The notes beneath the pieces were generated by a model. It saw nothing but the letters and a program-made list of their open reading frames with translations. It ran no database searches and was not told the origin of the DNA. DNA of 64,000 nt. Source: Lachnospiraceae bacterium (GTDB taxonomy: Bacteria > Bacillota > Clostridia > Lachnospirales > Lachnospiraceae). How positions within the stretch are numbered: the stretch's first letter is position 1; each line of letters begins with the position of its first letter. Where the stretch lies: positions 1 through 64,000 of the forward strand of contig JAILAD010000042.1 in assembly GCA_024681795.1 (NCBI GenBank). Reading direction: 5' to 3'. A program made the position numbers and the translations under genes. This document shows, one piece after another, positions 1-64,000 of the stretch.

Positions 1-225
1 GCAATAAAGGGCAAAACGGAAGGATACATCAAATATATTACCGACGATATTAAAAGCGCCATAGGAGACGAAACAGACGATTATAAGGCTACGTGTCTGA
101 ATGTACGGCATGGTGTGGAAGAGATTAAAAATGCATTTAAAGAACATCCGGAAATACAATCGGATGAACTTGCCGTAATCGGTGCCGTGTATCACATTGA
201 TACGGGGATTGTTGACTGGTTATAG
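1..225 (+). CDS. Beta-class carbonic anhydrase, C-terminal fragment
   Basis: The window opens inside a reading frame whose last 74 codons are seen, ending with TAG at 223-225. The C-terminal segment GAVYHIDTGIVDWL closely resembles the usual end of beta-carbonic anhydrases (GAVYDIDTGKV followed by two or three residues). The preceding helix region, KNAFKEHPEIQSDELAVI, also fits that family. The enzyme interconverts CO2 and bicarbonate in the cytoplasm using a zinc ion. The zinc ligands and active site lie upstream of the window, so activity cannot be judged. The next gene begins 19 bases downstream in the same direction, so the two may be co-transcribed. Confidence 0.72.
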   Translation, partial: AIKGKTEGYIKYITDDIKSAIGDETDDYKATCLNVRHGVEEIKNAFKEHPEIQSDELAVIGAVYHIDTGIVDWL

Positions 226-244
226 GGAGAAGGAGCGGGACAAG

Positions 245-1684
245 ATGTTTACTTGTGATTATAAGAAACTGATATTATCTTTTAATGAATTTCATAACAT
301 TGAACCGGGTGAAATGCCGCAGTACGGAGAATTCTGTATGATTGAATTAAAGGACGGACGATACACCGGAGGCGAATGGAACCCAAGTGATTATGATAAT
401 AAAAAATCCGTAGCAGGGGGATTTGTCAGGGGAACGGGCGACTCGGTTTCTTCCGGAGAAGTAGCCAGGTGGCACTCTCTTGGCCGCTATAATGCGTCCA
501 ATTGTCTGGAGCAGGAAGATATGGACCTTATTAATTTCGGTGTTCCCGGAGAGAATGTTTACTCGGTTCGGTTCGACGGATTTAAGTCGTTTGATGACGG
601 AGACTTTCCGAAGTCCGAACAATACTGTCTTCTGATTCTGAAAAACGGCAGGCTGTCGAGCGGAAGATGGGAACGATACAATGAAAATGACGGTGCATTT
701 ATTTACGCGCCGGCGCTGGCCAGCCACTCCATGAATAAAGTATGGGCCTGGACACCGCTCAGCCCCGACAGTACTTTTGAAGCGGAAGAAGAATATGAAA
801 ATGAAAGAAAACGGGAGGAAGAGCTGAATCAAAACCCGTCGACGGATTCCGGAATGTTCCGATACGGAACGGATATTGACGTTTACTATGAAAAAGCACT
901 GGAAAAACTCCTTGAAAAATATCCCTGGGCAACCGTGACGCAAATGAAGAAAACAACGCCGTGGGAGATTGTTCCGCATCACGGAAAGTATGTATTCGGA
1001 AAGACATCGGAAGGGTATCGCGGCGAGACGCTTGTTGAGGAATGGGAAGGCGGAATGACTGCGGAAGAGTTTATTGATTTTTTGTGCGAATACACGAAGG
1101 AAGTCGTGGAAAACTCCGATCCCGGAAAGAAATTTAAATTCGGCACGGATGTAGAAGTTTATCTGGAGAAGGCATATAAGAATGTCAGGAAAGAGTACCA
1201 CTGGATCAACAAAAAAATGATTAAAAGCCGCGTCAGATACGACATAAGGAAGATTGACGGAGATTTGGAATTCGTGAGGGCTTTCAACGGAAGCGGAGAG
1301 TATCATGTGCTTGAGTACGGCTCTGCGGAGGAATTTATAGAATGTATTGAGCGGGACTATCAGGAAGTCGCGCTTTCCGAAAATCCCGTAACGGCGACAT
1401 ATGATGTTCCGTTCGGACGTGTTGAAATACACGGATGGTATTTGGAAAGATACCGGTTTGTAAAAATGCAGTCCGGTGACTACAAGGTGGAGGTACAGGC
1501 AGGAGACCGGGTAACGGGCGGCAACAGAACGTTTTTTATTACACCGGAATGCTTTGAGGCCGATACTTATGAAGCGTTTCTGGACCGTTATCTGCAGATT
1601 GTTCCCGGTGAGTCTTTCGGGTTATCCAAAAAGGAACTGCTTCAGAACCGGGAATTGAAAAAATTTCTCGGTTACCGTTCATAA
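245..1684 (+). CDS. Hypothetical protein with two internal duplications
   Basis: A 479-residue protein of unknown function. I chose the ATG at 245 because a GGGAGAAGGAG-type ribosome binding site precedes it; the frame is open further upstream but that part overlaps the carbonic anhydrase. It has no signal peptide or membrane segment, so it is probably cytoplasmic. It contains two visible duplications. In the N-terminal half, a module with a YGEFCMIELKDGRYTGGEW core recurs as SEQYCLLILKNGRLSSGRW. In the middle, YGTDIDVYYEKALEKLLEKY recurs as FGTDVEVYLEKAYKNVRKEY about 90 residues later. A charged Glu-rich linker separates the halves. Its last 13 bases overlap the convergent glycosyltransferase gene. 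I recognise no catalytic motif; the repeats suggest a scaffold or binding protein, which is inference only. Confidence 0.7.
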   Translation: MFTCDYKKLILSFNEFHNIEPGEMPQYGEFCMIELKDGRYTGGEWNPSDYDNKKSVAGGFVRGTGDSVSSGEVARWHSLGRYNASNCLEQEDMDLINFGVPGENVYSVRFDGFKSFDDGDFPKSEQYCLLILKNGRLSSGRWERYNENDGAFIYAPALASHSMNKVWAWTPLSPDSTFEAEEEYENERKREEELNQNPSTDSGMFRYGTDIDVYYEKALEKLLEKYPWATVTQMKKTTPWEIVPHHGKYVFGKTSEGYRGETLVEEWEGGMTAEEFIDFLCEYTKEVVENSDPGKKFKFGTDVEVYLEKAYKNVRKEYHWINKKMIKSRVRYDIRKIDGDLEFVRAFNGSGEYHVLEYGSAEEFIECIERDYQEVALSENPVTATYDVPFGRVEIHGWYLERYRFVKMQSGDYKVEVQAGDRVTGGNRTFFITPECFEADTYEAFLDRYLQIVPGESFGLSKKELLQNRELKKFLGYRS

Positions 1685-2682
1685 ATTTGCATCAGTTTCG
1701 ATCCGGTATTTGTAAGATTCAGTCGCTCGGTAACGAGACGTGCGTTTTTCGTCATCGATTTATGATTTTCGGACAGAACCGCAGACAGGGCTTCATCTAA
1801 CTGTTTGCGGGTTTTGATTTTATACACGTTTTCTTTATTTTCAAACCGGCCTTCGTAAACCGGGATATCACGAAGGATGGTCGGAATTTCGCACGCGAGC
1901 GCCTCTAAAACCACAATTCCTTCGGTTTCTTCGTGACTTAAAAAGACAAATGCATCGCAGAAAGAATATGCAGTTCTTAATTCTTTCGGAGAAACGAAAC
2001 CTGCAAAGACCAGATTCTCCGGAGCATGCCTCATCCGGTGCCGGATTTCTGCAGAGACCAGAACGGTATCGGTATGTCCGAACCAGAGAAACGTGATATC
2101 AGGATGTTCCTTTGCAAGTTCTATGTATTCCGGAAGTCCCTTTCGTTTCATAAAATGGCCGACACTCATCACAAGCTTTCTGCCGCCCGGAATATTGTAC
2201 CGGCGAAGGAATTCTTTTTTCTTCTCAGGACTTCTTTCTTTTTTCCAAAAATCCGTATCGATTCCGTTCGTAAGTGCATAGATCGGTTTCTTAATTCCGT
2301 AGCTTTTCAGAAGCCGTTTTGAATATTCCGTCGGGGTTATTATGACATCTCCCAAACTGTAACAAAAGGTAATCCAGCGTTTAAAGGCAGGTGCGAAAAA
2401 ATCGGAGCCGGTAAAGGAATTCCGGAAATCTTCCATGGTGGAGTGCCCGTACCAGATGACCTTGATTCCTTTCAGTTTTGCATAAACGGCAGTAAGCACG
2501 CTGTCCGGAAATACCGTGTTGATATGTACGATTTGGCATTCGGAGAGAGGGACGTCGTTAACCGGAATTCCGTATTTTTTTAGTATGGAAATCTGGTGGA
2601 GTATCGCTCTGCCGACACCGCTTTTTTTGATCAGATGGTATCCGCCGGTATAGACGCGGACGTGTATGTTTTGCCTGTTCAT
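1672..2682 (-). CDS. GT4 glycosyltransferase, CpoA-like
   Basis: A 336-residue GT-B fold glycosyltransferase of family GT4. It shows a Gly-rich N-terminus (KKSGVGRAILHQ), a glycine loop opening the second domain (SVGHFMKRKGLPEY), and the EX7E nucleotide-sugar signature in HEETEGIVVLEALACE. The N-terminal KSGVGRA pattern resembles CpoA-type enzymes that add the second sugar to glycosyl-diacylglycerol. It lies 46 bases downstream of a second GT4 gene on the same strand, as in the streptococcal glycolipid pair, so a role in making diglycosyl-diacylglycerol at the cytoplasmic membrane is likely. The start has an AAGGAAG ribosome binding site. Substrate is inferred from resemblance and context; a role in another surface glycan remains possible. 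Confidence 0.8.
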   Translation of the reverse strand: MNRQNIHVRVYTGGYHLIKKSGVGRAILHQISILKKYGIPVNDVPLSECQIVHINTVFPDSVLTAVYAKLKGIKVIWYGHSTMEDFRNSFTGSDFFAPAFKRWITFCYSLGDVIITPTEYSKRLLKSYGIKKPIYALTNGIDTDFWKKERSPEKKKEFLRRYNIPGGRKLVMSVGHFMKRKGLPEYIELAKEHPDITFLWFGHTDTVLVSAEIRHRMRHAPENLVFAGFVSPKELRTAYSFCDAFVFLSHEETEGIVVLEALACEIPTILRDIPVYEGRFENKENVYKIKTRKQLDEALSAVLSENHKSMTKNARLVTERLNLTNTGSKLMQIYER

Positions 2683-2728
2683 TCTTTGATTTCTTCCTTG
2701 TTCTTTTTACGGGATGCGGATATTGATT

Positions 2729-3904
2729 TTACTTGCATCGATTTGTGTATTTCGGTTTCAGGTATCCTGCATACACTTTTTCGCAGGACTGTATCATTTT
2801 CTCTGACGTATATTTTTCCTGCGCAGTGAGTCTGCCTCTTTCTCCGATTTTTTTTCGAAGGGCGGGATTGCGTGCAAGCCCGGACAGGATAGTTACAAAC
2901 CCTTTTTTGGTATGGTATGAAAAACCGTTTATCCCGTTTTCGATTACGCCGTCAATACAGGGATCATAACGGAGTACGACGGGAAGGGAACAGGCCATGG
3001 CTTCGGCATAAGTCAGACCCTGGGTTTCACTGGTGGAGGCCGAGACAAAAATATCGGCGGCCGTATAGTATCCTGGTACATCTTCCGGTTTTATCATCCC
3101 GGTAAAAATAATGCGGTCGCGGATGCCGAGTTTTACCGCATATTTTTCGATTCCCGCACGGTCCGGTCCGTCTCCGGCAATCATCAGGCGCATTGTGCGC
3201 AAATGGTCGGAGGTAAGGTAACTGAGCAGTTCTTCGATGTTTTTTTCTTTTGCAATTCGTCCAAGGTATAGCAGAAGACATTCATCCTCACGGATGCCGT
3301 AAGCGGTACGCAAAAGAGTTCTGCCATCAGGGCTCGTTTCACCGAAAAAACGGTCGTTTAATCCACTGGGAATGATATGGATATCGGTTTTGACGCCGGC
3401 TTCCAGAAGGGCTTTTCGTACTTTCCCGGTCGGTGCGATAAATGCATCGAGTTTACGCGACAGAACACGTACGAGGTGTGGAAGAATGATTTTACGGATC
3501 AGAGGATAGTCCAGTCTGACATAGCGCAGATATTCTTTATAGATGGTATGGTAGGTTAAGATAACCGGGATGCGTTTTTTTAATTTCCGTCTGATAAAAC
3601 ATGCAGCCGCAAAAGAAGACAGTTCGCAGTTTGCATGGATTATGTCCGGCTGCCATGCAATCAGTTCAAAAACCAGCCGGTTTATTTTCGGAAGACCGAT
3701 TCTTGTATTCGGATAAATAAAAGAGGAATCAAAGGAGGAAATGTAGAAGACGTTTCCCCTTTTTTTCTCGCGGGAAGTATCGGAAAGCGTCAATACTTTT
3801 ACATCATGTCCGGCGGCTTCCAGTCCCGCTTTTAAAACTTTGACGGAAGAGACGTTTCCGCTTGCATCCGTATCATATAAATCTGCCGTAATCAGAATTT
3901 TCAT
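2729..3904 (-). CDS. GT4 glycosyltransferase, monoglycosyl-diacylglycerol synthase-like
   Basis: A 391-residue GT4 enzyme. The N-terminus MKILITADLYDTDASGNVSS follows the pattern of bacterial 1,2-diacylglycerol 3-glucosyltransferases (D-x-Y/F near residue 10, then S-G-V/N-x-x-S). The acceptor-domain segment TYHTIYKEYLRYV, the hinge LLYLGRIAKEKNIEELLSYL and the EX7E motif in SETQGLTYAEAMA are all present. It would transfer a hexose from a nucleotide sugar to diacylglycerol on the inner face of the membrane. It is the first gene of a two-gene minus-strand operon with the CpoA-like gene. The ABC-2 permease genes diverge from its upstream region, which leaves 128 bases for both promoters. The sugar donor cannot be read from sequence. 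Confidence 0.82.
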   Translation of the reverse strand: MKILITADLYDTDASGNVSSVKVLKAGLEAAGHDVKVLTLSDTSREKKRGNVFYISSFDSSFIYPNTRIGLPKINRLVFELIAWQPDIIHANCELSSFAAACFIRRKLKKRIPVILTYHTIYKEYLRYVRLDYPLIRKIILPHLVRVLSRKLDAFIAPTGKVRKALLEAGVKTDIHIIPSGLNDRFFGETSPDGRTLLRTAYGIREDECLLLYLGRIAKEKNIEELLSYLTSDHLRTMRLMIAGDGPDRAGIEKYAVKLGIRDRIIFTGMIKPEDVPGYYTAADIFVSASTSETQGLTYAEAMACSLPVVLRYDPCIDGVIENGINGFSYHTKKGFVTILSGLARNPALRKKIGERGRLTAQEKYTSEKMIQSCEKVYAGYLKPKYTNRCK

Positions 3905-3981
3905 GTTGATTCGCTCCGGGTAAAAGTATCAGATTTATTTTACTATATGAGCGGTTTTTGTGTAAAGAATATGTGATGCTG

Positions 3982-3990
3982 TGGTATAAT
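3982..3990 (+). promoter_or_regulatory. Extended -10 promoter element for the ABC-2 permease genes
   Basis: TGG directly followed by TATAAT forms an extended -10 element 42 bases upstream of the chosen permease start. No good -35 hexamer lies 17 bases upstream, which is usual for extended -10 promoters. Confidence 0.4.
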
Positions 3991-4032
3991 GATACCTGTA
4001 ATTGCAGTATTTGTAAGGGGAAACTTTATCAA

Positions 4033-5244
4033 ATGAAATTCTTTTCTTTGATTTTCTATGATATGAAAAGACTATTCGGACACGGAAAGACGGCATTTCT
4101 GGCAATTTTGTCTCCCGTTCCCGTTTTGCTTCTTTATGCGGTTTTTTTTATCCCGATTCTTACTTCCGACAACGATGCGGTCATCGCAGCCGCAATTTAC
4201 AATGCGGACGAAAACGGTAATTTCGCGGAACTGGTCAACCTTGTCGTGGCCCCGGAGGTCAGTAAAGGGATGGCAAGGATTTATCCCGTAAAAGAGTTTG
4301 AAACCGGGATGAATCTGGTGGAGGAAGGAAAGGTTTCGGCATATCTGTATATTCCGGCGCACACTTATGAAGATTCCATGAGCGGCAAAAGGGTTGTAAC
4401 GGAATACTATTATTCTCCGAAACACTCCTTTGATGCGCTGACTTTTTATGCTTCGCTCAAGAGTACACTTTCCGTATTCGGACAGGGAATCCGGAACGTA
4501 AGACTTGCTGCGGAACTGGCAAAAGAGAAAGGAGTCAGTGACGAGGAAATCATTACGCTCTGGCAGGAGGGCAGCGAAGAGCTGATAGACGTACATCTTC
4601 ACCGGGGAAGAATTATCGGGAAAAACGGTGTATTTGCTCCCGGAAGCGATTATTACCTGCGTTTTGCCCTGGGGTGTCTGTTTGCGGTCTGTGCCTATTT
4701 TGTTTCCTTTCCCGTGATGTATTTAACTGCAATTGATACATCCGAAACGTTTAAAAGAAGAAACCCTCCCGAAGGGAATCTGCCGGGATATTATCTGGCA
4801 AGACTGTTTTCCGGAACACTGCTGATTCTTTGTTCTTTTCTGATTATGTATCCGGTTGCGGGAATTATCCGGAAAGTTCCCGTCCGTTTTGCACTCTCGG
4901 TTATTCCGGCGATGATACTTACCGCACTGGCATTCAGTGCATTGGCAATTCTGATCGGTTCCGTCTGTCGAAACGGTCAGACATCGCTTTGGGCAGGTTT
5001 ATATTTCGGCTTCTTTTCCGTAGCAGGAGTGGCGCTGTTATCGAGCAATACGGTTCTGCCGTCTTTTGTCTCTTCTTTGCTGCAGGTTATGCCGATTCGT
5101 GCCGCCGTCAGCCTTTTTTCCAATGCCATGTTTAAACTTGTGCAGGTTCGTTATAAACAGGATATGCTTGTTCTTTTTGCGGCATTTCTGATTTTTGCTT
5201 CTTCCGGCTTTTTGGTATATTTACGCAGGGGGAGAGGCAGATGA
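4033..5244 (+). CDS. ABC-2 type transporter permease
   Basis: A 403-residue membrane protein. I place the start at ATG 4033, after GTAAGGGG, although the frame is open 25 codons further upstream. One membrane helix near residues 18-38 is followed by a large extracytoplasmic region of about 170 residues, then five or six C-terminal helices. This is the ABC2_membrane_3 / YhaP-like layout. Such permeases export lipids, drugs or peptides when paired with an ATPase. The stop overlaps the start of the next permease (ATGA), so the two are translationally coupled and probably form a heterodimer. No ATP-binding gene is adjacent. The glycolipid and acyltransferase neighbours hint at lipid or envelope export, which is inference. 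Confidence 0.78.
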   Translation: MKFFSLIFYDMKRLFGHGKTAFLAILSPVPVLLLYAVFFIPILTSDNDAVIAAAIYNADENGNFAELVNLVVAPEVSKGMARIYPVKEFETGMNLVEEGKVSAYLYIPAHTYEDSMSGKRVVTEYYYSPKHSFDALTFYASLKSTLSVFGQGIRNVRLAAELAKEKGVSDEEIITLWQEGSEELIDVHLHRGRIIGKNGVFAPGSDYYLRFALGCLFAVCAYFVSFPVMYLTAIDTSETFKRRNPPEGNLPGYYLARLFSGTLLILCSFLIMYPVAGIIRKVPVRFALSVIPAMILTALAFSALAILIGSVCRNGQTSLWAGLYFGFFSVAGVALLSSNTVLPSFVSSLLQVMPIRAAVSLFSNAMFKLVQVRYKQDMLVLFAAFLIFASSGFLVYLRRGRGR

Positions 5245-6383
5245 ATTACGCGGCGGTTTTAAAAGGGAGAATCAGGGCGCTTGTATCGGATGCGGCATCT
5301 TTGACGGTGCTTATTATTATTTCCGTTCTTTGTGTATTCATCTCTCTTTCGGGGAACAAAACCTCGAAAGAAGCGATGCCGGTCGGTGTGGTGAACGAAG
5401 ATACGGGTGTACTTGGGGAAGAACTTTCCCGTCTTCTCTACGAGGAAGAAGAATATGATTTTTACCCGACTGAGTATGACAGGGCAATGAAGGATATCGG
5501 TGCCGGCAAAGCGCACGGCCTCGTAGTCATTCGAAAGGATTTTTCCGAGCGGATTGAAAAGGGAGAGTACGAGTCGCTTCTGGATGTGACGGTTATGGCG
5601 GACAGTTATGACATTACCGCATTTACGGAGGTTGTCATTAACGATACGATCAAGATCTGGATGCAGTCACTGATTGAAAAACGTTTTGCGAATCTGACAG
5701 AGGTTACGGAAGAGGAATTCCGAACTTTTCAGGAAAAGAGCATACAGGTCTGGAGCGGAGAGTCCCTGCTGGATGTTGAGGCTTATCCGGCTGAGACCGT
5801 GGCAGACCGTGAGGAAGATGAAGAGGAGGAAGATTCCTTTTCCGGAATCCGCTGGTATGCGGCACTTTCCTTGTTTTATCTGATGATCGGCGGTACATGG
5901 ATGTGCGATTACGGAAGCGGCAGACTGATTAAGCGCGTAGTGGGAAAGGGCGGAAACATTGCACTTCTGTTTGTTTTCCAGTCTCTTCCTGGACTGTTGG
6001 TAACCCTGCTCGGACTGATTCCCGTTCTGATTGCGGAAAGTGCAGAGGGGAATCCGTTCTTAATTCTGACGGCATATCTTTTCTATGCGGTCGGAGCCTG
6101 CGGGATGGCGCTTACCGTGTGTGCCCTCTCGGGGAAATTTTCCAATCTGGTGCTGGTATCTCCGGTAATCACCATGGCAGCATCCTTAATGTCGGGACTT
6201 TTGTTTAAACTTCCCGACTGGGCAAAATTCTGGGAGACGGCATCTTTTCTTTTGCCGGGACACTATTTTCACCGGGCGGTGTCGGGTCACTCCTTTTTAA
6301 TCGGTGCCGCAGTGGTCGGACTGATATGGTTTTTTGTTGGAATGCTGACGGCGTGGCTTCTTGCAAAAATCCGCAGGAAGTAA
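5241..6383 (+). CDS. ABC-2 type transporter permease, second subunit
   Basis: A 380-residue protein with the same layout as its upstream neighbour. It has one N-terminal helix (residues about 18-33), an extracytoplasmic domain containing VGVVNEDTGVLGEELSRLLY, which is typical of YhgE/ABC-2 permeases, an acidic stretch near residues 190-200, and about six C-terminal helices. The start codon overlaps the previous stop by four bases. The two proteins are similar in plan but differ in sequence, as expected for the halves of a heterodimeric exporter. An ATPase partner must be encoded elsewhere, or the pair does not need one; that is not settled by the sequence. Confidence 0.78.
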   Translation: MNYAAVLKGRIRALVSDAASLTVLIIISVLCVFISLSGNKTSKEAMPVGVVNEDTGVLGEELSRLLYEEEEYDFYPTEYDRAMKDIGAGKAHGLVVIRKDFSERIEKGEYESLLDVTVMADSYDITAFTEVVINDTIKIWMQSLIEKRFANLTEVTEEEFRTFQEKSIQVWSGESLLDVEAYPAETVADREEDEEEEDSFSGIRWYAALSLFYLMIGGTWMCDYGSGRLIKRVVGKGGNIALLFVFQSLPGLLVTLLGLIPVLIAESAEGNPFLILTAYLFYAVGACGMALTVCALSGKFSNLVLVSPVITMAASLMSGLLFKLPDWAKFWETASFLLPGHYFHRAVSGHSFLIGAAVVGLIWFFVGMLTAWLLAKIRRK

Positions 6384-6415
6384 ATAAACGTTTACAGGCA
6401 TTGTGGGAATCGGGT

Positions 6416-7693
6416 ATGAAGAAAGAATTTAAAAGATTTGATATGAAGAAACCACCGGTACGGACGAATCTGTTCTTTCGTACGATTTTATACGTGCTTT
6501 GCGCTCCGGACTGGCTTTCCCATAAAAGTGTCGTAAAAAAATATAACGTGGACGGGCTGAAGCCGCCCTTTATTCTTCTCGGAAATCATAACGCCTTCCT
6601 GGATTTTAAAGTCGCGATTAAAATCCTGTATCCCTGGAAGGCAAATTATGTGGCCGCGATTGACGGCTTTATCGGAAGAGAACAACTCCTCAGAATGATC
6701 GGGTTAATCTGTAAAAGAAAATTTACGGATGACACCGTTCTGGTAAAACATCTTGTGCGGATTGTGAAGAACGGCGACATACCGGTTATCTATCCGGAGG
6801 CCAGATATTCCCTGTGCGGTACTACCGCGGTTTTACCGGAATCTTTGGGGAAACTCTGCAAACTGCTGAAGGTTCCGGTTGTGGTTTTAATCTGTCACGG
6901 TCATCATGCAGATTCGCCGTTCTGGAATCTGCATAAGAGGAAAGTAAAGCCTGTGGAAGCGGAGTTTCGCCAAATACTTGACGCAGAAGAAGTTAAGAAT
7001 CTGTCTGTTGATGAGATTAACCGTCGTATCGTGGAAGCTTTTCGATATGATGATTTTGCCTGGCAGAAAGAAAGAGGAATCCGGATAAAATATAAAGGTC
7101 ATGCGGAAGGACTTCATAAGGTTTTATACCAGTGTCCGGCCTGCAATACGGAATACAGGATGACTTCCTCGGGAACCGTTCTTTCCTGTAAAGCCTGCGG
7201 AAAAGAGTGGAAACTTACGGAACTCAGTGAACTGAAGGCGCTGGACGGAAAGACGGAATTTACGCACATTCCGGACTGGTACGAATGGGAAAGAAACAAT
7301 GTCCGTCGCGAGGTGGAAGAGGGAACGTATTCCAGCGGAGTACTGCCGGTTCATGTCAATACTCTTCCGAATGCCAGGCGGTTTATCCGTTTGGGAAACG
7401 GAACCATGGTGCATGATATGAACGGATTTCGCGTGACGGGAACGGATGTGGACGGAGATCCGTTTGAAATGATCAAGACCGTTCCATCCATGTATTCGTG
7501 CCATATTGAGTACGAGTATCTCGGCAAATACGGGGATTGCGTGGATCTGAATACCCTGAAGGATACCTGGTATGTATATCCGGAACCGGACCGGTGTGAT
7601 TTTTCCATTACAAAAATGGCGCTCGCAACGGAAGAGCTGTACCGGGCATATCGAAGGGCGCAGGGGAAAAAATTTGTCGAAGGGATGTTATAA
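6416..7693 (+). CDS. PlsC-like acyltransferase with C-terminal zinc ribbon
   Basis: A 425-residue protein. The first half is a glycerolphosphate acyltransferase domain, with HX4D at H58-D63 (NHNAFLD) and a variant of the second motif at residues 127-132 (PEARYS, usually PEGTRS). Such enzymes move an acyl chain from acyl-ACP or acyl-CoA onto a glycerol-phosphate acceptor at the membrane. Around residues 240-261 a CPAC...CKAC zinc ribbon begins a C-terminal extension of about 185 residues that ordinary PlsC proteins (about 200-250 aa) lack. I chose ATG 6416, because the frame upstream overlaps the permease; ATG 6443 is a possible alternative. The substrate is unproven, and the extension may give regulation or a different acceptor. 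Confidence 0.75.
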   Translation: MKKEFKRFDMKKPPVRTNLFFRTILYVLCAPDWLSHKSVVKKYNVDGLKPPFILLGNHNAFLDFKVAIKILYPWKANYVAAIDGFIGREQLLRMIGLICKRKFTDDTVLVKHLVRIVKNGDIPVIYPEARYSLCGTTAVLPESLGKLCKLLKVPVVVLICHGHHADSPFWNLHKRKVKPVEAEFRQILDAEEVKNLSVDEINRRIVEAFRYDDFAWQKERGIRIKYKGHAEGLHKVLYQCPACNTEYRMTSSGTVLSCKACGKEWKLTELSELKALDGKTEFTHIPDWYEWERNNVRREVEEGTYSSGVLPVHVNTLPNARRFIRLGNGTMVHDMNGFRVTGTDVDGDPFEMIKTVPSMYSCHIEYEYLGKYGDCVDLNTLKDTWYVYPEPDRCDFSITKMALATEELYRAYRRAQGKKFVEGML

Positions 7694-7728
7694 ATCAGCA
7701 AAAAGATGTTTCATAAAGGAGGCATTAT

Positions 7729-7806
7729 ATGACCCGCAGGAGAAATTTTGTTTGCCGAAGAGGAATCGCAAAGAGTAATACCGGGGAGGTGCAATGCCAT
7801 GAATGA
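7729..7806 (+). CDS. Possible leader peptide overlapping the xylulokinase start
   Basis: A 25-codon frame (starts MTRRRNF, ends CHE) preceded by a near-perfect ribosome binding site, AAAGGAGG, six bases before ATG 7729. Its TGA at 7804-7806 overlaps the xylulokinase ATG at 7799. It is rich in Arg in the first half. The strong binding site and overlapping stop suggest translational coupling, but conservation has not been checked and the frame could be fortuitous. Confidence 0.4.
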   Translation: MTRRRNFVCRRGIAKSNTGEVQCHE

Positions 7807-9304
7807 TACCGTAAAGGAAGAAAAAAACTGCAGACAATACATCGGAGTTGATCTTGGAACTTCCGCAGTCAAACTTATTCTGATGAATGCATCCGGAACG
7901 ATTGTCAAATCCGTTTCAAAAGAGTACCCGCTCTCGTTCCCGAAGCCGGGGTGGAGCGAGCAGAATCCGGAAGACTGGAAAGCAGCCGTTTTCGAAGGAA
8001 TAAAGGAACTGATTGAAGGAACCGGTTCCGCACGGATTGCGGGAATCAGTTTCGGCGGACAGATGCACGGACTCGTGGCACTGGATGAAAACGACGAGGT
8101 AATCAGGCCGGCAATTCTCTGGAACGACGGAAGAAGCGTGAAAGAAACCGAATACCTGAATAACGTCATCGGGAAAGATGTTCTCTCAAAGGAAACCGCA
8201 AATATTGCGTTTGCCGGGTTTACGGCACCGAAGATTCTCTGGATGAAGGAAAACGAGCCCGAAAATTTTGCGCGCATTCGTAAAATCTGTCTTCCGAAGG
8301 ATTATATTGCATACTGCCTCTCGGGCGTATTTTCAACCGATTATTCGGATGCATCGGGAATGCTTCTGCTTGATGTGAAGAATAAAAAATGGTCGGAAAA
8401 AATGTGTGAGATTTGCGGGATTGATGTTTCCGCTCTTCCGGCTTTGTATGAAAGTTATGAAGTAACCGGTGTGGTAAAATCTGAAATTGCAAAAGAACTC
8501 GGACTTCCGGAAGGAGTCAAAGTAATCGCAGGTGCCGGTGATAATGCGGCAGCAGCCGTGGGAACCGGAGTTGTGGGAGACGGAGGCTGCAACCTTTCCC
8601 TCGGAACTTCCGGAACCGTTTTTATTACTTCAACCGAATTTTCCGTGGATGAGAATAATGCGCTGCACTCCTTTGACCATGCGGACGGAAATTATCATCT
8701 GATGGGCTGCGTGCTTTCCGCTGCTTCCTGCAATAAGTGGTGGATGGAAGAAATACTGAAAACCGACGATTTTGCGGCGGAGCAGAAAGGAATTGAAAAA
8801 CTCGGCGAAAATCATGTATTCTTCCTACCGTATCTGATGGGAGAACGTTCTCCCCACAATAACCCGAATGCGAGAGGAACCTTTATCGGTCTTACTATGG
8901 ACAGCACCAGGGAAGATATGACGCAGGCGGTTTTGGAGGGTGTTGCGTTCGGACTGCGAGACTCGGTTGAGGTTGCAAGAACGCTTGGAATCAAACTTGA
9001 AAAAACAAGAATTTGCGGCGGCGGTGCGGCAAGTCCCCTTTGGAGAAAAATGATAGCCAATATCATGAATATGGAGGTGGAACGGATTACATGCAGCGAA
9101 GGTCCGGGACTCGGTGCGGCTATGCTTGCAGCGGTAGGATGCGGCGAATATGCATCCGTAAAAGAGGCTGCGGAGAAAATCGTAAAAGTTCTTGATACGG
9201 AAAAACCCGATCCGCAACTGGTTTCCCTGTATGAAGAAAAATACAGACAGTTCAAAGCCATCTATCCTGCCTGCAAACCGGTATATGATCTGATCAGTTG
9301 TTAA
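7799..9304 (+). CDS. xylB: Xylulokinase (FGGY family)
   Basis: A 501-residue FGGY carbohydrate kinase that phosphorylates D-xylulose to xylulose 5-phosphate with ATP, feeding the pentose phosphate pathway. The N-terminal phosphate loop is YIGVDLGTSAVKL. The substrate-region motif GISFGGQMHGLVALD (Q-M-H-G is characteristic of xylulokinases) and NDGRS follow, with ATP-binding motifs GAGDNAAAAVGTG, NLSLGTSGTVF and RICGGGAASPLW in the second domain. Full length for the family. The start at 7799 follows GGGGAGG by nine bases; the frame is open about 17 codons further upstream but lacks such a site. No xylose isomerase gene is adjacent, so the substrate could arrive from elsewhere in pentose metabolism. 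Confidence 0.92.
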   Translation: MNDTVKEEKNCRQYIGVDLGTSAVKLILMNASGTIVKSVSKEYPLSFPKPGWSEQNPEDWKAAVFEGIKELIEGTGSARIAGISFGGQMHGLVALDENDEVIRPAILWNDGRSVKETEYLNNVIGKDVLSKETANIAFAGFTAPKILWMKENEPENFARIRKICLPKDYIAYCLSGVFSTDYSDASGMLLLDVKNKKWSEKMCEICGIDVSALPALYESYEVTGVVKSEIAKELGLPEGVKVIAGAGDNAAAAVGTGVVGDGGCNLSLGTSGTVFITSTEFSVDENNALHSFDHADGNYHLMGCVLSAASCNKWWMEEILKTDDFAAEQKGIEKLGENHVFFLPYLMGERSPHNNPNARGTFIGLTMDSTREDMTQAVLEGVAFGLRDSVEVARTLGIKLEKTRICGGGAASPLWRKMIANIMNMEVERITCSEGPGLGAAMLAAVGCGEYASVKEAAEKIVKVLDTEKPDPQLVSLYEEKYRQFKAIYPACKPVYDLISC

Positions 9305-9337
9305 CGGAAACCAAAGCATATAGTTAAGGATACGGTT

Positions 9338-10144
9338 ATGAGAAACGAAAAAGGCGGAAAAACTGTGACGGGTATTGTGTTAACCGCACTGTCCCTGATT
9401 TTGACGGGAAATATTATTGCCGTTATGACACACCGCATTAAAACGGTGGAAAGACCGGTAATTTATAAGAAAAATCTGTTTGCGGACATGATGCTTTGCA
9501 GTACGCTTTTCATATCGTCACTGGATATCGCATTTAATTTGTTTACGCGTTCCGGGAATGCGCTTCTTCGCTTCCTCGGATGGATTGTGAGAATCAGTTT
9601 CTTTGTTCCCTCCGTAATTGTACTGTTTTTCAGCGGTAAAATTGTGGCAGGAAGCCTTATAAAACACAAAAGGCATGCAAAATACGCGATTGTTCTCGGA
9701 ATGGCTCTTGAAAAAGGGAAACCTACGAAGGATTTGTTATACCGCGTGGAAACGGCAAAGAAATATCTGGAAACAAATCCCGGTGCAACATTAATTCTGA
9801 CGGGAGGAGTTCCCGACAGAAACGGAAAAACCGAGGCAGAGGTGATGCGATTGCTCTTGCTTGAAAGAGGTATTCCGGAAGAAAAAATAATTTTGGAAGA
9901 CCGTTCGGACAGCACCAAAACGAATTTCAAAAATACTCTGGAAATAATCGATGCAACTACGCCTGTAGTTTTAATTACAAGCAATTATCATATGGACCGT
10001 GCTGTCAGAATTGCAAAAAAAGCCGGTTTCAAAAATGTTTTGAGACTTCCGGCGAGTACTTCGTTTTTCCCGTATGCATCCAATGTTATGTGGGAGGTTT
10101 TGCATAACATTAATGAGTACACAAAAATAGTAAAAGATACGTAG
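9338..10144 (+). CDS. DUF218 / YdcF-like membrane protein
   Basis: A 268-residue protein with three or four hydrophobic segments in the first 110 residues, followed by a DUF218 domain. Family marks are YAIVLGMALEKGKP, LILTGGVPDRNGKTEAEVM, the ILEDRSDSTKTNFKN segment and VLITSNYHMDRAV. Members such as SanA, ElyC and YdcF are membrane proteins with an extracytoplasmic nucleotide-binding-like domain linked to envelope integrity; their biochemical activity is poorly defined. It follows xylulokinase by 33 bases, and the metallophosphoesterase gene follows at 57 bases, so one transcript is possible. A second, distinct DUF218 gene lies near 26 kb. Confidence 0.8.
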   Translation: MRNEKGGKTVTGIVLTALSLILTGNIIAVMTHRIKTVERPVIYKKNLFADMMLCSTLFISSLDIAFNLFTRSGNALLRFLGWIVRISFFVPSVIVLFFSGKIVAGSLIKHKRHAKYAIVLGMALEKGKPTKDLLYRVETAKKYLETNPGATLILTGGVPDRNGKTEAEVMRLLLLERGIPEEKIILEDRSDSTKTNFKNTLEIIDATTPVVLITSNYHMDRAVRIAKKAGFKNVLRLPASTSFFPYASNVMWEVLHNINEYTKIVKDT

Positions 10145-10201
10145 CATAAAACCTGCTCGAAAAAATGAATGAAAGAATAAACGTAAGTAAAGTAATTTTA
10201 T

Positions 10202-11050
10202 ATGAACACAAAGAATGAAAAGAAAGGCAAACTGAAAAAGAGAATTATCGCGGAACTTGCCGTGCTGTTTTCTTTTATCGCCTGCTGGATGATTTCCTGG
10301 ATTCCGGTGAAAGAAAGTATTACACTTGATTTATCAAACGACGGTATGGATGAAACTACACGTGTAGTTTTAATTACGGATCTGCATTCCTGTTACTACG
10401 GTCCGAATCAGAATACCTTAATCCGGATGACGGAGAAAGCAAATCCTGATATCGTAATACTGAGCGGCGATATTTTTGATGATAAAGTAAAAAGCAATAA
10501 TGCGGAAATTACCGTTAAGAGACTTGCGGAAATGTATCCCTGTTTTTATGTTACGGGGAATCATGAATTCTGGAGTAAATGTGTTGATGAAATAAAAGAT
10601 TATCTTCGTTCCGTGAATGTACATGTTCTCGAAGGAGAATGCGAGACGATTGAAATACGCGGAAGAAAGATTGACGTCTGCGGAGTGGACGATCCGACGC
10701 AGATGAAAAGAAGTGACTGGCTTGCACAACTTGACCGGGCATATTCCGGATGTGATGAGTCACATGTAAAAATTCTTGCAAGTCACAGACCGGAGCGGGT
10801 GGATATTTACGAACAATACGGATTTGACTTGATTCTCTGCGGACACGCCCATGCGGGACAGATCAGGATTCCTTTTCTTAACAGGGGAATATATGCACCG
10901 AATCAGGGATTATTCCCGGAATATGTAAGCGGTGCGTATCAATTGAAAAACGGAAGTACGATGGTGGTCAGCAGGGGACTTGCAAGGGAAAGTACACCCG
11001 CGCCGCGATTTTTCAATCATCCGGAAATCGTCGTAATCGATATCCGATAG
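10202..11050 (+). CDS. Membrane-anchored metallophosphoesterase (YkuE-like)
   Basis: A 282-residue calcineurin-like phosphoesterase. After a Lys-rich start, one membrane helix spans residues about 15-35. The dimetal centre motifs follow in order: ITDLHS (D-x-H), LSGDIFDD (G-D), TGNHEFW (G-N-H-E) and CGHAHAGQ (G-H-x-H). The catalytic domain should sit outside the membrane. YkuE-type proteins hydrolyse phosphate esters, including lipid or nucleotide substrates; the natural substrate here is unknown. The ribosome binding site is weak, but no better start is visible. Confidence 0.85.
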   Translation: MNTKNEKKGKLKKRIIAELAVLFSFIACWMISWIPVKESITLDLSNDGMDETTRVVLITDLHSCYYGPNQNTLIRMTEKANPDIVILSGDIFDDKVKSNNAEITVKRLAEMYPCFYVTGNHEFWSKCVDEIKDYLRSVNVHVLEGECETIEIRGRKIDVCGVDDPTQMKRSDWLAQLDRAYSGCDESHVKILASHRPERVDIYEQYGFDLILCGHAHAGQIRIPFLNRGIYAPNQGLFPEYVSGAYQLKNGSTMVVSRGLARESTPAPRFFNHPEIVVIDIR

Positions 11051-11107
11051 AAGAATGAGCAAAAGACATATGCGGAGATTATTTTGAATGAAAACAGGAG
11101 TGTCGGA

Positions 11108-12130
11108 ATGAAATTTAATAAAACAATCCGAAAAAAAACAGCAGTCATTTTATTGGGCGTAGCATTTGTTCTGCTTTTTGCAACCGCGTGTAAGAAGAAC
11201 AACATGACCATTAAAATCGGAACCGGAAATGAAGGCGGAAGTTATTACATGTATGCGGGGAAACTTGCGGAATGCGCAAAGGATTCGCTGGATATAAAGG
11301 TTACGACGACGGCGGGTTCCATTGCAAATGTACGTCTTTTGCAGAAAGGTTTTCTGGATGCTTCGATTGTGCAGAACGACATTCTTTACAATGTGGCAAA
11401 TCAGAAAAAGGCACCTGATAATCAGCAGACGAGCAGCCTGAATTACAGTGCGGTAGCCGGGTTATACACGGAGAGTGTACAGATTGTGGTTAAGGAAGAT
11501 TCCGGTATTGATTCTGTTGATGATTTATACGGGAAGAAAGTATGCGTCGGAGAGAAGGAGTCGGGAACCATCCACAATGCGGAAGATATTCTCGGCCTCT
11601 ACGGCATTTCATTCGGGGATATTGAGGAATTTAACCTGTCCTTGTCGGATTCGAAAGAGGCTTTGAAAAATGATGAAATCGATGCTTTCTTCTTTACGGC
11701 CGGTGCGCCCACTCAGTCAGTCTCCGAACTGTCCGGTGAAGTTTCCCTTCGGATTCTGTCCTTTACCGGTGAGGAAATGGGAAAAATACAAAAAAAATAT
11801 CCGTACTATATTGACGTTACCATTCCGGCCGGTACATACGAAGGAATCACGGAAGACATCCGGACCGTCGGCGTCCGGGCAGTGCTTGTGGTATCCAACC
11901 GGATGAGTGAGAATACGGTTAGGCTGCTTGCGGAAAATGTCCTGATTTATTCCGAAAAACTGAATGAAAATATTGCAACGGATTCCGCTTACGGTGTGCA
12001 GGAATTAACGGAATATATTCCGATTCCGTATCATTCCGGAGCGGTAGATTACTACAGTTCCCACGGCATCGATGTTGATGCAATTAACGGCAGTACCGTT
12101 CCGATTATATTCGGCGGACAGGATGAGTAA
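11108..12130 (+). CDS. TAXI-family solute receptor lipoprotein
   Basis: A 340-residue lipoprotein. I start at ATG 11108 because AGGAG lies seven bases upstream; an ATG at 11084 has no site. The signal peptide ends at a lipobox FATAC, with the lipidated Cys at residue 28. The mature protein begins IKIGTGNEGGSYYMYAGKLA and contains AGSIANVRLLQKGFLDASIV, both typical of the TAXI subgroup of TRAP transporter solute receptors (glutamate/aspartate or other carboxylates). Instead of TRAP membrane subunits, a GltS-type symporter starts 10 bases downstream. The pair may act as a receptor-dependent uptake system for an acidic amino acid; this is inference from family and adjacency. Confidence 0.85.
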   Translation: MKFNKTIRKKTAVILLGVAFVLLFATACKKNNMTIKIGTGNEGGSYYMYAGKLAECAKDSLDIKVTTTAGSIANVRLLQKGFLDASIVQNDILYNVANQKKAPDNQQTSSLNYSAVAGLYTESVQIVVKEDSGIDSVDDLYGKKVCVGEKESGTIHNAEDILGLYGISFGDIEEFNLSLSDSKEALKNDEIDAFFFTAGAPTQSVSELSGEVSLRILSFTGEEMGKIQKKYPYYIDVTIPAGTYEGITEDIRTVGVRAVLVVSNRMSENTVRLLAENVLIYSEKLNENIATDSAYGVQELTEYIPIPYHSGAVDYYSSHGIDVDAINGSTVPIIFGGQDE

Positions 12131-12139
12131 GGAGGAAGC

Positions 12140-13333
12140 ATGGCAACATTAGATCTGGATATGTATCAGACAATGGGCGTCGCTGTAGTGATTCTCCTGA
12201 TTGGTGCATGGTTAAAAAAGAAAATCAAATGGCTGAACAAATTCTGTATTCCCGCACCGGTTGTGGGCGGTCTTTTGTATGCGGTCATTATGTTTATTTT
12301 ACACACATACGGAGTTGTGGAAATACACTATGACGAGACTCTGAAAAATGTCTGCATGGTCTTTTTCTTTACATCCGTCGGCTTTCAGGCAAACGTGAAA
12401 GTGTTGAAAAAAGGCGGTATCGGACTGATTATTTTCCTTGTGGTTGTAGTGGGAATGATTTTTGCACAGAACGGATTGGCCATTCTGATTGCGAAAGGAA
12501 TCGGTCTTGATCCGGCGCTGGGACTTTGTACCGGTTCCATTCCGATGGTCGGCGGTCACGGTACGTCCGGTGCCTTCGGCCCCGTTCTGGAAGATTTCGG
12601 TGTCGAAGGGGCTACAACACTCTGTACCGCATCCGCAACCTTCGGCTTGGTTGCCGGTTCCCTTATGGGCGGTCCGCTGGGCGAGTACCTGATTAAGAAA
12701 AAGAATCTTCTTGCAAAGGTGAAAGAAGAGGATCCGTCCATTTTGATGGAGGAAACAAAAAAGCATCACCATCAGGCATCCATGTATGCTTCCGCGGTGT
12801 ATCAGCTTGCAATAGCGGTCGGACTCGGAACATTAATTTCATGGCTTTTGTCAAAAACGGGAATGACGTTTCCGGTTTATATCGGTGCCATGATTACTGC
12901 GGCGCTGATGCGCAATATCGGAGAGGCAACCGGAAAAATTACGATTCATATGGGAGAAATCAATGACATCGGCGGAATCTGCCTGTCCGTCTTTTTGGGA
13001 ATCGCAATGATTACTTTGAAACTCTGGCAGCTTGCGGAACTGGCACTTCCGATGTTAATCCTTCTTGGCGGACAGCTTTTACTAATGTTTCTGGCTGCAA
13101 GATTTGTGGTATTCAACGTTATGGGCAGGGATTACGATGCAGCCGTTCTTTCTGCCGGAACCTGCGGTTTCGGTATGGGTGCAACGCCGAATGCCATGGC
13201 AAACATGCAGGCGGTCTGCGATAAATATGTTCCCTCCGTCAAGGCATATATTCTGGTTCCGATTGTCGGAAGTATGTTTGCGGATTTTCTGAACAGCCTG
13301 ATTGTAACGTTATTTATTAATTTCGTGAAATAA
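12140..13333 (+). CDS. GltS-type sodium/glutamate symporter (ESS family)
   Basis: A 397-residue membrane protein with about ten hydrophobic segments in two inverted halves. The early segment KFCIPAPVVGGLLYAVIMF and the repeated pore-like motifs GSIPMVGGHGTSGAFGP and GTCGFGMGATPNAMANMQ match the ESS glutamate:Na+ symporter family (GltS). A cytoplasmic His-rich loop (KKHHHQ) joins the halves. The gene follows the TAXI receptor by nine bases with a strong AAGGAGGAAG ribosome binding site inside the gap, so the two are almost surely co-translated. Classic GltS works without a receptor. Glutamate is the default substrate by family. Confidence 0.87.
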   Translation: MATLDLDMYQTMGVAVVILLIGAWLKKKIKWLNKFCIPAPVVGGLLYAVIMFILHTYGVVEIHYDETLKNVCMVFFFTSVGFQANVKVLKKGGIGLIIFLVVVVGMIFAQNGLAILIAKGIGLDPALGLCTGSIPMVGGHGTSGAFGPVLEDFGVEGATTLCTASATFGLVAGSLMGGPLGEYLIKKKNLLAKVKEEDPSILMEETKKHHHQASMYASAVYQLAIAVGLGTLISWLLSKTGMTFPVYIGAMITAALMRNIGEATGKITIHMGEINDIGGICLSVFLGIAMITLKLWQLAELALPMLILLGGQLLLMFLAARFVVFNVMGRDYDAAVLSAGTCGFGMGATPNAMANMQAVCDKYVPSVKAYILVPIVGSMFADFLNSLIVTLFINFVK

Positions 13334-13393
13334 ATAGATCGGATTCTGTGAATCTGAATTACTTAAATATTATATTAACCGGAGGATGGAATT

Positions 13394-13984
13394 ATGGAAA
13401 AGAAACATATGCACATTTCGTATCAGTCTGACAATCTCGCGTATCCGGAGATTATCATAGATGACGAAACGGAAGAGGAAAAACCGAAAAAAACACTGAT
13501 CGTAATTGACATGCAGAATGATTTTATCGATGGCGCGCTGGGCACCAAAGAGGCAGTGGCGATTGTAGATAACGTGAAGAAAAAAATCAAAGAATATGCC
13601 GACAGGGGAGATGAAATAATTTTCACCCAGGATACGCATCATGAAGGGTATCTTTGGACAAATGAGGGAAAGCATCTGCCGGTAGCACACTGTATTGAAG
13701 GAAGCAACGGATGGAAAATCAGGGAAGGACTCTATGTAGAAGGATCACCCTGTATACTCAAATTTTCATTCGGATATACAGGGTGGAAAGATTACGATTT
13801 GGAAGATGTTGAGCTGGTAGGACTATGCACGGATATCTGCGTGGTTTCCAATGCGCTGATTATCAAAGCGTTATATCCGGAAATTCCGGTTAAGGTTGAC
13901 AGTTCCTGCTGTGCGGGTGTGACGCCCGAGTCCCACGAAGCCGCTCTTCAGACGATGAAAATGTGTCAGGTTGAAATTTTATAA
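13394..13984 (+). CDS. Nicotinamidase-like cysteine hydrolase
   Basis: A 196-residue isochorismatase-superfamily hydrolase. The catalytic triad can be placed at D39 (LIVIDMQNDF), K123 (CILKFSFG) and C149 (GLCTDICV). The metal-binding residues of nicotinamidase also appear: D80 and H82 in TQDTHHEGY and H94 in EGKHLPVAH. That combination argues for nicotinamide deamidation in NAD salvage (PncA-like) rather than isochorismate hydrolysis. The first 32 residues, acidic and without motif, are an unusual N-terminal extension. The ribosome binding site is CCGGAGG. The last six bases overlap the convergent GH5 gene. Confidence 0.82.
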   Translation: MEKKHMHISYQSDNLAYPEIIIDDETEEEKPKKTLIVIDMQNDFIDGALGTKEAVAIVDNVKKKIKEYADRGDEIIFTQDTHHEGYLWTNEGKHLPVAHCIEGSNGWKIREGLYVEGSPCILKFSFGYTGWKDYDLEDVELVGLCTDICVVSNALIIKALYPEIPVKVDSSCCAGVTPESHEAALQTMKMCQVEIL

Positions 13985-14971
13985 ATCTTTTGCAACCTCG
14001 AAATCCATTTCCTTATAAGTCCATACGGCGCGTCCTACGGAGTATTTGTCCATTACGGCATGGAAGTCGCGGAACCATTCTTTTGTGTCGTCTCTGTCGG
14101 CAAGTTCAATGACACCGTATTCTCCGCAGTAAAGAGGGACATTTCTTTCTTCTGCCACACGAACCGCTTCGGAAATCAGATTTTCAAAGAAACGTTCGTC
14201 CGGGCACTGATTCGGGTCGAGATCATCGAAGCCCGCAAAGGCCTGGCATAACTGCTTCTGGCTGAGTTCCTCGTAGCTGCGGAACGGACTCTTGTAACGG
14301 AAACGGAAGGACCGGTCCATGGAGGGAATCCAGTATGCGCCCTGATGTGTAAAGAGAAGGGGCTCGTAGCAGTGGAAATTGTATACGATCTTATCATCGT
14401 AAGGGAGTGCAAGATCCTTTAAGGCTTCGATACTGTTGTTGTAGTATCCGCCGAGTAAAATCCATGTATCCGGTGCAAACTTGCGAATGCGTTTGATGCA
14501 TTCCGTGGAAATTCCGTTCCAGGGTTCGCAGTACTCTTTTTTGGTTACTTCGTTTAACATTTCGAAGGCCAGCATGTCGGAGTACTTACCGTACCGTTCG
14601 GAAAGTTTTTCCCAAATCTCATAAAAGAAATTCTGATATTCTTCCTTTTCGAAGAAGCCTTCTTTATTGTGCCCCGGATCGAAGGAAAAACCAACGGTGC
14701 GGTGAAGGTCCAAAACCATATGAAGACCGTTTTTGCGGCACTGTTCAACTGCAAAATCGATGTAGGATAATCCGTTTCCGTGGAATTCCAGATTGTCGTT
14801 TGCAAACAGTTCGTAGTCTACCGGAACGCGCACATGGTCATAACCACGGCTTTTTACTTCTTCGAAATCCTTATCGGTAATAAATGTATCGTAACGCTCT
14901 TTGGTGTGATCGCACTGGGATAACCAGCCGCCGAAATTAATTCCCTTTTCAAAACCTGTAAAAGTACGCAT
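13979..14971 (-). CDS. GH5 family glycoside hydrolase, cytoplasmic
   Basis: A 330-residue (beta/alpha)8 hydrolase of family GH5. Visible marks are GINFGGWLSQC near the N-terminus, HVRVPVDYE (conserved Arg), the acid/base Glu at E141 in FEMLNEV, NFHCYEP and the nucleophile at E284 in YCGEYGV. Members cut beta-1,4 or beta-1,3 glucans and related polymers. There is no signal peptide, so it should act inside the cell on imported oligosaccharides, perhaps those released by the neighbouring secreted GH16. A terminator separates the two genes, so they have separate transcripts. The ribosome binding site is AGAGGA. Exact specificity is not readable. Confidence 0.85.
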   Translation of the reverse strand: MRTFTGFEKGINFGGWLSQCDHTKERYDTFITDKDFEEVKSRGYDHVRVPVDYELFANDNLEFHGNGLSYIDFAVEQCRKNGLHMVLDLHRTVGFSFDPGHNKEGFFEKEEYQNFFYEIWEKLSERYGKYSDMLAFEMLNEVTKKEYCEPWNGISTECIKRIRKFAPDTWILLGGYYNNSIEALKDLALPYDDKIVYNFHCYEPLLFTHQGAYWIPSMDRSFRFRYKSPFRSYEELSQKQLCQAFAGFDDLDPNQCPDERFFENLISEAVRVAEERNVPLYCGEYGVIELADRDDTKEWFRDFHAVMDKYSVGRAVWTYKEMDFEVAKDL

Positions 14972-15003
14972 ATTTTTTCCTCTTATCTTTCCAAATTACT
15001 TTT

Positions 15004-15053
15004 AAAAAAACCGGCTGCAAAATTCATTTTATTTATTTTTGCAACCGGTTTTT
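15004..15053 (-). terminator. Rho-independent terminator after the GH16 gene
   Basis: Inverted repeat with arms AAAACCGG(C/T)TGCAAAA and an AT-rich loop. On the minus strand the stem is followed by a run of seven T. It lies 28 bases beyond the GH16 stop codon and upstream of the GH5 start. Confidence 0.85.
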
Positions 15054-15080
15054 AAGTGTCATGACTACATTATAATGATT

Positions 15081-16505
15081 TTACTGAACTTCCTCAAGCC
15101 TTACGTTCTTAATGTAAATCGTAGCTTTGGAGCCTTTGTTTCCCATGTTGAATTCCAGACGTCCGTTGTTGTCATCCTTCATGTTCATGCGGAAATTGTA
15201 CTCAAACTGCTGCGGTTCGGTGGTAACGGTAAACTGAGTATCCTGCAGGTATCTTACCCAGCCTGCGGTAGGAGCGGATACGCAGGTGATTAAGTCTCTT
15301 TCCTCATCTGCCCAGCACTCAAAAGTAAGCTTGTAATTATGACCTTTGATCATCGGAAGTCCGGGCTGTACAAGCTGTACGGAGTAATCCACATCGCCTT
15401 CCGCATCGGTCTTTATAATCATGGTACCGTCTTCAATGGAAGCACTTCCCTCGCCGCCTTCAAAGAGTAAGAAGGTCCAGTCTTTTTCTTCTGCAAGGTC
15501 GGTTCCCAGATCTTCCGGATCGGAGAAATCACCCATGGTGATGAAGTTTCCGGTTTCATCCGCTTCTTTATAATTCTTTGCGGGTTTCTCCACATTGGTA
15601 TCATATTCGGGTTTCTGATAAACACGAACGTAATCGATTAAAAATTCCGCATTGTCGAAATTGGTGCTTTCGTCCGGATTTCCGGGCCAGGTTCCGCCGA
15701 CTGCAAGGTTTAGCTGAACGAAGAAGGTCTGGTTGAAGGGAGCGGGATAAGGCTTTTCTTCTTCACCTTCCACTGCGGTAAACCAGTCATTTACGGTTAA
15801 ATAAAGTTCGTCGTCAATATACCATCTCATTTCGCCCGGTTCCCATTCTACCGAATATTCATGGAAATCATCCGCGAAAGAAGGACTTGTCTTTACCACG
15901 GTTCCCTGCTGTTCTGCGTGGGGTGCTCCGTAATGTACGGTTCCGTAAGCAGTTGTAACATCGCTGCCGAGTACTTCCATGATGTCGATTTCGCCGCATT
16001 TCGGCCACTGTCCGTAGTAACTTTCATCAGTAGGCATCATCCAGATTGCAGGCCAGAGTCCCTTGCCTTCCGGAACCTTTGCACTTACTACAACCTTGCC
16101 GTACATAAAATCTTCTTTGTTCTGGGATTTGATTTTTCCGGAAGTGTAATAGTCATTTCCGTTTGCATCTGTTGTCTTGATTGCCTTTAAGACCATTTTT
16201 CCGTCACGGGTAAATACGTTGTCCGTGGACTCCGTATATTCCTGAAGTTCTTCGTTGGTCCATCCGGGTTCGTGCGGATCGTAGCTCCAGATGGATTCGT
16301 CCATGGAATCTCCGGAGAATTCGTCGTGCCATAAAAGATTGTATCCCTCAAGTTCGGGAACTTCCACAACCTCTTCCGGCCTCGGTTCGGGCGGGGTTAA
16401 AACTTCGCCGTTATTACCGCTTCCGCCGTTGTTACATCCGCTGAGGAGCGCGATGCACATTGCAGCGGATAATGTGACTGCCATTGCCTTTTTAAATTTC
16501 ATCAT
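15081..16505 (-). CDS. GH16 endo-beta-glucanase lipoprotein with C-terminal CBM
   Basis: A 474-residue surface lipoprotein. The start MMKFKKAM follows GGGAGG by nine bases; the frame extends upstream without a better site. The lipobox LLSGC puts the lipidated Cys at residue 24, and a Pro/Glu linker follows. The GH16 domain spans about residues 50-315, with the catalytic motif EIDIME at 172-177 (nucleophile E172, acid/base E177) and WPAIWM upstream, typical of laminarinases and lichenases. Residues about 330-474 form a beta-sandwich like CBM4/9-type modules. It would cleave beta-1,3- or mixed beta-1,3-1,4-glucan outside the cell. The divergent AraC gene 143 bases away is its likely regulator. 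Confidence 0.9.
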   Translation of the reverse strand: MMKFKKAMAVTLSAAMCIALLSGCNNGGSGNNGEVLTPPEPRPEEVVEVPELEGYNLLWHDEFSGDSMDESIWSYDPHEPGWTNEELQEYTESTDNVFTRDGKMVLKAIKTTDANGNDYYTSGKIKSQNKEDFMYGKVVVSAKVPEGKGLWPAIWMMPTDESYYGQWPKCGEIDIMEVLGSDVTTAYGTVHYGAPHAEQQGTVVKTSPSFADDFHEYSVEWEPGEMRWYIDDELYLTVNDWFTAVEGEEEKPYPAPFNQTFFVQLNLAVGGTWPGNPDESTNFDNAEFLIDYVRVYQKPEYDTNVEKPAKNYKEADETGNFITMGDFSDPEDLGTDLAEEKDWTFLLFEGGEGSASIEDGTMIIKTDAEGDVDYSVQLVQPGLPMIKGHNYKLTFECWADEERDLITCVSAPTAGWVRYLQDTQFTVTTEPQQFEYNFRMNMKDDNNGRLEFNMGNKGSKATIYIKNVRLEEVQ

Positions 16506-16648
16506 ATTTCGTAACCTCCCTGTATTTTCATACAAAGTATTTTTTGGTATCTAAAAAAAGTATATAAAAACGAAATGATAAAAGATATAAAAATTATGAC
16601 ATATATGTTAAAATTATGATATATCTTTTTACAGGAAGGAACGGACAA

Positions 16649-17374
16649 ATGGCAGAGCAGATCGGACGGGAACTGGTATACCGGGAATACCTGATGCGCG
16701 AGGAAATGCTGTATCACGCACCGTATAACCCGGAGATGGAATTTTACAATGCGGTAAAAACCGGTGACGAGAAAGCAGTGGAAAAAACACTGAAGGTTGA
16801 TTTTTGCAGGAAGAAGGGGTTTGGGGAGCTGTCCGAAAACCGCGTACAGAGTTTTAAATATCATTTTGCGATTACGGCCGCAATGCTTGCAAGGTACTGT
16901 ACGTCAGGCGGGATGGAACACGAGCAGGCATATATGATTAGCGATTACTATATTCTGGAAGCGGACAAAGTTGCGACATTAAAGGAAATATCCGCGCTTC
17001 ACCGCAGGATGGTAAGGGACTATACGCGCAGAATGAAAGCGATTCGCGAGAATCCGGTTTATTCTCCTCATATCGTGAAATGTATTCACTATATTTACGA
17101 CCATCTTCATGAAAAAATATATCTGGACGACGTTGCGGATGAAATCGGACTGGATCCGAGTTATTTAAGCAGACTGTTCCGACAGGAGATGGGGATGCCT
17201 GTATCGGAATATATTATGAGAAAGAAAATCGAAACCGCGGCAAACATGCTTGAATACGCCGAGTATACGCCGACGGAAATAGCGAATATTCTGGCGTTTT
17301 CAAGCCAGAGTTATTTTGTCAGCGTGTTTAAAAGATTTACGGGAACCACTCCGGGCAGATACAGAAACAGATAA
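16649..17374 (+). CDS. AraC-family transcriptional regulator
   Basis: A 241-residue regulator. The start at ATG 16649 follows AGGAAGGA. The C-terminal 100 residues hold the two helix-turn-helix units of AraC proteins (IYLDDVADEIGLDPSYLSRL and TPTEIANILAFSSQSYFV) and end in the standard RFTGTTPGRYR. The N-terminal 135 residues are mainly helical and show no cupin or sugar-binding fold that I recognise, so the inducer is unknown. It is divergent from the GH16 glucanase; the AT-rich 143-base gap must hold both promoters, which points to control of beta-glucan use. Confidence 0.88.
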   Translation: MAEQIGRELVYREYLMREEMLYHAPYNPEMEFYNAVKTGDEKAVEKTLKVDFCRKKGFGELSENRVQSFKYHFAITAAMLARYCTSGGMEHEQAYMISDYYILEADKVATLKEISALHRRMVRDYTRRMKAIRENPVYSPHIVKCIHYIYDHLHEKIYLDDVADEIGLDPSYLSRLFRQEMGMPVSEYIMRKKIETAANMLEYAEYTPTEIANILAFSSQSYFVSVFKRFTGTTPGRYRNR

Positions 17375-17463
17375 AACGCAGAACCCGCAAAGATTTTATT
17401 GAGTTATAAGAACAAAAAGATTAAAATAGAAAAGACTGTTTGATAACAGGAAGGAAAAATGTT

Positions 17464-17691
17464 ATGAAAACACTGAAAGACGTGAAGGTCGGAAAAAGCG
17501 CCAAAGTGGTTAAAGTTCACGGAGAAGGCGCCATAAAAAGAAGAATTATGGACATGGGAATCACGAAGGGTGTGGAAATCCGTGTACGGAAAGTTGCCCC
17601 TTTGGGTGACCCCATGGAACTGACTTTAAGAGGCTATGAACTCTCATTAAGAAAAGCCGATGCCGAAATGGTGGAAGTGGAAGAAGAGTAA
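17464..17691 (+). CDS. feoA: Ferrous iron transport protein FeoA
   Basis: A 75-residue SH3-like protein. Family marks include VKVHGEGAIKRRIMDMGI and a C-terminal LRGYELSLRKADA. FeoA is a small cytoplasmic partner of the FeoB iron transporter. The start at ATG 17464 has GGAAGG upstream; the frame is open eight codons earlier. feoB begins 41 bases downstream. No GTTAG-N6-CTAAC type operator was found in front of it, unlike the third iron gene of this locus. Confidence 0.9.
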   Translation: MKTLKDVKVGKSAKVVKVHGEGAIKRRIMDMGITKGVEIRVRKVAPLGDPMELTLRGYELSLRKADAEMVEVEEE

Positions 17692-17732
17692 TTTTTCGGA
17701 AAATGTTTATGAAAGAACGGTTTTGATATCAG

Positions 17733-19880
17733 ATGGATATTGCGATAGCGCTCGCAGGAAATCCAAACTGCGGGAAGACAACTTTATTTAATGCACTGAC
17801 CGGTTCCAACCAGTATGTGGGAAACTGGCCCGGTGTAACGGTTGAAAAGAAAGAAGGAAAAATGAAAGGAAGGGACGGTATTATCATTACCGATCTTCCC
17901 GGCATTTATTCCCTGTCTCCGTATACACCGGAAGAGGTCGTTGCCAGAAATTATCTGGTCGGGGAAAGACCCGGTGCGATTCTTAACGTCGTGGACGGTA
18001 CCAATATCGAGAGAAATCTTTACTTGACCACACAGTTGATAGAACTCGGAATTCCCGTTGTAATTGCCGTCAACATGATGGACGTTGTGAGAAAAGCGGG
18101 CGACAAGATTAATATTGAAAAACTATCTTCTTTAATCGGCTGTAAGGTTCTGGAGATTTCCGCATTAAAAAACGAAGGAATCGAAGAAGCAATCGAGGCC
18201 GCAATTGAGGTTGCAAAAGAAGGAAGGCTGATTGTTCCGAAGCATATTTTTTCGGGTGAAGTGGAACATGCGCTTGCTCATATTGAAGAGGCCTGTGTTC
18301 ACGATCTGCCGGATGAGCAGCAGAGATGGTATGCGATTAAAATTTTTGAACGGGATGAGCGTGTCATAAAGAAACTGGAAATCCCCGAAAAAATAATCGA
18401 ACATATTGAGAAAGATATTGTGACTGCGGAAACCGTACTCGATGACGATGCGGAAAGTATCATCACGAATGAGCGGTACAATTATATTACAACTGTAGTC
18501 GGAAAGTGTTATGAAAAGAAAAATAAAGACGGAATGTCGGTGTCCGATCAGATTGACAGAGTTGTGACACATCGTATTTTTGCGCTTCCGATTTTTGCAC
18601 TGATTATGGTATTTGTGTATTTTCTCTCCATGGCACCTTTCTCGCCCGGAACACTTCTTACCAATTGGGCGAATGACGGACTGTTCGGAGAAGGGTTCCG
18701 TCTCTTCGGAAAATTCATCCCCGGAATTCCTGTTATCGTGGAAAATTTTCTGATTAAAATCAACTGTGCCGTCTGGCTTCAGGGCCTGATCGTGGATGGA
18801 ATTATTGCGGGTGTCGGAGCGGTACTCGGATTTCTTCCGCAGCTGCTTGTGTTATTCTTCCTGCTTGCTTTTCTGGAAGCATGCGGATATATGTCCCGTA
18901 TTGCGTTTATTCTGGATAAGGCATTTCGTAAATTCGGTCTTTCCGGAAAATCATTTATTCCGATACTTGTCGGAACCGGCTGCGGTGTTCCGGGTGTTAT
19001 GGCATCCAGAACGATTGAAAACGAAAGCGACCGCAGAATGACGGTTATGACGACGACCTTTATTCCGTGCGGTGCGAAAGTTCCGTTTATTGCAATGATT
19101 GCCACTGCGCTTTTCAAGGGCTCTCCGCTCATTGCAGTGAGCGCATATTTTATGGGGCTGGCGGCGATTTTATTATCCGGTCTTATGCTGAAGAAAACGA
19201 AACCGTTTATCAGTGAGCCTTCTCCTTTTGTTATGGAACTGCCGCCTTATCACATGCCGCTTTTGTCAAATGTTCTGCGGTCCATGTGGGAGAGGGGCTG
19301 GTCTTTTGTGAAAAAGGCAGGAACCATTATTTTACTCTCCACGGTTTTGGTATGGTTCTTCTCTAATTTCGGTTTTTTGGACGGAAGATTTCAGATGCTT
19401 TCCGAAGAGCAGATCGGCTCTTCCATTCTTGCACATATCGGCAGCGCGGTGGCGTGGATTTTTGCCCCGCTCGGATGGGGGGACTGGAAGGCAGCGGTTG
19501 CATCCATTACAGGTCTTCTCGGAAAAGAGAATATTGTCGGCACGATGGGAGTTTTATACGGCGGAGGCGATGCATCCAGGTATGAGGCAATCGGGGCGGC
19601 ATATTCAAAGCTTGCAGGCTTTTCCTTCCTGACTTTCAACCTGCTCTGCGCACCGTGTTTCGGTGCGATTGCAGCCATTCACAGAGAAATGAATTCGATG
19701 AAGTGGTCCGTATTTGCAATTGGATGGCAGTGCGGTTTTGCATACGTCATCTCGCTCATGATTTACCAGTTCGGGTCGATTTTCACCGGTCACGCAAATA
19801 TCGCCGGAGTCGTGGTTTCATCGGTATTTCTGCTGCTTCTGCTGTTTCAGCTGTTTGTTAAAAAAGCCAAAAAAGTATAG
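17733..19880 (+). CDS. feoB: Ferrous iron transporter FeoB
   Basis: A 715-residue membrane transporter for Fe2+. The N-terminal G domain has GNPNCGKTTLFNALTG (G1), NWPGVTVEKKEG (switch region), DLPGIYSLSPYTPEE (G3) and NMMD (G4). A helical spacer follows, then a membrane region from about residue 285 with two Gate motifs, including FIPILVGTGCGVPG with the conserved Cys. Length is normal for the family. It is co-directional with feoA and followed by a terminator, after which a separately promoted FeoB-associated Cys-rich protein is encoded. Confidence 0.95.
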   Translation: MDIAIALAGNPNCGKTTLFNALTGSNQYVGNWPGVTVEKKEGKMKGRDGIIITDLPGIYSLSPYTPEEVVARNYLVGERPGAILNVVDGTNIERNLYLTTQLIELGIPVVIAVNMMDVVRKAGDKINIEKLSSLIGCKVLEISALKNEGIEEAIEAAIEVAKEGRLIVPKHIFSGEVEHALAHIEEACVHDLPDEQQRWYAIKIFERDERVIKKLEIPEKIIEHIEKDIVTAETVLDDDAESIITNERYNYITTVVGKCYEKKNKDGMSVSDQIDRVVTHRIFALPIFALIMVFVYFLSMAPFSPGTLLTNWANDGLFGEGFRLFGKFIPGIPVIVENFLIKINCAVWLQGLIVDGIIAGVGAVLGFLPQLLVLFFLLAFLEACGYMSRIAFILDKAFRKFGLSGKSFIPILVGTGCGVPGVMASRTIENESDRRMTVMTTTFIPCGAKVPFIAMIATALFKGSPLIAVSAYFMGLAAILLSGLMLKKTKPFISEPSPFVMELPPYHMPLLSNVLRSMWERGWSFVKKAGTIILLSTVLVWFFSNFGFLDGRFQMLSEEQIGSSILAHIGSAVAWIFAPLGWGDWKAAVASITGLLGKENIVGTMGVLYGGGDASRYEAIGAAYSKLAGFSFLTFNLLCAPCFGAIAAIHREMNSMKWSVFAIGWQCGFAYVISLMIYQFGSIFTGHANIAGVVVSSVFLLLLLFQLFVKKAKKV

Positions 19881-19886
19881 TTTTTT

Positions 19887-19916
19887 ATGACTGCGGTAAA
19901 ATTGCAGTCATTTTTT
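19887..19916 (+). terminator. Rho-independent terminator after feoB
   Basis: Seven-base-pair stem TGACTGC / GCAGTCA with a nine-base loop, followed by six T. It begins seven bases after the feoB stop. Confidence 0.85.
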
Positions 19917-19917
19917 C

Positions 19918-19946
19918 TTGACAAGTTAGTTAAAACTAACTATAAT
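19918..19946 (+). promoter_or_regulatory. Promoter for the FeoB-associated Cys-rich protein
   Basis: Consensus TTGACA at 19918-19923 and TATAAT at 19941-19946 with an ideal 17-base spacer. It lies 41 bases before the ATG and directly behind the feoB terminator. Confidence 0.8.
19924..19941 (+). promoter_or_regulatory. DtxR/MntR-type operator palindrome
   Basis: AGTTAGTT-AA-AACTAACT is a perfect 8+8 inverted repeat that fills the promoter spacer. Its core GTTAG-N6-CTAAC has the TTAG-N6-CTAA geometry of DtxR/IdeR/MntR binding sites, so metal-dependent repression is likely. The same core occurs in front of the copper ATPase gene. Confidence 0.65.
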
Positions 19947-19987
19947 GCAATATGTAAGAGACAAAAGTCAAAAGAAACGGAGTAAAA

Positions 19988-20161
19988 ATGATAACCTGGA
20001 TTGTGTCAAACATCGGAACCATAGTGGTAGCACTTATCGTTGCCGGAGTTTTAACGGCAATCGTGATTTCCGTTGTGCGGGATAAAAAAGCAGGGAAATC
20101 GAGCTGCGGGTGCGGTTGTGCAAACTGTGCCATGAAAGGGCAGTGCCATAAAGAACGCTAG
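19988..20161 (+). CDS. FeoB-associated Cys-rich membrane protein
   Basis: A 57-residue protein starting MITWIVSNIG, with one membrane helix (residues about 9-30), a short basic stretch (RDKKAGKSS) and a Cys-rich tail CGCGCANCAMKGQC. This is the layout of the small FeoB-associated proteins found next to feoB in Firmicutes, which are thought to aid iron transport, possibly replacing FeoC. The start follows ACGGAG. It has its own strong promoter with an overlapping palindromic operator, so it can be expressed apart from feoAB. Its biochemical role is not established. Confidence 0.85.
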   Translation: MITWIVSNIGTIVVALIVAGVLTAIVISVVRDKKAGKSSCGCGCANCAMKGQCHKER

Positions 20162-20245
20162 TCAGTCAAATCCTTATATATATGCCGTTCTGAAAGGCGG
20201 ATCCGTATCACGGGTTCGCCTTTTGAATTTGAAAAGAAAAAAGTA

Positions 20246-20275
20246 TTGACAAGGATATTTGTCATTTGTTATAGT
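20246..20275 (+). promoter_or_regulatory. Promoter for the CPBP protease gene
   Basis: TTGACA at 20246-20251 and TATAGT at 20270-20275 with an 18-base spacer, 104 bases before the CPBP start. The spacer is almost filled by a palindromic operator. Confidence 0.7.
20247..20264 (+). promoter_or_regulatory. Operator 1, TGACAA-N6-TTGTCA
   Basis: Perfect inverted repeat TGACAA-GGATAT-TTGTCA overlapping the -35 box and spacer. A second copy lies downstream. It is the probable target of the small XRE regulator encoded 12 bases after the CPBP gene. Confidence 0.6.
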
Positions 20276-20287
20276 ATATCTGCAAGA

Positions 20288-20323
20288 TGACAAGGAAAGT
20301 TGTCAAAAAGGAAAGTTGTCAAA
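20288..20323 (+). promoter_or_regulatory. Operator 2 plus half-site, TGACAA-N6-TTGTCA
   Basis: Second inverted repeat TGACAA-GGAAAG-TTGTCA at 20288-20305, followed by a half-site GGAAAGTTGTCA at 20310-20321. The segment is also a 16-base tandem direct repeat (20292-20307 and 20308-20323). It lies just downstream of the -10 box, where a bound repressor would block transcription. Confidence 0.6.
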
Positions 20324-20379
20324 CCTGACTTTCTGAATGCAGTTTTTTTACGGAATGTGTAAACAGGAGGAAAAGAAAA

Positions 20380-21444
20380 ATGAATGAAAACGAAAACAAA
20401 ATGAGAAAGGCGTATATGTTTTTTGCCATTGCGGTTGCTGTTTTCGGAATTGCGGCTGACGGCATGCAAATGCTGGGTTCAGGGGTTATTGCACCGGCAT
20501 TGGGGATTGTGCCGACGGAAAGCACCTGGTTTCCCTTTGTGAATATTATTATTCCGATGTATGTAATCGGTTTTCCGATTCTGTTTCTGGTTCTCCGGAA
20601 AAACGAGGTGGTAAAGCCGGAGAAGCATAAATTAAGTTTTGGGAAGTATATTCTTTATATTCCCCTGATGGCAGCCCTGATTGTAGTCGGTGCGGTAATC
20701 GGTACGATTCTGAACTACATGATTGTGCTTCCGTTCGGTGTGGATCCGCAGAACAGTACCGCTATCGGAGCCATTATGATGAATTCCAATCCGTTCTGGA
20801 GGATTCTGACGGCGGGAATTCTCGCACCGATAGTGGAGGAAATGATTTTCCGTAAATTCTTAATCGACCGCACTTACCGGTACGGAGAATGGGTTGCGAT
20901 TATAACATCCGGACTCATGTTCGGTTTATTTCACGGAAATCTTGCACAGTTCTTTTTTGCAACATTAATCGGAGGATTGTTTGCGTACATTTATATTCGT
21001 ACCGGTCAGGTATGGTATACAATCGGATTACATATGATTTTAAATCTTTCCACCTCCGTGATTACCATGGCAACCATGAAACCTTATCTTTCCGTCGATC
21101 AGGAAACATTTACGGAATATCAGAATATATCGCAGCAGTACCTGGCATCCGGCGGAGACCCGGCACTTCAGGAAAGACTGATGTCTGTGGCAGGACAGGT
21201 TATTCCCAAGATGATTCCGTTTATGATCTGGTCGGGTATTATATCACAGGTCGCGCTGGCCGGAATTGTTTTATGGATTATCTTCCTTGCCAAGAAAAAA
21301 GTGGTGATTAAAAAAGCACCGGATCAGGTAGAAAAGGGGATGAAATATGCCTGGGGAAATTTCGGAATGATTCTGTTCGTTCTGTACTGCCTGGTTATGT
21401 TTGTCATCAATTATATTTCGATTATCGGAACTTTCGGGGCATAG
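20380..21444 (+). CDS. CPBP-family intramembrane protease
   Basis: A 354-residue membrane protein with about eight hydrophobic segments. The CAAX/bacteriocin-processing protease signature is present: EEMIFRKFLIDR (E-E-x-x-x-R, residues about 152-157), then FGLFHGN (F-x-x-x-H), then a third motif region with IGLHMILN. CPBP proteins are glutamate-type intramembrane proteases tied to peptide processing, self-immunity or signal-protein cleavage; the substrate here is unknown. AGGAGG precedes the start. It is followed 11 bases later by a small XRE regulator, and its promoter region carries two copies of one palindrome, indicating a self-controlled two-gene unit. Confidence 0.88.
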   Translation: MNENENKMRKAYMFFAIAVAVFGIAADGMQMLGSGVIAPALGIVPTESTWFPFVNIIIPMYVIGFPILFLVLRKNEVVKPEKHKLSFGKYILYIPLMAALIVVGAVIGTILNYMIVLPFGVDPQNSTAIGAIMMNSNPFWRILTAGILAPIVEEMIFRKFLIDRTYRYGEWVAIITSGLMFGLFHGNLAQFFFATLIGGLFAYIYIRTGQVWYTIGLHMILNLSTSVITMATMKPYLSVDQETFTEYQNISQQYLASGGDPALQERLMSVAGQVIPKMIPFMIWSGIISQVALAGIVLWIIFLAKKKVVIKKAPDQVEKGMKYAWGNFGMILFVLYCLVMFVINYISIIGTFGA

Positions 21445-21455
21445 GGGAGAATCGA

Positions 21456-21662
21456 ATGCCGCTTCAGAATCATTTAAAAGAATATCGTGCGAGAATCGGA
21501 GTAAACCAGCAGGAACTGGGAAAGCGGGTGAACGTATCGCGTCAGACCATCAGTTTAATCGAAAGGGGAGATTACTCCCCTTCCGTTACGCTGGCTTTAA
21601 AACTTGCGCAGGTTTTTGATGCGAAAGTTGAAGATTTGTTTACATACGTGGATGAATCATGA
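21456..21662 (+). CDS. Small XRE-family (Cro/CI) transcriptional regulator
   Basis: A 68-residue protein made almost entirely of one helix-turn-helix, with NQQELGKRVNVSRQTISLIE as the DNA-binding unit (residues about 17-36) and a tail typical of YozG/Xre-like stand-alone regulators (LKLAQVFDAKVEDLFTY). It begins 11 bases after the CPBP protease gene. It probably binds the TGACAA-N6-TTGTCA palindromes upstream of that gene and represses its own operon; this link is inferred from context. Confidence 0.88.
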   Translation: MPLQNHLKEYRARIGVNQQELGKRVNVSRQTISLIERGDYSPSVTLALKLAQVFDAKVEDLFTYVDES

Positions 21663-21684
21663 AACGATGAATCCGTTTTAAAAG

Positions 21685-21894
21685 TTATTTGATTTCCGTG
21701 AGTTTATATCCGGTATCGGCTACCACTTTCTCAAATTCTTCTTTTGATACTTCACGGGTCAGTGTTACTACAGCGCATTTTTCCTCGTGACTTACTTTTC
21801 CGGCGGTAACGCCGTCCATTGCATCCAATGCTTCTCTCATGTGTTTTTCACACATCGGACACATCATTCCTTCGATTACTAAAGTTTTTTCCAT
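21685..21894 (-). CDS. Possible internally initiated CopZ-like copper chaperone
   Basis: In frame with the copA C-terminus, ATG at 21892-21894 follows GGGAGG by eight bases, a near-ideal initiation site inside a coding region. The product would be 69 residues, starting MEKTLVIEGMMCPMCEKH, a complete heavy-metal-associated domain of CopZ size. It may be made both as the tail of CopA and as a free chaperone, or this may be a recent copA-copZ fusion in which the old start remains. Confidence 0.5.
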   Translation of the reverse strand: MEKTLVIEGMMCPMCEKHMREALDAMDGVTAGKVSHEEKCAVVTLTREVSKEEFEKVVADTGYKLTEIK

Positions 21895-24270
21895 TTGAAT
21901 AACCTCCCTGTTATTGTTTTCATTCTCTTCCGGAGTATTGTTTTTATTTTCCTCCGGAGTATTGTTTTCAATCTCTTCCGGTTCTTCCGACTGCGGAAAA
22001 TGTACCAAATTCAGCCTCAAAGCATTGCTTACCACGAAGAAACTGGAAAGACTCATCGCGGCGGCTCCGAACATCGGATTTAAGTGCCAGCCGAAGAACG
22101 GTTCAAATGCACCTGCCGCAAGGGGAATTCCGATGATATTGTAACAAAATGCCCAGAAGAGATTCTGATGGATATTCCGGATTACTTTCCGGCTTAAATG
22201 GATGGCATTTACAACCCCCATAACATCCTGCTTCATCAATACCACTTCCGCTGCATCCATTGCGATATCCGTGCCGGAACGCATCGCAATTCCGATATCC
22301 GCGGCTGTCAGCGCGGGCGCATCGTTAATGCCGTCGCCGACCATGATGACTTTCTTTCCTTCCGTTTGCAAATCGCGAATGACATCCTGTTTTCCGGTAG
22401 GCAATACTTCCGCAATAATACGGTCAATGCCGGCTTTTTCGGCTACGGCTTTTACGGTTCTTTGGTTATCACCGGAAAGAAGAATGACTTCCAGCTTCAT
22501 TTCTTTCAGCTGTGCAACTGCTTTTGCGGCGTCTTCTTTTAACGGATCCGCAATTCCGATAATTCCAAGAAATTCGTTTTCCGTGGCATACAATGTCGGA
22601 GTGGCTCCGGTGTCTGCGGTTTCTTCCAGAATTTTTGCGGTTTCCTCCGAATTAAGCAAATTCATAACCTGCGCGGAAAGAGGGCAGGAAAGAAGGTATT
22701 TGAGATTTCCGCCGTATACCGTTTTCTTTTCGGCAGTTTCGGGATATTCAATCTGACCGCTGAGACCGTTTCCGGGATGGATTTCAAAGCCGGAAAGCCG
22801 GCCGGGATTTCTGCCGGTATCGGCAAATGCGGCAGTAACGGCTCTGGCAAGGGGATGCTCGCTTCCGGATTCCAGAGTACCTGCAAGAAAGAGAAGTTCG
22901 TCTTCGGATACGTCTGCCGGCCGGATCAGGGATACCCCCGGTACTCCCGATGTAATGGTGCCGGTCTTGTCGAGTACGACGACATTTGCCTTTCCCGTGT
23001 TTTCCAATACGGCTGCATTTTTATAAAGAATTCCGTGCTTTGCGCCGACACCGCTTCCGACCATAATTGCAACCGGAGTAGCAAGTCCCAGTGCACAGGG
23101 GCAACTGATGACAAGGACGGAAACCGCGTAAGTAATGGCGGAGGACAGGGGAGAACCGAGAATCATATGAACGACGGCAACCGTGATTGCAATTAAAATG
23201 ACTGCCGGTACAAAGACTCCCGAAACCTTATCCGCAATCTTCGCAATGGGCGCTTTGGAAGCGGACGCATCGTTTACCATGCGTACAATCTGGGCAAACG
23301 ATGTTTCGTCGCCGACTCTTGTTGCCCTGCATTTTAAGAGCCCGGTACGGTTAATGGTTGCCGTGAATAAAATATCTCCGGTATTTTTTTCAACGGGAAT
23401 GCTTTCACCTGTCATGGAAGATTCATCCACTGCGGAGTGTCCTTCAATTACCTCGCCGTCTGCGGGAATCCGTTCTCCGGGACGGACGAGAAAAATATCT
23501 CCGACCGCAAGTCTGTCTGCGGAAATCGTCATTTCTTTTCCGTTTCTGATGACACAGGCCTGATCCGGCGCGATTTTTACAAGGTTTTTCAGTGCATCCG
23601 TGGTCTTTCCTTTTGAATAAGACTCCAGCATTTTACCGACGGTGATAAGTGTCAGAATCATTGCCGCGGATTCAAAATACAGGCTGTGCAGTAAATCATG
23701 TGCAGCGGTATAATCGCCGGAAAGAACTACATTTGTCATTCGAATCAGAATGATAAAACTCCAGATAAAAGAGATTCCGGAGCCCATGGCAACAAGGGTA
23801 TCCATATTCGGTGCAAGGTGAATGACGCCCTTAAAACCGCTTATAAAAAACTTCTGATTAATCAGCATTACGATGGCGGCAAGAAGCATCTGAACGATTC
23901 CGATTGCAACCGGATTGGCAAGAAAATCCGGCAGCGGCCACTTCCACATGGTATGTCCCATGGAACAATACATCAGCGGCAGCAGAAAAATAACCGATGC
24001 TATCAGACGGTTTCTGACGAGGACGGTATCACTTCCGGAATTCTTTGTTTGCTTTGATTTATTCGGGGATTTGTCATCAAGAAAAGCCCCGTAACCGGCA
24101 TTCTCAACGGCCCGAATGATTTCCTCGGGCTTGGCGGTTCCGGTTACCGTCATGGAATTGGTCAGCAGATTGACACTGACTTCGTCAACGGTATTGATTT
24201 TTCTTACGGCATTTTCCACTCTGGAGCTGCACGCAGCACAACTCATGCCTGTGACACAGTATTTATCCAT
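21685..24270 (-). CDS. copA: Copper P1B-type ATPase with fused C-terminal CopZ-like domain
   Basis: An 861-residue copper exporter. The N-terminal metal-binding domain has GMSCAAC (C11, C14). It is followed by eight membrane helices and the standard motifs: SSMTGESIPV (actuator), SCPCALGLATP (transmembrane metal site), DKTGTITSG (phosphorylated Asp), GSEHPLARAV and GDGINDAPAL. It exports Cu(I) using ATP. Unusually, after the last helix comes an Asn/Glu-rich linker with an eight-residue repeat (NTPEENKN, NTPEENEN) and a second heavy-metal domain of 69 residues with MMCPMC. A strong ribosome binding site inside the linker could also yield that domain as a free chaperone. The promoter carries a GTTAG-N6-CTAAC palindrome. 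AGAGGA precedes the start. Confidence 0.92.
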   Translation of the reverse strand: MDKYCVTGMSCAACSSRVENAVRKINTVDEVSVNLLTNSMTVTGTAKPEEIIRAVENAGYGAFLDDKSPNKSKQTKNSGSDTVLVRNRLIASVIFLLPLMYCSMGHTMWKWPLPDFLANPVAIGIVQMLLAAIVMLINQKFFISGFKGVIHLAPNMDTLVAMGSGISFIWSFIILIRMTNVVLSGDYTAAHDLLHSLYFESAAMILTLITVGKMLESYSKGKTTDALKNLVKIAPDQACVIRNGKEMTISADRLAVGDIFLVRPGERIPADGEVIEGHSAVDESSMTGESIPVEKNTGDILFTATINRTGLLKCRATRVGDETSFAQIVRMVNDASASKAPIAKIADKVSGVFVPAVILIAITVAVVHMILGSPLSSAITYAVSVLVISCPCALGLATPVAIMVGSGVGAKHGILYKNAAVLENTGKANVVVLDKTGTITSGVPGVSLIRPADVSEDELLFLAGTLESGSEHPLARAVTAAFADTGRNPGRLSGFEIHPGNGLSGQIEYPETAEKKTVYGGNLKYLLSCPLSAQVMNLLNSEETAKILEETADTGATPTLYATENEFLGIIGIADPLKEDAAKAVAQLKEMKLEVILLSGDNQRTVKAVAEKAGIDRIIAEVLPTGKQDVIRDLQTEGKKVIMVGDGINDAPALTAADIGIAMRSGTDIAMDAAEVVLMKQDVMGVVNAIHLSRKVIRNIHQNLFWAFCYNIIGIPLAAGAFEPFFGWHLNPMFGAAAMSLSSFFVVSNALRLNLVHFPQSEEPEEIENNTPEENKNNTPEENENNNREVIQMEKTLVIEGMMCPMCEKHMREALDAMDGVTAGKVSHEEKCAVVTLTREVSKEEFEKVVADTGYKLTEIK
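21905..21982 (-). repeat. 24-base repeat in the copA linker
   Basis: About two and a half copies of a 24-base unit encoding NTPEEN(K/E)N sit between the ATPase and the C-terminal metal domain. Copy number is likely to vary between strains by slippage, changing linker length without breaking the frame. Confidence 0.6.
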
Positions 24271-24324
24271 AAGTATCCTCTTGATTGCGGTGACGGGAGA
24301 GTATGCAACAATGTCACCGGGTTT

Positions 24325-24342
24325 TGTTAGATATAACTAACA
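24325..24342 (-). promoter_or_regulatory. GTTAG-N6-CTAAC operator at the copA promoter
   Basis: TGTTAG-ATATAA-CTAACA palindrome just downstream of the copA -10 box, covering the expected transcription start. The GTTAG-N6-CTAAC core and spacing equal those at the FeoB-associated gene, suggesting one DtxR-like regulator for both. It does not look like the known CopY (TACA-N2-TGTA) site. Confidence 0.6.
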
Positions 24343-24343
24343 T

Positions 24344-24372
24344 ATTATAGCATTTTTATCGTTTTCGGGCAA
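24344..24372 (-). promoter_or_regulatory. copA promoter
   Basis: Minus-strand TTGCCC (24367-24372), 17-base spacer and TATAAT (24344-24349), 74 bases before the copA ATG. Confidence 0.65.
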
Positions 24373-24423
24373 TGTATTCGGGACAAAGTATTTCATAAAA
24401 TATCTTCCGGAGAATCGGTTTGG

Positions 24424-24455
24424 GAAAAAAAGCCCCCGTCCGACAGGGACGGGGG
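24424..24455 (-). terminator. Rho-independent terminator after the degV gene
   Basis: GC-rich stem CCCCCGTCC / GGACGGGGG with a short loop; on the minus strand it is followed by a T run. It lies 17 bases beyond the DegV stop. Confidence 0.88.
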
Positions 24456-24471
24456 AACAAAACTTTTTAAA

Positions 24472-25326
24472 TCAGCTTAAGTATCCCATTACACCGATTC
24501 CGAGAACTCCGGTGCTGACATGGCATACAATACTGATCGGAAGGCGGTAGAGTTCAATGGTGGGATCCTTGAAATAATCGCGGACAAACTTAAGCCATTC
24601 CTGTCCGTTTTCTTCGGAGCCGGAGTAAGCAACGTAAATACGGCTGTTGCCCTGGGAAAATCTCTTTTCACGGTCCGTCTCGATGGCATGAAGCATAATT
24701 TTTTCCGCTTTTTTCATACCGCGTTCCTTGGCATAGGAATCAAGTTTTCCGCCCTGAATCGTAAGAACCGGTTTGATGTTCATAATGGTTGCGATTGTAG
24801 CTGCGGCAGCAGTAACGCGACCGCTTTTTTTCAGGAGGTCCAGCGTATTAACAGCGAGATAAATGCTGGAGTTGTATGAATCGTTCTCAAGATATGTTTT
24901 GATTTCTTCGGCGCTCATTCCGTGTTCAATCATAACCAGTGCATCCAGTACGGAACGCCTCTGGGAGATGGAGATGCGCTTGTTGTCAACAACCAGGACT
25001 TTTCCGTCATAATCCTGCGCCATACCCATTGCGGTTTCGCAGGAGCCGCTTAAGGCGGAGGACATCGGGATATAGATGACTTTGTCATAGGTCTTTAAAA
25101 GTTCATCCCACATATCCAGAAGATCGCCCAGAACGGGTTGTGCGGTGGATACTTCCGAACCGTTATCGAGGCGGGTGCAGAATTCTTCGTAGGTACAGTT
25201 TACATCTTCGATATATTCTTCCCCGTCAATCGTGAAAGGCATTTTCATCATGTAAATCCCGAGTTTTTCCGCCTCTTCCGTTGTTATACTGCTGTTTGTG
25301 TCGGTTGCAACTGCTATTTTTTCCAT
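24472..25326 (-). CDS. DegV family fatty-acid-binding protein
   Basis: A 284-residue cytoplasmic protein of the DegV family, which binds fatty acids; FakB subunits of the fatty acid kinase belong here. Marks are VATDTNSSITTEEAEKLGI at the N-terminus, PMSSALSGSCETAMGMA in the middle and an LNIKP-like segment (MNIKPVLTIQGGKL) that contacts the ligand. If it is a FakB, it presents exogenous fatty acid for phosphorylation by FakA; no fakA gene is in the window. The gene has its own terminator and a 416-base upstream gap with repeats. Confidence 0.87.
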   Translation of the reverse strand: MEKIAVATDTNSSITTEEAEKLGIYMMKMPFTIDGEEYIEDVNCTYEEFCTRLDNGSEVSTAQPVLGDLLDMWDELLKTYDKVIYIPMSSALSGSCETAMGMAQDYDGKVLVVDNKRISISQRRSVLDALVMIEHGMSAEEIKTYLENDSYNSSIYLAVNTLDLLKKSGRVTAAAATIATIMNIKPVLTIQGGKLDSYAKERGMKKAEKIMLHAIETDREKRFSQGNSRIYVAYSGSEENGQEWLKFVRDYFKDPTIELYRLPISIVCHVSTGVLGIGVMGYLS

Positions 25327-25742
25327 AAGTTAAGAATTCCCTTCTTTTGTAAAAAGACAATGGTTAATAAGGTAAAATGTATTTCGGATTTTTATGATTG
25401 CTTAATGGATTGTTTTCAATTCTTTAATGAAATATTCTCAATTGCTTAATGGAATATTCTTAAAACATTTAGAAAATTTTAATAAATTTTTTATAAAAAA
25501 ATAATACAGAAGGCGTTTGAAATTGTCAAGTTTTCTGTTGCTTTTCCGGAAAATTAAAGAAGCTGATTTTGCCGTTACCGGAAAGGACCCGGGAAAAAGA
25601 GACAAAAACCGGGAATCAAGATATTGATTTTTGCCAGATTATGATAAAAACAGAAGATTTAGAAAATTAAATGCAGAATAAATTATTTGAATAAATGTGA
25701 CTATTTTGGTCATTTTCGGAACTTTTTAAGAGAAATATAATC
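25327..25742. other. AT-rich intergenic region upstream of degV
   Basis: A 416-base gap without a supportable gene. It holds the degV promoter side and a triple 22-base repeat. The rest, toward the DUF218 gene stop, is AT-rich with no clear hairpin, riboswitch or small ORF that I can defend. Confidence 0.5.
25396..25461 (-). repeat. Three imperfect 22-base tandem repeats upstream of degV
   Basis: Units at 25396-25417, 25418-25439 and 25440-25461 share a CTTTAATG / CTTAATGG core with exactly 22-base periodicity (about two helical turns). They lie 70-135 bases upstream of the degV start and may be a cooperative regulator site. Confidence 0.6.
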
Positions 25743-26510
25743 TCAGAACGACATATTGCCAAGTAAAACATCCTTTGTGATTCCAACCGTCTCTCTCAAC
25801 ATATTGTTCGGGAGGTAACGGGGATTGGAGGGAGCTGCGATACCATATATTGGGTTTTTAAGCTGTTTCTTTCCGAGAGCAACGGAACGGTAGGTATGAA
25901 AATTATTGGTCAAAATTCCGACCGTACAAGTTTCGTTTTTCAGAAGTTCTTTTGAGAAAAGGATATTTTCAATTGTGTTACGGGATTTATTTTCGAGTAT
26001 AATCCGGTCGGGAGAAATCTGTTTTTCGACCAGATATTTTTTCATCCCCTCCGCTTCCGGCATGGGTTCGTTTTCGCCCTGACCTCCGGATACGATGCAA
26101 ACGGTATCGGGATTTGCATTCAGGTATTCGACGGCGGTATCGAGACGATACTGCAATACGACGGAAGGCCGGTCTTTGTGAACCTGGGCCCCCGGAACAA
26201 GGAGATAATCCAGATGGTCGGGAGCACGGTCAGCAAAATGGTTCAAAATCAGAAACTGCGTGAAGAGAAAATAGAGAAAGCCCAAAGTCAGAATGCCAAT
26301 TCCGATAATCCGTACGGGCAGAGGGATTTTACCGAACAGCCGGAAAAGGGTCATGGCGGAAAAAAGGAGGAAAAAGACGAATCCCGCAAACCAGACAACG
26401 TAAAACTTGCTGCCGCTTTGCACCAGAAAAACGGTAATTCCGTAGAGCAGACATAAAAGTCCGAGAAGCAGAAAAACGGCAGTAAAGACAATTTGCGGGA
26501 TTGTAAACAT
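25743..26510 (-). CDS. DUF218 / YdcF-like membrane protein
   Basis: A DUF218 protein, 255 residues from the start I favour (GGAG six bases upstream of the ATG ending at 26510; ATG at 26522 is an alternative). The frame is open to 26693, but that part would overlap the divergent ferredoxin gene. About three hydrophobic segments occupy residues 1-85. The DUF218 domain then shows YLLVPGAQVHKDRPS, VSGGQGENEPMPEAEGM, ILENKSRNTIENILFS and GILTNNFHTYRS, the set seen in YdcF/SanA/ElyC proteins of the cell envelope. It is clearly separate in sequence from the other DUF218 protein near 9.7 kb. Function is not established. Confidence 0.78.
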   Translation of the reverse strand: MFTIPQIVFTAVFLLLGLLCLLYGITVFLVQSGSKFYVVWFAGFVFFLLFSAMTLFRLFGKIPLPVRIIGIGILTLGFLYFLFTQFLILNHFADRAPDHLDYLLVPGAQVHKDRPSVVLQYRLDTAVEYLNANPDTVCIVSGGQGENEPMPEAEGMKKYLVEKQISPDRIILENKSRNTIENILFSKELLKNETCTVGILTNNFHTYRSVALGKKQLKNPIYGIAAPSNPRYLPNNMLRETVGITKDVLLGNMSF

Positions 26511-26654
26511 TTTTTTCTCCATAAACGAATATAACGACTCCTGAAATTCAAAGTGATGAAACAAAATGATGAAAAATACAGGGATTATTTCTGTTTCCGG
26601 AATTATTATAACATGATACAATACCATTGAAAAACGAATAAACGGGAGAGAAAC

Positions 26655-27401
26655 ATGATCTATTATTTTTCCGCAACCGGAAACTGCAGACATACGGCGA
26701 AACGGATTGCAGAGGCAATCGGTGACAGGGCCGTATCCTTAGAGGAAGCGGATTATAACTTAATACTGGAAAAAGACGAAGTGCTCGGTTTTGTAACTCC
26801 GACTTATTTTTGGGAGCTGCCCGGAATTGTAAGACATTTTATGTCGGATGCGGAGATTACCTTAAACGGGGACAATTATACGTTTCTGATTTCAACTTAC
26901 GGAACGACTCCTGGATGCAGTGCGGAAGAAGCAAGAAAGGTTCTGGCCGAAAACGGAATTTTACTGGATGCATCCTACAGCATTAAAATGCCGGATAACT
27001 GGACGGTCTGGTTTGATCTGAGCAATCCCGAAAAGGTGAGGATGCAGAACCGGAAAGCGGATGATGCCATCCGGAAAGTAATTGAAAGAATCAGAAAACG
27101 GGATCTCGGGAATCACCAGAAACCCCGCGCACCGTATTTTGTAAAAACGTTTACGGATTCCGCTTTTGAAAGTGCAAGAAAAACATCCAATCTTCATTTG
27201 GAGGATACCTGTATCGGATGCGGACTTTGTGCGAAAAACTGCCCTGTTTCCGCGATTGAGATGAAAGATTCAAGGCCTGTCTGGGTAAAAGAGCAGTGCG
27301 AACTCTGCTTCCGATGCCTTCATCACTGTCCGAAATTTGCCATACAGTACGGAAACGGTGCCACGAAAAAGCACGGACAGTATGTGCATCCGGAGACTTA
27401 A
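26655..27401 (+). CDS. EFR1-type flavodoxin/ferredoxin fusion protein
   Basis: A 248-residue electron-transfer protein. Residues about 1-150 form a flavodoxin-like domain with an FMN phosphate loop near the start (YYFSATGNCRHTAKRIAEA). Residues about 183-230 carry two [4Fe-4S] ferredoxin clusters, CIGCGLCAKNCP and CELCFRCLHHCP. This EFR1 family is common in anaerobic Firmicutes and is assumed to pass electrons between FMN and iron-sulfur partners. Whether it serves the radical SAM enzymes encoded 8 kb away cannot be told. The gene stands alone between convergent and divergent neighbours. Confidence 0.87.
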   Translation: MIYYFSATGNCRHTAKRIAEAIGDRAVSLEEADYNLILEKDEVLGFVTPTYFWELPGIVRHFMSDAEITLNGDNYTFLISTYGTTPGCSAEEARKVLAENGILLDASYSIKMPDNWTVWFDLSNPEKVRMQNRKADDAIRKVIERIRKRDLGNHQKPRAPYFVKTFTDSAFESARKTSNLHLEDTCIGCGLCAKNCPVSAIEMKDSRPVWVKEQCELCFRCLHHCPKFAIQYGNGATKKHGQYVHPET

Positions 27402-27422
27402 TGAAATAAAGGGATGAAAAGA

Positions 27423-27469
27423 TTAAGTAAAACAGGCCGGAAGAGTTTTAAGTAAAATAAGCCGGAAGA
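27423..27469. repeat. 22-base direct repeat at the aroA 3' end
   Basis: Copies at 27423-27444 and 27448-27469 differ at two positions. The second begins exactly at the aroA stop codon, so the last codons of aroA have been duplicated into the convergent gap. Confidence 0.65.
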
Positions 27470-28695
27470 AAGTGATCTAAAAATTCCGGGAAGGACTTCT
27501 TCAGGCATTCCACATCATCTATTTCCACTTCCGTTTTTAAAATGACGGCAAGCAGAATCGCACACATTGCCATTCTGTGATCGTGGAAGGAAGAAAGCGG
27601 TATGGGCGTATTTTCGTTCCGTCCGGAATAATCATATTCATAAACCGTAAGGGAATCCTCGGTTTCCTCAGTTCTTACCCCGACGGCGGAAAGCTGTGTA
27701 CGTACGGCTTTTACGCGGTCGGATTCTTTTATCCGCAGTCTTGAAATTCCCGTAAAAGTTGCTTTTTTAAAACGGAACGGAGCCACGATTGCCATGTAAG
27801 GGGCGATGTCCGGAGTGTCCGTACAATCCCATGTTATTTCCGAAGAAGGTGCGGCTTCTTTTATCCGGTTTAAGTACTCCGAAATGGCCCGGTCTCCCTG
27901 GCGGGAATCAGGATTTAAATTGGTTACGGTTACGGAACTGAATTCGCCCAGGCAAAGGAGAAATGCGCCATTGCTCCAGTCGCCCTCCACTTTAAAGGGC
28001 TGATTCAGTTTTTCCTTTACGGAAGAAGTCCGGTAGCCGTTTGTTTTCGGATAATAGGTACCGTCGCGGTACTCTGCCGGGCAGCAGTATTTTGCAAGAA
28101 CATCCAGCGTCAGTTCGATATAGTGGACGGATTTACATTCGCCGGTGACACGGATGGTGCATGGTGTGTCAAAAAGCGGAAGAGCCATTAAAAGACCTGA
28201 AATATACTGGGAAGACACACTTCCGTCAATGGAAAAATCACCGCCGGAAAGAGTTCCCGTGACATGTATGGTGCGTGTTGCGTCATTTTTTGTAATTGTA
28301 ATTCCCATGGGAGAAAGCGCATCGGCAAGTTCCTTTACGGGACGGTCGAAAAGCCTTCCTTTTGTGGTAAATACCAGTTCTTCGACTCCGAAGGGACAGT
28401 CCCTGCGTAACAGAAATGCGGTTGCTACGGGAATCATGAACCGGATGGTGGAGCCGCTTTCGTTACAGGGAAGGACAATCTTTTTGGCAGAAGAACCGCC
28501 TGTCCCGGCCGCGGCATCACGAAGCGCGCGTAAGCACGCCCTGGTTGCCAGTATATCTTCGTTATCTGTTTCTTCATCCTCAAGGTGTTCCCTGTCACCG
28601 CAGAGAAAACGGATGATCAGCTCTCTGTGACCGATGGATTTGGAAGCGGGTGCTTCAATCGTAAAGTCAAATTTTTTGTTTCCGTTAACAATCAT
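27448..28695 (-). CDS. aroA: 3-phosphoshikimate 1-carboxyvinyltransferase (EPSP synthase)
   Basis: A 415-residue enzyme of the shikimate pathway that joins phosphoenolpyruvate to shikimate 3-phosphate. Family motifs are visible in order: APASKSIGHREL (phosphate-binding Lys/Ser), LPCNESGSTIRFMIPVA (PEP loop, a variant of the usual GNSGTT), SVSSQYISGLLMALPL, EGDWSNGAFLL, RIKESDRVKAV and FHDHRMAMC. The start at 28695 follows AGGGG by seven bases; in-frame upstream ATGs lack suitable sites. It stands alone, away from other aromatic biosynthesis genes. Confidence 0.92.
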   Translation of the reverse strand: MIVNGNKKFDFTIEAPASKSIGHRELIIRFLCGDREHLEDEETDNEDILATRACLRALRDAAAGTGGSSAKKIVLPCNESGSTIRFMIPVATAFLLRRDCPFGVEELVFTTKGRLFDRPVKELADALSPMGITITKNDATRTIHVTGTLSGGDFSIDGSVSSQYISGLLMALPLFDTPCTIRVTGECKSVHYIELTLDVLAKYCCPAEYRDGTYYPKTNGYRTSSVKEKLNQPFKVEGDWSNGAFLLCLGEFSSVTVTNLNPDSRQGDRAISEYLNRIKEAAPSSEITWDCTDTPDIAPYMAIVAPFRFKKATFTGISRLRIKESDRVKAVRTQLSAVGVRTEETEDSLTVYEYDYSGRNENTPIPLSSFHDHRMAMCAILLAVILKTEVEIDDVECLKKSFPEFLDHFLPAYFT

Positions 28696-28823
28696 TTCCA
28701 TTCCCCTGAAACCATGTCTTTTCAATTCCGATAAAAACGGGCATCAATTTGGGAAAATTATACGATTAAATGAAGAAAAATGCTATAATAAAATATTGAT
28801 TATAAGAAATTGAGGTTTGAGAA

Positions 28824-30287
28824 ATGAAAAGAATACTGAGTACGGAGAGAAAGGCGCTTTATTTGCGTGCACTGACACTGGCCGTACCGATGATGATACA
28901 GAACGGAATTACCAATGCAGTAGGACTTGTTGACAGTATAATGATCGGTTCGCAGGGTACGGAGAGTACATCTGCCGTTTCCATGTGCGGCCAGTTGATT
29001 TTTGTATTTAACCTGGCAATTTTCGGAGCCCTGTCCGGACCCGGGATTTTCGGAGCACAGTATTTCGGAAACAACGATATCGAAGGAGTCCGGAAGACGT
29101 TCCGAATTAAAATCTGGGTGGTAATTGCAAGTGTTATCGCCGGAATCTGTGCATTCTGGTTTTTCGGTGATTTCTTTGTCGGTTTGTATTTAAAGGGAGA
29201 AGCAGAGGGAATCGATCCGGTTCTGGCTTTGAATAAATCCAGGGATTATCTGCGAATCATGCTGATCGGCTTCCTGCCCTTTGCACTGACGCAGGTATAT
29301 TCCTCGACACTTCGTGAAAACAACGAAAGTAAAATACCGATGATTGCCGGAATTTGCGGAGTGGCGGCGGATATTCTGTTTAACTGGATTCTGATTTTCG
29401 GTAAATTCGGATTTCCTGCGATGGATGTAAAGGGTGCGGCAATCGCAACGGTGATTTCGAGATTTATCGAATTTACGGTAATTGTTATCTGGAGTCACCT
29501 GAAAAGAAAACGGTTTGTATTCTTGCAGGGAATCTACACAACCCTTCTGGTGGAGGGTAAAATTGCCGTTCCCATTATTAAGAAGAGCATCCCGATTCTG
29601 ATTAATGAATTTTTATGGTCTGCCGGGATCATTAAAACAAATCAGCTTTTATCCGAACGTTCCCTTTTTGTTGTTCCTTCGCTGGGAATATCGGCAGCAA
29701 TTTCGAACCTCTTAAACGTGGTTTTTGTTGCGATGGGAAGCGCTGTCGGAATCATTATCGGACAGATGCTGGGAGCAGGTGAAACAAAGGGAATCCGAAA
29801 GAAAGCAAATTCCCTGATGTGGTTTACCGCGTTTCTTTCCGTCGGTTTGTCGGGCGCACTGATTGCGATAGCCCCGTTCTTTCCGAAAAGGTACGATGTT
29901 CTGCCGGAAGTGCAGTATATGGCAACAGCATTTATTACCATGACCGCATTTTTCTTCCCTTTGCAGGGATTTTTGAATGCGCAGTATTTTACAATCCGTT
30001 CCGGAGGAAAGACATTTATTACGTTTCTTGCAGACAGTGGTTTTACCTGGGCAATCAATGTGCTTACGGTATTCCTGCTGATCAAATTTACGAATTTAAA
30101 CGTTTATCAGATTTATGCCGTTTCTCTGTCACTGGATATTCTGAAGGTGGTTTTCGGTGCGGTTATGATCCGGACGGGCGTCTGGATTACCAATCTGGTA
30201 AAAGAAGAAGGAAAAGAAGTTTCGGAGCTGAATCCGCATGTGGATGAGGCGGATGATGCAGATTCAAAAGCCTGGATAAAGGGATAA
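28824..30287 (+). CDS. MATE-family efflux transporter
   Basis: A 487-residue polytopic protein with twelve hydrophobic segments and MATE family features (AVPMMIQNGITNAVGLVDSI in helix 1, and a matching AVPIIKKSIPILINEFLWSA start of the second half). Such proteins export organic molecules using Na+ or H+ gradients. The C-terminal tail is acidic. It ends 36 bases before the acyl-adenylate ligase gene in the same direction and so may export the product of the following pathway; that is inference. Confidence 0.88.
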   Translation: MKRILSTERKALYLRALTLAVPMMIQNGITNAVGLVDSIMIGSQGTESTSAVSMCGQLIFVFNLAIFGALSGPGIFGAQYFGNNDIEGVRKTFRIKIWVVIASVIAGICAFWFFGDFFVGLYLKGEAEGIDPVLALNKSRDYLRIMLIGFLPFALTQVYSSTLRENNESKIPMIAGICGVAADILFNWILIFGKFGFPAMDVKGAAIATVISRFIEFTVIVIWSHLKRKRFVFLQGIYTTLLVEGKIAVPIIKKSIPILINEFLWSAGIIKTNQLLSERSLFVVPSLGISAAISNLLNVVFVAMGSAVGIIIGQMLGAGETKGIRKKANSLMWFTAFLSVGLSGALIAIAPFFPKRYDVLPEVQYMATAFITMTAFFFPLQGFLNAQYFTIRSGGKTFITFLADSGFTWAINVLTVFLLIKFTNLNVYQIYAVSLSLDILKVVFGAVMIRTGVWITNLVKEEGKEVSELNPHVDEADDADSKAWIKG

Positions 30288-30323
30288 AACAAGCCGGACT
30301 GAAATAACGGCGGGAGCAAAAGA

Positions 30324-31907
30324 ATGGATTATCCGTATCTTGATACGACAATATATGACGACTTCCGGGCAATGTTAAAAGGCCGTCTGGAATCAAATCC
30401 GGAGACGGTCGCGTTTCGTTTTTTTGAGAAGGATGAAACGGTTGACATTACCTATGCCGAAATGACGAGACAGGTTGCGTGTGTGTATGCGCATCTGAAA
30501 AAAGAAGGCCTGCTCGGAAAGCACATCGGAATTATTTCCGAAAACCGATACGAATATATTGTGATTTATCTGGCTGCGGTTCTGAACGCGGTGATAGTGC
30601 CGATGGATAAGGAAGCTGCGGCGGATACGATTTCGGATATGCTTGAGCGTTTCGATACGGACGCGGTTTTTGTTACGGATAAAACCTGCAATAAGACGGA
30701 AGGAGCGGTGCAGTCCAAACCCGTAAAGGTTTTTAATATAGACCGGGACTTCCCTGCAATCATAAAAGAGACGGTTTCCGTTCCGGATTTCTTTGAAGAA
30801 ACAAAGGACACCGACAAGGACCGCTTTGCGGTGCTGGCTTCCACGTCCGGGACGGACGGAAAAATGAAGGGTGTGATGTTATCGCAGTATAACGTCATTA
30901 CGAATATTCGCGGGACATTGGAAAATAACGTGCTGAAATCCCCCACGCTGGCCTTTCTTCCGATGAATCATACATACGGATTTAACCCCTGCATTCTTGC
31001 TACCCTTTATAACGGGACAACGCTATGTATAAACCTCGACATAAAGCATCTGTTCCGGGACATTAAAGCTTTTAATCCCTTCTTTTTCGGGGCCGTTCCG
31101 ATGGTAATCGAAGGGATGTATGACGGAATTTTCCGTGAGGTCAGAAAACGCGGAAAAGAAAAATCATTTAAGAGATTAATTCGGTTCAGCAATTTCCTTC
31201 GCCGGCACGGAATCGATTTAAGACATAAATTTTTCGGAAAAATACTTGCACCGAATCTTCGCCTTGTGGTGAACGGCGGGGCGCCTCTCCGCAAAGAATA
31301 CGTGGAGAAATTCGACGAACTCGGCATTATGATTCTGAACGGATACGGACTTACGGAATGTTCGCCGACAATAGCGGTCAGCCGTGAATTCAACAATGTT
31401 CCGGGAAGTGCCGGAACGATTATGAAAAATATCGAAGTGAAGATTGCGGATGACGGCGAAATTCTCGTAAAAGGACCGTGTGTAATGCTCGGCTACTATA
31501 AAGACAGGGAGGCCACAGAGAGCGTCTTCAGGGACGGATATTTTAAAACCGGGGACATCGGGCATACGGACGGAAGAGTTATTTTCGTCACCGGCAGAAA
31601 GAAGAATCTGATTATTACCGAAAACGGTAAAAACGTGGCACCGGAATATCTGGAAGATAAAATCCTGGCATTTGAAGAAGTTGCGGAATGTCTGGTGGTT
31701 GCAAAAAAAATCCGGAATACTTCCGTAATCTGCGCAAAAGTTTATCTGAAAGAAAACAACAGGGATTCGGAAATTCAGCTGCAGGAAGATCTGAAGGAAC
31801 TGAACGATACGCTTCCGTCTTATATGAGAATTACGGATTATGAGATTATGAGCGAAGAGTTTCAAAAGAACAGTTCGAAAAAAATAATTCGTAAAATGTA
31901 TACATAG
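30324..31907 (+). CDS. AMP-forming acyl-CoA/acyl-ACP ligase
   Basis: A 527-residue member of the ANL adenylating superfamily. Core motifs are LASTSGTDGKMKGVMLS (A3 phosphate loop; Asp replaces the usual Thr), LNGYGLTECSPTIA (A5), DGYFKTGDIG (A7), GRKKNLIITENGKNVAPEYL (A8) and a C-terminal SSKKIIRK carrying the probable A10 Lys. It would activate a carboxylic acid as acyl-AMP and pass it to a thiol. The acyl carrier protein gene 25 bases downstream makes loading onto that carrier the most likely role, as in FadD-like acyl-ACP ligases. The start has GGGAG upstream. The acid is unknown. Confidence 0.88.
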   Translation: MDYPYLDTTIYDDFRAMLKGRLESNPETVAFRFFEKDETVDITYAEMTRQVACVYAHLKKEGLLGKHIGIISENRYEYIVIYLAAVLNAVIVPMDKEAAADTISDMLERFDTDAVFVTDKTCNKTEGAVQSKPVKVFNIDRDFPAIIKETVSVPDFFEETKDTDKDRFAVLASTSGTDGKMKGVMLSQYNVITNIRGTLENNVLKSPTLAFLPMNHTYGFNPCILATLYNGTTLCINLDIKHLFRDIKAFNPFFFGAVPMVIEGMYDGIFREVRKRGKEKSFKRLIRFSNFLRRHGIDLRHKFFGKILAPNLRLVVNGGAPLRKEYVEKFDELGIMILNGYGLTECSPTIAVSREFNNVPGSAGTIMKNIEVKIADDGEILVKGPCVMLGYYKDREATESVFRDGYFKTGDIGHTDGRVIFVTGRKKNLIITENGKNVAPEYLEDKILAFEEVAECLVVAKKIRNTSVICAKVYLKENNRDSEIQLQEDLKELNDTLPSYMRITDYEIMSEEFQKNSSKKIIRKMYT

Positions 31908-31932
31908 AATCAAACGGATTAAGGGGAAAAAC

Positions 31933-32154
31933 ATGCTGGAGGAAGTAAAAAAAATACTGGCGGAGGAATACCGGATTACGGATGTTACACGCGATACCGA
32001 TTTTAAGAAGGAACTGGGATTAAATTCTTTTGATTTCATGAATCTGATTTGTATTGCGGAAGAGAAATTCAATGTGGAACTCGAGGAAGAGAAATACCGG
32101 AATATGAGTACCGTCGGGGAATTGTGCGATTATCTGGAATCGCTTGTAAAGTAG
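31933..32154 (+). CDS. Acyl carrier protein
   Basis: A 73-residue carrier protein. The phosphopantetheine attachment serine is S32 in GLNSFDFMNL, in the usual place, within an acidic four-helix layout. The usual DSL is replaced by NSF, which marks it as a specialised carrier rather than the housekeeping fatty acid ACP. The gene sits one base upstream of a GNAT gene and just after an adenylating ligase, so it probably carries the acyl group for this locus. Confidence 0.88.
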   Translation: MLEEVKKILAEEYRITDVTRDTDFKKELGLNSFDFMNLICIAEEKFNVELEEEKYRNMSTVGELCDYLESLVK

Positions 32155-32155
32155 T

Positions 32156-33247
32156 ATGCAGGTTGTTGAAGTAAAGGGGAAAAAAGAGCAGTCGGAATTT
32201 CTTGCGTTTCGCAAACGCAGGTATAAAAACGATGCGCTTTATATTGATAATAATTATTTTATGCTTCAGGAGATTTTTGCAAAGAAACTTCACTTTGTAA
32301 AAAGCGTGAATATTCATCCCGTGATGGTATGCGATGAATCCGGAGAGGTATTGTGTGAGGCGGTTATTGCCTATGCAAAAGATCTCCCGGAATACATCCA
32401 GATCTGTTTTTTCGAAAGCCTTCCGGGACAGTCGGAAGCAGTTCAATTAATTGTTTCCCGGGCGGAAGAGAAGGGAAAGTACTACAAGTGTAGTAAGATT
32501 GTAATCGGCCTTTTCGGGCACGTCAATTACGGACTCGGACTTTTGAATTCGCATTATGATTCCGTGAATTCTTTTTCTTCACAGGGGAATCCGAAATGCT
32601 ATAACGAATATTTTGAAAGCCTCGGATGCGAAACGGTTCTGCTGAATTCGTATTTTACACATAATTTAGAAGACAGGCTTTCACGGTACGGGGCATTAAT
32701 CCGCAAACTTCGCAGGAATTATGAATTTAAAACGTTTGATAAACATAAGTTTGAATATTATTCGAAGATTTATACGGACTTAAACAATGCCTGCTTTACC
32801 GAGCATAAATATTATTATCACCGGGAATATGAAGATGATATGGAAATGCTGAAGGAACTGTTTCTTTTTATGAAGGAGGATTCGCTTTTCTTTGCTTTTA
32901 AAGACGGCAAACCGGTCGGATTTATTCTCTGGTATCCGGATTATAACGAACTTGCAAAACCGGGTGAACTGTTCGGGACAAAGCATTTCTTTTTAAATAA
33001 ACTGAAGGGAAAAAACATCAGAACAGCAAAGGTTATGGAGTGGGGAGTTTTGGAGGAATACCGCGGATGCGGGCTTCCGGTTGCGTTAACGGACTGTGTG
33101 TATCAGACACTGAAAACAAACTACAGATGTAGTCAGGTTGAATCCTCATGGGTTCTGGATGAGAACGAGGATTCGAACAGTATCTGCATGGCAATCTGTG
33201 ACGGGAAATATAAGGAATATATTGTTTATGAAAAAGCAATCGGATGA
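32156..33247 (+). CDS. GNAT-fold acyltransferase-like protein A
   Basis: A 363-residue protein, probably cytoplasmic. The C-terminal part has a GNAT-like acyl donor-binding region, KVMEWGVLEEYRGCGLPVAL, where the usual R/Q-x-x-G-x-G/A pattern appears as R-G-C-G-L-P. Residues 1-150 form a second, GNAT-like half with YIDNNYFMLQEIF. Many Tyr and Phe residues in the middle suggest a hydrophobic substrate. It begins one base after the acyl carrier protein stop and overlaps the next transferase gene by 20 bases. It may move an acyl group from the carrier to an amine or hydroxyl acceptor. I do not recognise a characterised relative. Confidence 0.62.
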   Translation: MQVVEVKGKKEQSEFLAFRKRRYKNDALYIDNNYFMLQEIFAKKLHFVKSVNIHPVMVCDESGEVLCEAVIAYAKDLPEYIQICFFESLPGQSEAVQLIVSRAEEKGKYYKCSKIVIGLFGHVNYGLGLLNSHYDSVNSFSSQGNPKCYNEYFESLGCETVLLNSYFTHNLEDRLSRYGALIRKLRRNYEFKTFDKHKFEYYSKIYTDLNNACFTEHKYYYHREYEDDMEMLKELFLFMKEDSLFFAFKDGKPVGFILWYPDYNELAKPGELFGTKHFFLNKLKGKNIRTAKVMEWGVLEEYRGCGLPVALTDCVYQTLKTNYRCSQVESSWVLDENEDSNSICMAICDGKYKEYIVYEKAIG

Positions 33248-34253
33248 GAATTTTAAATCCCTGGTTACCGGGGATCCGGAGGAGATGTTTGAGTACCTGC
33301 AGACAACTCCTGTATCGGAGAGACTTACCAATCCGTTTACACCGGAAATGCTGAAACTGTTAAAGAAAAGCAACCCGTTCAGACAGACCTATTATTACAT
33401 CGAGGAAAACGGGAAATACGCTTTTTTCATTGTATATGACAGCAGGATGAATATTATGACGCTCGGTAAAAAAGAGTGGATGATGAACGTAAAGACCATC
33501 GGATTTCCGTGTTCTTTTTCCAACAGCGGATACATTACAAACGACCTGGAATTTCTGCTTACCTACTGCAGGAAATTAAAGGGCGGGAAATTAATCCTGA
33601 ATGTGGAGAATCCCGTGAAAATGAAGGGAATGGGATTCGGAGAAACGCTTCCGACCTGTGTGCTTTACTTAAAGCCGGAACATACCTCTTTGGAGAATTA
33701 CTTAAATTCCTTAAGAAGTCCGTACCGGAGAAGAATCCGTCTGGCTTTGAAAAGATGCAGCGATATTAAAACGGAGCATCGTGAATCGGCGCAGGAAGAT
33801 GCCGGTCTGTATGCACTTTATTTAAATACTTATAACAAATCGGAATACAAACTGGAATGTCTGACGGAAGAATTTTTTGAAAGATGTGAAGGCCACCGGA
33901 TTGTTTTTTACAAAGACGATAAACCGGTCGGATTCGTACTTCTTCATAAGGACAAAGAGAAACTGTCGTTTCTTTTCTGCGGAATGGAGTACGGTAAATT
34001 CGAACAGATTACGAATGCGGATTTGTATTTTTATATGCTGCTTCATATTGTGGAGTATGCAATTAACGAAGGCTGCAAAGTAATTGACTTCGGACAGACT
34101 TCGGAACTCACCAAGCTGAAATTCGGCGCGGAACCGGAAAAAAGATATTTTTATGCACAGCATACGAATCCGTTTTTAAATCTGTTTGCGATTCTGGGCA
34201 AAGGTCTTCTGGAATACAAATATGATTTCCCGGATTTCAAGGTGTTCCGGTGA
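33228..34253 (+). CDS. GNAT/FemAB-like acyltransferase B
   Basis: A 341-residue protein. I start at ATG 33228 (AAGGA upstream), which overlaps the previous gene by 20 bases; the frame is open earlier inside that gene. It has a basic segment LRSPYRRRIRLALKR and a C-terminal GNAT-like domain with VGFVLLHKDKEKLSFLFCGM and VIDFGQTSELTKLKFGAEP. The last pattern resembles the Acetyltransf_6 / FemAB-like group that joins acyl or aminoacyl groups. It forms a tight unit with the carrier protein and the first GNAT. Substrate and donor are unknown. Confidence 0.62.
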   Translation: MKKQSDENFKSLVTGDPEEMFEYLQTTPVSERLTNPFTPEMLKLLKKSNPFRQTYYYIEENGKYAFFIVYDSRMNIMTLGKKEWMMNVKTIGFPCSFSNSGYITNDLEFLLTYCRKLKGGKLILNVENPVKMKGMGFGETLPTCVLYLKPEHTSLENYLNSLRSPYRRRIRLALKRCSDIKTEHRESAQEDAGLYALYLNTYNKSEYKLECLTEEFFERCEGHRIVFYKDDKPVGFVLLHKDKEKLSFLFCGMEYGKFEQITNADLYFYMLLHIVEYAINEGCKVIDFGQTSELTKLKFGAEPEKRYFYAQHTNPFLNLFAILGKGLLEYKYDFPDFKVFR

Positions 34254-34341
34254 AGCGACTGTGAAATAAAAAGATTTCTCACATAAATTTCAGGAAGATT
34301 TCTTACGTAAATTAAGAAAAAGATACAGGGAACGGTAATCC

Positions 34342-35709
34342 ATGAACGTACTTCTTTTCAGACCACGTCCTCATAAAGAAACCATAGGTTTGCAGAATGT
34401 CATGATCTGCGAGCCGCTGGAACTTGAGTACATTGCGGCTAATATCGAGCCGCTCGGTCATACCTGCACAATTATCGACATGATCATCGAAAAAAAAGAT
34501 GTCGGCTATTTTGTAAAAAAATACAATCCGGATGTGGTCGGCATTACCGGGTATATTTCGCATGTCAATATCATGAAGGACTATGCAAGAAAAACAAAAG
34601 AAGTAAATCCCGCAATCAAAACAATTATCGGCGGCGTGCATGCCGAAGTGAATCCCGGTGATTTTGAAAGTGAATACGTGGACTATATCATACGTGCAAA
34701 CGGAATCAGAACGTTTATCGAAATTCTGAATTCCATTGAGGGAAAAGGCTCTCCGGCAGAGATAGAATGTGTTTATGCAAAAGACAAACCGGCTCCGAAA
34801 AAAGACACAACGTTTGATTATCGATTTCCGGCCAGGGAAAAAGTGGATGCGTACCGCTCGAAATATTATTACATGTTTCACCGTAACTGCAGTCTGATCA
34901 AGACTTCCTTCGGCTGTCCTTACAACTGCAAATTCTGTTTCTGCAGACAGATTATGGACGACCAGTATTTTGCAAGAAGTCTTGAGAATATTGCCGATGA
35001 ACTCGAGAAAGTAAAAGAGACGGAAATCTATATCGTGGATGATGATTTTCTTGTAGGAAGAAACCGGATTCTGGAATTCTGCGACATTTTGGAAAAGCGG
35101 AATATTCACAAAAAATATTTAATCTACGGCAGGGCGGATTTCATTGCCGCAAATGAAGACGTAATCAGGCGCTTCAAGGAAGTTGGCTTAAGGGCGGTTA
35201 TCGTCGGACTGGAAAGCTGCGACAGTAAACAGCTGGATGATTACAACAAACGAACGAATGTGGAAATAAATGAAAAAGCCGTCGGAATTCTGAAAAAATA
35301 CGACGTGGAATGTTACGGCACGTTTATCCTGGGACTCGACTGGACCTGGGCGGATTTCTCCGCGCTTCATAAATGGATCAAAAAACTCGGACTTGTATTC
35401 GTAAACCTGCAGCCGCTGACACCGCTTCGGGGAACGGATATTTACGAAAAATACAAACCCCGTTTTATCGTCCGTGAGGACGAATACGAAAAATGGGATC
35501 TGGCTCACCTGGTGGTGGAGCCGGAGCATATTTCCGTCAGGAAATATTACTGGTATACGATGGTACTCTACTATCTGATTACCGCAAATCCGGTCAGCTG
35601 GTGGTATATGGTAAAGAAATACGGACTTCACGATACCTTAAAGCTTACCGTCGGTGCAGGCAGGGTAAATACACAGTACTGGAAGAAACTGATTAAGGGC
35701 GAAGGCTGA
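34342..35709 (+). CDS. B12-binding-domain radical SAM protein 1
   Basis: A 455-residue enzyme. Residues about 1-135 form a Rossmann-like cobalamin-binding domain with CEPLELEYIAANIEPLG and IIGGVHAE, but without the DxHxxG lower-ligand motif. The radical SAM cluster motif is CPYNCKFC at residues 192-199. Later segments (IYIVDDDFLVGR, YLIYGRADFIAAN, VIVGLES) fit the SAM barrel. The C-terminus is rich in Tyr and Trp. Such class B enzymes methylate or rearrange unactivated carbons. This is the first of five consecutive genes of this type; an 88-base gap separates it from the GNAT gene. Confidence 0.85.
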   Translation: MNVLLFRPRPHKETIGLQNVMICEPLELEYIAANIEPLGHTCTIIDMIIEKKDVGYFVKKYNPDVVGITGYISHVNIMKDYARKTKEVNPAIKTIIGGVHAEVNPGDFESEYVDYIIRANGIRTFIEILNSIEGKGSPAEIECVYAKDKPAPKKDTTFDYRFPAREKVDAYRSKYYYMFHRNCSLIKTSFGCPYNCKFCFCRQIMDDQYFARSLENIADELEKVKETEIYIVDDDFLVGRNRILEFCDILEKRNIHKKYLIYGRADFIAANEDVIRRFKEVGLRAVIVGLESCDSKQLDDYNKRTNVEINEKAVGILKKYDVECYGTFILGLDWTWADFSALHKWIKKLGLVFVNLQPLTPLRGTDIYEKYKPRFIVREDEYEKWDLAHLVVEPEHISVRKYYWYTMVLYYLITANPVSWWYMVKKYGLHDTLKLTVGAGRVNTQYWKKLIKGEG

Positions 35710-35725
35710 TGAACGGAGAATTGAT

Positions 35726-37066
35726 TTGAAAGAGATTTATCAAAAGAAAAAACTGAAGGTTTTGTTAATCCGGCCGAAATACACTTCACTGGTTGCACAT
35801 CTGGAGCCGCTGGGGCTTGAGTACCTTGCCGGTCTTGCAAAAGAACTCGGAATCGAATGCGAAATTCATGATGAATTCGACCGTCCCTGGACGTTCCGTC
35901 TTGAGAGAATGTGCAATATCATCAGAAAGGGCGGCTATAATTTTGTCGGTCTGAATGCGAACGCGAATACCGTTGACTATATCATTAAGCGCGCAAAACA
36001 GCTGAAAAAACGTTTTCCGGATTTAACGATTATGGTAGGCGGACCGGAAGCGGAAATGAATTATCCGGAGTTTCTGACGGATGATATCGATCTGGTTTAT
36101 TACGATAACGGTTTGAAAACCCTGAAGGCAATCTGGGAGGCAGGACTGGATGTCAATGTCATGGACGAACAGACCGGAATTGCCTTTCGAAAAAACGGGG
36201 AATGGGTTGTGAAGGAAAAAGGCCCGTCTGTTGACGGATTTATCAATAAACCCGACCGGACCGCATTTTACAGGGGATTAAAAAAGAACTACATCTTCAT
36301 GAAAGGAAAGTATGCACTTTCCAAGGCATCTTTCTCATGCCCCTTTTCCTGTTCGTTCTGTTACTGTACCAAGATGAACTCGGGCCGTTATACGGAACGT
36401 AATCTTGAGGAGGTGCTGAATGATATCGAGGAGATCAAACACGATAAAATATGGTTTGTGGATGATACGTTTTTCTATCACAAGGAACGCGTCATTCAGT
36501 TCTGTGAGGAAGTAATCAGGCGCGGAATCAAGAAGGAATTCATGGCATATGCCAGAGCGGATTTCATCGCCGCAAATCCGGATATTCTGCCGCTTGCCTA
36601 CAAAGCGGGATTCCGGGATATCTTAATCGGCCTGGAAGCCATCACCGATGAACAGCTGGATGATTATAATAAGCAGACTTCCCGCGATGACAACATTAAT
36701 GCAATTAAAAATCTGCATGACAACAACATCGTGTGCAACGGACTTTTCGTAATCAATTATACGGCAACCAGAAAAGATTTTCACAATCTGATGAAATTTA
36801 TCAAGGACAATAATCTGCTGTGGGTGGTATTCGGAATCTTTACTCCGTATAAGGGAACGGATGCCTATGACGAGTATAAGGATCAGGTAATCGGTTTTAA
36901 ATCCTGGCGGCTTGACGGAACGCATATTACAATTAAGCCTACGAATATGTCTTCTTTTGAATACATGCTCCGGTACTACTGGATTCATGTTTTAACATAT
37001 CCGAAGATTATGGTCAGAACGCTCTTCGGAACCGGATACGACACAAAACGGAAGGGCTGGTTTTAA
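35726..37066 (+). CDS. B12-binding-domain radical SAM protein 2
   Basis: A 446-residue paralogue of its neighbours, with an N-terminal cobalamin-binding-like domain (HLEPLGLEYLAGLAKELG; MVGGPEAE) and the cluster motif CPFSCSFC at 205-212. FVDDTFFYHKER and FMAYARADFIAAN are shared with the other members. The start is TTG at 35726, seven bases after GGAG; no ATG start is available near it. It lies 16 bases after the first paralogue. A His lower ligand for cobalamin is not seen, so B12 binding is inferred from the domain fold. Confidence 0.85.
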   Translation: MKEIYQKKKLKVLLIRPKYTSLVAHLEPLGLEYLAGLAKELGIECEIHDEFDRPWTFRLERMCNIIRKGGYNFVGLNANANTVDYIIKRAKQLKKRFPDLTIMVGGPEAEMNYPEFLTDDIDLVYYDNGLKTLKAIWEAGLDVNVMDEQTGIAFRKNGEWVVKEKGPSVDGFINKPDRTAFYRGLKKNYIFMKGKYALSKASFSCPFSCSFCYCTKMNSGRYTERNLEEVLNDIEEIKHDKIWFVDDTFFYHKERVIQFCEEVIRRGIKKEFMAYARADFIAANPDILPLAYKAGFRDILIGLEAITDEQLDDYNKQTSRDDNINAIKNLHDNNIVCNGLFVINYTATRKDFHNLMKFIKDNNLLWVVFGIFTPYKGTDAYDEYKDQVIGFKSWRLDGTHITIKPTNMSSFEYMLRYYWIHVLTYPKIMVRTLFGTGYDTKRKGWF

Positions 37067-37080
37067 ATGAGGAATGCGAT

Positions 37081-38403
37081 ATGAAACAGAAATACATGTT
37101 TGTGCGTGTGGATTACGATAAGAGAGTTGCGAGTCTTGAACCGCTCGGTCTTGAATACCTGGTTGCATGCGTGAAAGCGGAAAACAGAGAAGGCTTTATT
37201 TATGATGAAAGCATCGTCAGCCGCTTCGGAAGAAAAGCGAGGCTTTTGCGCATGGTGGACGAAAACCACGTAACCATCGCAGGCTTCAGCATAATGTCCC
37301 ATACGGCATGGTACGATCTGGAATTAATCCGTTTCTTAAAAAAGAAACGACCGGACGTAAAAATCATGGTAGGCGGGCCTGAGGTCGTAATCAATCATGA
37401 GGACTTCCTTCTGGAGGAAGTGGATTATGTGTCTTATGACAATGGTCTGGATTCCTTCCGGCTTGCAATCCGAAACGATTTCGACGTGGAAACGCTGAAA
37501 AACTGCAGCGGCTTTTCCTTCCGGGTAAACGGAGAATGGGTGCAGAATCTGAAAGGAGAACCCATTTCCGATTACGGGATTTTACCGGACCGGAGCCATT
37601 TTTACGAAAACAGAAGCAAATTCAAAGTGCTTGCAAAAGGCTGTTTTTCCATGATGAAAACATCTTTTTCCTGCCCGCAGAACTGCAAATTCTGTATTTC
37701 GCGTCAGTTTAACAGCTGTGCTTACCGGGAACGTGATATAGACGCGGTAATCGATGAAATCATTCATCTCGATAATGATAAGATTTTTATCATCGATGAT
37801 GACTTCCTGGTAAACAAAGAGCGTGTGAAATATTTCTGCGAACGGCTTCTGGAATTAAACCAGCATAAGACGATTATGATCTTTTCCCGTGCGGACAGTA
37901 TTGTCAGGTGTGAAGACATTATGCCGTTAATATACAAGGCGGGCATTCGCGACATGCTTGTGGGCCTGGAAGCGGTTGAGGATACGACGCTCGAGAAATA
38001 CAACAAGAATTCCAGCGTAACCGTCAATAAAAAAGCGGTAAAGATTCTGCGCGATTTTAACATGGTCTGCGTCGGTCTGTTTGTAATCAACTATGATTTC
38101 AAACACAAAGATTTTATGAACATCAATAAGTTTATCCGCGACGAAAAACTGATCTGGGTATTGTTCTCGATTCTGATTCCGTTTAAGGGCACACCCGTAT
38201 ATGAAGAAAACAAGGATAAACTCTATCGTTATAAATACAGCAGAACCGGCGGAACCAGCGTTTTAATGCGTCCGAGTCATATGCCGATGTTGCTTTTCAA
38301 ACTGGAATTTCATTTTCTTTACTATGTCAATTACCCGCGCATTTACTGGGCCGGGATAACACATTTGTTTAACAAAAGGTATCGTAATAATTCGGAGACT
38401 TAA
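37081..38403 (+). CDS. B12-binding-domain radical SAM protein 3
   Basis: A 440-residue paralogue. The N-terminal domain has SLEPLGLEYLVACVKAE and MVGGPEVV, and the radical SAM cluster motif is CPQNCKFC at 198-205. The segment FIIDDDFLVNKERVKYF matches the second paralogue. The usual YGRADFIAAN is changed to FSRADSIVRC, so this copy differs in the substrate barrel. It starts 14 bases after the preceding gene, with GAGGA before the ATG. The substrate is unknown. Confidence 0.85.
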   Translation: MKQKYMFVRVDYDKRVASLEPLGLEYLVACVKAENREGFIYDESIVSRFGRKARLLRMVDENHVTIAGFSIMSHTAWYDLELIRFLKKKRPDVKIMVGGPEVVINHEDFLLEEVDYVSYDNGLDSFRLAIRNDFDVETLKNCSGFSFRVNGEWVQNLKGEPISDYGILPDRSHFYENRSKFKVLAKGCFSMMKTSFSCPQNCKFCISRQFNSCAYRERDIDAVIDEIIHLDNDKIFIIDDDFLVNKERVKYFCERLLELNQHKTIMIFSRADSIVRCEDIMPLIYKAGIRDMLVGLEAVEDTTLEKYNKNSSVTVNKKAVKILRDFNMVCVGLFVINYDFKHKDFMNINKFIRDEKLIWVLFSILIPFKGTPVYEENKDKLYRYKYSRTGGTSVLMRPSHMPMLLFKLEFHFLYYVNYPRIYWAGITHLFNKRYRNNSET

Positions 38404-38408
38404 TCGGC

Positions 38409-39794
38409 GTGAATATACTTCTCATAAAACCGGAAACAGTGGGAATATTCAGTTATACCTATCTTGTGGAGCACGAGCCTTTGGAGATGGAATATCTCTA
38501 CACCGTGTTTACCGCAATGGGTCATCACGCCGTAATTTACGACCGCAGATACGAGCTGACTTCCATGAAGAAGAAAATCAGGGAAGAAAATCCAGACGTA
38601 ATCTGCGTGACAGGATACATTACACAGCAAAAACTTGTATACCGTTACTGTGAGGTAATTAAGGCATACAGACCGGAGATCAAAATCATTCTCGGCGGTT
38701 CTAACGTGGAAATCAATTACGAAAATTATTTTGATTCCAAAGCAGATTATCTCTATCATTTAAGCGGTCTTGAGAATCAGAAAAAACTGATCCGGTATAT
38801 CGAGCAGGAAAAGAAACGGACAGATGCAGCTGAATCAGAGGAACTGAAACTGGAAGACATTCCGGGAATCTGTTACCGGAAGAACGGGGAGTGGAAAGTA
38901 AATCCGAAGGTTGTGGAAACACCGGCGGATTTGCCGATACCGGACAGGACGTATTTTTATAAAAATAAAAAACGCTTCCGGTATCTTTGTTTCAAACCGC
39001 TGGCACTGGTAAAGAATTCTTACAGCTGCAGGAAAAAATGTAATTTCTGTTTCTGTACGAACCGAAACAGCGGAAGGTATGCATGCAGAAGCGTGGAGAG
39101 TCTGGTGGACGAAATTGCGTCCCTTGACGTTCCCGCAATTCATATTACAGACGATGATTTCTTAATTGACGAAGCGTATTTAAAAGAGTTCATTCGCCTG
39201 ATCCGGGAGAAGGATATCCATAAGGAATACCTGATTTACGGGCGTGCGGATTTCATTGCACATCACGAGGAACTGATGAAGGAACTTGCCGATATCGGTC
39301 TGAAACTGATCATGGTAGGACTTGAGGCGACAAGTGAAGAGGAACTGGATTCCTATAATAAAAAAGTGACGGTTTCCGAAAATGAAGAATGCATCCGGAT
39401 TCTTTCCGAGAACGATATTTTCTGCGCGGGACTGTTTATCGTTCATCCCGGAATGACGAAGGAAGACTTTAAAAAACTGTATGACTGGATTGCGGCAAGG
39501 GATATCATTCCGACCGTCTCGGTATTTACACCGATGCAGGGTTCTGCCATGTATAAAAAATATGAAAGTCAGATGATTGACCGGGATGTTACGAAACAGG
39601 ATTTATTCCATTGCCTTCTGAAACCGGAGCATATGAGCGTAAGACAGTTTACGCGTGAGTATTATAAATTGTCGATGGGACTGGCATTTAAAAACCGGAA
39701 ATCTAAACTGTATTCCAAAAATAATTATTTCGGCGCGATGCTGTATGTTATAAAGGTTATTTTTGTGAAACTGAAGCGGGCGATTGCATTATGA
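38409..39794 (+). CDS. B12-binding-domain radical SAM protein 4
   Basis: A 461-residue paralogue. The start is GTG at 38409, five bases after the previous stop. The N-terminal domain has EHEPLEMEYLYTVF and ILGGSNVE. An acidic insertion (TDAAESEELKLED) follows at about residues 138-150. The cluster motif CRKKCNFC is at 207-214, and HITDDDFLIDEAYLKEF and YLIYGRADFIAHH show the family relation. Its stop overlaps the start of the fifth gene by four bases (ATGA), so both are coupled in translation. Confidence 0.85.
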   Translation: MNILLIKPETVGIFSYTYLVEHEPLEMEYLYTVFTAMGHHAVIYDRRYELTSMKKKIREENPDVICVTGYITQQKLVYRYCEVIKAYRPEIKIILGGSNVEINYENYFDSKADYLYHLSGLENQKKLIRYIEQEKKRTDAAESEELKLEDIPGICYRKNGEWKVNPKVVETPADLPIPDRTYFYKNKKRFRYLCFKPLALVKNSYSCRKKCNFCFCTNRNSGRYACRSVESLVDEIASLDVPAIHITDDDFLIDEAYLKEFIRLIREKDIHKEYLIYGRADFIAHHEELMKELADIGLKLIMVGLEATSEEELDSYNKKVTVSENEECIRILSENDIFCAGLFIVHPGMTKEDFKKLYDWIAARDIIPTVSVFTPMQGSAMYKKYESQMIDRDVTKQDLFHCLLKPEHMSVRQFTREYYKLSMGLAFKNRKSKLYSKNNYFGAMLYVIKVIFVKLKRAIAL

Positions 39795-41110
39795 AAAATA
39801 AGATTCTGCTGATTCAACCAACTCCATATGACCAGTACGGAAACCTTGTAAAAAAGCACAGGCTTTATTTTGTCGGGCTTGCGCTTCCGCTCCTTGCCGC
39901 ACTTACACCGGATGATTTTGAAGTGGAAATCTGTTATGAAACCATTGAGGATGTTCCCTTTGATACCGATGCGGAACTGATCGGAATCTCCAGCATGGGA
40001 CATGCCGTAATGCGTACGATTGACATTGCAAATAAATTCAGGGAACTCGGAAAGACGGTAGTTCTCGGCGGCTATATGGTTTCGCTTATGCCGGAAGAAG
40101 CACAGAAATACTGCGATGCCGTAATGATCGGTGATTCCGAGGAAACCTGGGGAGAGATGATTGAGGATTACCGGAACGGAACGTTAAAGAAAGTCTATAA
40201 AAAGAAACTTGAAAAACTTGTCACTCCGCTTCCGAAATATGAACTGATTCTGAATAAGAAAATCGGAAATTTTCTACCTGTCCAGGCAGGACGGGGATGC
40301 CCGAAAACCTGCAGTTTCTGTTCGATTTACTGCCTGTATCACGGGCAGTATTTAAGGAGGGAAATTCCGGATGTGATCCGTGACATCAAGCGTGTGAAGG
40401 AACTTGGTTTTAAGCAGTTTCTTCTTCTTGATGACAATCTTTTTTCCAACCGTGATTATGCAATGGCGCTTTGCGCGGAAATAAAGAAACTCAAAATGAA
40501 ATGGATGACGCAGTGTTCCATTGACATTTCACAGGATGAAGAATTATTAAAAGTTGTTTCGGAGGCAGGATGCTATGTTTTAAGTTTCGGTCTTGAAAGC
40601 ATCAGCCGGGAAAGTCTGGTCGGCATGCAGAAAGCCTGGGCGCATCCGGACCGGTATTCCGAGCAGCTGAAAATCATCAGAAAATACGGAATCGATGTTT
40701 CGACCGAAATGGTGGTCGGCGCGGAGGGTGATACGCTGGAATCCATTCGGGAAACCGCAAAATTTATTGAAGACAACAAAATTACAGTGCCGAGATTCTA
40801 TATTCTGACACCGATTCCCGGGACGCAGTATTATGACGAAATGAAGGAACAGAACCGGATCTACAATACCGACATGTATTCTTACAATTCATGTGAAGCG
40901 GTTCATATTCCGAAAAACATGACACCGGAGGAACTGACAAAAGCATACTGGGATTTGTATAATGAAGTCTATTCCTACAGGAGTATTTTCCGGCGCACGA
41001 TTTTTGTAAAAAATTTCTGGAGAAGACCGTTTACTTCGTTCTTCTATCTGGGGGTGAATTTATTTTACAGAAAACATATTAAACACGGTATCGTACCGAA
41101 TATTGTTTAA
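39791..41110 (+). CDS. B12-binding-domain radical SAM protein 5, divergent
   Basis: A 439-residue protein with the same two-domain plan but clearly further from the other four. The cobalamin-binding-like domain has LALPLLAALTPDDFEVEICY and VVLGGYMVSLMPEEAQ; the cluster motif is CPKTCSFC at 170-177. The shared RADFIAAN segment is replaced by TQCSIDISQDEELLK, and GAEGDTLESI resembles the BchE/HpnP-like group. The distance suggests a different reaction on the same pathway. The gene ends in a triple 14-base repeat that covers its stop codon. Confidence 0.84.
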   Translation: MKNKILLIQPTPYDQYGNLVKKHRLYFVGLALPLLAALTPDDFEVEICYETIEDVPFDTDAELIGISSMGHAVMRTIDIANKFRELGKTVVLGGYMVSLMPEEAQKYCDAVMIGDSEETWGEMIEDYRNGTLKKVYKKKLEKLVTPLPKYELILNKKIGNFLPVQAGRGCPKTCSFCSIYCLYHGQYLRREIPDVIRDIKRVKELGFKQFLLLDDNLFSNRDYAMALCAEIKKLKMKWMTQCSIDISQDEELLKVVSEAGCYVLSFGLESISRESLVGMQKAWAHPDRYSEQLKIIRKYGIDVSTEMVVGAEGDTLESIRETAKFIEDNKITVPRFYILTPIPGTQYYDEMKEQNRIYNTDMYSYNSCEAVHIPKNMTPEELTKAYWDLYNEVYSYRSIFRRTIFVKNFWRRPFTSFFYLGVNLFYRKHIKHGIVPNIV

Positions 41111-41148
41111 AGGATTACATTTAAGGGATTAAGTTTAAAGGATTATAT
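41107..41148 (+). repeat. Three tandem 14-base repeats
   Basis: TTAA(A/G)GGATTA(C/A/T)(A)(T) units at 41107-41120, 41121-41134 and 41135-41148. The first overlaps the TAA stop of radical SAM gene 5, and the array ends 18 bases before the next ATG. Confidence 0.6.
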
Positions 41149-41166
41149 TGACAAGAGAAGTGTAAA

Positions 41167-41511
41167 ATGAGCGACGAAAACAAAAACATGAATCAGAATG
41201 AGAATACTTCCGCTGAAGAATCGTCTTTATACGGCGAGTGGAAGACGGTAGGAAAAGGACTCGGAAAGACATTCTCCGGGCTCGGAAAAACGTTAATCAA
41301 AACCGCAAAAATCGGAATTGAGAAGGCAGATGACTGGGCAGAGGACAGAGAAAGGGTTGACCGTTCCGCCGAGGTGGAAGATATGAAGGCAGGATGGAAG
41401 ACATTCGGCGGTGATTTTGTCGACTCTGCACAGGATGTCGGCAAGACCACGGTAAAAAGCGTGAAGGCCGGTGCACAGGCCGTAAGCAGCGATGACGGAA
41501 AACAGGAATGA
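41167..41511 (+). CDS. Small charged hypothetical protein
   Basis: A 114-residue protein with an Asn/Glu-rich start and amphipathic segments containing GKGLGKTFSGLGKTLIKTA and SAQDVGKTTVKSVKAGAQA, a Gly/Lys-spaced pattern seen in surface-associated helices and phasin-like or YtxH-like proteins. There is no signal peptide or membrane helix. Its stop overlaps the next start (ATGA), so the two proteins are probably made in matched amounts and may interact. No function can be given. Confidence 0.65.
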   Translation: MSDENKNMNQNENTSAEESSLYGEWKTVGKGLGKTFSGLGKTLIKTAKIGIEKADDWAEDRERVDRSAEVEDMKAGWKTFGGDFVDSAQDVGKTTVKSVKAGAQAVSSDDGKQE

Positions 41512-42251
41512 TTGACGGGGAATTATTCGGACGTGCAAAAGAGCAGATGCTTTGGAAACGGCAGGGAGAGCGCGGGATCGGAACACTTTCCGAAAAAAGT
41601 GTCCACTCCGTGCTGAAATATTATTATGCGCCCGACGAAAAATATCATGAAGTTAAAATCGGAACGTATTTTGCAGATGCGTGTGTGGAAGGTGATATAT
41701 ACGAAATCCAGACCAGAGATTTTTATAAACTGAATGAGAAACTGGAGGAATTCATTAACACGTTCGGAATGGACGTGACGATTGTGTATCCGGTTCCCGT
41801 CGAGAATACATTAATCTGGATAGATCCCGATACCGGAGAAGTGAAAAAAAGCAGAACCGTTAAAGCGCCGAAAAAGATTTATAAAGTGTTTCGTGAACTT
41901 TACGGGATTCGGGATTTTCTTGGGAATCCGAAACTTCATCTTTGCATTGCCTGTTTAAAGACCGAAGATTACAGACTTCTTGACGGATACGGAAAAGACC
42001 GGAAGAAGAGGGCAACCAAAACGGACAGGGTTCCGGTTGAATTCAAAGAAGAATTTTACTTTGACGGTGTAAAGGATGCGCTCATACTTTTCCCGGAAAG
42101 TCTCCCGGATGAATTTACGGCAGCTGATTTCAGGAAAGCAACGGGACTGGGTGCGAACGATGCATCGGTCGGGCTGCTTTTATTTTACAGACTCGGAGTA
42201 TTATGTCGCAGAAAAGAAGGAAGAAGTTTTGTTTATCGGAAAGAAAACTGA
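41508..42251 (+). CDS. Hypothetical protein with possible PD-(D/E)XK nuclease-like fold
   Basis: A 247-residue cytoplasmic protein of unknown function. The order of an N-terminal Glu helix (GTLSEKSVHSVLKYYY), then YFADACVEGDIYEIQTRDFY with an Asp and an E-x-Q, resembles the E...D...ExK/Q arrangement of PD-(D/E)XK nucleases. The C-terminal 60 residues (LPDEFTAADFRKATGL, SVGLLLFYRLGVLCRRKEG) look like a winged helix. These assignments come from pattern only. The gene is coupled to the small protein upstream by an ATGA overlap. Confidence 0.6.
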   Translation: MIDGELFGRAKEQMLWKRQGERGIGTLSEKSVHSVLKYYYAPDEKYHEVKIGTYFADACVEGDIYEIQTRDFYKLNEKLEEFINTFGMDVTIVYPVPVENTLIWIDPDTGEVKKSRTVKAPKKIYKVFRELYGIRDFLGNPKLHLCIACLKTEDYRLLDGYGKDRKKRATKTDRVPVEFKEEFYFDGVKDALILFPESLPDEFTAADFRKATGLGANDASVGLLLFYRLGVLCRRKEGRSFVYRKEN

Positions 42252-42271
42252 CTTTGAAAGAGGAATTAATT

Positions 42272-42676
42272 ATGAAAAAAAGAATTTTTGTGATTACACT
42301 TGCAGGCATTCTGATGGTGATTTTACTCTGCGGATGCGGAATCAAGAGAGATGAACTCGGCAATGCCCTGATTACGTCAGATTGGAAACTTGTCAGTTTG
42401 AGGACAAACGGAACGTTTACGGATGTTGAAAATGAACAGCCTTTGGTAAAACTGATTACGGCACGGGATAACCCGAAATTTAAATGCAAAGACGGTACGC
42501 ACTGTACCTTCAGCATGGCCGGAAAGACACATAACGGAACCATTTCCGGACAGGACGGGAACTATGAAATCACGTATGACGATACCTCGAAACCGATGTT
42601 GGCGGAAATTTCGGGGGACAGACTTACATTAAAGGATACTAACGGAAAATTTGAAATAGTGTTCAATGCAAAATAG
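42272..42676 (+). CDS. Small hypothetical lipoprotein
   Basis: A 134-residue predicted lipoprotein. The start at ATG 42272 follows GAGGAATT; the frame upstream lies in the previous gene. The lipobox LCGC puts the lipidated Cys at residue 22. The mature part (TSDWKLVSLRTNGTFTDVEN, YEITYDDTSKPMLAEISGD) reads like a small beta-rich domain resembling lipocalin-like or DUF-type lipoproteins common in Clostridia. It is followed 19 bases later by the serine hydrolase gene. No function can be given. Confidence 0.7.
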   Translation: MKKRIFVITLAGILMVILLCGCGIKRDELGNALITSDWKLVSLRTNGTFTDVENEQPLVKLITARDNPKFKCKDGTHCTFSMAGKTHNGTISGQDGNYEITYDDTSKPMLAEISGDRLTLKDTNGKFEIVFNAK

Positions 42677-42695
42677 AAACTGTGAGGGGAATGAA

Positions 42696-44051
42696 ATGGT
42701 GAACGTTTGCCCGGACAGCCTGCATATTATGCATCGCGGCAAAATAATAAGGGAAGAATATCATAAGCCCTTTCAAAAAGGGATGCTGCATCGTATGTTT
42801 TCCGTTGCGAAAAGTTATACGGCGATTGCAATCGGTGCGCTGATTTCCGAAGAAAAACTCTGCATGGAGGATACCGTCTGCACTTTTTTCCCGGAATATC
42901 TTCCGGAAGAGTTTCAGGAAGCGGAATGTGATTCCCTCCGCAGAATGACGATTGAAGATCTGCTGACCATGCGTACCTGTCACGCAACCACAACATATAA
43001 AAAACATCCGGAAAGAAACTGGACGGAATCATTTTTCATAACGAAACCGGATCATTTACCGGGAATGATTTTTCATTATGATACATCTGCGGCACTGGTA
43101 CTTGCCGGACTTGTCCGCAAAATTTCCGGAAAAAGCGTATTGGATTATCTTCGAGATGTTTTTCTTGATCAAATCGGTTTTTCAAAGGATGCATATTTTA
43201 CAAAAGATCCGTTTGGTGCGGATAACGGCGGCTCCGGAATGATGGCTTATCCGGAGGATCTTCTTGTGACCGGAAAGTTCCTTGTCTCGGTTTTGAACGG
43301 AAAACTTCAGGAAGAATATCCGGAACTGATGAATGCAAATGCGGACTCCGTGTATAACGGAGAATTCTTTGTGCGGTTTGAAAAATTTCTGAAAGAAGCC
43401 ATGCGTTATCACTCTTCCACGATTCACGAGGGAAAAACCAGATCGGAAAGAGCAGGATACGGATACATGTTCTGGATGCTTCCGAAAGGCGGCATCATGA
43501 TGTACGGAATGGGCGGACAGTATCTGATTCTGTACCCGAAGGAAGAACTTGTGATCGTAACGACTGCGGATGCGCAGTCCGAAGCCGGCGGTACGCAGGG
43601 AATTCTCGATATGGCGGAATATGAAATTCTGCCGTCTTATAAAGAGTCTGATCCGGATTCGGATAGGAATGACAAAATTCCGGGATTCTCATTTGAAAAA
43701 TATATCGGCAAATACAGGATTGGGAAAAAAGGTTCTGTATTTGAAGGTTTTTCCGTTGAAGAGAATGAATTCAGACTTCGAAAGAAAGAGGAAGAATATC
43801 GTTTTCTGTTTTCACTCGGAAACTACGGAACGGAATTTGAAATCAAAGAATGCAGTCATAATTATGCGAAAGCGGAACTTCAGCCGGACGGTAGTCTGTA
43901 TATCCGTGTCAGACTGATGGGGGAAAGTTTCGGCGCCCTTCATATTCTGATACGGAAAAAAGAAAAGCATACCCTGCTGTTTCTTCGTAAAGTAGAGGAA
44001 TATGCTTTACCGGAATTCAACGGATTTTTTGATGCTGAGAGAATAAAATGA
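42696..44051 (+). CDS. Serine hydrolase of the class C beta-lactamase family
   Basis: A 451-residue cytoplasmic-looking protein of the beta-lactamase/transpeptidase-like group. The catalytic S36-V-A-K39 sits in FSVAKSYTAIAIG, as in the S-x-x-K motif. A Tyr segment, FHYDTSAALVLAGL, takes the place of Y-x-N, and MYGMGGQYLILYPKEELV is in the position of the third motif (the usual H/K-x-G becomes G-M-G-G-Q). Members act as esterases, peptidases or amidases. The start at 42696 follows GAGGGG by seven bases. About 100 C-terminal residues form an extra beta-rich domain. No signal peptide was found. Confidence 0.83.
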   Translation: MVNVCPDSLHIMHRGKIIREEYHKPFQKGMLHRMFSVAKSYTAIAIGALISEEKLCMEDTVCTFFPEYLPEEFQEAECDSLRRMTIEDLLTMRTCHATTTYKKHPERNWTESFFITKPDHLPGMIFHYDTSAALVLAGLVRKISGKSVLDYLRDVFLDQIGFSKDAYFTKDPFGADNGGSGMMAYPEDLLVTGKFLVSVLNGKLQEEYPELMNANADSVYNGEFFVRFEKFLKEAMRYHSSTIHEGKTRSERAGYGYMFWMLPKGGIMMYGMGGQYLILYPKEELVIVTTADAQSEAGGTQGILDMAEYEILPSYKESDPDSDRNDKIPGFSFEKYIGKYRIGKKGSVFEGFSVEENEFRLRKKEEEYRFLFSLGNYGTEFEIKECSHNYAKAELQPDGSLYIRVRLMGESFGALHILIRKKEKHTLLFLRKVEEYALPEFNGFFDAERIK

Positions 44052-44261
44052 TGTGAGAAAAAATAAGGTGAAAATGAGAACAACCTTTATTAGGACCGAA
44101 GGATAAACAGAGTTAAGAATTATGTCGGAGAGAATTACAGTCCTGAGGATTGAGATATAAAGAAGGACGTGAATGATGAAAAATATGACGGGTAACCGCG
44201 TTTTAAGCGATGAACTGATTCCGTTCAAGCCTCTGATTTCAAAGGTCAGAGGCTTCCGGTC

Positions 44262-45974
44262 TTAAAAAACAGAAACATTTTTTATCAGTGCGCATCCCGG
44301 GTTGGATACATCTGCTTTTCCGCAGCAGAAAACCCCGTATTTTACGCCGACCCATCTTCCTGCCGTGGCGGGAATGGAAAAAGAGGTAATGGGTTCTTTT
44401 TCATTTTTATAAAATACCTGCAGCGTAATCTTTTCCTGCGGAATATGTCTTGCCCATTGTTGTCTTCCCAGATAATCCAAACGGTCCAGATAGTCTTTAT
44501 AACTTCTGATTTCCACAATGATTTGAAAGGTAAGTTCCGGAGCGCTTTCCTGAAAAGCGGCATTGTCGAACGGAACGGATTCCGTCTGTTCGGTCGCAAC
44601 CGAAGTGTTCTGATTATAACTTTTCTGCGTATTCTTTTCGATACTTTCTTTTCGATAATCCTGAATTCCTTTAAGACAGTTAAGCGAATATGTACCATCT
44701 TCAAGGCGGGTAAGGTAAAGTGCTGCATATGTCATTCCGAGCGTAACGATTCCGGCACTTTCACCCGGCTTTAATTCTGAAAAATCAATTACTGTTGAGC
44801 AACAGAATTCCGGAGCAGGCCATTTTTGCAACAGCAGATTCGGAACATCGCAAACGGGTCTGTCCGGTTCTTTGTATACGGCATTCAATTTAAGACCACC
44901 CTGTCCGGAAAACGAGTACCAGGAAGAATTCAGGTTCGCATTCCACTGCCACTGAAGTCCGAGAGAGGGGCCGTTAAAGGTATCGTCACAGTCCGGAGAA
45001 AATGCTTTTGCTGCACTTTCTGCGTTTGAAATATCCGGTGCTGACGAAACGGTCCCGGATGTTTTTGGTTTTTTATAAGTAAGAACGGGTTCGCCGTAGG
45101 TTTCTCCTTCGACAGGATTTCCGATTACAGGCCAATCCTCTTTCCATATTAAGGGCTGCATGTGAACAATTCTGCCGCCGGCATAAACGTCCTGGAAGTG
45201 CAGGAAAAAATGTTCTCCGAACACGGTCTCGACCCAGGCACCCTGGTGAGGTCCGTTTACGGAAGAGTTTCCCTGCTTTAACACAATACGGTATTCGTAA
45301 GGACCGTTAATGCCCTTACTTCTTAAGACAACCTGATGACCGACTTTGACTCCTCCGGCAGGCGCAAAAATATAATAATAGTTGTTTCTCTTATATAATT
45401 TCGGCCCTTCAATGGTTTCGTTTTCCGTTTTGTTTCCGTCATAAATACAAAACGGATCGCCGAGTAAAGACATTCCGTCCGCGGACATCGGTGCCAGAAG
45501 AAGAAGGGATTTCTGACCGCATCTTGAGAAGGCTACCGCAAGTACGAGATATGCTTTCCCGTCATCATCCCAGAAGGGGCAGGGATCGATATAGCCGGAT
45601 CCTTCCAAAATGCAGACAGGTTCGGACCATTCTTTATAAGGGTCTTTTGCCTTACTTACAAAAATACCTTCATCGGGCATCGGAAAATAAACATAGAATT
45701 CTCCGTTGTGAAAGCGGATGGAGGGCGCCCAGACTCCGCATCCGTGTACGGGATCGCGATATCTGCTTCCCGGAATTGTCTTACAAATGTAGTTGACTAC
45801 TTTCCAGTTTACCAGATCTTTGGAATGCAAAAGAGGAAGGGCCGGGGAATTGCAGAAACTGGAAGATACCATATAATAATCTTCTCTGACGGAAATGACG
45901 TCGGGATCAGAATAATCCCCGTATAAAACCGGATTTTGATACATTCCGTTTCCGAGATCTGAACATTTTACCAT
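44262..45974 (-). CDS. GH43 family glycosidase, beta-xylosidase / arabinofuranosidase-like
   Basis: A 570-residue cytoplasmic hydrolase. The five-bladed GH43 domain (about 1-300) shows the catalytic base D23 in YGDYSDPDVIS, the pKa-modulating Asp in GSGYIDPCPFWDDDG and the acid Glu in ENETIEGPKLYKR. A C-terminal beta-sandwich of about 240 residues, as in XynB-like subfamilies, follows a Ser/Ala linker. It likely releases xylose or arabinose from oligosaccharides imported from hemicellulose or pectin side chains. No signal peptide was found. AAGGAG precedes the start. A LacI-type palindrome lies 29 bases upstream, so it belongs in regulation to the adjacent carbohydrate island. Confidence 0.86.
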   Translation of the reverse strand: MVKCSDLGNGMYQNPVLYGDYSDPDVISVREDYYMVSSSFCNSPALPLLHSKDLVNWKVVNYICKTIPGSRYRDPVHGCGVWAPSIRFHNGEFYVYFPMPDEGIFVSKAKDPYKEWSEPVCILEGSGYIDPCPFWDDDGKAYLVLAVAFSRCGQKSLLLLAPMSADGMSLLGDPFCIYDGNKTENETIEGPKLYKRNNYYYIFAPAGGVKVGHQVVLRSKGINGPYEYRIVLKQGNSSVNGPHQGAWVETVFGEHFFLHFQDVYAGGRIVHMQPLIWKEDWPVIGNPVEGETYGEPVLTYKKPKTSGTVSSAPDISNAESAAKAFSPDCDDTFNGPSLGLQWQWNANLNSSWYSFSGQGGLKLNAVYKEPDRPVCDVPNLLLQKWPAPEFCCSTVIDFSELKPGESAGIVTLGMTYAALYLTRLEDGTYSLNCLKGIQDYRKESIEKNTQKSYNQNTSVATEQTESVPFDNAAFQESAPELTFQIIVEIRSYKDYLDRLDYLGRQQWARHIPQEKITLQVFYKNEKEPITSFSIPATAGRWVGVKYGVFCCGKADVSNPGCALIKNVSVF

Positions 45975-46002
45975 AACTGTCTCCTTAAATGTATTATCAT
46001 TT

Positions 46003-46016
46003 TGTAAATGCTTACG
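46003..46016 (-). promoter_or_regulatory. LacI/CcpA-like operator upstream of the GH43 gene
   Basis: TGTAAATGCTTACG, an imperfect palindrome of the TGNAANCGNTTNCA class, 29 bases before the GH43 start on the minus strand. Confidence 0.45.
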
Positions 46017-46197
46017 TTACTTTCGCGTTCAAGGCAAATCGTGTTATAAAGTATAATTTTGAAAATGCCTTGTCATGCTCTATTCGTTAATTTAATATAA
46101 ACATTCTGAAAATATCATTGTCAAGAGCCTGTTTTTTGAGATATATTATTCGTAAATTAAATCTGTTTACCAGATGCTGACGAAAAGAAGGACAGTT

Positions 46198-46914
46198 ATG
46201 AAAATATTTGATTTAGACGGACCTGTGATGCGTTTTTTGGGAAATGCATTCGATTTCTTTATGATATTTCTGATGACTACGTTGCTTTGTATTCCGGTGA
46301 TAACTGCAGGTGCGGCACTGACTGCGGCGCAGTATGTATCCATGAAGATTATGAGAAAAGAGGCACCGGCGGTTTTTGCTTCTTATTTCAAAGCGTTCAG
46401 GGAAAATTTCAAACAGGCAACGCTTTTGTGGCTGATTCAGCTTGTAATCATCGGCTTTGTAGTATTTGACTGGATTTATGTACTGAATGTCGGATGGGCG
46501 AATGTCTTTATTGTATACAGGGCTTTTCTGATTCTTGCTACCTGTGTCGTGACATTTGTGAATCTTACCATGTATGGTGTAATTGCGAGATTTCAGATGA
46601 AGTCAAAGGATGTAATGAAAACAGCATTTGTACTCTCACTGGCGAATTTTCCGTTTCTTGCAATTGTTGTTTTGCTTCTTGGAGTAACTGCATTTTGCTG
46701 CATCTGGTTCTTTAATCTTCTTCCGGCATTCTTTGTAATCGGGTGTACCGGTGCAACCGCGCTTCACGGTTTTGTAATGATGAGAGCCTGTTCAAAACTG
46801 GAAAAGAAATTTGAGGAAATAAATGAAGCGTCGGAAACGGAGGAGGCCTCGGAAACCGAAACGGAAGAGCCGCCTGCAGAAGATTCCGGGGATTCCGGAC
46901 AATTACAGGAATAA
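46198..46914 (+). CDS. YesL-like DUF624 membrane protein
   Basis: A 238-residue protein with five or six hydrophobic segments and a strongly acidic tail (about 30 residues, mainly Glu). The N-terminal pattern DGPVMRFLGNAFDFFMIFL and the CIPVITAGAALTAAQY segment are typical of DUF624/YesL. In Bacillus the yesL gene lies in the rhamnogalacturonan cluster near lplABCD-type transport genes, and the same association holds here; its role in transport is not defined. I chose ATG 46198 (GAAGGA upstream) over the earlier open frame. Confidence 0.84.
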   Translation: MKIFDLDGPVMRFLGNAFDFFMIFLMTTLLCIPVITAGAALTAAQYVSMKIMRKEAPAVFASYFKAFRENFKQATLLWLIQLVIIGFVVFDWIYVLNVGWANVFIVYRAFLILATCVVTFVNLTMYGVIARFQMKSKDVMKTAFVLSLANFPFLAIVVLLLGVTAFCCIWFFNLLPAFFVIGCTGATALHGFVMMRACSKLEKKFEEINEASETEEASETETEEPPAEDSGDSGQLQE

Positions 46915-47113
46915 TGAGAAAGAACACAGAACAATAGGAAAGCACCTGAAGGTACGTTGAAAAAACAATGAAAAAAATGTAAGAACAATGAACCCGAATG
47001 AGCGATGAGAATGAAAAAACGATAAAAGCAAAACGGAATAATAATAAGTAAAGAAGGAAAGAAAAGCAAGGAAAATACTGAATTTTAAAAAAATGTAACT
47101 GTTTTCACAATGA

Positions 47114-47141
47114 AATGCACAATGGGAGTTGTGCATTTTTT
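47114..47141 (+). terminator. Rho-independent terminator after the YesL-like gene
   Basis: Nine-base-pair stem AATGCACAA / TTGTGCATT with a six-base loop, followed by a T run. Confidence 0.82.
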
Positions 47142-47186
47142 ACATATAAAATCGCAAAATATGTGAACTTTTTTTGAAAAAATAAG

Positions 47187-47215
47187 TTGCATATTTAGAA
47201 AAAAATGAATAGAAT
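47187..47215 (+). promoter_or_regulatory. Promoter for the LplABC-type importer operon
   Basis: TTGCAT (47187-47192), 17-base spacer, TAGAAT (47210-47215), 90 bases upstream of the receptor start. Confidence 0.55.
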
Positions 47216-47227
47216 TTACATAAAGGA

Positions 47228-47241
47228 TGAAAGCGCTTACA
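47228..47241 (+). promoter_or_regulatory. LacI/CcpA-type operator at the importer promoter
   Basis: TGAAAGCGCTTACA, nearly identical to the cre consensus TGWAAGCGCTTWCA, placed just past the predicted transcription start, where binding would repress. It may be read by CcpA or by the LacI-family regulator of this island. Confidence 0.7.
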
Positions 47242-47304
47242 AAATTTTGAAAGAAAAAATCAAAAATATCACACAATTTTTAACCACAAAAGGAGGATTT
47301 ACAA

Positions 47305-48936
47305 ATGAAGAAGAAACTTGTATCCGTTTTACTTGCAACTTCCATGGTTCTCAGCCTTGTTGCTTGTACGGGCGGGGGAGAAGTGGCATCTGAAGGTGCT
47401 TCCGCTCCCGCAACATCCGATGGAGGACAGAATGTAGTAGCTGAACCTGCCGGAGATTATGATCTCACAAGCATTAAGATGGTAGTTGACGGAACATTAA
47501 CAGCAAACCTTGATAACCGCCAGGATGCTTTCATCGAGCAGTGGCAGGAAGCAATCAAGGAAAAGACAGGAAAGGATGTTACTCTTAACATCAACCAGCT
47601 TGACCACTCCGGTTATGTAGATGCAGTAGGACGTCTCTTCGCAGGCGGTGACTATCCCGATGTAATGATTATGCCGGCTTCCATGTACGCACAGTACTCC
47701 AGCACCGGAATTCTCTGGGATATGACGGATGCTTACAACAACGCAGAGTTCCAGTCGAGAATGGAAAAACCCGAAATTAACGAAAGCTTAAAGAGAAACG
47801 GAAAACTTTACGGATTCTCCCCTGCATACGGAAACGGATGCGTTACTTATGTAAAGACCGCATGGCTTGATGCAGTAGGATTAAAGGCTTCCGATATTAA
47901 GACTTACGATGACTATTACAACATGCTTCTTAAGTTCACTAACGAAGATCCCGACGGTAACGGAAAGAACGATACCTACGGAACCATCGCAGCAGGATTT
48001 ATGAAGACTGACGAAGCTCCTTACATCAACTATCTTCCTGAATTCTGGCAGGATGCTTATCCCGCAATCTATCAGAACGAGAGCGGCGAATGGGTAGACG
48101 GATTTACCGAGGATGCTACCAAACAGGCACTTTTAAGACTTCAGAGTGCGTACAAGGACGGCGTTATCGATCCCGAAACACTGACCGCATCCACCAAGAT
48201 TGCACGTGAGAAATACTTCTCCAATGAACAGTCCGGTTCTTCAGGATCTTTCGCATACTGGGCAGGTACCTGGTACCAGACACTTACCGACAACCTGATC
48301 AAGAACGAAGTTGATACCGAACTTACCATGATCGAGCCGATCGCTGAAGTTGGTGCATATATCAACCGTGAAGCTCCGGTTTGGGTTATCATTGACGATC
48401 AGGACGGAGACAACTCCCGTGAGCAGGCAATCTTCGATACTTTCATCGATACCATGTTAGACGGCGGAAAAGTACAGGTTCTTTGGACATACGGTGCAGA
48501 AGATGTTCACTGGTCCACCAAGGCTGAAAGCTTCGTACTGAATGCAGGAACCGAAAATGAAAAAGCATATGAGTATGCAGATGGTGAGTTCCACTTAAAG
48601 CAGTCTCCCAACGATGCTAACACTCTTTGGAAGAAGAACGCAATGGATCCCGCTCTTGTAATCGCTCCGTTAGTAGGAGAGTATGCAGACTTTGCCAGCA
48701 CCTCCGACCTTGCAGCACAGGGCAACAGCTTCTTCGTAGCACATTGCAAGGATGCACATCCTTCACCTTCCTGCGAAACCCTTACCAATGAAGGCGGTAC
48801 CATCCAGGATGCTCAGAACAAGGTTATCTCTGCAGTAATTGTAGACGGAAAAGATGTTGATGCAGCTCTTGAAGAGTACAGAAATGAAGCAGGATCAATC
48901 GTAGATCAGGCACTTGCAGAATTAAATGCACAGTAA
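47305..48936 (+). CDS. Carbohydrate ABC transporter substrate-binding lipoprotein (LplA/YtcQ-like)
   Basis: A 543-residue lipoprotein receptor of an importer for oligosaccharides. The signal peptide ends at LVAC with the lipidated Cys at residue 21, followed by a Gly/Ser/Ala-rich linker. The mature part has the family-1 binding-protein pattern (YVDAVGRLFAGGDYPDVMIM; NDTYGTIAAGFM). The long size, over 500 residues, is typical of LplA/YtcQ receptors, whose known or suspected ligands are uronic-acid or rhamnogalacturonan oligomers. AAAGGAGG precedes the start. Codon use is biased toward forms typical of highly expressed genes, unlike the neighbours. A stable hairpin follows, before the permease genes. 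Confidence 0.9.
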   Translation: MKKKLVSVLLATSMVLSLVACTGGGEVASEGASAPATSDGGQNVVAEPAGDYDLTSIKMVVDGTLTANLDNRQDAFIEQWQEAIKEKTGKDVTLNINQLDHSGYVDAVGRLFAGGDYPDVMIMPASMYAQYSSTGILWDMTDAYNNAEFQSRMEKPEINESLKRNGKLYGFSPAYGNGCVTYVKTAWLDAVGLKASDIKTYDDYYNMLLKFTNEDPDGNGKNDTYGTIAAGFMKTDEAPYINYLPEFWQDAYPAIYQNESGEWVDGFTEDATKQALLRLQSAYKDGVIDPETLTASTKIAREKYFSNEQSGSSGSFAYWAGTWYQTLTDNLIKNEVDTELTMIEPIAEVGAYINREAPVWVIIDDQDGDNSREQAIFDTFIDTMLDGGKVQVLWTYGAEDVHWSTKAESFVLNAGTENEKAYEYADGEFHLKQSPNDANTLWKKNAMDPALVIAPLVGEYADFASTSDLAAQGNSFFVAHCKDAHPSPSCETLTNEGGTIQDAQNKVISAVIVDGKDVDAALEEYRNEAGSIVDQALAELNAQ

Positions 48937-48971
48937 TTTTTAGAATGGCTATACGCAGCAAAGACATATGT

Positions 48972-49005
48972 GGCGCCTTTCCGGGGGAATCCCCGGGGAG
49001 GCGTT
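48972..49005 (+). other. GC-rich hairpin between receptor and permease genes
   Basis: Stem of about 15 pairs (GGCGCCTTTCCGGGG / CCCCGGGGAGGCGTT, with a few G-U pairs) and a four-base loop, not followed by a T run. It probably stabilises the receptor part of the transcript or partly stops polymerase, giving more receptor than permease. Confidence 0.6.
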
Positions 49006-49134
49006 GCAAAAAAATGATAAATCCGGTTTCCAAAGGGCTGAAAACAGAAAAGAAGGATTTTCAGTTTTTTTGAAAGGGAATTATCAGGATGAATTAATAT
49101 AGCAAAAAATTATACTGAATGGAAGGAAGAAGCA

Positions 49135-50286
49135 ATGGGAAACGACTCCGAATTAAGAAATGGATCAACTGAAGAAGTTGCCAAGACGATGCCGGAAAAT
49201 GCAACCAAGGCAGAGAAAACCGAAATCAAATCCGGAAAAAAACTGACCCCCAGACAGGAAAAAATCCTAAAATATGACAGGGTTAAGGCAAGACAAATTG
49301 AAGACATCATGAGACAGGGACTTGCATCCAATGAGGCAGAGGCGGTTGCTGTATGGAAGAAAGGCAGAACGAAGAGACTCTGGGTTCATATCTGGGCACA
49401 CAGAGGATTCTATCTGATGTTCCTTCCGGTGGCGGTTTTTGTATTGATTCTTTATTACTGGCCGATGCTTGGTATCCGGTACTCATTCTTTGATTATAAA
49501 CCGGTAGGCTCCCCGTCTTTCGTAGGACTTGCACATTTCCAGAAAATGTTCTCCACCAAGGCATTCTGGACATCCTTCGGAAACACGCTTTTCCTGAGTA
49601 TTATGAAACTGCTTATTACGACGGCAACATCGGTTATCGTATCGGTTTTCTTAAACGAGATGAAGAACATCTATGCAAAGAAAACCCTGCAGACATTGAT
49701 TTACCTTCCCCACTTCATGTCCTGGGCGGTTGTGGCATCAATCTTTTCCTTGATTTTAAGCCCTTCCGCAACCGGTATGATCAACGGAATTTTAAAGGAT
49801 CTGAATATCATTAATCCTGACGGATCCGGTATTTACTTCCTTGCAGACAAAGCATGGTGGAGACCGATTTTCTTCCTGATTAACATTTGGAAGGAAACAG
49901 GTTGGGGAACCGTAATCTTCCTTGCGACGCTTTCCGGAATTAACCCGGAACTTTATGAAGCAGCAGATATCGACGGTGCTTCCAGACTTCAGAAAATATG
50001 GTATGTAACGGTACCTGCACTTTCCCAGACAATTATTATCGTATTGATTCTGAACCTTGCAAAAGTTATGAATATGTTCGAATCCGTATTCGTATTATAT
50101 AACTCGGCAGTATATGATGTTTCGGATGTTATCTCCACTTACATCTACAGACAGACATTTACGATAGCCCTTCCGAACTACGGTTATACGACTGCGGTTG
50201 GTTTGTTTAAATCCCTCGTCGGAGGCGGTCTTGTAATCCTGTGCAACTGGATCAGTAAGAAGATTCGCGGACGCGGAATATTATAA
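49135..50286 (+). CDS. Carbohydrate ABC transporter permease (LplB-like)
   Basis: A 383-residue permease. An unusually long charged N-terminal extension of about 85 residues (KSGKKLTPRQEKILKYDRVK) precedes six membrane helices. The family motif EAADIDGASRLQKIWYVTVP (EAA loop) couples to the ATPase. In LplB/YtcP-type importers two permeases pair with a shared MsmX-like ATPase encoded elsewhere; no ATPase gene is here. The next permease gene begins 15 bases later. Confidence 0.9.
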   Translation: MGNDSELRNGSTEEVAKTMPENATKAEKTEIKSGKKLTPRQEKILKYDRVKARQIEDIMRQGLASNEAEAVAVWKKGRTKRLWVHIWAHRGFYLMFLPVAVFVLILYYWPMLGIRYSFFDYKPVGSPSFVGLAHFQKMFSTKAFWTSFGNTLFLSIMKLLITTATSVIVSVFLNEMKNIYAKKTLQTLIYLPHFMSWAVVASIFSLILSPSATGMINGILKDLNIINPDGSGIYFLADKAWWRPIFFLINIWKETGWGTVIFLATLSGINPELYEAADIDGASRLQKIWYVTVPALSQTIIIVLILNLAKVMNMFESVFVLYNSAVYDVSDVISTYIYRQTFTIALPNYGYTTAVGLFKSLVGGGLVILCNWISKKIRGRGIL

Positions 50287-50301
50287 GAGGAGGGACGCGA
50301 G

Positions 50302-51201
50302 ATGACTTTAAAAGAAAACGAAAAGCAGACAGATAAGAAAAAAATCGCTATTGAACAGACCAAACCGAAGAAAAAAATCGACTGGTTTGATATTGTAAAC
50401 TACATAGTATTCACGATTATTGCACTGATTATTTTAATCCCGATTTGGAAGGTTCTGGTTGACTCCTTTAACCAGGTTGGTGTATATCAGTTCAAACTTT
50501 TACCGACTAAATTCACGATTGACGGATACCGCGTAATTCTGGAAACCAAGCAGTTATACAGACCGTTCCTGAATTCCTTCATTACAACGATTGTCGGAAC
50601 ACTGGCCGGACTTGCGGTAGCAACGCTTGGCGGATATGTATTATCCCAGGAAGAACTTCCCGGAAGAGCAGCACTTGCATATTTCCTCCTCTTCACGATG
50701 ATTTTCTCCGGTGGTATGATTCCTGAATACCTCGTTATGAAGAAATTACATCTTGTAAACTCCATGTGGATCCTGGTTGTAAAACATGCAGTAAATGTTT
50801 ATAACATTATCCTGATGAAAAACTTCTTCGAGGGAATCCCGAAATCTTTACACGAAGCAGCACGAATCGACGGATGTTCCACGATGGGAATTTTCTTCAA
50901 AATCGTACTTCCGCTATCCAAGGCAGCTCTTGCTTCTGTAGGACTTATGTATGCGGTAACCGTATGGAATGATTACTCAACCGTTAAGATTTATATTACG
51001 GATCCGAACCAGGTTAACTTCCAGTATAAACTGCGTAACATGATCATGGACGGTGATACTCCTACCACATCTTATGATGTATCACAGACAACACTGTTTA
51101 ATGCAGGAATCGTATCGGCAATCCTTCCTTTCATGATTCTGTATCCGTTCTTACAGCAGTACTTCGTACAGGGTGTTAACATCGGTGCGGTGAAAGAATA
51201 A
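50302..51201 (+). CDS. Carbohydrate ABC transporter permease (YtcP-like)
   Basis: A 299-residue permease, partner of the upstream one. It has six membrane helices, with the EAA loop in LHEAARIDGCSTMGIFFKI and the N-terminal WFDIVNYIVFTIIALIILIP segment typical of this subfamily. The C-terminus ends in the usual LQQYFVQGVNIGAVKE. AGAGGAGG precedes the start. A strong terminator follows, closing the three-gene importer unit. Confidence 0.92.
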   Translation: MTLKENEKQTDKKKIAIEQTKPKKKIDWFDIVNYIVFTIIALIILIPIWKVLVDSFNQVGVYQFKLLPTKFTIDGYRVILETKQLYRPFLNSFITTIVGTLAGLAVATLGGYVLSQEELPGRAALAYFLLFTMIFSGGMIPEYLVMKKLHLVNSMWILVVKHAVNVYNIILMKNFFEGIPKSLHEAARIDGCSTMGIFFKIVLPLSKAALASVGLMYAVTVWNDYSTVKIYITDPNQVNFQYKLRNMIMDGDTPTTSYDVSQTTLFNAGIVSAILPFMILYPFLQQYFVQGVNIGAVKE

Positions 51202-51220
51202 GAACCCCATTTAAAGCCAC

Positions 51221-51268
51221 GACCGGAGTTTTCCGTACTGGGTACGGAAAATATCCGGTCCTTTTATT
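51221..51268 (+). terminator. Rho-independent terminator after the importer operon
   Basis: Long stem GACCGGA(G)TTTTCCGTA / TACGGAAAATATCCGGTC with a short loop and a following T-rich tract. Confidence 0.88.
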
Positions 51269-51302
51269 TTATTATAATTCAGTATAATTCAGGAGAATGA
51301 AT

Positions 51303-52043
51303 ATGAGCAAAAAGCGTATATTATGGGCGGGTGATTCAACCGTCCAGTTCAATGGTATCGTAACATATCCGCAAACCGGAATCGGTCAGGTGATGCCGTT
51401 ATATCTGGCATCGGACACTGAGGTTTTGAATCACGCAAAAAACGGCAGGTCTACGAAAAGCTTTATTTCGGACGGCAGACTTGATAAGATTGAGGAAGAA
51501 ATTTCGAAAGGTGATTTTCTTTTTATTCAGTTCGGACACAATGATGAAAAGGAAAGTGATGCCGAACGTTTTACCAGACCGGATGTTGAATTTAAAGAGA
51601 ACTTAAGAAAATACATTGCGGTTGCACGTAATGCCGGGGCATATCCGGTGCTGATTACGCCTCTTACGAGAAGAACTTTTGTGAGTGAGCATAAACTCGA
51701 TCCGGGAAAACATGCCGAATATGTTCGTGCCATGAAAGAAACGGCAAAAGAGAATGAAGTTCCGTTAATCGATCTGTATACGATGTCGAGGGAGGGCGTA
51801 GAAAAAGCCGGTGACAAAGTAACTTACAACTGGTATATGCATGTCCCTGCAAATGTTTATCCGTATAAGCCGGACGGACTCGATACCGACAATACGCATC
51901 TTCAGTATGCCGGAGCAGTGATTTTTGCAGGCATGATTGCGAAGGGACTCCGTGATCTGGGAGGAATGTATGCAGACCTTGTAAGAGAGGACTGGGACGG
52001 AAAAATTCGTCTTTATTATCCGGGAGAACTTACGGAAGAATAA
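51303..52043 (+). CDS. SGNH/GDSL esterase, rhamnogalacturonan acetylesterase-like (CE12)
   Basis: A 246-residue esterase without signal peptide. It has the block I motif ILWAGDSTVQ (nucleophile S12), NGRSTKSFISDGR (block II Gly region), IQFGHNDEK (block III) and DTDNTHLQYAG (block V D-x-x-H). This set and length match rhamnogalacturonan acetylesterases, which remove acetyl groups from pectin fragments, here inside the cell. I chose ATG 51303, seven bases after AGGAG; ATG 51297 is too close to it. It precedes the MATE gene by 25 bases and sits beside the importer and Uxa genes. Confidence 0.88.
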   Translation: MSKKRILWAGDSTVQFNGIVTYPQTGIGQVMPLYLASDTEVLNHAKNGRSTKSFISDGRLDKIEEEISKGDFLFIQFGHNDEKESDAERFTRPDVEFKENLRKYIAVARNAGAYPVLITPLTRRTFVSEHKLDPGKHAEYVRAMKETAKENEVPLIDLYTMSREGVEKAGDKVTYNWYMHVPANVYPYKPDGLDTDNTHLQYAGAVIFAGMIAKGLRDLGGMYADLVREDWDGKIRLYYPGELTEE

Positions 52044-52068
52044 GATTCAGGAAAAATAACAGAGTATA

Positions 52069-53430
52069 ATGAAACAGAAAATCAGTGAAAAAACAACGAA
52101 TGAAATACTGAGCGGAAATCTGGTTAAGGCGATTCTTTCGTTGTCGATTCCGGTCATGATCAACAGTTTTATCCAGACCATGTATAATTTAACCGATACA
52201 TACTGGCTCGGAAAACTGGGGACGGATGAACTGGCTGCAATCAATCTTGTTACGCCGGTTCAGAATATTGTCATCAATTTCGGAAGCGGTCTTACTGTGG
52301 CCGGTTCCGTTTTGATTGCCCGTTATATAGGCGCGAGAAAAAAAGAAGAAGCAAAATCCATGGCGAATCAGATTTTTGCGTGTTCCCTGATTTTTTCCGT
52401 TACCTGTGCACTTACGGTATTTCTGCTTTCCGGTCTGATTGTAAAATGGCTCGGTGCTGAAGATGCGGTATATGAGGGTGCAAAAACATATCTGCAGCTT
52501 GTAATTCTGGATATGCCGTTTTTATATACGATTAATATGTTTCAGTCCGTGTACCAGGCACAGGGAGATACGGTGAAACCGATGCTTTTGAATCTTTTGG
52601 GTATCGGAATCAATATGATTCTGGATCCGCTTCTGATGGTTGTTTTCCGGTTCGGTGTTTCCGGTGCTGCACTGGCAACCGTATTTGCAAAACTGATTCC
52701 CGCGACAGTGGCGTTTATTCTTTTGCACGGCCGGAAAAACGGGGTGTATCTGGATCTGAAACATTTGAAATTTGAAAAGGAAAAACTGAAGGATATTGTG
52801 GTAGTCGGTTTTCCTTCGGCAATCGGCGGAAGTGTAACACAGTTTGCGTTTCTGCTAATGTCAAAAAATGTACTCGTATACAGCAAGGAAGCGATGGCAG
52901 CATACGGCGTCGGAAATAAAATCAACGGTCTGATTTCCCTTCCGTCAAACGGAGTCGGTTCGGCGGTATCCATTATCGTCAGTCAGAATATGGGGGCTGA
53001 CCAGCCTAAAAGAGCGCAGAAGGCTTATTATCTTTCCATGATTGGGATTACGACATTTCTGTTGATCGGCGGATTTATTCTTTCCCGCAATGCGGTTTCG
53101 ACTTCCATAGTAAAAATATTTTCCGCTGACGAAGCAGTAATTCCGATGGCTGCAAATTATTTATCCATTCTGGCTCTTTGGTGTTTTGCAAACGGAGTAT
53201 ATAATTCGACGTCCGGATTTTTCAGAGGGTGCGGTCATACGGAAGTGACGATGGCGGTTGATATCGCAAGGCTCTGGATTTTCCGTTTCGCGACATTGTT
53301 TTTCTGCCAGAAAGTACTGCACATGGGAGTGGAGAGTATCTGGTACTCCGTGGTTATATCAAACGGACTTGCGCCGTTTACGCTTATGATTATTTACCTG
53401 ACCGGGTACTGGAAGAAGAAAAGAATTTGA
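52069..53430 (+). CDS. MATE-family efflux transporter
   Basis: A 453-residue polytopic protein with twelve hydrophobic segments. SIPVMINSFIQTMYNLTDTY (helix 1 with the D-T-Y pattern common in NorM/DinF-like members) and LARYIGA-like repeats mark MATE exporters, which expel cationic drugs or metabolites. It may share a transcript with the acetylesterase gene. A terminator follows. Its substrate and any link to sugar use are unknown. Confidence 0.88.
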   Translation: MKQKISEKTTNEILSGNLVKAILSLSIPVMINSFIQTMYNLTDTYWLGKLGTDELAAINLVTPVQNIVINFGSGLTVAGSVLIARYIGARKKEEAKSMANQIFACSLIFSVTCALTVFLLSGLIVKWLGAEDAVYEGAKTYLQLVILDMPFLYTINMFQSVYQAQGDTVKPMLLNLLGIGINMILDPLLMVVFRFGVSGAALATVFAKLIPATVAFILLHGRKNGVYLDLKHLKFEKEKLKDIVVVGFPSAIGGSVTQFAFLLMSKNVLVYSKEAMAAYGVGNKINGLISLPSNGVGSAVSIIVSQNMGADQPKRAQKAYYLSMIGITTFLLIGGFILSRNAVSTSIVKIFSADEAVIPMAANYLSILALWCFANGVYNSTSGFFRGCGHTEVTMAVDIARLWIFRFATLFFCQKVLHMGVESIWYSVVISNGLAPFTLMIIYLTGYWKKKRI

Positions 53431-53480
53431 AAAAGAGAGCATAAAAAAGAGCGTAAAAAGAACAATAACAATAAACATAA

Positions 53481-53517
53481 AAAGACCGCAGGTGCAGTTG
53501 CATCTGCGGAATTTTTA
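53481..53517. terminator. Bidirectional terminator between MATE gene and uxaC
   Basis: Ten-base-pair stem CCGCAG(A/G)TGC / GCATCTGCGG with a four-base loop, T runs on both strands. It ends the plus-strand MATE transcript and the minus-strand uxaC transcript. Confidence 0.82.
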
Positions 53518-53548
53518 TGCTTTAAAGTTAGGAGTGCTTTAAAGCAGT

Positions 53549-54955
53549 TTATAAGGGGAATTGAAAATATTGGATGGCATTGTTATAAGAGATTCCTTTA
53601 ACGATTTCTTCAAGGGTTTCATAATCTTCCGGGAATTCTCCGTTCTCCACGAAATCTCCCAAAAGGTTGCAGAGTATTCTGCGGAAATATTCGTGTCTTG
53701 TGTAGGATAAAAAGCTTCTGGAATCAGTCAGCATTCCGACAAATCCGGAAAGGTTACCGAGATTTGCCAAAGATAACATCTGATTCTGCATACCGATTTT
53801 ATGATCGTTAAACCACCACGCGCTTCCCTGCTGGATTTTGCCGACTGCATCGGAGTTCTGGAAGCATCCGAGGATGGTTCCGATAGCTTCGTTGTCATTG
53901 GGATTCAGACTGTAAAGGATGGTCTTGGGCAGTTTGTTTTCTTTATTCAGTGCATTTAAGAAGTCGGCCATCTGGGAAGACGGAGCATAATTGTTGATGC
54001 AGTCGTAACCGGTATCCGGTCCCAAAGATGCAAACATTAAATCGTTATTATCCCGCTTGCATCCGTAGTGGAGCTGCATAACCCATTTGCGGTCTGCGTA
54101 TTCTTTTCCGACAGTGAGCATAAATGCTGTTTTGAATTTCAGTTCTTCTTCTCTGGTAACGGAATTTCCCGCAAGACGTTTAGAGAAAATTTCTTCAATT
54201 TCGTTTTCGTCTGCCGGTGCATACATAACATATTCAAGTGCATGATCGGATACGAGACATCCGTTTTCCGCAAAGAAATCCATACGTTTTTTCAGTGCGG
54301 AGGATAAGTCCTTAAAGGATTTGATTTCGATTCCGGATACTTCCGAAAGCTTTCCGAGGTAAGTTAAGTAATCCGGTTTTTCGATATTCATCGCTTTATC
54401 GGGACGCCATGCCGGAAGAACTTTTACTTCGAAAGAAGCATCTTCGCGGATGACTTTATGCCATTCGAGAGAATCTACGGGATCGTCCGTTGTACAAATT
54501 AATGTAACGTTTGATTTGCGGATTAAATTCCGGACACTCATGGAAGGATCCTTCAGTTTTTCGTTGCAAAGTTCCCAGACTTCTTTTGCGGTATTTTTGT
54601 TCAGAGTTCCGTGATAATCGAAATAACGCTGCAGTTCCAGGTGACTCCAATGATAAAGGGGATTGCCGATTGCGTGCCCCAGGCATTCTGCCCATTTTTC
54701 AAATTTCTCGTAATCGGAAGCATCTCCTGTAATATACTTTTCGTCGACTCCGCAGGAACGCATGAATCGCCATTTGTAATGATCGCCGCCAAGCCATACC
54801 TGTGTAATATTGTCAAATTTTCTGTCTTCGGCAATTTCCTTCGGATTGATGTGACAGTGATAATCGAGCACGGGAGTCTTTTCAGCATATTCGTGGAATA
54901 ACTTCTGTGCGGTTTCGGTGGACAAAAGAAAATCCTTATCCATAAATTTTTTCAT
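53549..54955 (-). CDS. uxaC: Glucuronate/galacturonate isomerase
   Basis: A 468-residue uronate isomerase of the amidohydrolase-like superfamily that converts D-glucuronate to fructuronate and D-galacturonate to tagaturonate. Visible signatures are TPVLDYHCHINPKEI at the start, WLGGDHYKWR, TTDDPVDSLEWH, DHALEYVMYAP, VMQLHYGCKRDNN, and SRSFLSYTRHEYFRRILC near the end. It is the second gene of a minus-strand pair after the LacI regulator (57-base gap) and ends at a terminator. The AAAGGAAA start site is standard. Confidence 0.95.
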   Translation of the reverse strand: MKKFMDKDFLLSTETAQKLFHEYAEKTPVLDYHCHINPKEIAEDRKFDNITQVWLGGDHYKWRFMRSCGVDEKYITGDASDYEKFEKWAECLGHAIGNPLYHWSHLELQRYFDYHGTLNKNTAKEVWELCNEKLKDPSMSVRNLIRKSNVTLICTTDDPVDSLEWHKVIREDASFEVKVLPAWRPDKAMNIEKPDYLTYLGKLSEVSGIEIKSFKDLSSALKKRMDFFAENGCLVSDHALEYVMYAPADENEIEEIFSKRLAGNSVTREEELKFKTAFMLTVGKEYADRKWVMQLHYGCKRDNNDLMFASLGPDTGYDCINNYAPSSQMADFLNALNKENKLPKTILYSLNPNDNEAIGTILGCFQNSDAVGKIQQGSAWWFNDHKIGMQNQMLSLANLGNLSGFVGMLTDSRSFLSYTRHEYFRRILCNLLGDFVENGEFPEDYETLEEIVKGISYNNAIQYFQFPL

Positions 54956-55012
54956 AGTATTTATTTCCTTTCTGCCAATTTATACGCAGCGGCAGACATT
55001 TTTTACATTGCA

Positions 55013-56017
55013 TTAAGTGGTATAACGCTCGACCAGTTCACCGGAGAAAATGATTTTCTGAGGTGTTTCAACTCCGCTTAAAACCTGAATGCAGGATTTA
55101 ACGAGCTGATTGCACTGATCCTCAAGATGGTTGTTAACGCTTGTAAGTTCCGGTTCACATGTAATGGTAAGAATCGAATTGTTGTATCCGATGACCGCAA
55201 GATCTTTCGGAATGTTTCGCCTGGCAACTTTTGCATATTTTAATGCGCCGCTTGCAAGAGAATCATCTGCACAGAGAATCGCATCAAAATCTATTTTTTT
55301 CTTTCCGAGGGACAGAAGGAAATCTCTCATTCCGTCAATGTCGTCACGTTTTCCCTCGAAGAACTGCTCGTAATTTTTGTTCAGCTCCATTTCCTTCATT
55401 AAAATGGCGGAACGGTATCCGGAAAGTTTACGGATTGCGGAATAGGAATGGGAATTGTAGAGATACAGAATCCTTTTCCGCTTGTGTTCCAAAAGCCATA
55501 TTGTTGCATCCATCGTGGATTTGAAATCATCGCAGAGAACACAGTAAACGTTCGGACAGTTAAAATCTGCATTTAAAAGCATAACAGGAACTTTTTCGGC
55601 AGCCTGACGGATATAATCGTTATCTGCATCGTTGCTTTCTATAAAAGAAGAACCGACTAAAATAACACAGTCAACGCGTTGCTTCATCATCATTTCCAGG
55701 GAAGATTTTCTTGTTTCCAGGCTGTAGCCGGTGCAGGCAAGAATTGCATTGTAGCCGCCTGCACGGAGTCCCTGTTCAATGTAATAAACAGCTTTTGCAA
55801 GATAGATATCGGAAGAGTCGGCACAAAGGATTCCGACGCAGTTCATGGAATCAAGGCCGAGGCCTCTTGCAAATACATTGGGAGAGTATCCGCATTCGTT
55901 GATCACGTCCAATACTTTCTGCTTTGTTTTCGGGCTTACATTGCTGCTTCCGTTTAATACGCGTGAAACGGTGGCAATGGAAACCCCTGCTTTTTCTGAA
56001 ATGTCATAAATAGTCAT
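55013..56017 (-). CDS. LacI-family transcriptional regulator
   Basis: A 334-residue regulator. The LacI helix-turn-helix is complete at residues 1-25 (TIYDISEKAGVSIATVSRVL), with hinge and a periplasmic-binding-like effector domain following (CVGILCADSSDIYLAKAVYY; LILVG-like; AVIGYNNSILT). It is divergent from uxaB and cotranscribed with uxaC, so it probably represses uronate and pectin genes and is released by a pathway intermediate. Its operator is likely the TGTAAGCGCTTTCA palindrome in front of uxaB and similar sites near 46.0 and 47.2 kb. Confidence 0.92.
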   Translation of the reverse strand: MTIYDISEKAGVSIATVSRVLNGSSNVSPKTKQKVLDVINECGYSPNVFARGLGLDSMNCVGILCADSSDIYLAKAVYYIEQGLRAGGYNAILACTGYSLETRKSSLEMMMKQRVDCVILVGSSFIESNDADNDYIRQAAEKVPVMLLNADFNCPNVYCVLCDDFKSTMDATIWLLEHKRKRILYLYNSHSYSAIRKLSGYRSAILMKEMELNKNYEQFFEGKRDDIDGMRDFLLSLGKKKIDFDAILCADDSLASGALKYAKVARRNIPKDLAVIGYNNSILTITCEPELTSVNNHLEDQCNQLVKSCIQVLSGVETPQKIIFSGELVERYTT

Positions 56018-56301
56018 CCGAATTCCCCTTGTGAATAGGTGCTGACCGGTGGTACGGCAGGTGGTGAGCCTGTATTACAGTTGTCGATTTATTGCTCTTT
56101 GAAAATGAAATTTTCAAGTTCTTTCATAAATAACGGTTTAAAAACCGGCGTTATTTGTTCTTCTATGAAAGAAATTATGAAAACAGTTACATAATTCAAC
56201 TTGATTATACAACCATAATAAAAAAAGGGCAAGGAAAAAATTGATAAAAAACCGAGAAAGTTTTTGTGGAAAAAAACAGTAATAAAAAGAAAGTTATCCT
56301 A

Positions 56302-56330
56302 TTGACGAATTTTGACAAGTACATTATGAT
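56302..56330 (+). promoter_or_regulatory. uxaB operon promoter
   Basis: TTGACG (56302-56307), 17-base spacer, TATGAT (56325-56330); about 84 bases before the uxaB start. Confidence 0.6.
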
Positions 56331-56337
56331 AATAATA

Positions 56338-56351
56338 TGTAAGCGCTTTCA
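56338..56351 (+). promoter_or_regulatory. LacI/CcpA-type operator at the uxaB promoter
   Basis: TGTAAGCGCTTTCA, a near-perfect palindrome matching the cre consensus, located at the expected transcription start. Likely bound by the adjacent LacI-family regulator, by CcpA, or by both. Confidence 0.72.
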
Positions 56352-56413
56352 TAAAGCCTTGCGTGTTTCAATAAAGAATATGAGATAGAAAGCTTTAGCT
56401 TCAGGAGAACGAA

Positions 56414-57874
56414 ATGAATTATTTAAACAAAGAATTGAGCGGAAAAAAAGAACGTCCCATTAAAGTATTGCAGTTCGGCGAAGGTAATTTTCTTCGCGGA
56501 TTTGTAGATTACATGATTGATATAGCCAATGAAGAAGGCAAATTTGACGGCGACATCGTTTTGATTAAGCCCATCGAGTTCGGATCCCTGGAGCGCTTCG
56601 GCAAACAGGACTGCCAGTATACCGTATCCTTAAGAGGAATCATTGACGGCAAGGCAGAAGTAAAAAACAGAATTATTACAAGTGTTGCCGATACGGCAGA
56701 TGCAATTAATGAATATGAAAAATACAGTGAGTATGCAAAACTTGATACTTTGAGATTTATCGTTTCCAATACTACGGAAGCAGGAATTGTATATGACGAA
56801 AACGATCGGTTCGATTATCTTCCTCCTCACACTTTTCCCGGGAAGCTGACCAAATTTTTGTTTGAGCGCTTTCAGTATTTTGAAGGAGCTGCAGACAAGG
56901 GTCTGGTTATGCTTCCCGTCGAACTGATCGACGACAACGGAATTCATTTGAAGGAATGTATTTTAAAACAGATTGAGAATTGGAACCTCGGAGAAGAGTT
57001 TAAAAACTGGGTGAATGAATCCTGTATCTTCTGCTCCACGCTTGTTGACAGAATCATAACCGGATATCCCAAAGGAGAAGACGAGAAACTCTGGGAAGAA
57101 TGGGGTTATAAGGATGAACTTATTGTAACAGGAGAACCGTTTGCACTCTGGGTAATCGAATGCCCGAAGGATATAAGCGGTGAGCTTCCTCTCGATCAGG
57201 CAGGACTTCCGGTTATTTATACCGATAACCAGAAACCATACAAACAGAGAAAGGTAAGAATATTAAACGGTGCTCATACTTCCTTTGTTCTTGCTTCCTT
57301 CCTTTGCGGAAACGATATTGTACTTCAGTCTATGGAAGATGAGGACATTATGAAATATATTCAGAGTACGATTTACGATGAAGTAATTCCTACCCTGACA
57401 TTGCCTGAAAAGGATCTGAAAGATTTTGCGGAAGCAGTAATTACACGTTTTAAGAACCCGTATGTAAAACATGCACTTCTTTCCATTTCCTTAAACTCCG
57501 TATCAAAGTGGAGAGCAAGATGTATGCCGAGCTTTCTCGGATATGTTGAAAAATTCGGAAAACTGCCTGCACACTTAACCTTCTCTCTGGCAGCGCTGAT
57601 GGCATTCTATACCGGCAGCGAAATCAAAGAAGGCGCTTTGATCGGTCACCGTAACGGAGAAGAATATAAGGTAATGGATGATGCATCCGTTCTTGAATTC
57701 TTTGCGGCAAACTCCGGCAAAGAAGCAAAAGAGTTTGCTTCTGCATTCCTCGGAAGAGAAGATTTCTTCGGCCGGAACTTAAATGAAGTAAACGGATTAA
57801 CCGATGCGGTTGCCGGATATTTATCGGATATCAGAACACTCGGTATGAGAGAAGCAATTAAAAAGAACCTGTAA
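56414..57874 (+). CDS. uxaB: Tagaturonate reductase (altronate oxidoreductase)
   Basis: A 486-residue mannitol-dehydrogenase-superfamily enzyme that reduces tagaturonate to altronate with NADH. The N-terminal QFGEGNFLRGFVDYMIDIAN is the nucleotide-binding start of UxaB, and further marks are VSNTTEAGIVYD, FPGKLTKFLFERF, RKVRILNGAHTS and VSKWRARCMPS. Full length. It is the first gene of the pectin operon with uxaA 58 bases downstream. The start has CAGGAG upstream. Confidence 0.94.
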   Translation: MNYLNKELSGKKERPIKVLQFGEGNFLRGFVDYMIDIANEEGKFDGDIVLIKPIEFGSLERFGKQDCQYTVSLRGIIDGKAEVKNRIITSVADTADAINEYEKYSEYAKLDTLRFIVSNTTEAGIVYDENDRFDYLPPHTFPGKLTKFLFERFQYFEGAADKGLVMLPVELIDDNGIHLKECILKQIENWNLGEEFKNWVNESCIFCSTLVDRIITGYPKGEDEKLWEEWGYKDELIVTGEPFALWVIECPKDISGELPLDQAGLPVIYTDNQKPYKQRKVRILNGAHTSFVLASFLCGNDIVLQSMEDEDIMKYIQSTIYDEVIPTLTLPEKDLKDFAEAVITRFKNPYVKHALLSISLNSVSKWRARCMPSFLGYVEKFGKLPAHLTFSLAALMAFYTGSEIKEGALIGHRNGEEYKVMDDASVLEFFAANSGKEAKEFASAFLGREDFFGRNLNEVNGLTDAVAGYLSDIRTLGMREAIKKNL

Positions 57875-57932
57875 ATATCAGCAAACTGATAATTTGTAAA
57901 CGGATAAAATAAAAAGAAACCAAAGGAACAAT

Positions 57933-59411
57933 ATGAAATTATTCAGAATAAACGAAATCGATAATGTGGCGGTAGCTTTGGAAACAATATCTTCCGGAGA
58001 AAATCTTAAACTCGGGGATATTGAAATAATCGCCAAAGATGATATTCCTGCCGGACATAAAATTGCGCTTTTTGCAATTCCCTCCGGAGAAAAAATTATT
58101 AAATACGGAAATGCAATCGGAATTGCAACCTGCGATATTGAGGCAGGAAATCATGTTCATACGACAAATATCAAAACCGGACTCGGAGATTTGCTTGAGT
58201 ATAAATATGAACCGGTAAAGATTCCGGAACATGAAAAAATCAAAAGAAGTTTCCTTGGTTTTGAGAGAGCAAACGGAAGGTACGGAATTCGTAATGATAT
58301 CTGGATTATTCCGACTGTCGGCTGCGTGAACAGCATAGCGGCGGCTATTGCAAAAAAGGCGAATGCATATGTTACCGGCTCCGTTGAAGAAGTAATTGCA
58401 TTTGCACATCCTTACGGATGTTCGCAGATGGGCGAAGACCAGGAACATACAAGACAGATTCTGGCTGATTTAATTACACATCCCAATGCAGGCGGAGTAC
58501 TGGTTCTTGGACTCGGCTGTGAGAATTCCAACATCGATGTATTAAAAGGATATCTCAAAGACATGGATGAAAACCGGGTAAGATTTCTGGTAGCACAGCA
58601 GTCCGATGATGAAATAGAGGAAGGCGTAAACCTGATTAAGGAACTGATTGGGTATGCCTCAAAGGAAGAAAGAAAAGAGGCGGATGCATCCAATCTTGTA
58701 GTCGGACTCAAATGCGGAGGAAGTGACGGATTTTCCGGAATTACCGCAAATCCTCTGGTCGGAAAGTTTTCCGATCTGCTGGTCGCTTCGGGAGGAACCA
58801 CGATTCTTACGGAAGTTCCCGAGATGTTCGGTGCGGAAGAAATCCTGATGAACCGGTGTGCAAACGAACAGCTCTTTGATCAGACAGTATGTTTGATCAA
58901 TGATTTTAAACAGTATTTTAAGGACCACAATCAGACGATTTATGAGAATCCTTCTCCGGGAAACAAAGCCGGCGGGATCTCCACCCTGGAAGACAAATCC
59001 AACGGCTGCACACAGAAATCCGGAAGTTCCGCAGTGGAAGGAGTTTTGAAATACGGTGAGAAAGTATCCGGCAAGGGTCTGAATTTATTGTCGGCACCGG
59101 GCAACGATCTGGTAGCGTCAACCGCACTTGCTGCAGCCGGAGCAAATATCGTTCTTTTTACAACAGGTCGCGGTACACCGTTTGCATCGCCTGTCCCGAC
59201 CATGAAAATTTCGAGTAATTCCGCACTTGCCGGAAAGAAAGGAAACTGGATTGATTTTAACGCGGGCGTTCTTTTGGAAGATGAGGAAATGAATGCTCTG
59301 GCGGAGAAATTTTATGACAAGGTTCTGGCCGTTGCTTCCGGAGAAAAAGTAAAAAGCGAAATTGCGGGATTCCATGATATGGCAATTTTCAAACAGGGCG
59401 TAACGCTTTAA
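57933..59411 (+). CDS. uxaA: Altronate dehydratase
   Basis: A 492-residue iron-dependent dehydratase that converts altronate to 2-keto-3-deoxygluconate. The N-terminal SAF-like domain (about 1-85; GHKIALFAIPSGEKI) is joined to the C-terminal catalytic part with NDIWIIPTVGCVNSIA, HPYGCSQMGEDQEHTR, LGCENSNID, LKCGGSDGFSGITANP and ARGTP-like TTGRGTPFASPVPTMKI. Together with UxaC and UxaB it completes the isomerase route to KDG; the kinase and aldolase that follow are not in the window. AAAGGAAC precedes the start. Confidence 0.95.
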   Translation: MKLFRINEIDNVAVALETISSGENLKLGDIEIIAKDDIPAGHKIALFAIPSGEKIIKYGNAIGIATCDIEAGNHVHTTNIKTGLGDLLEYKYEPVKIPEHEKIKRSFLGFERANGRYGIRNDIWIIPTVGCVNSIAAAIAKKANAYVTGSVEEVIAFAHPYGCSQMGEDQEHTRQILADLITHPNAGGVLVLGLGCENSNIDVLKGYLKDMDENRVRFLVAQQSDDEIEEGVNLIKELIGYASKEERKEADASNLVVGLKCGGSDGFSGITANPLVGKFSDLLVASGGTTILTEVPEMFGAEEILMNRCANEQLFDQTVCLINDFKQYFKDHNQTIYENPSPGNKAGGISTLEDKSNGCTQKSGSSAVEGVLKYGEKVSGKGLNLLSAPGNDLVASTALAAAGANIVLFTTGRGTPFASPVPTMKISSNSALAGKKGNWIDFNAGVLLEDEEMNALAEKFYDKVLAVASGEKVKSEIAGFHDMAIFKQGVTL

Positions 59412-59506
59412 CGGAAGCAAATTTAAAAACGAAACAAATAAAACCAAAAAGGGAATTTACGGTAACCGAAAACGGAATCGGACAGTCTTGGAGAAGAGGA
59501 GAATCT

Positions 59507-60607
59507 ATGAGCATCGAGAAGACACAGAAGTACATGGAACAATATTTAAAGAATTACAAACCGTATAAAACATACTGGAATTACGAAGACGGCTGTGTCT
59601 TGAAAGCTGCGCGTGATTTCTATGAAACCACCGGAGACGAAAAATACATGCAGTTCATATTGAACTACTTAAGTAGTTGTATCAGCGACGAAGGAAAGAT
59701 TACAAACTACGAAGAAGGAAAATACAATATCGACAGCGTAAATGCCGGAAAGTGTCTTTTTGCGGCATATGACTATACGAAAGAGGAAAAATACAAAGGC
59801 GCCATCGAACAGATCATGGATCAGGTTCGTACACAGCCAAGAACCCAAAGCGGAAACTTTTTCCACAAACAGATTTATCCGAATCAGATCTGGCTGGACG
59901 GACTCTATATGGCACAGCCGTTCTATATGGAATATGAAACGAAATACGATAAAAAGGAAAAATATGATGATATTGTTTCCCAGTTTGAAAATGTTCAGAA
60001 GTTTTTATTGAACGAGGAAAAGGGTCTTTGTTATCATGGATATGACGAATCCAAGTCTGTTTTCTGGGCAGATCCGGAAACCGGCTGCTCGAAGAATTTC
60101 TGGCTTCGCAGTATGGGATGGTATTTAATGTCCATCATCGATGTAATTGACGCCATGGACAGTGATATTTACGAAAAGTATCATACTCTGGTTGATATTT
60201 TCCGGAAGGATATTCAGGGAATTCTTCAGTATCAGGATAAAGAGAGCGGACTGTTTTACGATGTGATTGATTTGCCGGAAGCCGAGGGGAATTATCTTGA
60301 GACCTCCGGAAGTTCCATGATTGCATATGCAGTATTAAAGGCATGCAATATGGGAATTTTATTAAAAGAAAAATATGAGCCGGTCGGAAAGCAGATTATG
60401 GAAGGTCTGATGGACAGGATGCTGATTGAGAGAGACGGAGAATTTCATCTCGGCGGTATCGTTTCCGTTTCCGGTCTCGGACCCGAAAGTAATTTAAAGC
60501 GTGACGGAAGCGTTGAGTATTATCTGTCCGAGCCGGTTGTAGAGGATGATCCGAAAGGTGTAGGATGCTTTTTCATGGCATTCAATCAGTACCTGATTGC
60601 AAAATAA
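59507..60607 (+). CDS. GH105 unsaturated rhamnogalacturonyl/galacturonyl hydrolase
   Basis: A 366-residue (alpha/alpha)6 barrel hydrolase of family GH105 (YteR/YesR-like), cytoplasmic. Marks are YNIDSVNAGKCLF, IWLDGLYMAQPFYMEY (the D-G-L-Y-M segment with the catalytic Asp), FWLRSMGWYLM and LETSGSSMIAYAVLKA. It removes the unsaturated uronic acid from the non-reducing end of oligomers made by pectate or rhamnogalacturonan lyases. It lies in the uxaBA-GH105-GH28 operon. Product uronates enter the Uxa route after isomerisation. Confidence 0.9.
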   Translation: MSIEKTQKYMEQYLKNYKPYKTYWNYEDGCVLKAARDFYETTGDEKYMQFILNYLSSCISDEGKITNYEEGKYNIDSVNAGKCLFAAYDYTKEEKYKGAIEQIMDQVRTQPRTQSGNFFHKQIYPNQIWLDGLYMAQPFYMEYETKYDKKEKYDDIVSQFENVQKFLLNEEKGLCYHGYDESKSVFWADPETGCSKNFWLRSMGWYLMSIIDVIDAMDSDIYEKYHTLVDIFRKDIQGILQYQDKESGLFYDVIDLPEAEGNYLETSGSSMIAYAVLKACNMGILLKEKYEPVGKQIMEGLMDRMLIERDGEFHLGGIVSVSGLGPESNLKRDGSVEYYLSEPVVEDDPKGVGCFFMAFNQYLIAK

Positions 60608-60640
60608 AAATACTGTTCCGAAACGGTGCGGGGGAAAGAC

Positions 60641-62185
60641 ATGATTGTAAATCTTTTGAAGAAGACAGCCAGATATGCGGTAATCGAGATTGATGACGGC
60701 GGTAATTATTTTACCAAAGAATCTTATGCGATTTGGGTGAACGAAAAAAAGATGACTACGAACCGGAGCATCAACATATTAAACGGATTAAAACCGGAAA
60801 CCCTCTATGAAATCAGAGTGGAAGATGCGGTACTTTCTTTTGAGACAGATTATGAATCCGTTACCCTGAATGTAAAAGAATTCGGAGCATTCGGTGACGG
60901 GGAACATGATGACAGTATGTTCATCCAGGCTGCTATTATGGCGTGCCCCGCAGACGGACGGGTTCTCGTTCCGGAAGGCACATACCTTGTCAGCAGTATT
61001 TTCCTAAAGAGTAATCTGAATCTGGAAATTGCAAAGGATGCAGTGATTAAGTCCTCGCGGGAACGCAGAAATCATCCGTATTTCCCCGGTGAAATCCAGA
61101 CCTATGACGAAAAAGACGAATATTATTTCGGTACCTGGGAAGGAAACCCAAGACCGATGTTTGCGGGAATTATTACCGGCATCAATGCGGAGAACGTAAA
61201 TCTTTACGGAGAAGGATGCATTGACGGAAACGCAACCAAAGAAGACTGGTGGAAGAATCCGAAGGCGCCGGACATTGCATATCGTCCGCGTACCGTATTT
61301 TTGAAGGATTGTAAAAATGTTACCCTGACCGGTCTGTCCGTTAAAGATTCCCCGTGCTGGACGATTCATCCGTATTTTTGCGAGAAAGTTGCCGTATACG
61401 GAATGGATATTTGTAATCCGGAAGATTCTCCGAATACCGACGGAATCGATCCGGAATCCTGTAATAACGTGATAATCTGCGGCGTTCATTTTTCACTCGG
61501 TGATGACTGCATCGCCGTAAAGAGCGGAAAGATTTTCTTCGGAAAGAAATTTAAAAGACCGTCCGAAAATATCCGCATCGAAAGATGTCTTATGGAAAAC
61601 GGACACGGTGCTGTAACACTCGGAAGCGAGATTGCAGGAGGTGTCAGGGATTTATACGTAAGAAACTGTCTTTTCAGGAATACCGACCGCGGCCTTCGAA
61701 TTAAGACCAGACGCGGACGCGGCAGGGATTCGGTTTTAGACAATATCATTTTTGAAAACATAAAAATGGAAGATGTCAAAACACCCTTTACCGTAAATTG
61801 TTTTTACTTCTGTGATCCGGACGGAAAAACATCTTATGTACAGAGCAGGGAAGCACTTCCGGTTGATGAGAGAACACCGAAAATCGGAACACTTTGTTTC
61901 CGGAATATTACGGCAACGGGATGCCGGGTTGCGGCAATGTACTGTGACGGACTTCCCGAAGAGAAAATCGATAAAATTGAGTTGGACAATATCAGGATTT
62001 CATTTACGGAAGACGAGTGTAAACCCGGAGTTCCGATAATGTCGGAAGGCGTTGAACCCTGTATCAAAAAAGGAATCACGGTTCACAACATCAATACGCT
62101 TGTATTAAAAGACGTATCGGTTACGGGATGTATCGGAGAAACCATAGAGATGAAGGGAATTGACAACATCGATTCCTTTCACTGA
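60641..62185 (+). CDS. GH28 polygalacturonase-like hydrolase
   Basis: A 514-residue right-handed beta-helix hydrolase of family GH28. An N-terminal fibronectin-like part (about 1-85) comes before the helix. The catalytic signatures are present: SPNTDGIDPES (Asp), LGDDCIAVKSG (two Asp), NGHGAVTLGSE (His) and GLRIKTRRGRG (R-I-K). It cuts alpha-1,4-galacturonan from polymer or oligomers; with no signal peptide it should act on imported oligogalacturonides, probably as an exo-enzyme. I chose ATG 60641 after GGGGGA; a GTG at 60626 is in frame but less likely. Insertions near residues 155-190 are larger than in simple fungal members. Confidence 0.92.
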   Translation: MIVNLLKKTARYAVIEIDDGGNYFTKESYAIWVNEKKMTTNRSINILNGLKPETLYEIRVEDAVLSFETDYESVTLNVKEFGAFGDGEHDDSMFIQAAIMACPADGRVLVPEGTYLVSSIFLKSNLNLEIAKDAVIKSSRERRNHPYFPGEIQTYDEKDEYYFGTWEGNPRPMFAGIITGINAENVNLYGEGCIDGNATKEDWWKNPKAPDIAYRPRTVFLKDCKNVTLTGLSVKDSPCWTIHPYFCEKVAVYGMDICNPEDSPNTDGIDPESCNNVIICGVHFSLGDDCIAVKSGKIFFGKKFKRPSENIRIERCLMENGHGAVTLGSEIAGGVRDLYVRNCLFRNTDRGLRIKTRRGRGRDSVLDNIIFENIKMEDVKTPFTVNCFYFCDPDGKTSYVQSREALPVDERTPKIGTLCFRNITATGCRVAAMYCDGLPEEKIDKIELDNIRISFTEDECKPGVPIMSEGVEPCIKKGITVHNINTLVLKDVSVTGCIGETIEMKGIDNIDSFH

Positions 62186-62230
62186 GAATCACTTGTTTCA
62201 TCCGGACAGGATCCAAAGGAGAATCAGGAA

Positions 62231-63079
62231 ATGCAAATCGGAATTCGTTTACACGACTCAAAAAAAGCACCGCTGGAAGAGAGACTGAAAAACGTTAAGG
62301 AACAGGGTTTTACGTGTGCTCATATTGCATTGTCCAAACTGTTTGAGGATAAGAAATACAGCGATATTCCTGCGCTTACTCCGGGATATGCGATGTATAT
62401 AAAAAAACTGTTTGAACAAAACGAACTTGACATCGCGGTTCTCGGATGCTACTTAAATCTCGCAAATCCGAATCCTGAAAAATTAAAAGAGATTCAGAAA
62501 AAATATGAAGCGAATATCCGCTTCGCATCCATCCTGGGTGCCGGAGTTGTAGGTACCGAGACGGGTGCACCGAATGAGGCGTATAAATACGAACCCGCCT
62601 GCAGGAGTAAGGAAGCACTTGAAGCATTCATAAGAGGCCTGGAACCGGTTGTGGAATATGCGGAAAAATCGGGAGTCATCGTTGCGATTGAGCCGGTTGC
62701 GAAGCATATCGTATATGACGAAAAGAGAGCAAGGGAGGTATTAAACTCCATTCAGTCCCCGAATCTCCGAATTATTCTGGATGCCGTAAACCTTTTGGAT
62801 TATGACAATTACCGGGATCGGGACGATGTTATAAAAAGAGCGATTGATGAACTTCACGAAGAAATTGCGGTTGTTCATATCAAGGATTTTATTGTAAAAG
62901 ACGGAAACCTTGAAAGTGTCGGTGCGGGTAAGGGAGAGATGGATTATTCCGAATTGCTTTCTTTTATCGCAAAAGAAAAACCTTACATTCATGCTACGCT
63001 TGAAAATACCACTCCGGATACGGCTGTCGCATCCAGAGAACTGATTGAAAAGAAATATCTATTCTTCACCGGAGAATAA
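62231..63079 (+). CDS. Sugar phosphate isomerase/epimerase-like TIM-barrel protein
   Basis: A 282-residue protein of the xylose-isomerase-like / AP endonuclease 2 TIM-barrel family. Likely metal ligands are the Glu in VAIEPVAKH, Asp in RIILDAVNLLDY, His in VVHIKDFIV and Glu in HATLENTTPD, which is the usual E-D-H-E set. Members epimerise or isomerise sugars and keto-sugars. Placement between a polygalacturonase and a pectinesterase suggests a step on an uncommon pectin sugar or on 5-keto-4-deoxyuronate, but no specific reaction can be read. AAAGGAG precedes the start. Confidence 0.82.
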   Translation: MQIGIRLHDSKKAPLEERLKNVKEQGFTCAHIALSKLFEDKKYSDIPALTPGYAMYIKKLFEQNELDIAVLGCYLNLANPNPEKLKEIQKKYEANIRFASILGAGVVGTETGAPNEAYKYEPACRSKEALEAFIRGLEPVVEYAEKSGVIVAIEPVAKHIVYDEKRAREVLNSIQSPNLRIILDAVNLLDYDNYRDRDDVIKRAIDELHEEIAVVHIKDFIVKDGNLESVGAGKGEMDYSELLSFIAKEKPYIHATLENTTPDTAVASRELIEKKYLFFTGE

Positions 63080-63081
63080 AC

Positions 63082-64000
63082 ATGATTACCTTAAGGGTTT
63101 TGGATTCCATACAAAGGACGATAAACAGCATACCGAAAGATCATGTCGGAACCGTTCGGATTATCATTCCGAAGGGAGTACATAAAGAGCGTGTTGATAT
63201 CGAAGTTCCCCGTCTGATTATAGAAGGGGAAGGTATGGAAGAAACCGTAATCAGGGAGAATTATCATGCAAGTGAGATATTTTCCGACGGAACAAGAAGA
63301 GGAACATTCCGATCCTACACGATGAGAATTGATGCGGAAGATGTGGAAATCCGGAATCTGACCGTGGAAAACAGTTCCGGAGACCGGAAAAGAGCCGAGC
63401 AGTCTATGGCACTGTATGCGGACGGAGAAGGATTCCGCGCGGTAAACTGCCGAATCATGAGTGAGCAGGATACGCTTTTTATCGGTCCGCTCCCAAAAAA
63501 GGAAATTCATCCGGGCGGCTTTCAGGGACCGGGAGAATTGAAGGAAAGAAAAATGCTGCATCAGTTTTACAAAGACTGTGAGATTATCGGAGATGTGGAT
63601 TTTATCTTCGGAAGCGGCGCGGCTTATTTTGAAAACTGTATGATCCGCAGCATCAGCGAAGAGAATTTTATAGAAGAATTCCGAAAGGGAAATGCCGAAA
63701 ATCTCGGATATGTATGTGCCCCTTCCACTTATCAGGACGAAAGAATCGGATTTGTTTTTGATTCCTGTGATTTTGTTTCAAATCTTCCGAAGAGAAGCGT
63801 CTATCTTGCAAGACCGTGGCGTGATTACGGCAAATGTGTTTTCTTAAACTGCAATCTTGGGGAGCACATTAAGGAGGAAGGCTTCCACGACTGGAATAAG
63901 GAAAATGCGAGAAAGAACTGTTTCTTTGCGGAATACCGGTCCAAAGGCCCGGGCGCTGAAGGGAAGAGGGCGGATTTCGCAAAACGGTTAAGTGAAGAAG
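63082..64000 (+). CDS. Pectinesterase (CE8), 3' end beyond the window
   Basis: The first 306 codons of a pectin methylesterase that hydrolyses methyl esters of galacturonan. The beta-helix family marks are visible: EQDTLFIGPLP (first catalytic Asp), GDVDFIFGSGAAYFE (second catalytic Asp, about residue 173) and YLARPWRDYGKCVF (Arg that binds the carboxylate). There is no signal peptide, so the enzyme may be intracellular, as with other enzymes of this operon. It starts two bases after the TIM-barrel gene stop. The frame is open to the window end. Confidence 0.9.
   Translation, partial: MITLRVLDSIQRTINSIPKDHVGTVRIIIPKGVHKERVDIEVPRLIIEGEGMEETVIRENYHASEIFSDGTRRGTFRSYTMRIDAEDVEIRNLTVENSSGDRKRAEQSMALYADGEGFRAVNCRIMSEQDTLFIGPLPKKEIHPGGFQGPGELKERKMLHQFYKDCEIIGDVDFIFGSGAAYFENCMIRSISEENFIEEFRKGNAENLGYVCAPSTYQDERIGFVFDSCDFVSNLPKRSVYLARPWRDYGKCVFLNCNLGEHIKEEGFHDWNKENARKNCFFAEYRSKGPGAEGKRADFAKRLSEE

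Follow-up and report, generated by a model that had tools for sequence, protein, structure and literature searches.

What product is made by a gene run that brings together a transporter, an acyl ligase and an acyl carrier protein, two GNAT-fold proteins and five radical SAM proteins? The question is raised by the window, i.e. the whole stretch of 64,000 nucleotides that was analysed (GCA_024681795.1, contig JAILAD010000042.1). Its host is an uncultured rumen bacterium, an anaerobe related to rumen Lachnospiraceae. As the original prediction had described, ten collinear + strand open reading frames were present and the gaps between them, in order, were identical to those given (36, 25, 1, -20, 88, 16, 14, 5 and -4 bases, with 33228 taken as the start of GN2, whose open reading frame itself opens at TTG, 33138). 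The Pfam families found were MatE, AMP-binding, PP-binding, Acetyltransf_1 (GN1), Acetyltransf_6 (GN2), and B12-binding with Radical_SAM (R1 to R5, B12-binding being sub-cut-off in R5). The genes are as follows:

28824..30287, + strand: MATE-family transporter (MatE, 116 bits)
30324..31907, + strand: LIG, AMP-forming acyl ligase of the acyl-CoA/acyl-ACP synthetase type (AMP-binding, 194 bits)
31933..32154, + strand: ACP, acyl carrier protein (PP-binding, 41 bits, cut-off 20.8)
32156..33247, + strand: GN1, tandem-GNAT member of the ceramide-synthase (CerS/YghO) family, N-acyltransferase by prediction
33228..34253, + strand: GN2, GNAT protein of FemX-like predicted fold, putative transferase of aminoacyl (or acyl) groups
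34342..35709, + strand: R1, core radical SAM protein, HpnR/BchE-like (B12-binding 63.4 bits, Radical_SAM 62.0 bits)
35726..37066, + strand: R2, a radical SAM paralogue found mostly in Lachnospiraceae-type loci
37081..38403, + strand: R3, a radical SAM paralogue found in Lachnospiraceae-type loci
38409..39794, + strand: R4, radical SAM paralogue, grouping with proteins from six other Bacillota loci
39791..41110, + strand: R5, core radical SAM protein on a separate branch (Radical_SAM 61.7 bits, B12-binding 32.0 bits)

The run is a real unit, but its boundaries differ from those of the ten-gene set. Gene content was compared in 80 loci, the best of 116 R1 relatives, which were grouped by R1 identity and by the titles of their records (L016 and L025 sit in the Lachnospiraceae-type group and carry titles that say Ruminococcus or Oscillospiraceae). 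Loci were classed as complete when the first matched + strand gene had more than 2,500 bases ahead of it and the last had more than 1,500 bases behind it; 30 of the 80 were left outside these counts because the contig or the retrieved stretch ends too near, and 50 were complete (23 Lachnospiraceae-type, 27 of other groups). A core of GN1, GN2, R1 and R5 was found in 48 of the 50, in Lachnospiraceae-type, other Bacillota and Bacteroidota loci, and also in one cut Cloacimonadota locus; in this count, GN1 includes the CerS/YghO-like protein that the cassette encodes in four Bacteroidota loci. GN2 was absent from two of the 23 complete Lachnospiraceae-type loci (L031 and L044). The neighbourhood check that had been proposed for ligase, carrier, GNATs and radical SAM proteins therefore gave a divided answer: the GNATs and radical SAM proteins stay together across phyla, and the ligase and carrier are not core. 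A distance correlation, computed without a housekeeping-gene control, may reflect common descent alone.

Distribution of the cassette is patchy, with 16 carriers among 31 genomes of the window's genus. GN1 was matched in 11 of 299 genomes of a family sample, only three of which (the window's own included) reached at least 54% identity. With R5 as marker, 47 of the 398 genomes of a phylum sample matched at E 1e-80 and only eight at E <1e-200, the next best value being 3.3e-104. Within flanks of about 1.5 kb, 22 second-tier R5 loci (L108 to L129) held no other core gene, and they were excluded from the cassette count for this reason. Named species with strain records are among the carriers: Geosporobacter ferrireducens, Alkaliphilus transvaalensis and Sedimentibacter hydroxybenzoicus.

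The MATE exporter, proposed as a member of the pathway, did not hold that place: an orthologue (82% identical) was found only in L008, a locus cut at its 3' end, among the 80 best of 116, and the 50 complete loci all lack it. Other MATE genes (L027, L029, L030 and L061) were 23-25% identical and lie on the opposite strand. A MATE exporter as core part was rejected, as the gene is not conserved with the remaining genes; it is probably a neighbour peculiar to the lineage or was added late, and is probably needless for the pathway.

The ligase and carrier are an addition of the Lachnospiraceae-type loci. They were found in 19 of the 23 complete loci of this type and were absent from four, and none of the 27 complete loci outside this type has the pair, the sole ligase match there being a domain of a PKS protein; carrier loading is therefore not universal. 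In the Lachnospiraceae-type lineage a carrier-bound acyl donor, as originally suggested, is plausible, because 28 of the 29 loci having ligase and carrier place these two genes directly before GN1. The ACP is probably dedicated to the cassette. LIG scored best with the NCBIfam model for long-chain-fatty-acid--CoA ligase (198 bits, below the cut-off of 476) and was below the cut-off for every NCBIfam row shown; it is 23% identical, over part of its length only, to the ligase of the E. coli ceramide cluster. Searching solved structures with LIG returned many chains of the acyl-CoA-ligase type, none close.

For GN1, profile comparison with a CerS/YghO-type set (two E. coli YghO and four Bacteroidota proteins, CC_1154 itself not among them) gave E 2.9e-40 over 361 columns, i.e. 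full-length homology. CC_1154 has been tied to the YghO-type family in the accessible part of PMC9386255. By sequence GN1 is thus a member of the CerS/YghO family, and N-acyltransferase activity is predicted; because identity to the set is only about 20%, its amine may differ widely from that of CerS. Fold comparison also pairs the tandem-GNAT fold of GN1 with a protein of the clavulanic acid pathway and with acetyltransferases that act on sugars or thiols. The predicted fold of GN2 is closest to FemX and the aminoacyl-tRNA-dependent peptide synthases Sba18 and Sbb17 (12-15% identity), and peptide synthases whose structures contain streptothrisamine are among its best fold matches. Two weak FemAB-type matches, TIGR03019 (16.8 bits) and PF04339 (22 bits), were both under cut-off, and comparison with the CerS-type set gave a profile probability of 10%. 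Judged by this modelled fold, GN2 probably adds an aminoacyl group; a FemX-like fold alone is no proof that it uses tRNA. The genomic partners of GN2 set it apart from FemX, Sba18 and Sbb17, being radical SAM proteins and an N-acyltransferase. GN1 and GN2 were considered as paralogues and rejected (profile comparison probability 4%), and sequence searches of solved structures found no relative of either at E up to 10. The original picture of two GNATs as acyl-moving transferases is sharpened by these results, GN1 to the CerS/YghO family and GN2 to a FemX-like predicted fold.

Each of R1 to R5 carries one CxxxCxxC motif, the cysteines of which are invariant in the R1 and R5 alignments (15 rows each). 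The cobalamin-binding-like N-termini ascribed to all five were recovered above the PF02310 cut-off (32.1 bits) in R1 to R4 (63.4, 39.5, 43.4 and 46.5 bits), R5 falling at 32.0 bits; a cobalamin-dependent radical SAM enzyme is predicted from each of the five genes. Among them, R1 to R4 form a paralogous set, mutually 30-40% identical (R2 and R3, 40%), and R5, with 20-27% identity to them in local alignments, is a separate branch whose orthologues are 44-96% identical. Among curated models, HpnR (TIGR04367) and BchE (TIGR02026) rank highest with R1 to R4, at scores (99-182 bits against 650, and 111-131 bits against 481, respectively) that place these proteins in different subfamilies; over all five proteins the ranges were 71-182 and 94-131 bits, and neither cut-off was reached. 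The best models for R5 were PhpK, BchE, HpnJ, ApyD and the ladderane type. Solved structures searched with R1 or R5, as single sequence or profile, yielded only distant radical SAM chains (e.g. of the AprD4, CysS, TokK, OxsB and MiaB/RimO types).

A tree was built in quick mode from 48 of the 80 loci and the window, using radical SAM rows of 400 to 699 residues only. R1 formed one clade across Bacillota, Bacteroidota and Cloacimonadota, and the R2 clade (17 rows) was sister to R3. Complete Bacteroidota loci have two radical SAM copies, other Bacillota three or four, and the window five; R3 was not seen in loci with the cassette's class I methyltransferase.

Counted on both strands, promoter-like sites were at the shuffled level (31, against 26.8 in shuffled sequence) and terminator-like sites were in excess (22, against 12.2), so that one transcript does not follow from these counts. 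No cobalamin riboswitch was matched by Rfam at gathering score within the window, nor up to E 1 in 28000-42300.

We give roughly even chances to the reading that the cassette produces an acyl compound with an amide linkage, probably a lipid that is secreted or sits in the membrane, with unactivated carbons reworked by the predicted cobalamin-dependent radical SAM enzymes. LIG would load a fatty acid onto ACP, in the way that AcpR is charged by AasR in Caulobacter, and GN1 would transfer the ACP-bound acyl group to a primary amine to form an amide, as CerS does. GN2 would add an aminoacyl group, for which the donor may be aminoacyl-tRNA, as it is for FemX. R1 and its copies R2 to R4 would add methyls or join carbons at successive positions, and R5 would perform a distinct step, perhaps ring-forming. 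Radical steps on the carrier-bound chain could come ahead of GNAT transfer, as originally predicted. Lineages could tune the product through radical SAM copy number, or through the class I methyltransferase replacing R3.

A different product, a small diffusible aminoacylated antibiotic-like compound for which LIG activates a non-fatty carboxylic acid, the GNATs attach acyl and aminoacyl groups to a polar scaffold and the MATE protein serves as exporter, is unlikely though worth keeping in view. The streptothrisamine-bound synthases among the folds of GN2, the clavulanic-acid-pathway and acetyltransferase matches of GN1, the MATE gene adjoining in the window and a PKS/NRPS gene pair beside the cassette in one Alkaliphilus locus all speak for it, and patchiness (16 of 31) suits an accessory metabolite; against this, GN1 is homologous by sequence to CerS, of a long-chain N-acyltransferase family, and the MATE gene is not conserved. 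Alternatively, the enzymes may have separate targets, the radical SAM proteins methylating or cyclising an envelope lipid or polyprenoid in the style of a hopanoid methylase and the GNATs modifying a cell-wall or polysaccharide amine. We regard this as distinctly unlikely: the best curated model for R1 is indeed the hopanoid C-3 methylase HpnR (182 bits, cut-off 650) and the sub-cut-off matches of GN2 are to FemAB-type cell-wall families, but the core is linked in 48 of the 50 complete loci, from two phyla, and in the cut locus of a third, and one product is simpler.

Anaerobes also work on acyl chains by radical SAM chemistry in the synthesis of diabolic acid, a membrane-spanning lipid, in Bacillota and Thermotogae; we know of no GNAT core in that synthesis, and its likeness to the cassette is one of chemistry. 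That the radical SAM proteins cyclise or join carrier-bound fatty acids into a ladderane-like or diabolic-acid-like membrane lipid, with the GNATs as auxiliaries, is very unlikely, since R5, the highest of the five with the ladderane-type B12 radical SAM model TIGR04072 (79.7 bits), is far under its cut-off of 360 and the conserved GNATs point to an amide. In its favour, the accessible part of a preprint (PMC13142503) ascribes ring formation or rearrangement to non-methylating members of the B12-type class, few of which are known. Anammox ladderane clusters likewise hold several radical SAM genes (one with a B12-binding domain), an ACP and a CoA-ligase-type gene, according to the accessible part of PMC2649909; they also hold fatty acid synthase, FabF paralogues and phytoene-desaturase-like genes, whereas the ten here include no fatty acid synthase, FabF, FabZ or phytoene-desaturase-like gene, and the GNAT core is the cassette's own feature. 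Among the closest known systems is the ceramide module AasR-AcpR-(Spt)-CerS (Caulobacter CC_1165/1163/1162/1154; the E. coli yghO cluster), which shares an acyl ligase, an ACP and a GNAT-family N-acyltransferase. GN1 homology to CerS, with the ligase-carrier pair upstream, would fit an anaerobes' sphingolipid pathway with GN1 as ceramide synthase, a reading that we find barely credible: no spt or epimerase gene is among the ten, and an E. coli serine palmitoyltransferase query found nothing at E 1e-3 in the genome of the window (93% complete), for which the pathway was rejected. Of 17 other genomes, 14 were matched by this query, and those of L012, L018 and L046 gave no match. It matched all seven Bacteroidota and Cloacimonadota carriers, three at 39-40% identity, where a sphingolipid reading may hold, and seven of eight other Bacillota carriers (31-37%), indistinguishably from related synthases. 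What the cassette has beyond the ceramide module is a FemX-like GNAT protein together with five B12-type radical SAM proteins.

The amide-lipid reading would extend to a class. The cassette is built from known enzyme kinds in a new combination; no description of the gene set was found in a literature search of partly accessible sources, with most subscription journals outside its coverage, and the predicted fatty amide would be of a kind for which that search found no description. We tentatively propose, at well under even chances, a family of undescribed anaerobic amide lipids: a CerS relative would link a fatty chain on the carrier to an amine, a FemX-like protein would attach an amino acid, and a core pair of B12-type radical SAM proteins with up to three copies would cleave, join or methylate unactivated carbons. 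If this is true, several cobalamin-type radical SAM enzymes and a CerS relative act in one short pathway, and Bacillota, Bacteroidota and Cloacimonadota have in common a sphingolipid-like solution that needs neither serine palmitoyltransferase nor oxygen. Because carriage is patchy in the genus, and some carriers are named species for which strain records exist, a screen that compares lipids among strains could reveal the product before any mutant is made.

In the window, open reading frame calls recovered ten genes on the same strand with intergenic gaps of 36, 25, 1, -20, 88, 16, 14, 5 and -4 bases, reproducing exactly the gene set and spacing of the original prediction. The cassette and its flanking features are as follows:

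28824 to 41110, + strand: the cassette, in the order MATE (exporter family), LIG (AMP-forming ligase), ACP (carrier protein), GN1 (tandem GNAT, CerS/YghO family), GN2 (GNAT with a FemX-like predicted fold) and R1 to R5 (radical SAM proteins).
41167-42676, + strand: three small open reading frames (114, 247 and 157 aa) located 3' of R5, the first beginning 56 bases beyond it; none had a Pfam match.
26655-27401, + strand: upstream gene for a flavodoxin-like and ferredoxin-like protein, separated from the cassette by a - strand EPSP-synthase gene.

The Pfam domains detected were MatE, AMP-binding, PP-binding and two GNAT families, with B12-binding plus Radical_SAM in each of R1-R5; the B12-binding match of R5 was marginally under the cut-off (32.0 versus 32.1 bits). 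Each of the five radical SAM proteins carried one CxxxCxxC motif. The MATE protein scored above the cut-off of a generic MATE subfamily model (NCBIfam), and among the matches listed the ligase, carrier, GNAT and radical SAM proteins exceeded the cut-off of no NCBIfam model. The flavodoxin-like/ferredoxin-like protein is a possible electron donor for the radical SAM enzymes.

For the comparison of loci, named genomes were searched with R1 (133 stretches matched, 116 with an encoded relative) and all ten window proteins were compared with the open reading frames of the best 80 of these 116 loci. Complete-locus counts were restricted to the 50 of 80 loci with enough sequence on both sides. GN1, R1 and R5 were present in all 23 complete Lachnospiraceae-type loci and GN2 in 21 (absent from L031 and L044). 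The four genes were also found together in 23/23 complete loci of other Bacillota, in 4/4 of Bacteroidota and in the single Cloacimonadota locus (L085, left end cut). Because of this co-occurrence, the core of the cassette is GN1, GN2, R1 and R5. The ligase and carrier are an addition of Lachnospiraceae-type loci: both occurred in 19/23 complete loci of this type (absent from L027, L029, L031 and L036), the pair in 0/23 of other Bacillota, and each in 0/4 of Bacteroidota. The sole ligase match among the other Bacillota loci (L083) was a domain of a polyketide-synthase protein. Thus, across phyla, the proposal that the ten genes form one set held for the four core genes, but not for the ligase and carrier, nor for MATE, whose orthologue was found in only one of the 80 loci (L008). 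Gene order was LIG-ACP-GN1 in 28 of the 29 loci where LIG and ACP were both found (exception: L030), and GN1 adjoined GN2 in 64/71 loci holding both.

A tree of 185 radical SAM sequences (quick mode) placed R5 and its counterparts from all groups in a single clade. R1 likewise shared one clade with the corresponding proteins of Bacillota, Bacteroidota and Cloacimonadota. The R2 and R3 clades, both from Lachnospiraceae-type loci, were sisters, and R4 clustered with proteins from six other Bacillota loci. Complete Lachnospiraceae-type loci carried three to five radical SAM genes (five in 14/23), those of other Bacillota three or four, and those of Bacteroidota two. A second R5-like radical SAM gene (32-34%) was observed near an MMPL-type transporter (L078:1-2731) and, split in two pieces, at L086:9284-10795. 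All 32 other Bacillota loci and 7/41 Lachnospiraceae-type loci (L035, L036, L037 and L039 to L042) encoded a class I methyltransferase belonging to a single family; R3 was present in 28/41 of the latter type and in 0/7 of those with the methyltransferase, some loci being cut. This enzyme may do the job of R3 in the loci that hold it. At L042:7305-9432 and L035:14116-16210, genes of three clusters separated R5 from the other radical SAM genes; in L042, the first encodes an ABC-type ATPase and the third a protein with an FeS domain.

Variation was also seen around GN1. In four Bacteroidota loci (L078, L080, L082 and L084), its role was taken by a relative closer to CerS/YghO, placed at the opposite end of the cassette. 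A PLP-dependent decarboxylase-like gene (one sequence cluster) lay immediately 5' of GN1 in three Bacteroidota/Cloacimonadota loci:

L081:5893-7098, product LysA-like
L085:2-1084
L086:2806-3951

The encoded enzyme could be the source of the amine acylated by GN1. In an Alkaliphilus MAG (L083:13088-21407), two genes lay after the cassette on the same strand, one for an AMP-ligase/carrier/ketosynthase protein and the other for an NRPS-type protein with a condensation domain; such lipopeptide-like neighbours were found in that locus only.

An R5 orthologue (E < 1e-200) was detected in 8/398 genomes of the phylum sample, own genome included, the next match lying at E 3.3e-104, and GN1 at a minimum of 54% identity in 3/299 genomes of the family sample (own included). 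R5 was found in 16 of 31 genomes of the window's own genus, again including its own, and in 0/30 further relatives beyond it; several of the genomes without R5 are incomplete, yet six of the 15 that lack it within the genus reach 91-100% completeness. Thus, the cassette is rare and patchy, yet widespread in phyla. Cultured species carrying it include Geosporobacter ferrireducens, Sedimentibacter hydroxybenzoicus and Alkaliphilus transvaalensis. Distances of the core proteins correlated over 23 other Bacillota loci (r 0.69 to 0.87, six pairs), and for each pair 0/2000 permutations gave a correlation as high, which establishes that these proteins share a history and nothing beyond. R5 was interrupted in some relatives (L032:15411-16751, G309:C31:7817-9079 and G737:C5:22787-24100): the pathway may be undergoing loss in some carriers, or these may be assembly errors.

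The components are of known kinds. The gene set fitted no known pathway among those compared, and the literature search, judged at the level of listings, returned no description of it. That the GNATs are conserved speaks against a plain ester lipid of the ladderane- or diabolic-acid-like type. The closest curated models for R1-R5 were HpnR, BchE, PhpK and HpnJ, with ApyD and the ladderane type in addition for R5, all with scores far under cut-off.

In the proposed mechanism, LIG would load a fatty acid onto ACP, GN1 would, judging from its family, form an amide from the ACP-bound fatty acid, and GN2, by its fold, would probably add an aminoacyl group. The radical SAM enzymes, as members of their class, would either methylate unactivated positions or form carbon-carbon bonds at them. 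Non-methylating relatives are described in a preprint (PMC13142503) as carrying out ring formation or rearrangement; since R5 forms a separate branch, it may perform such a step. CobS and a FecCD-type permease are encoded on one contig of the window's genome, so cobalamin use is plausible.
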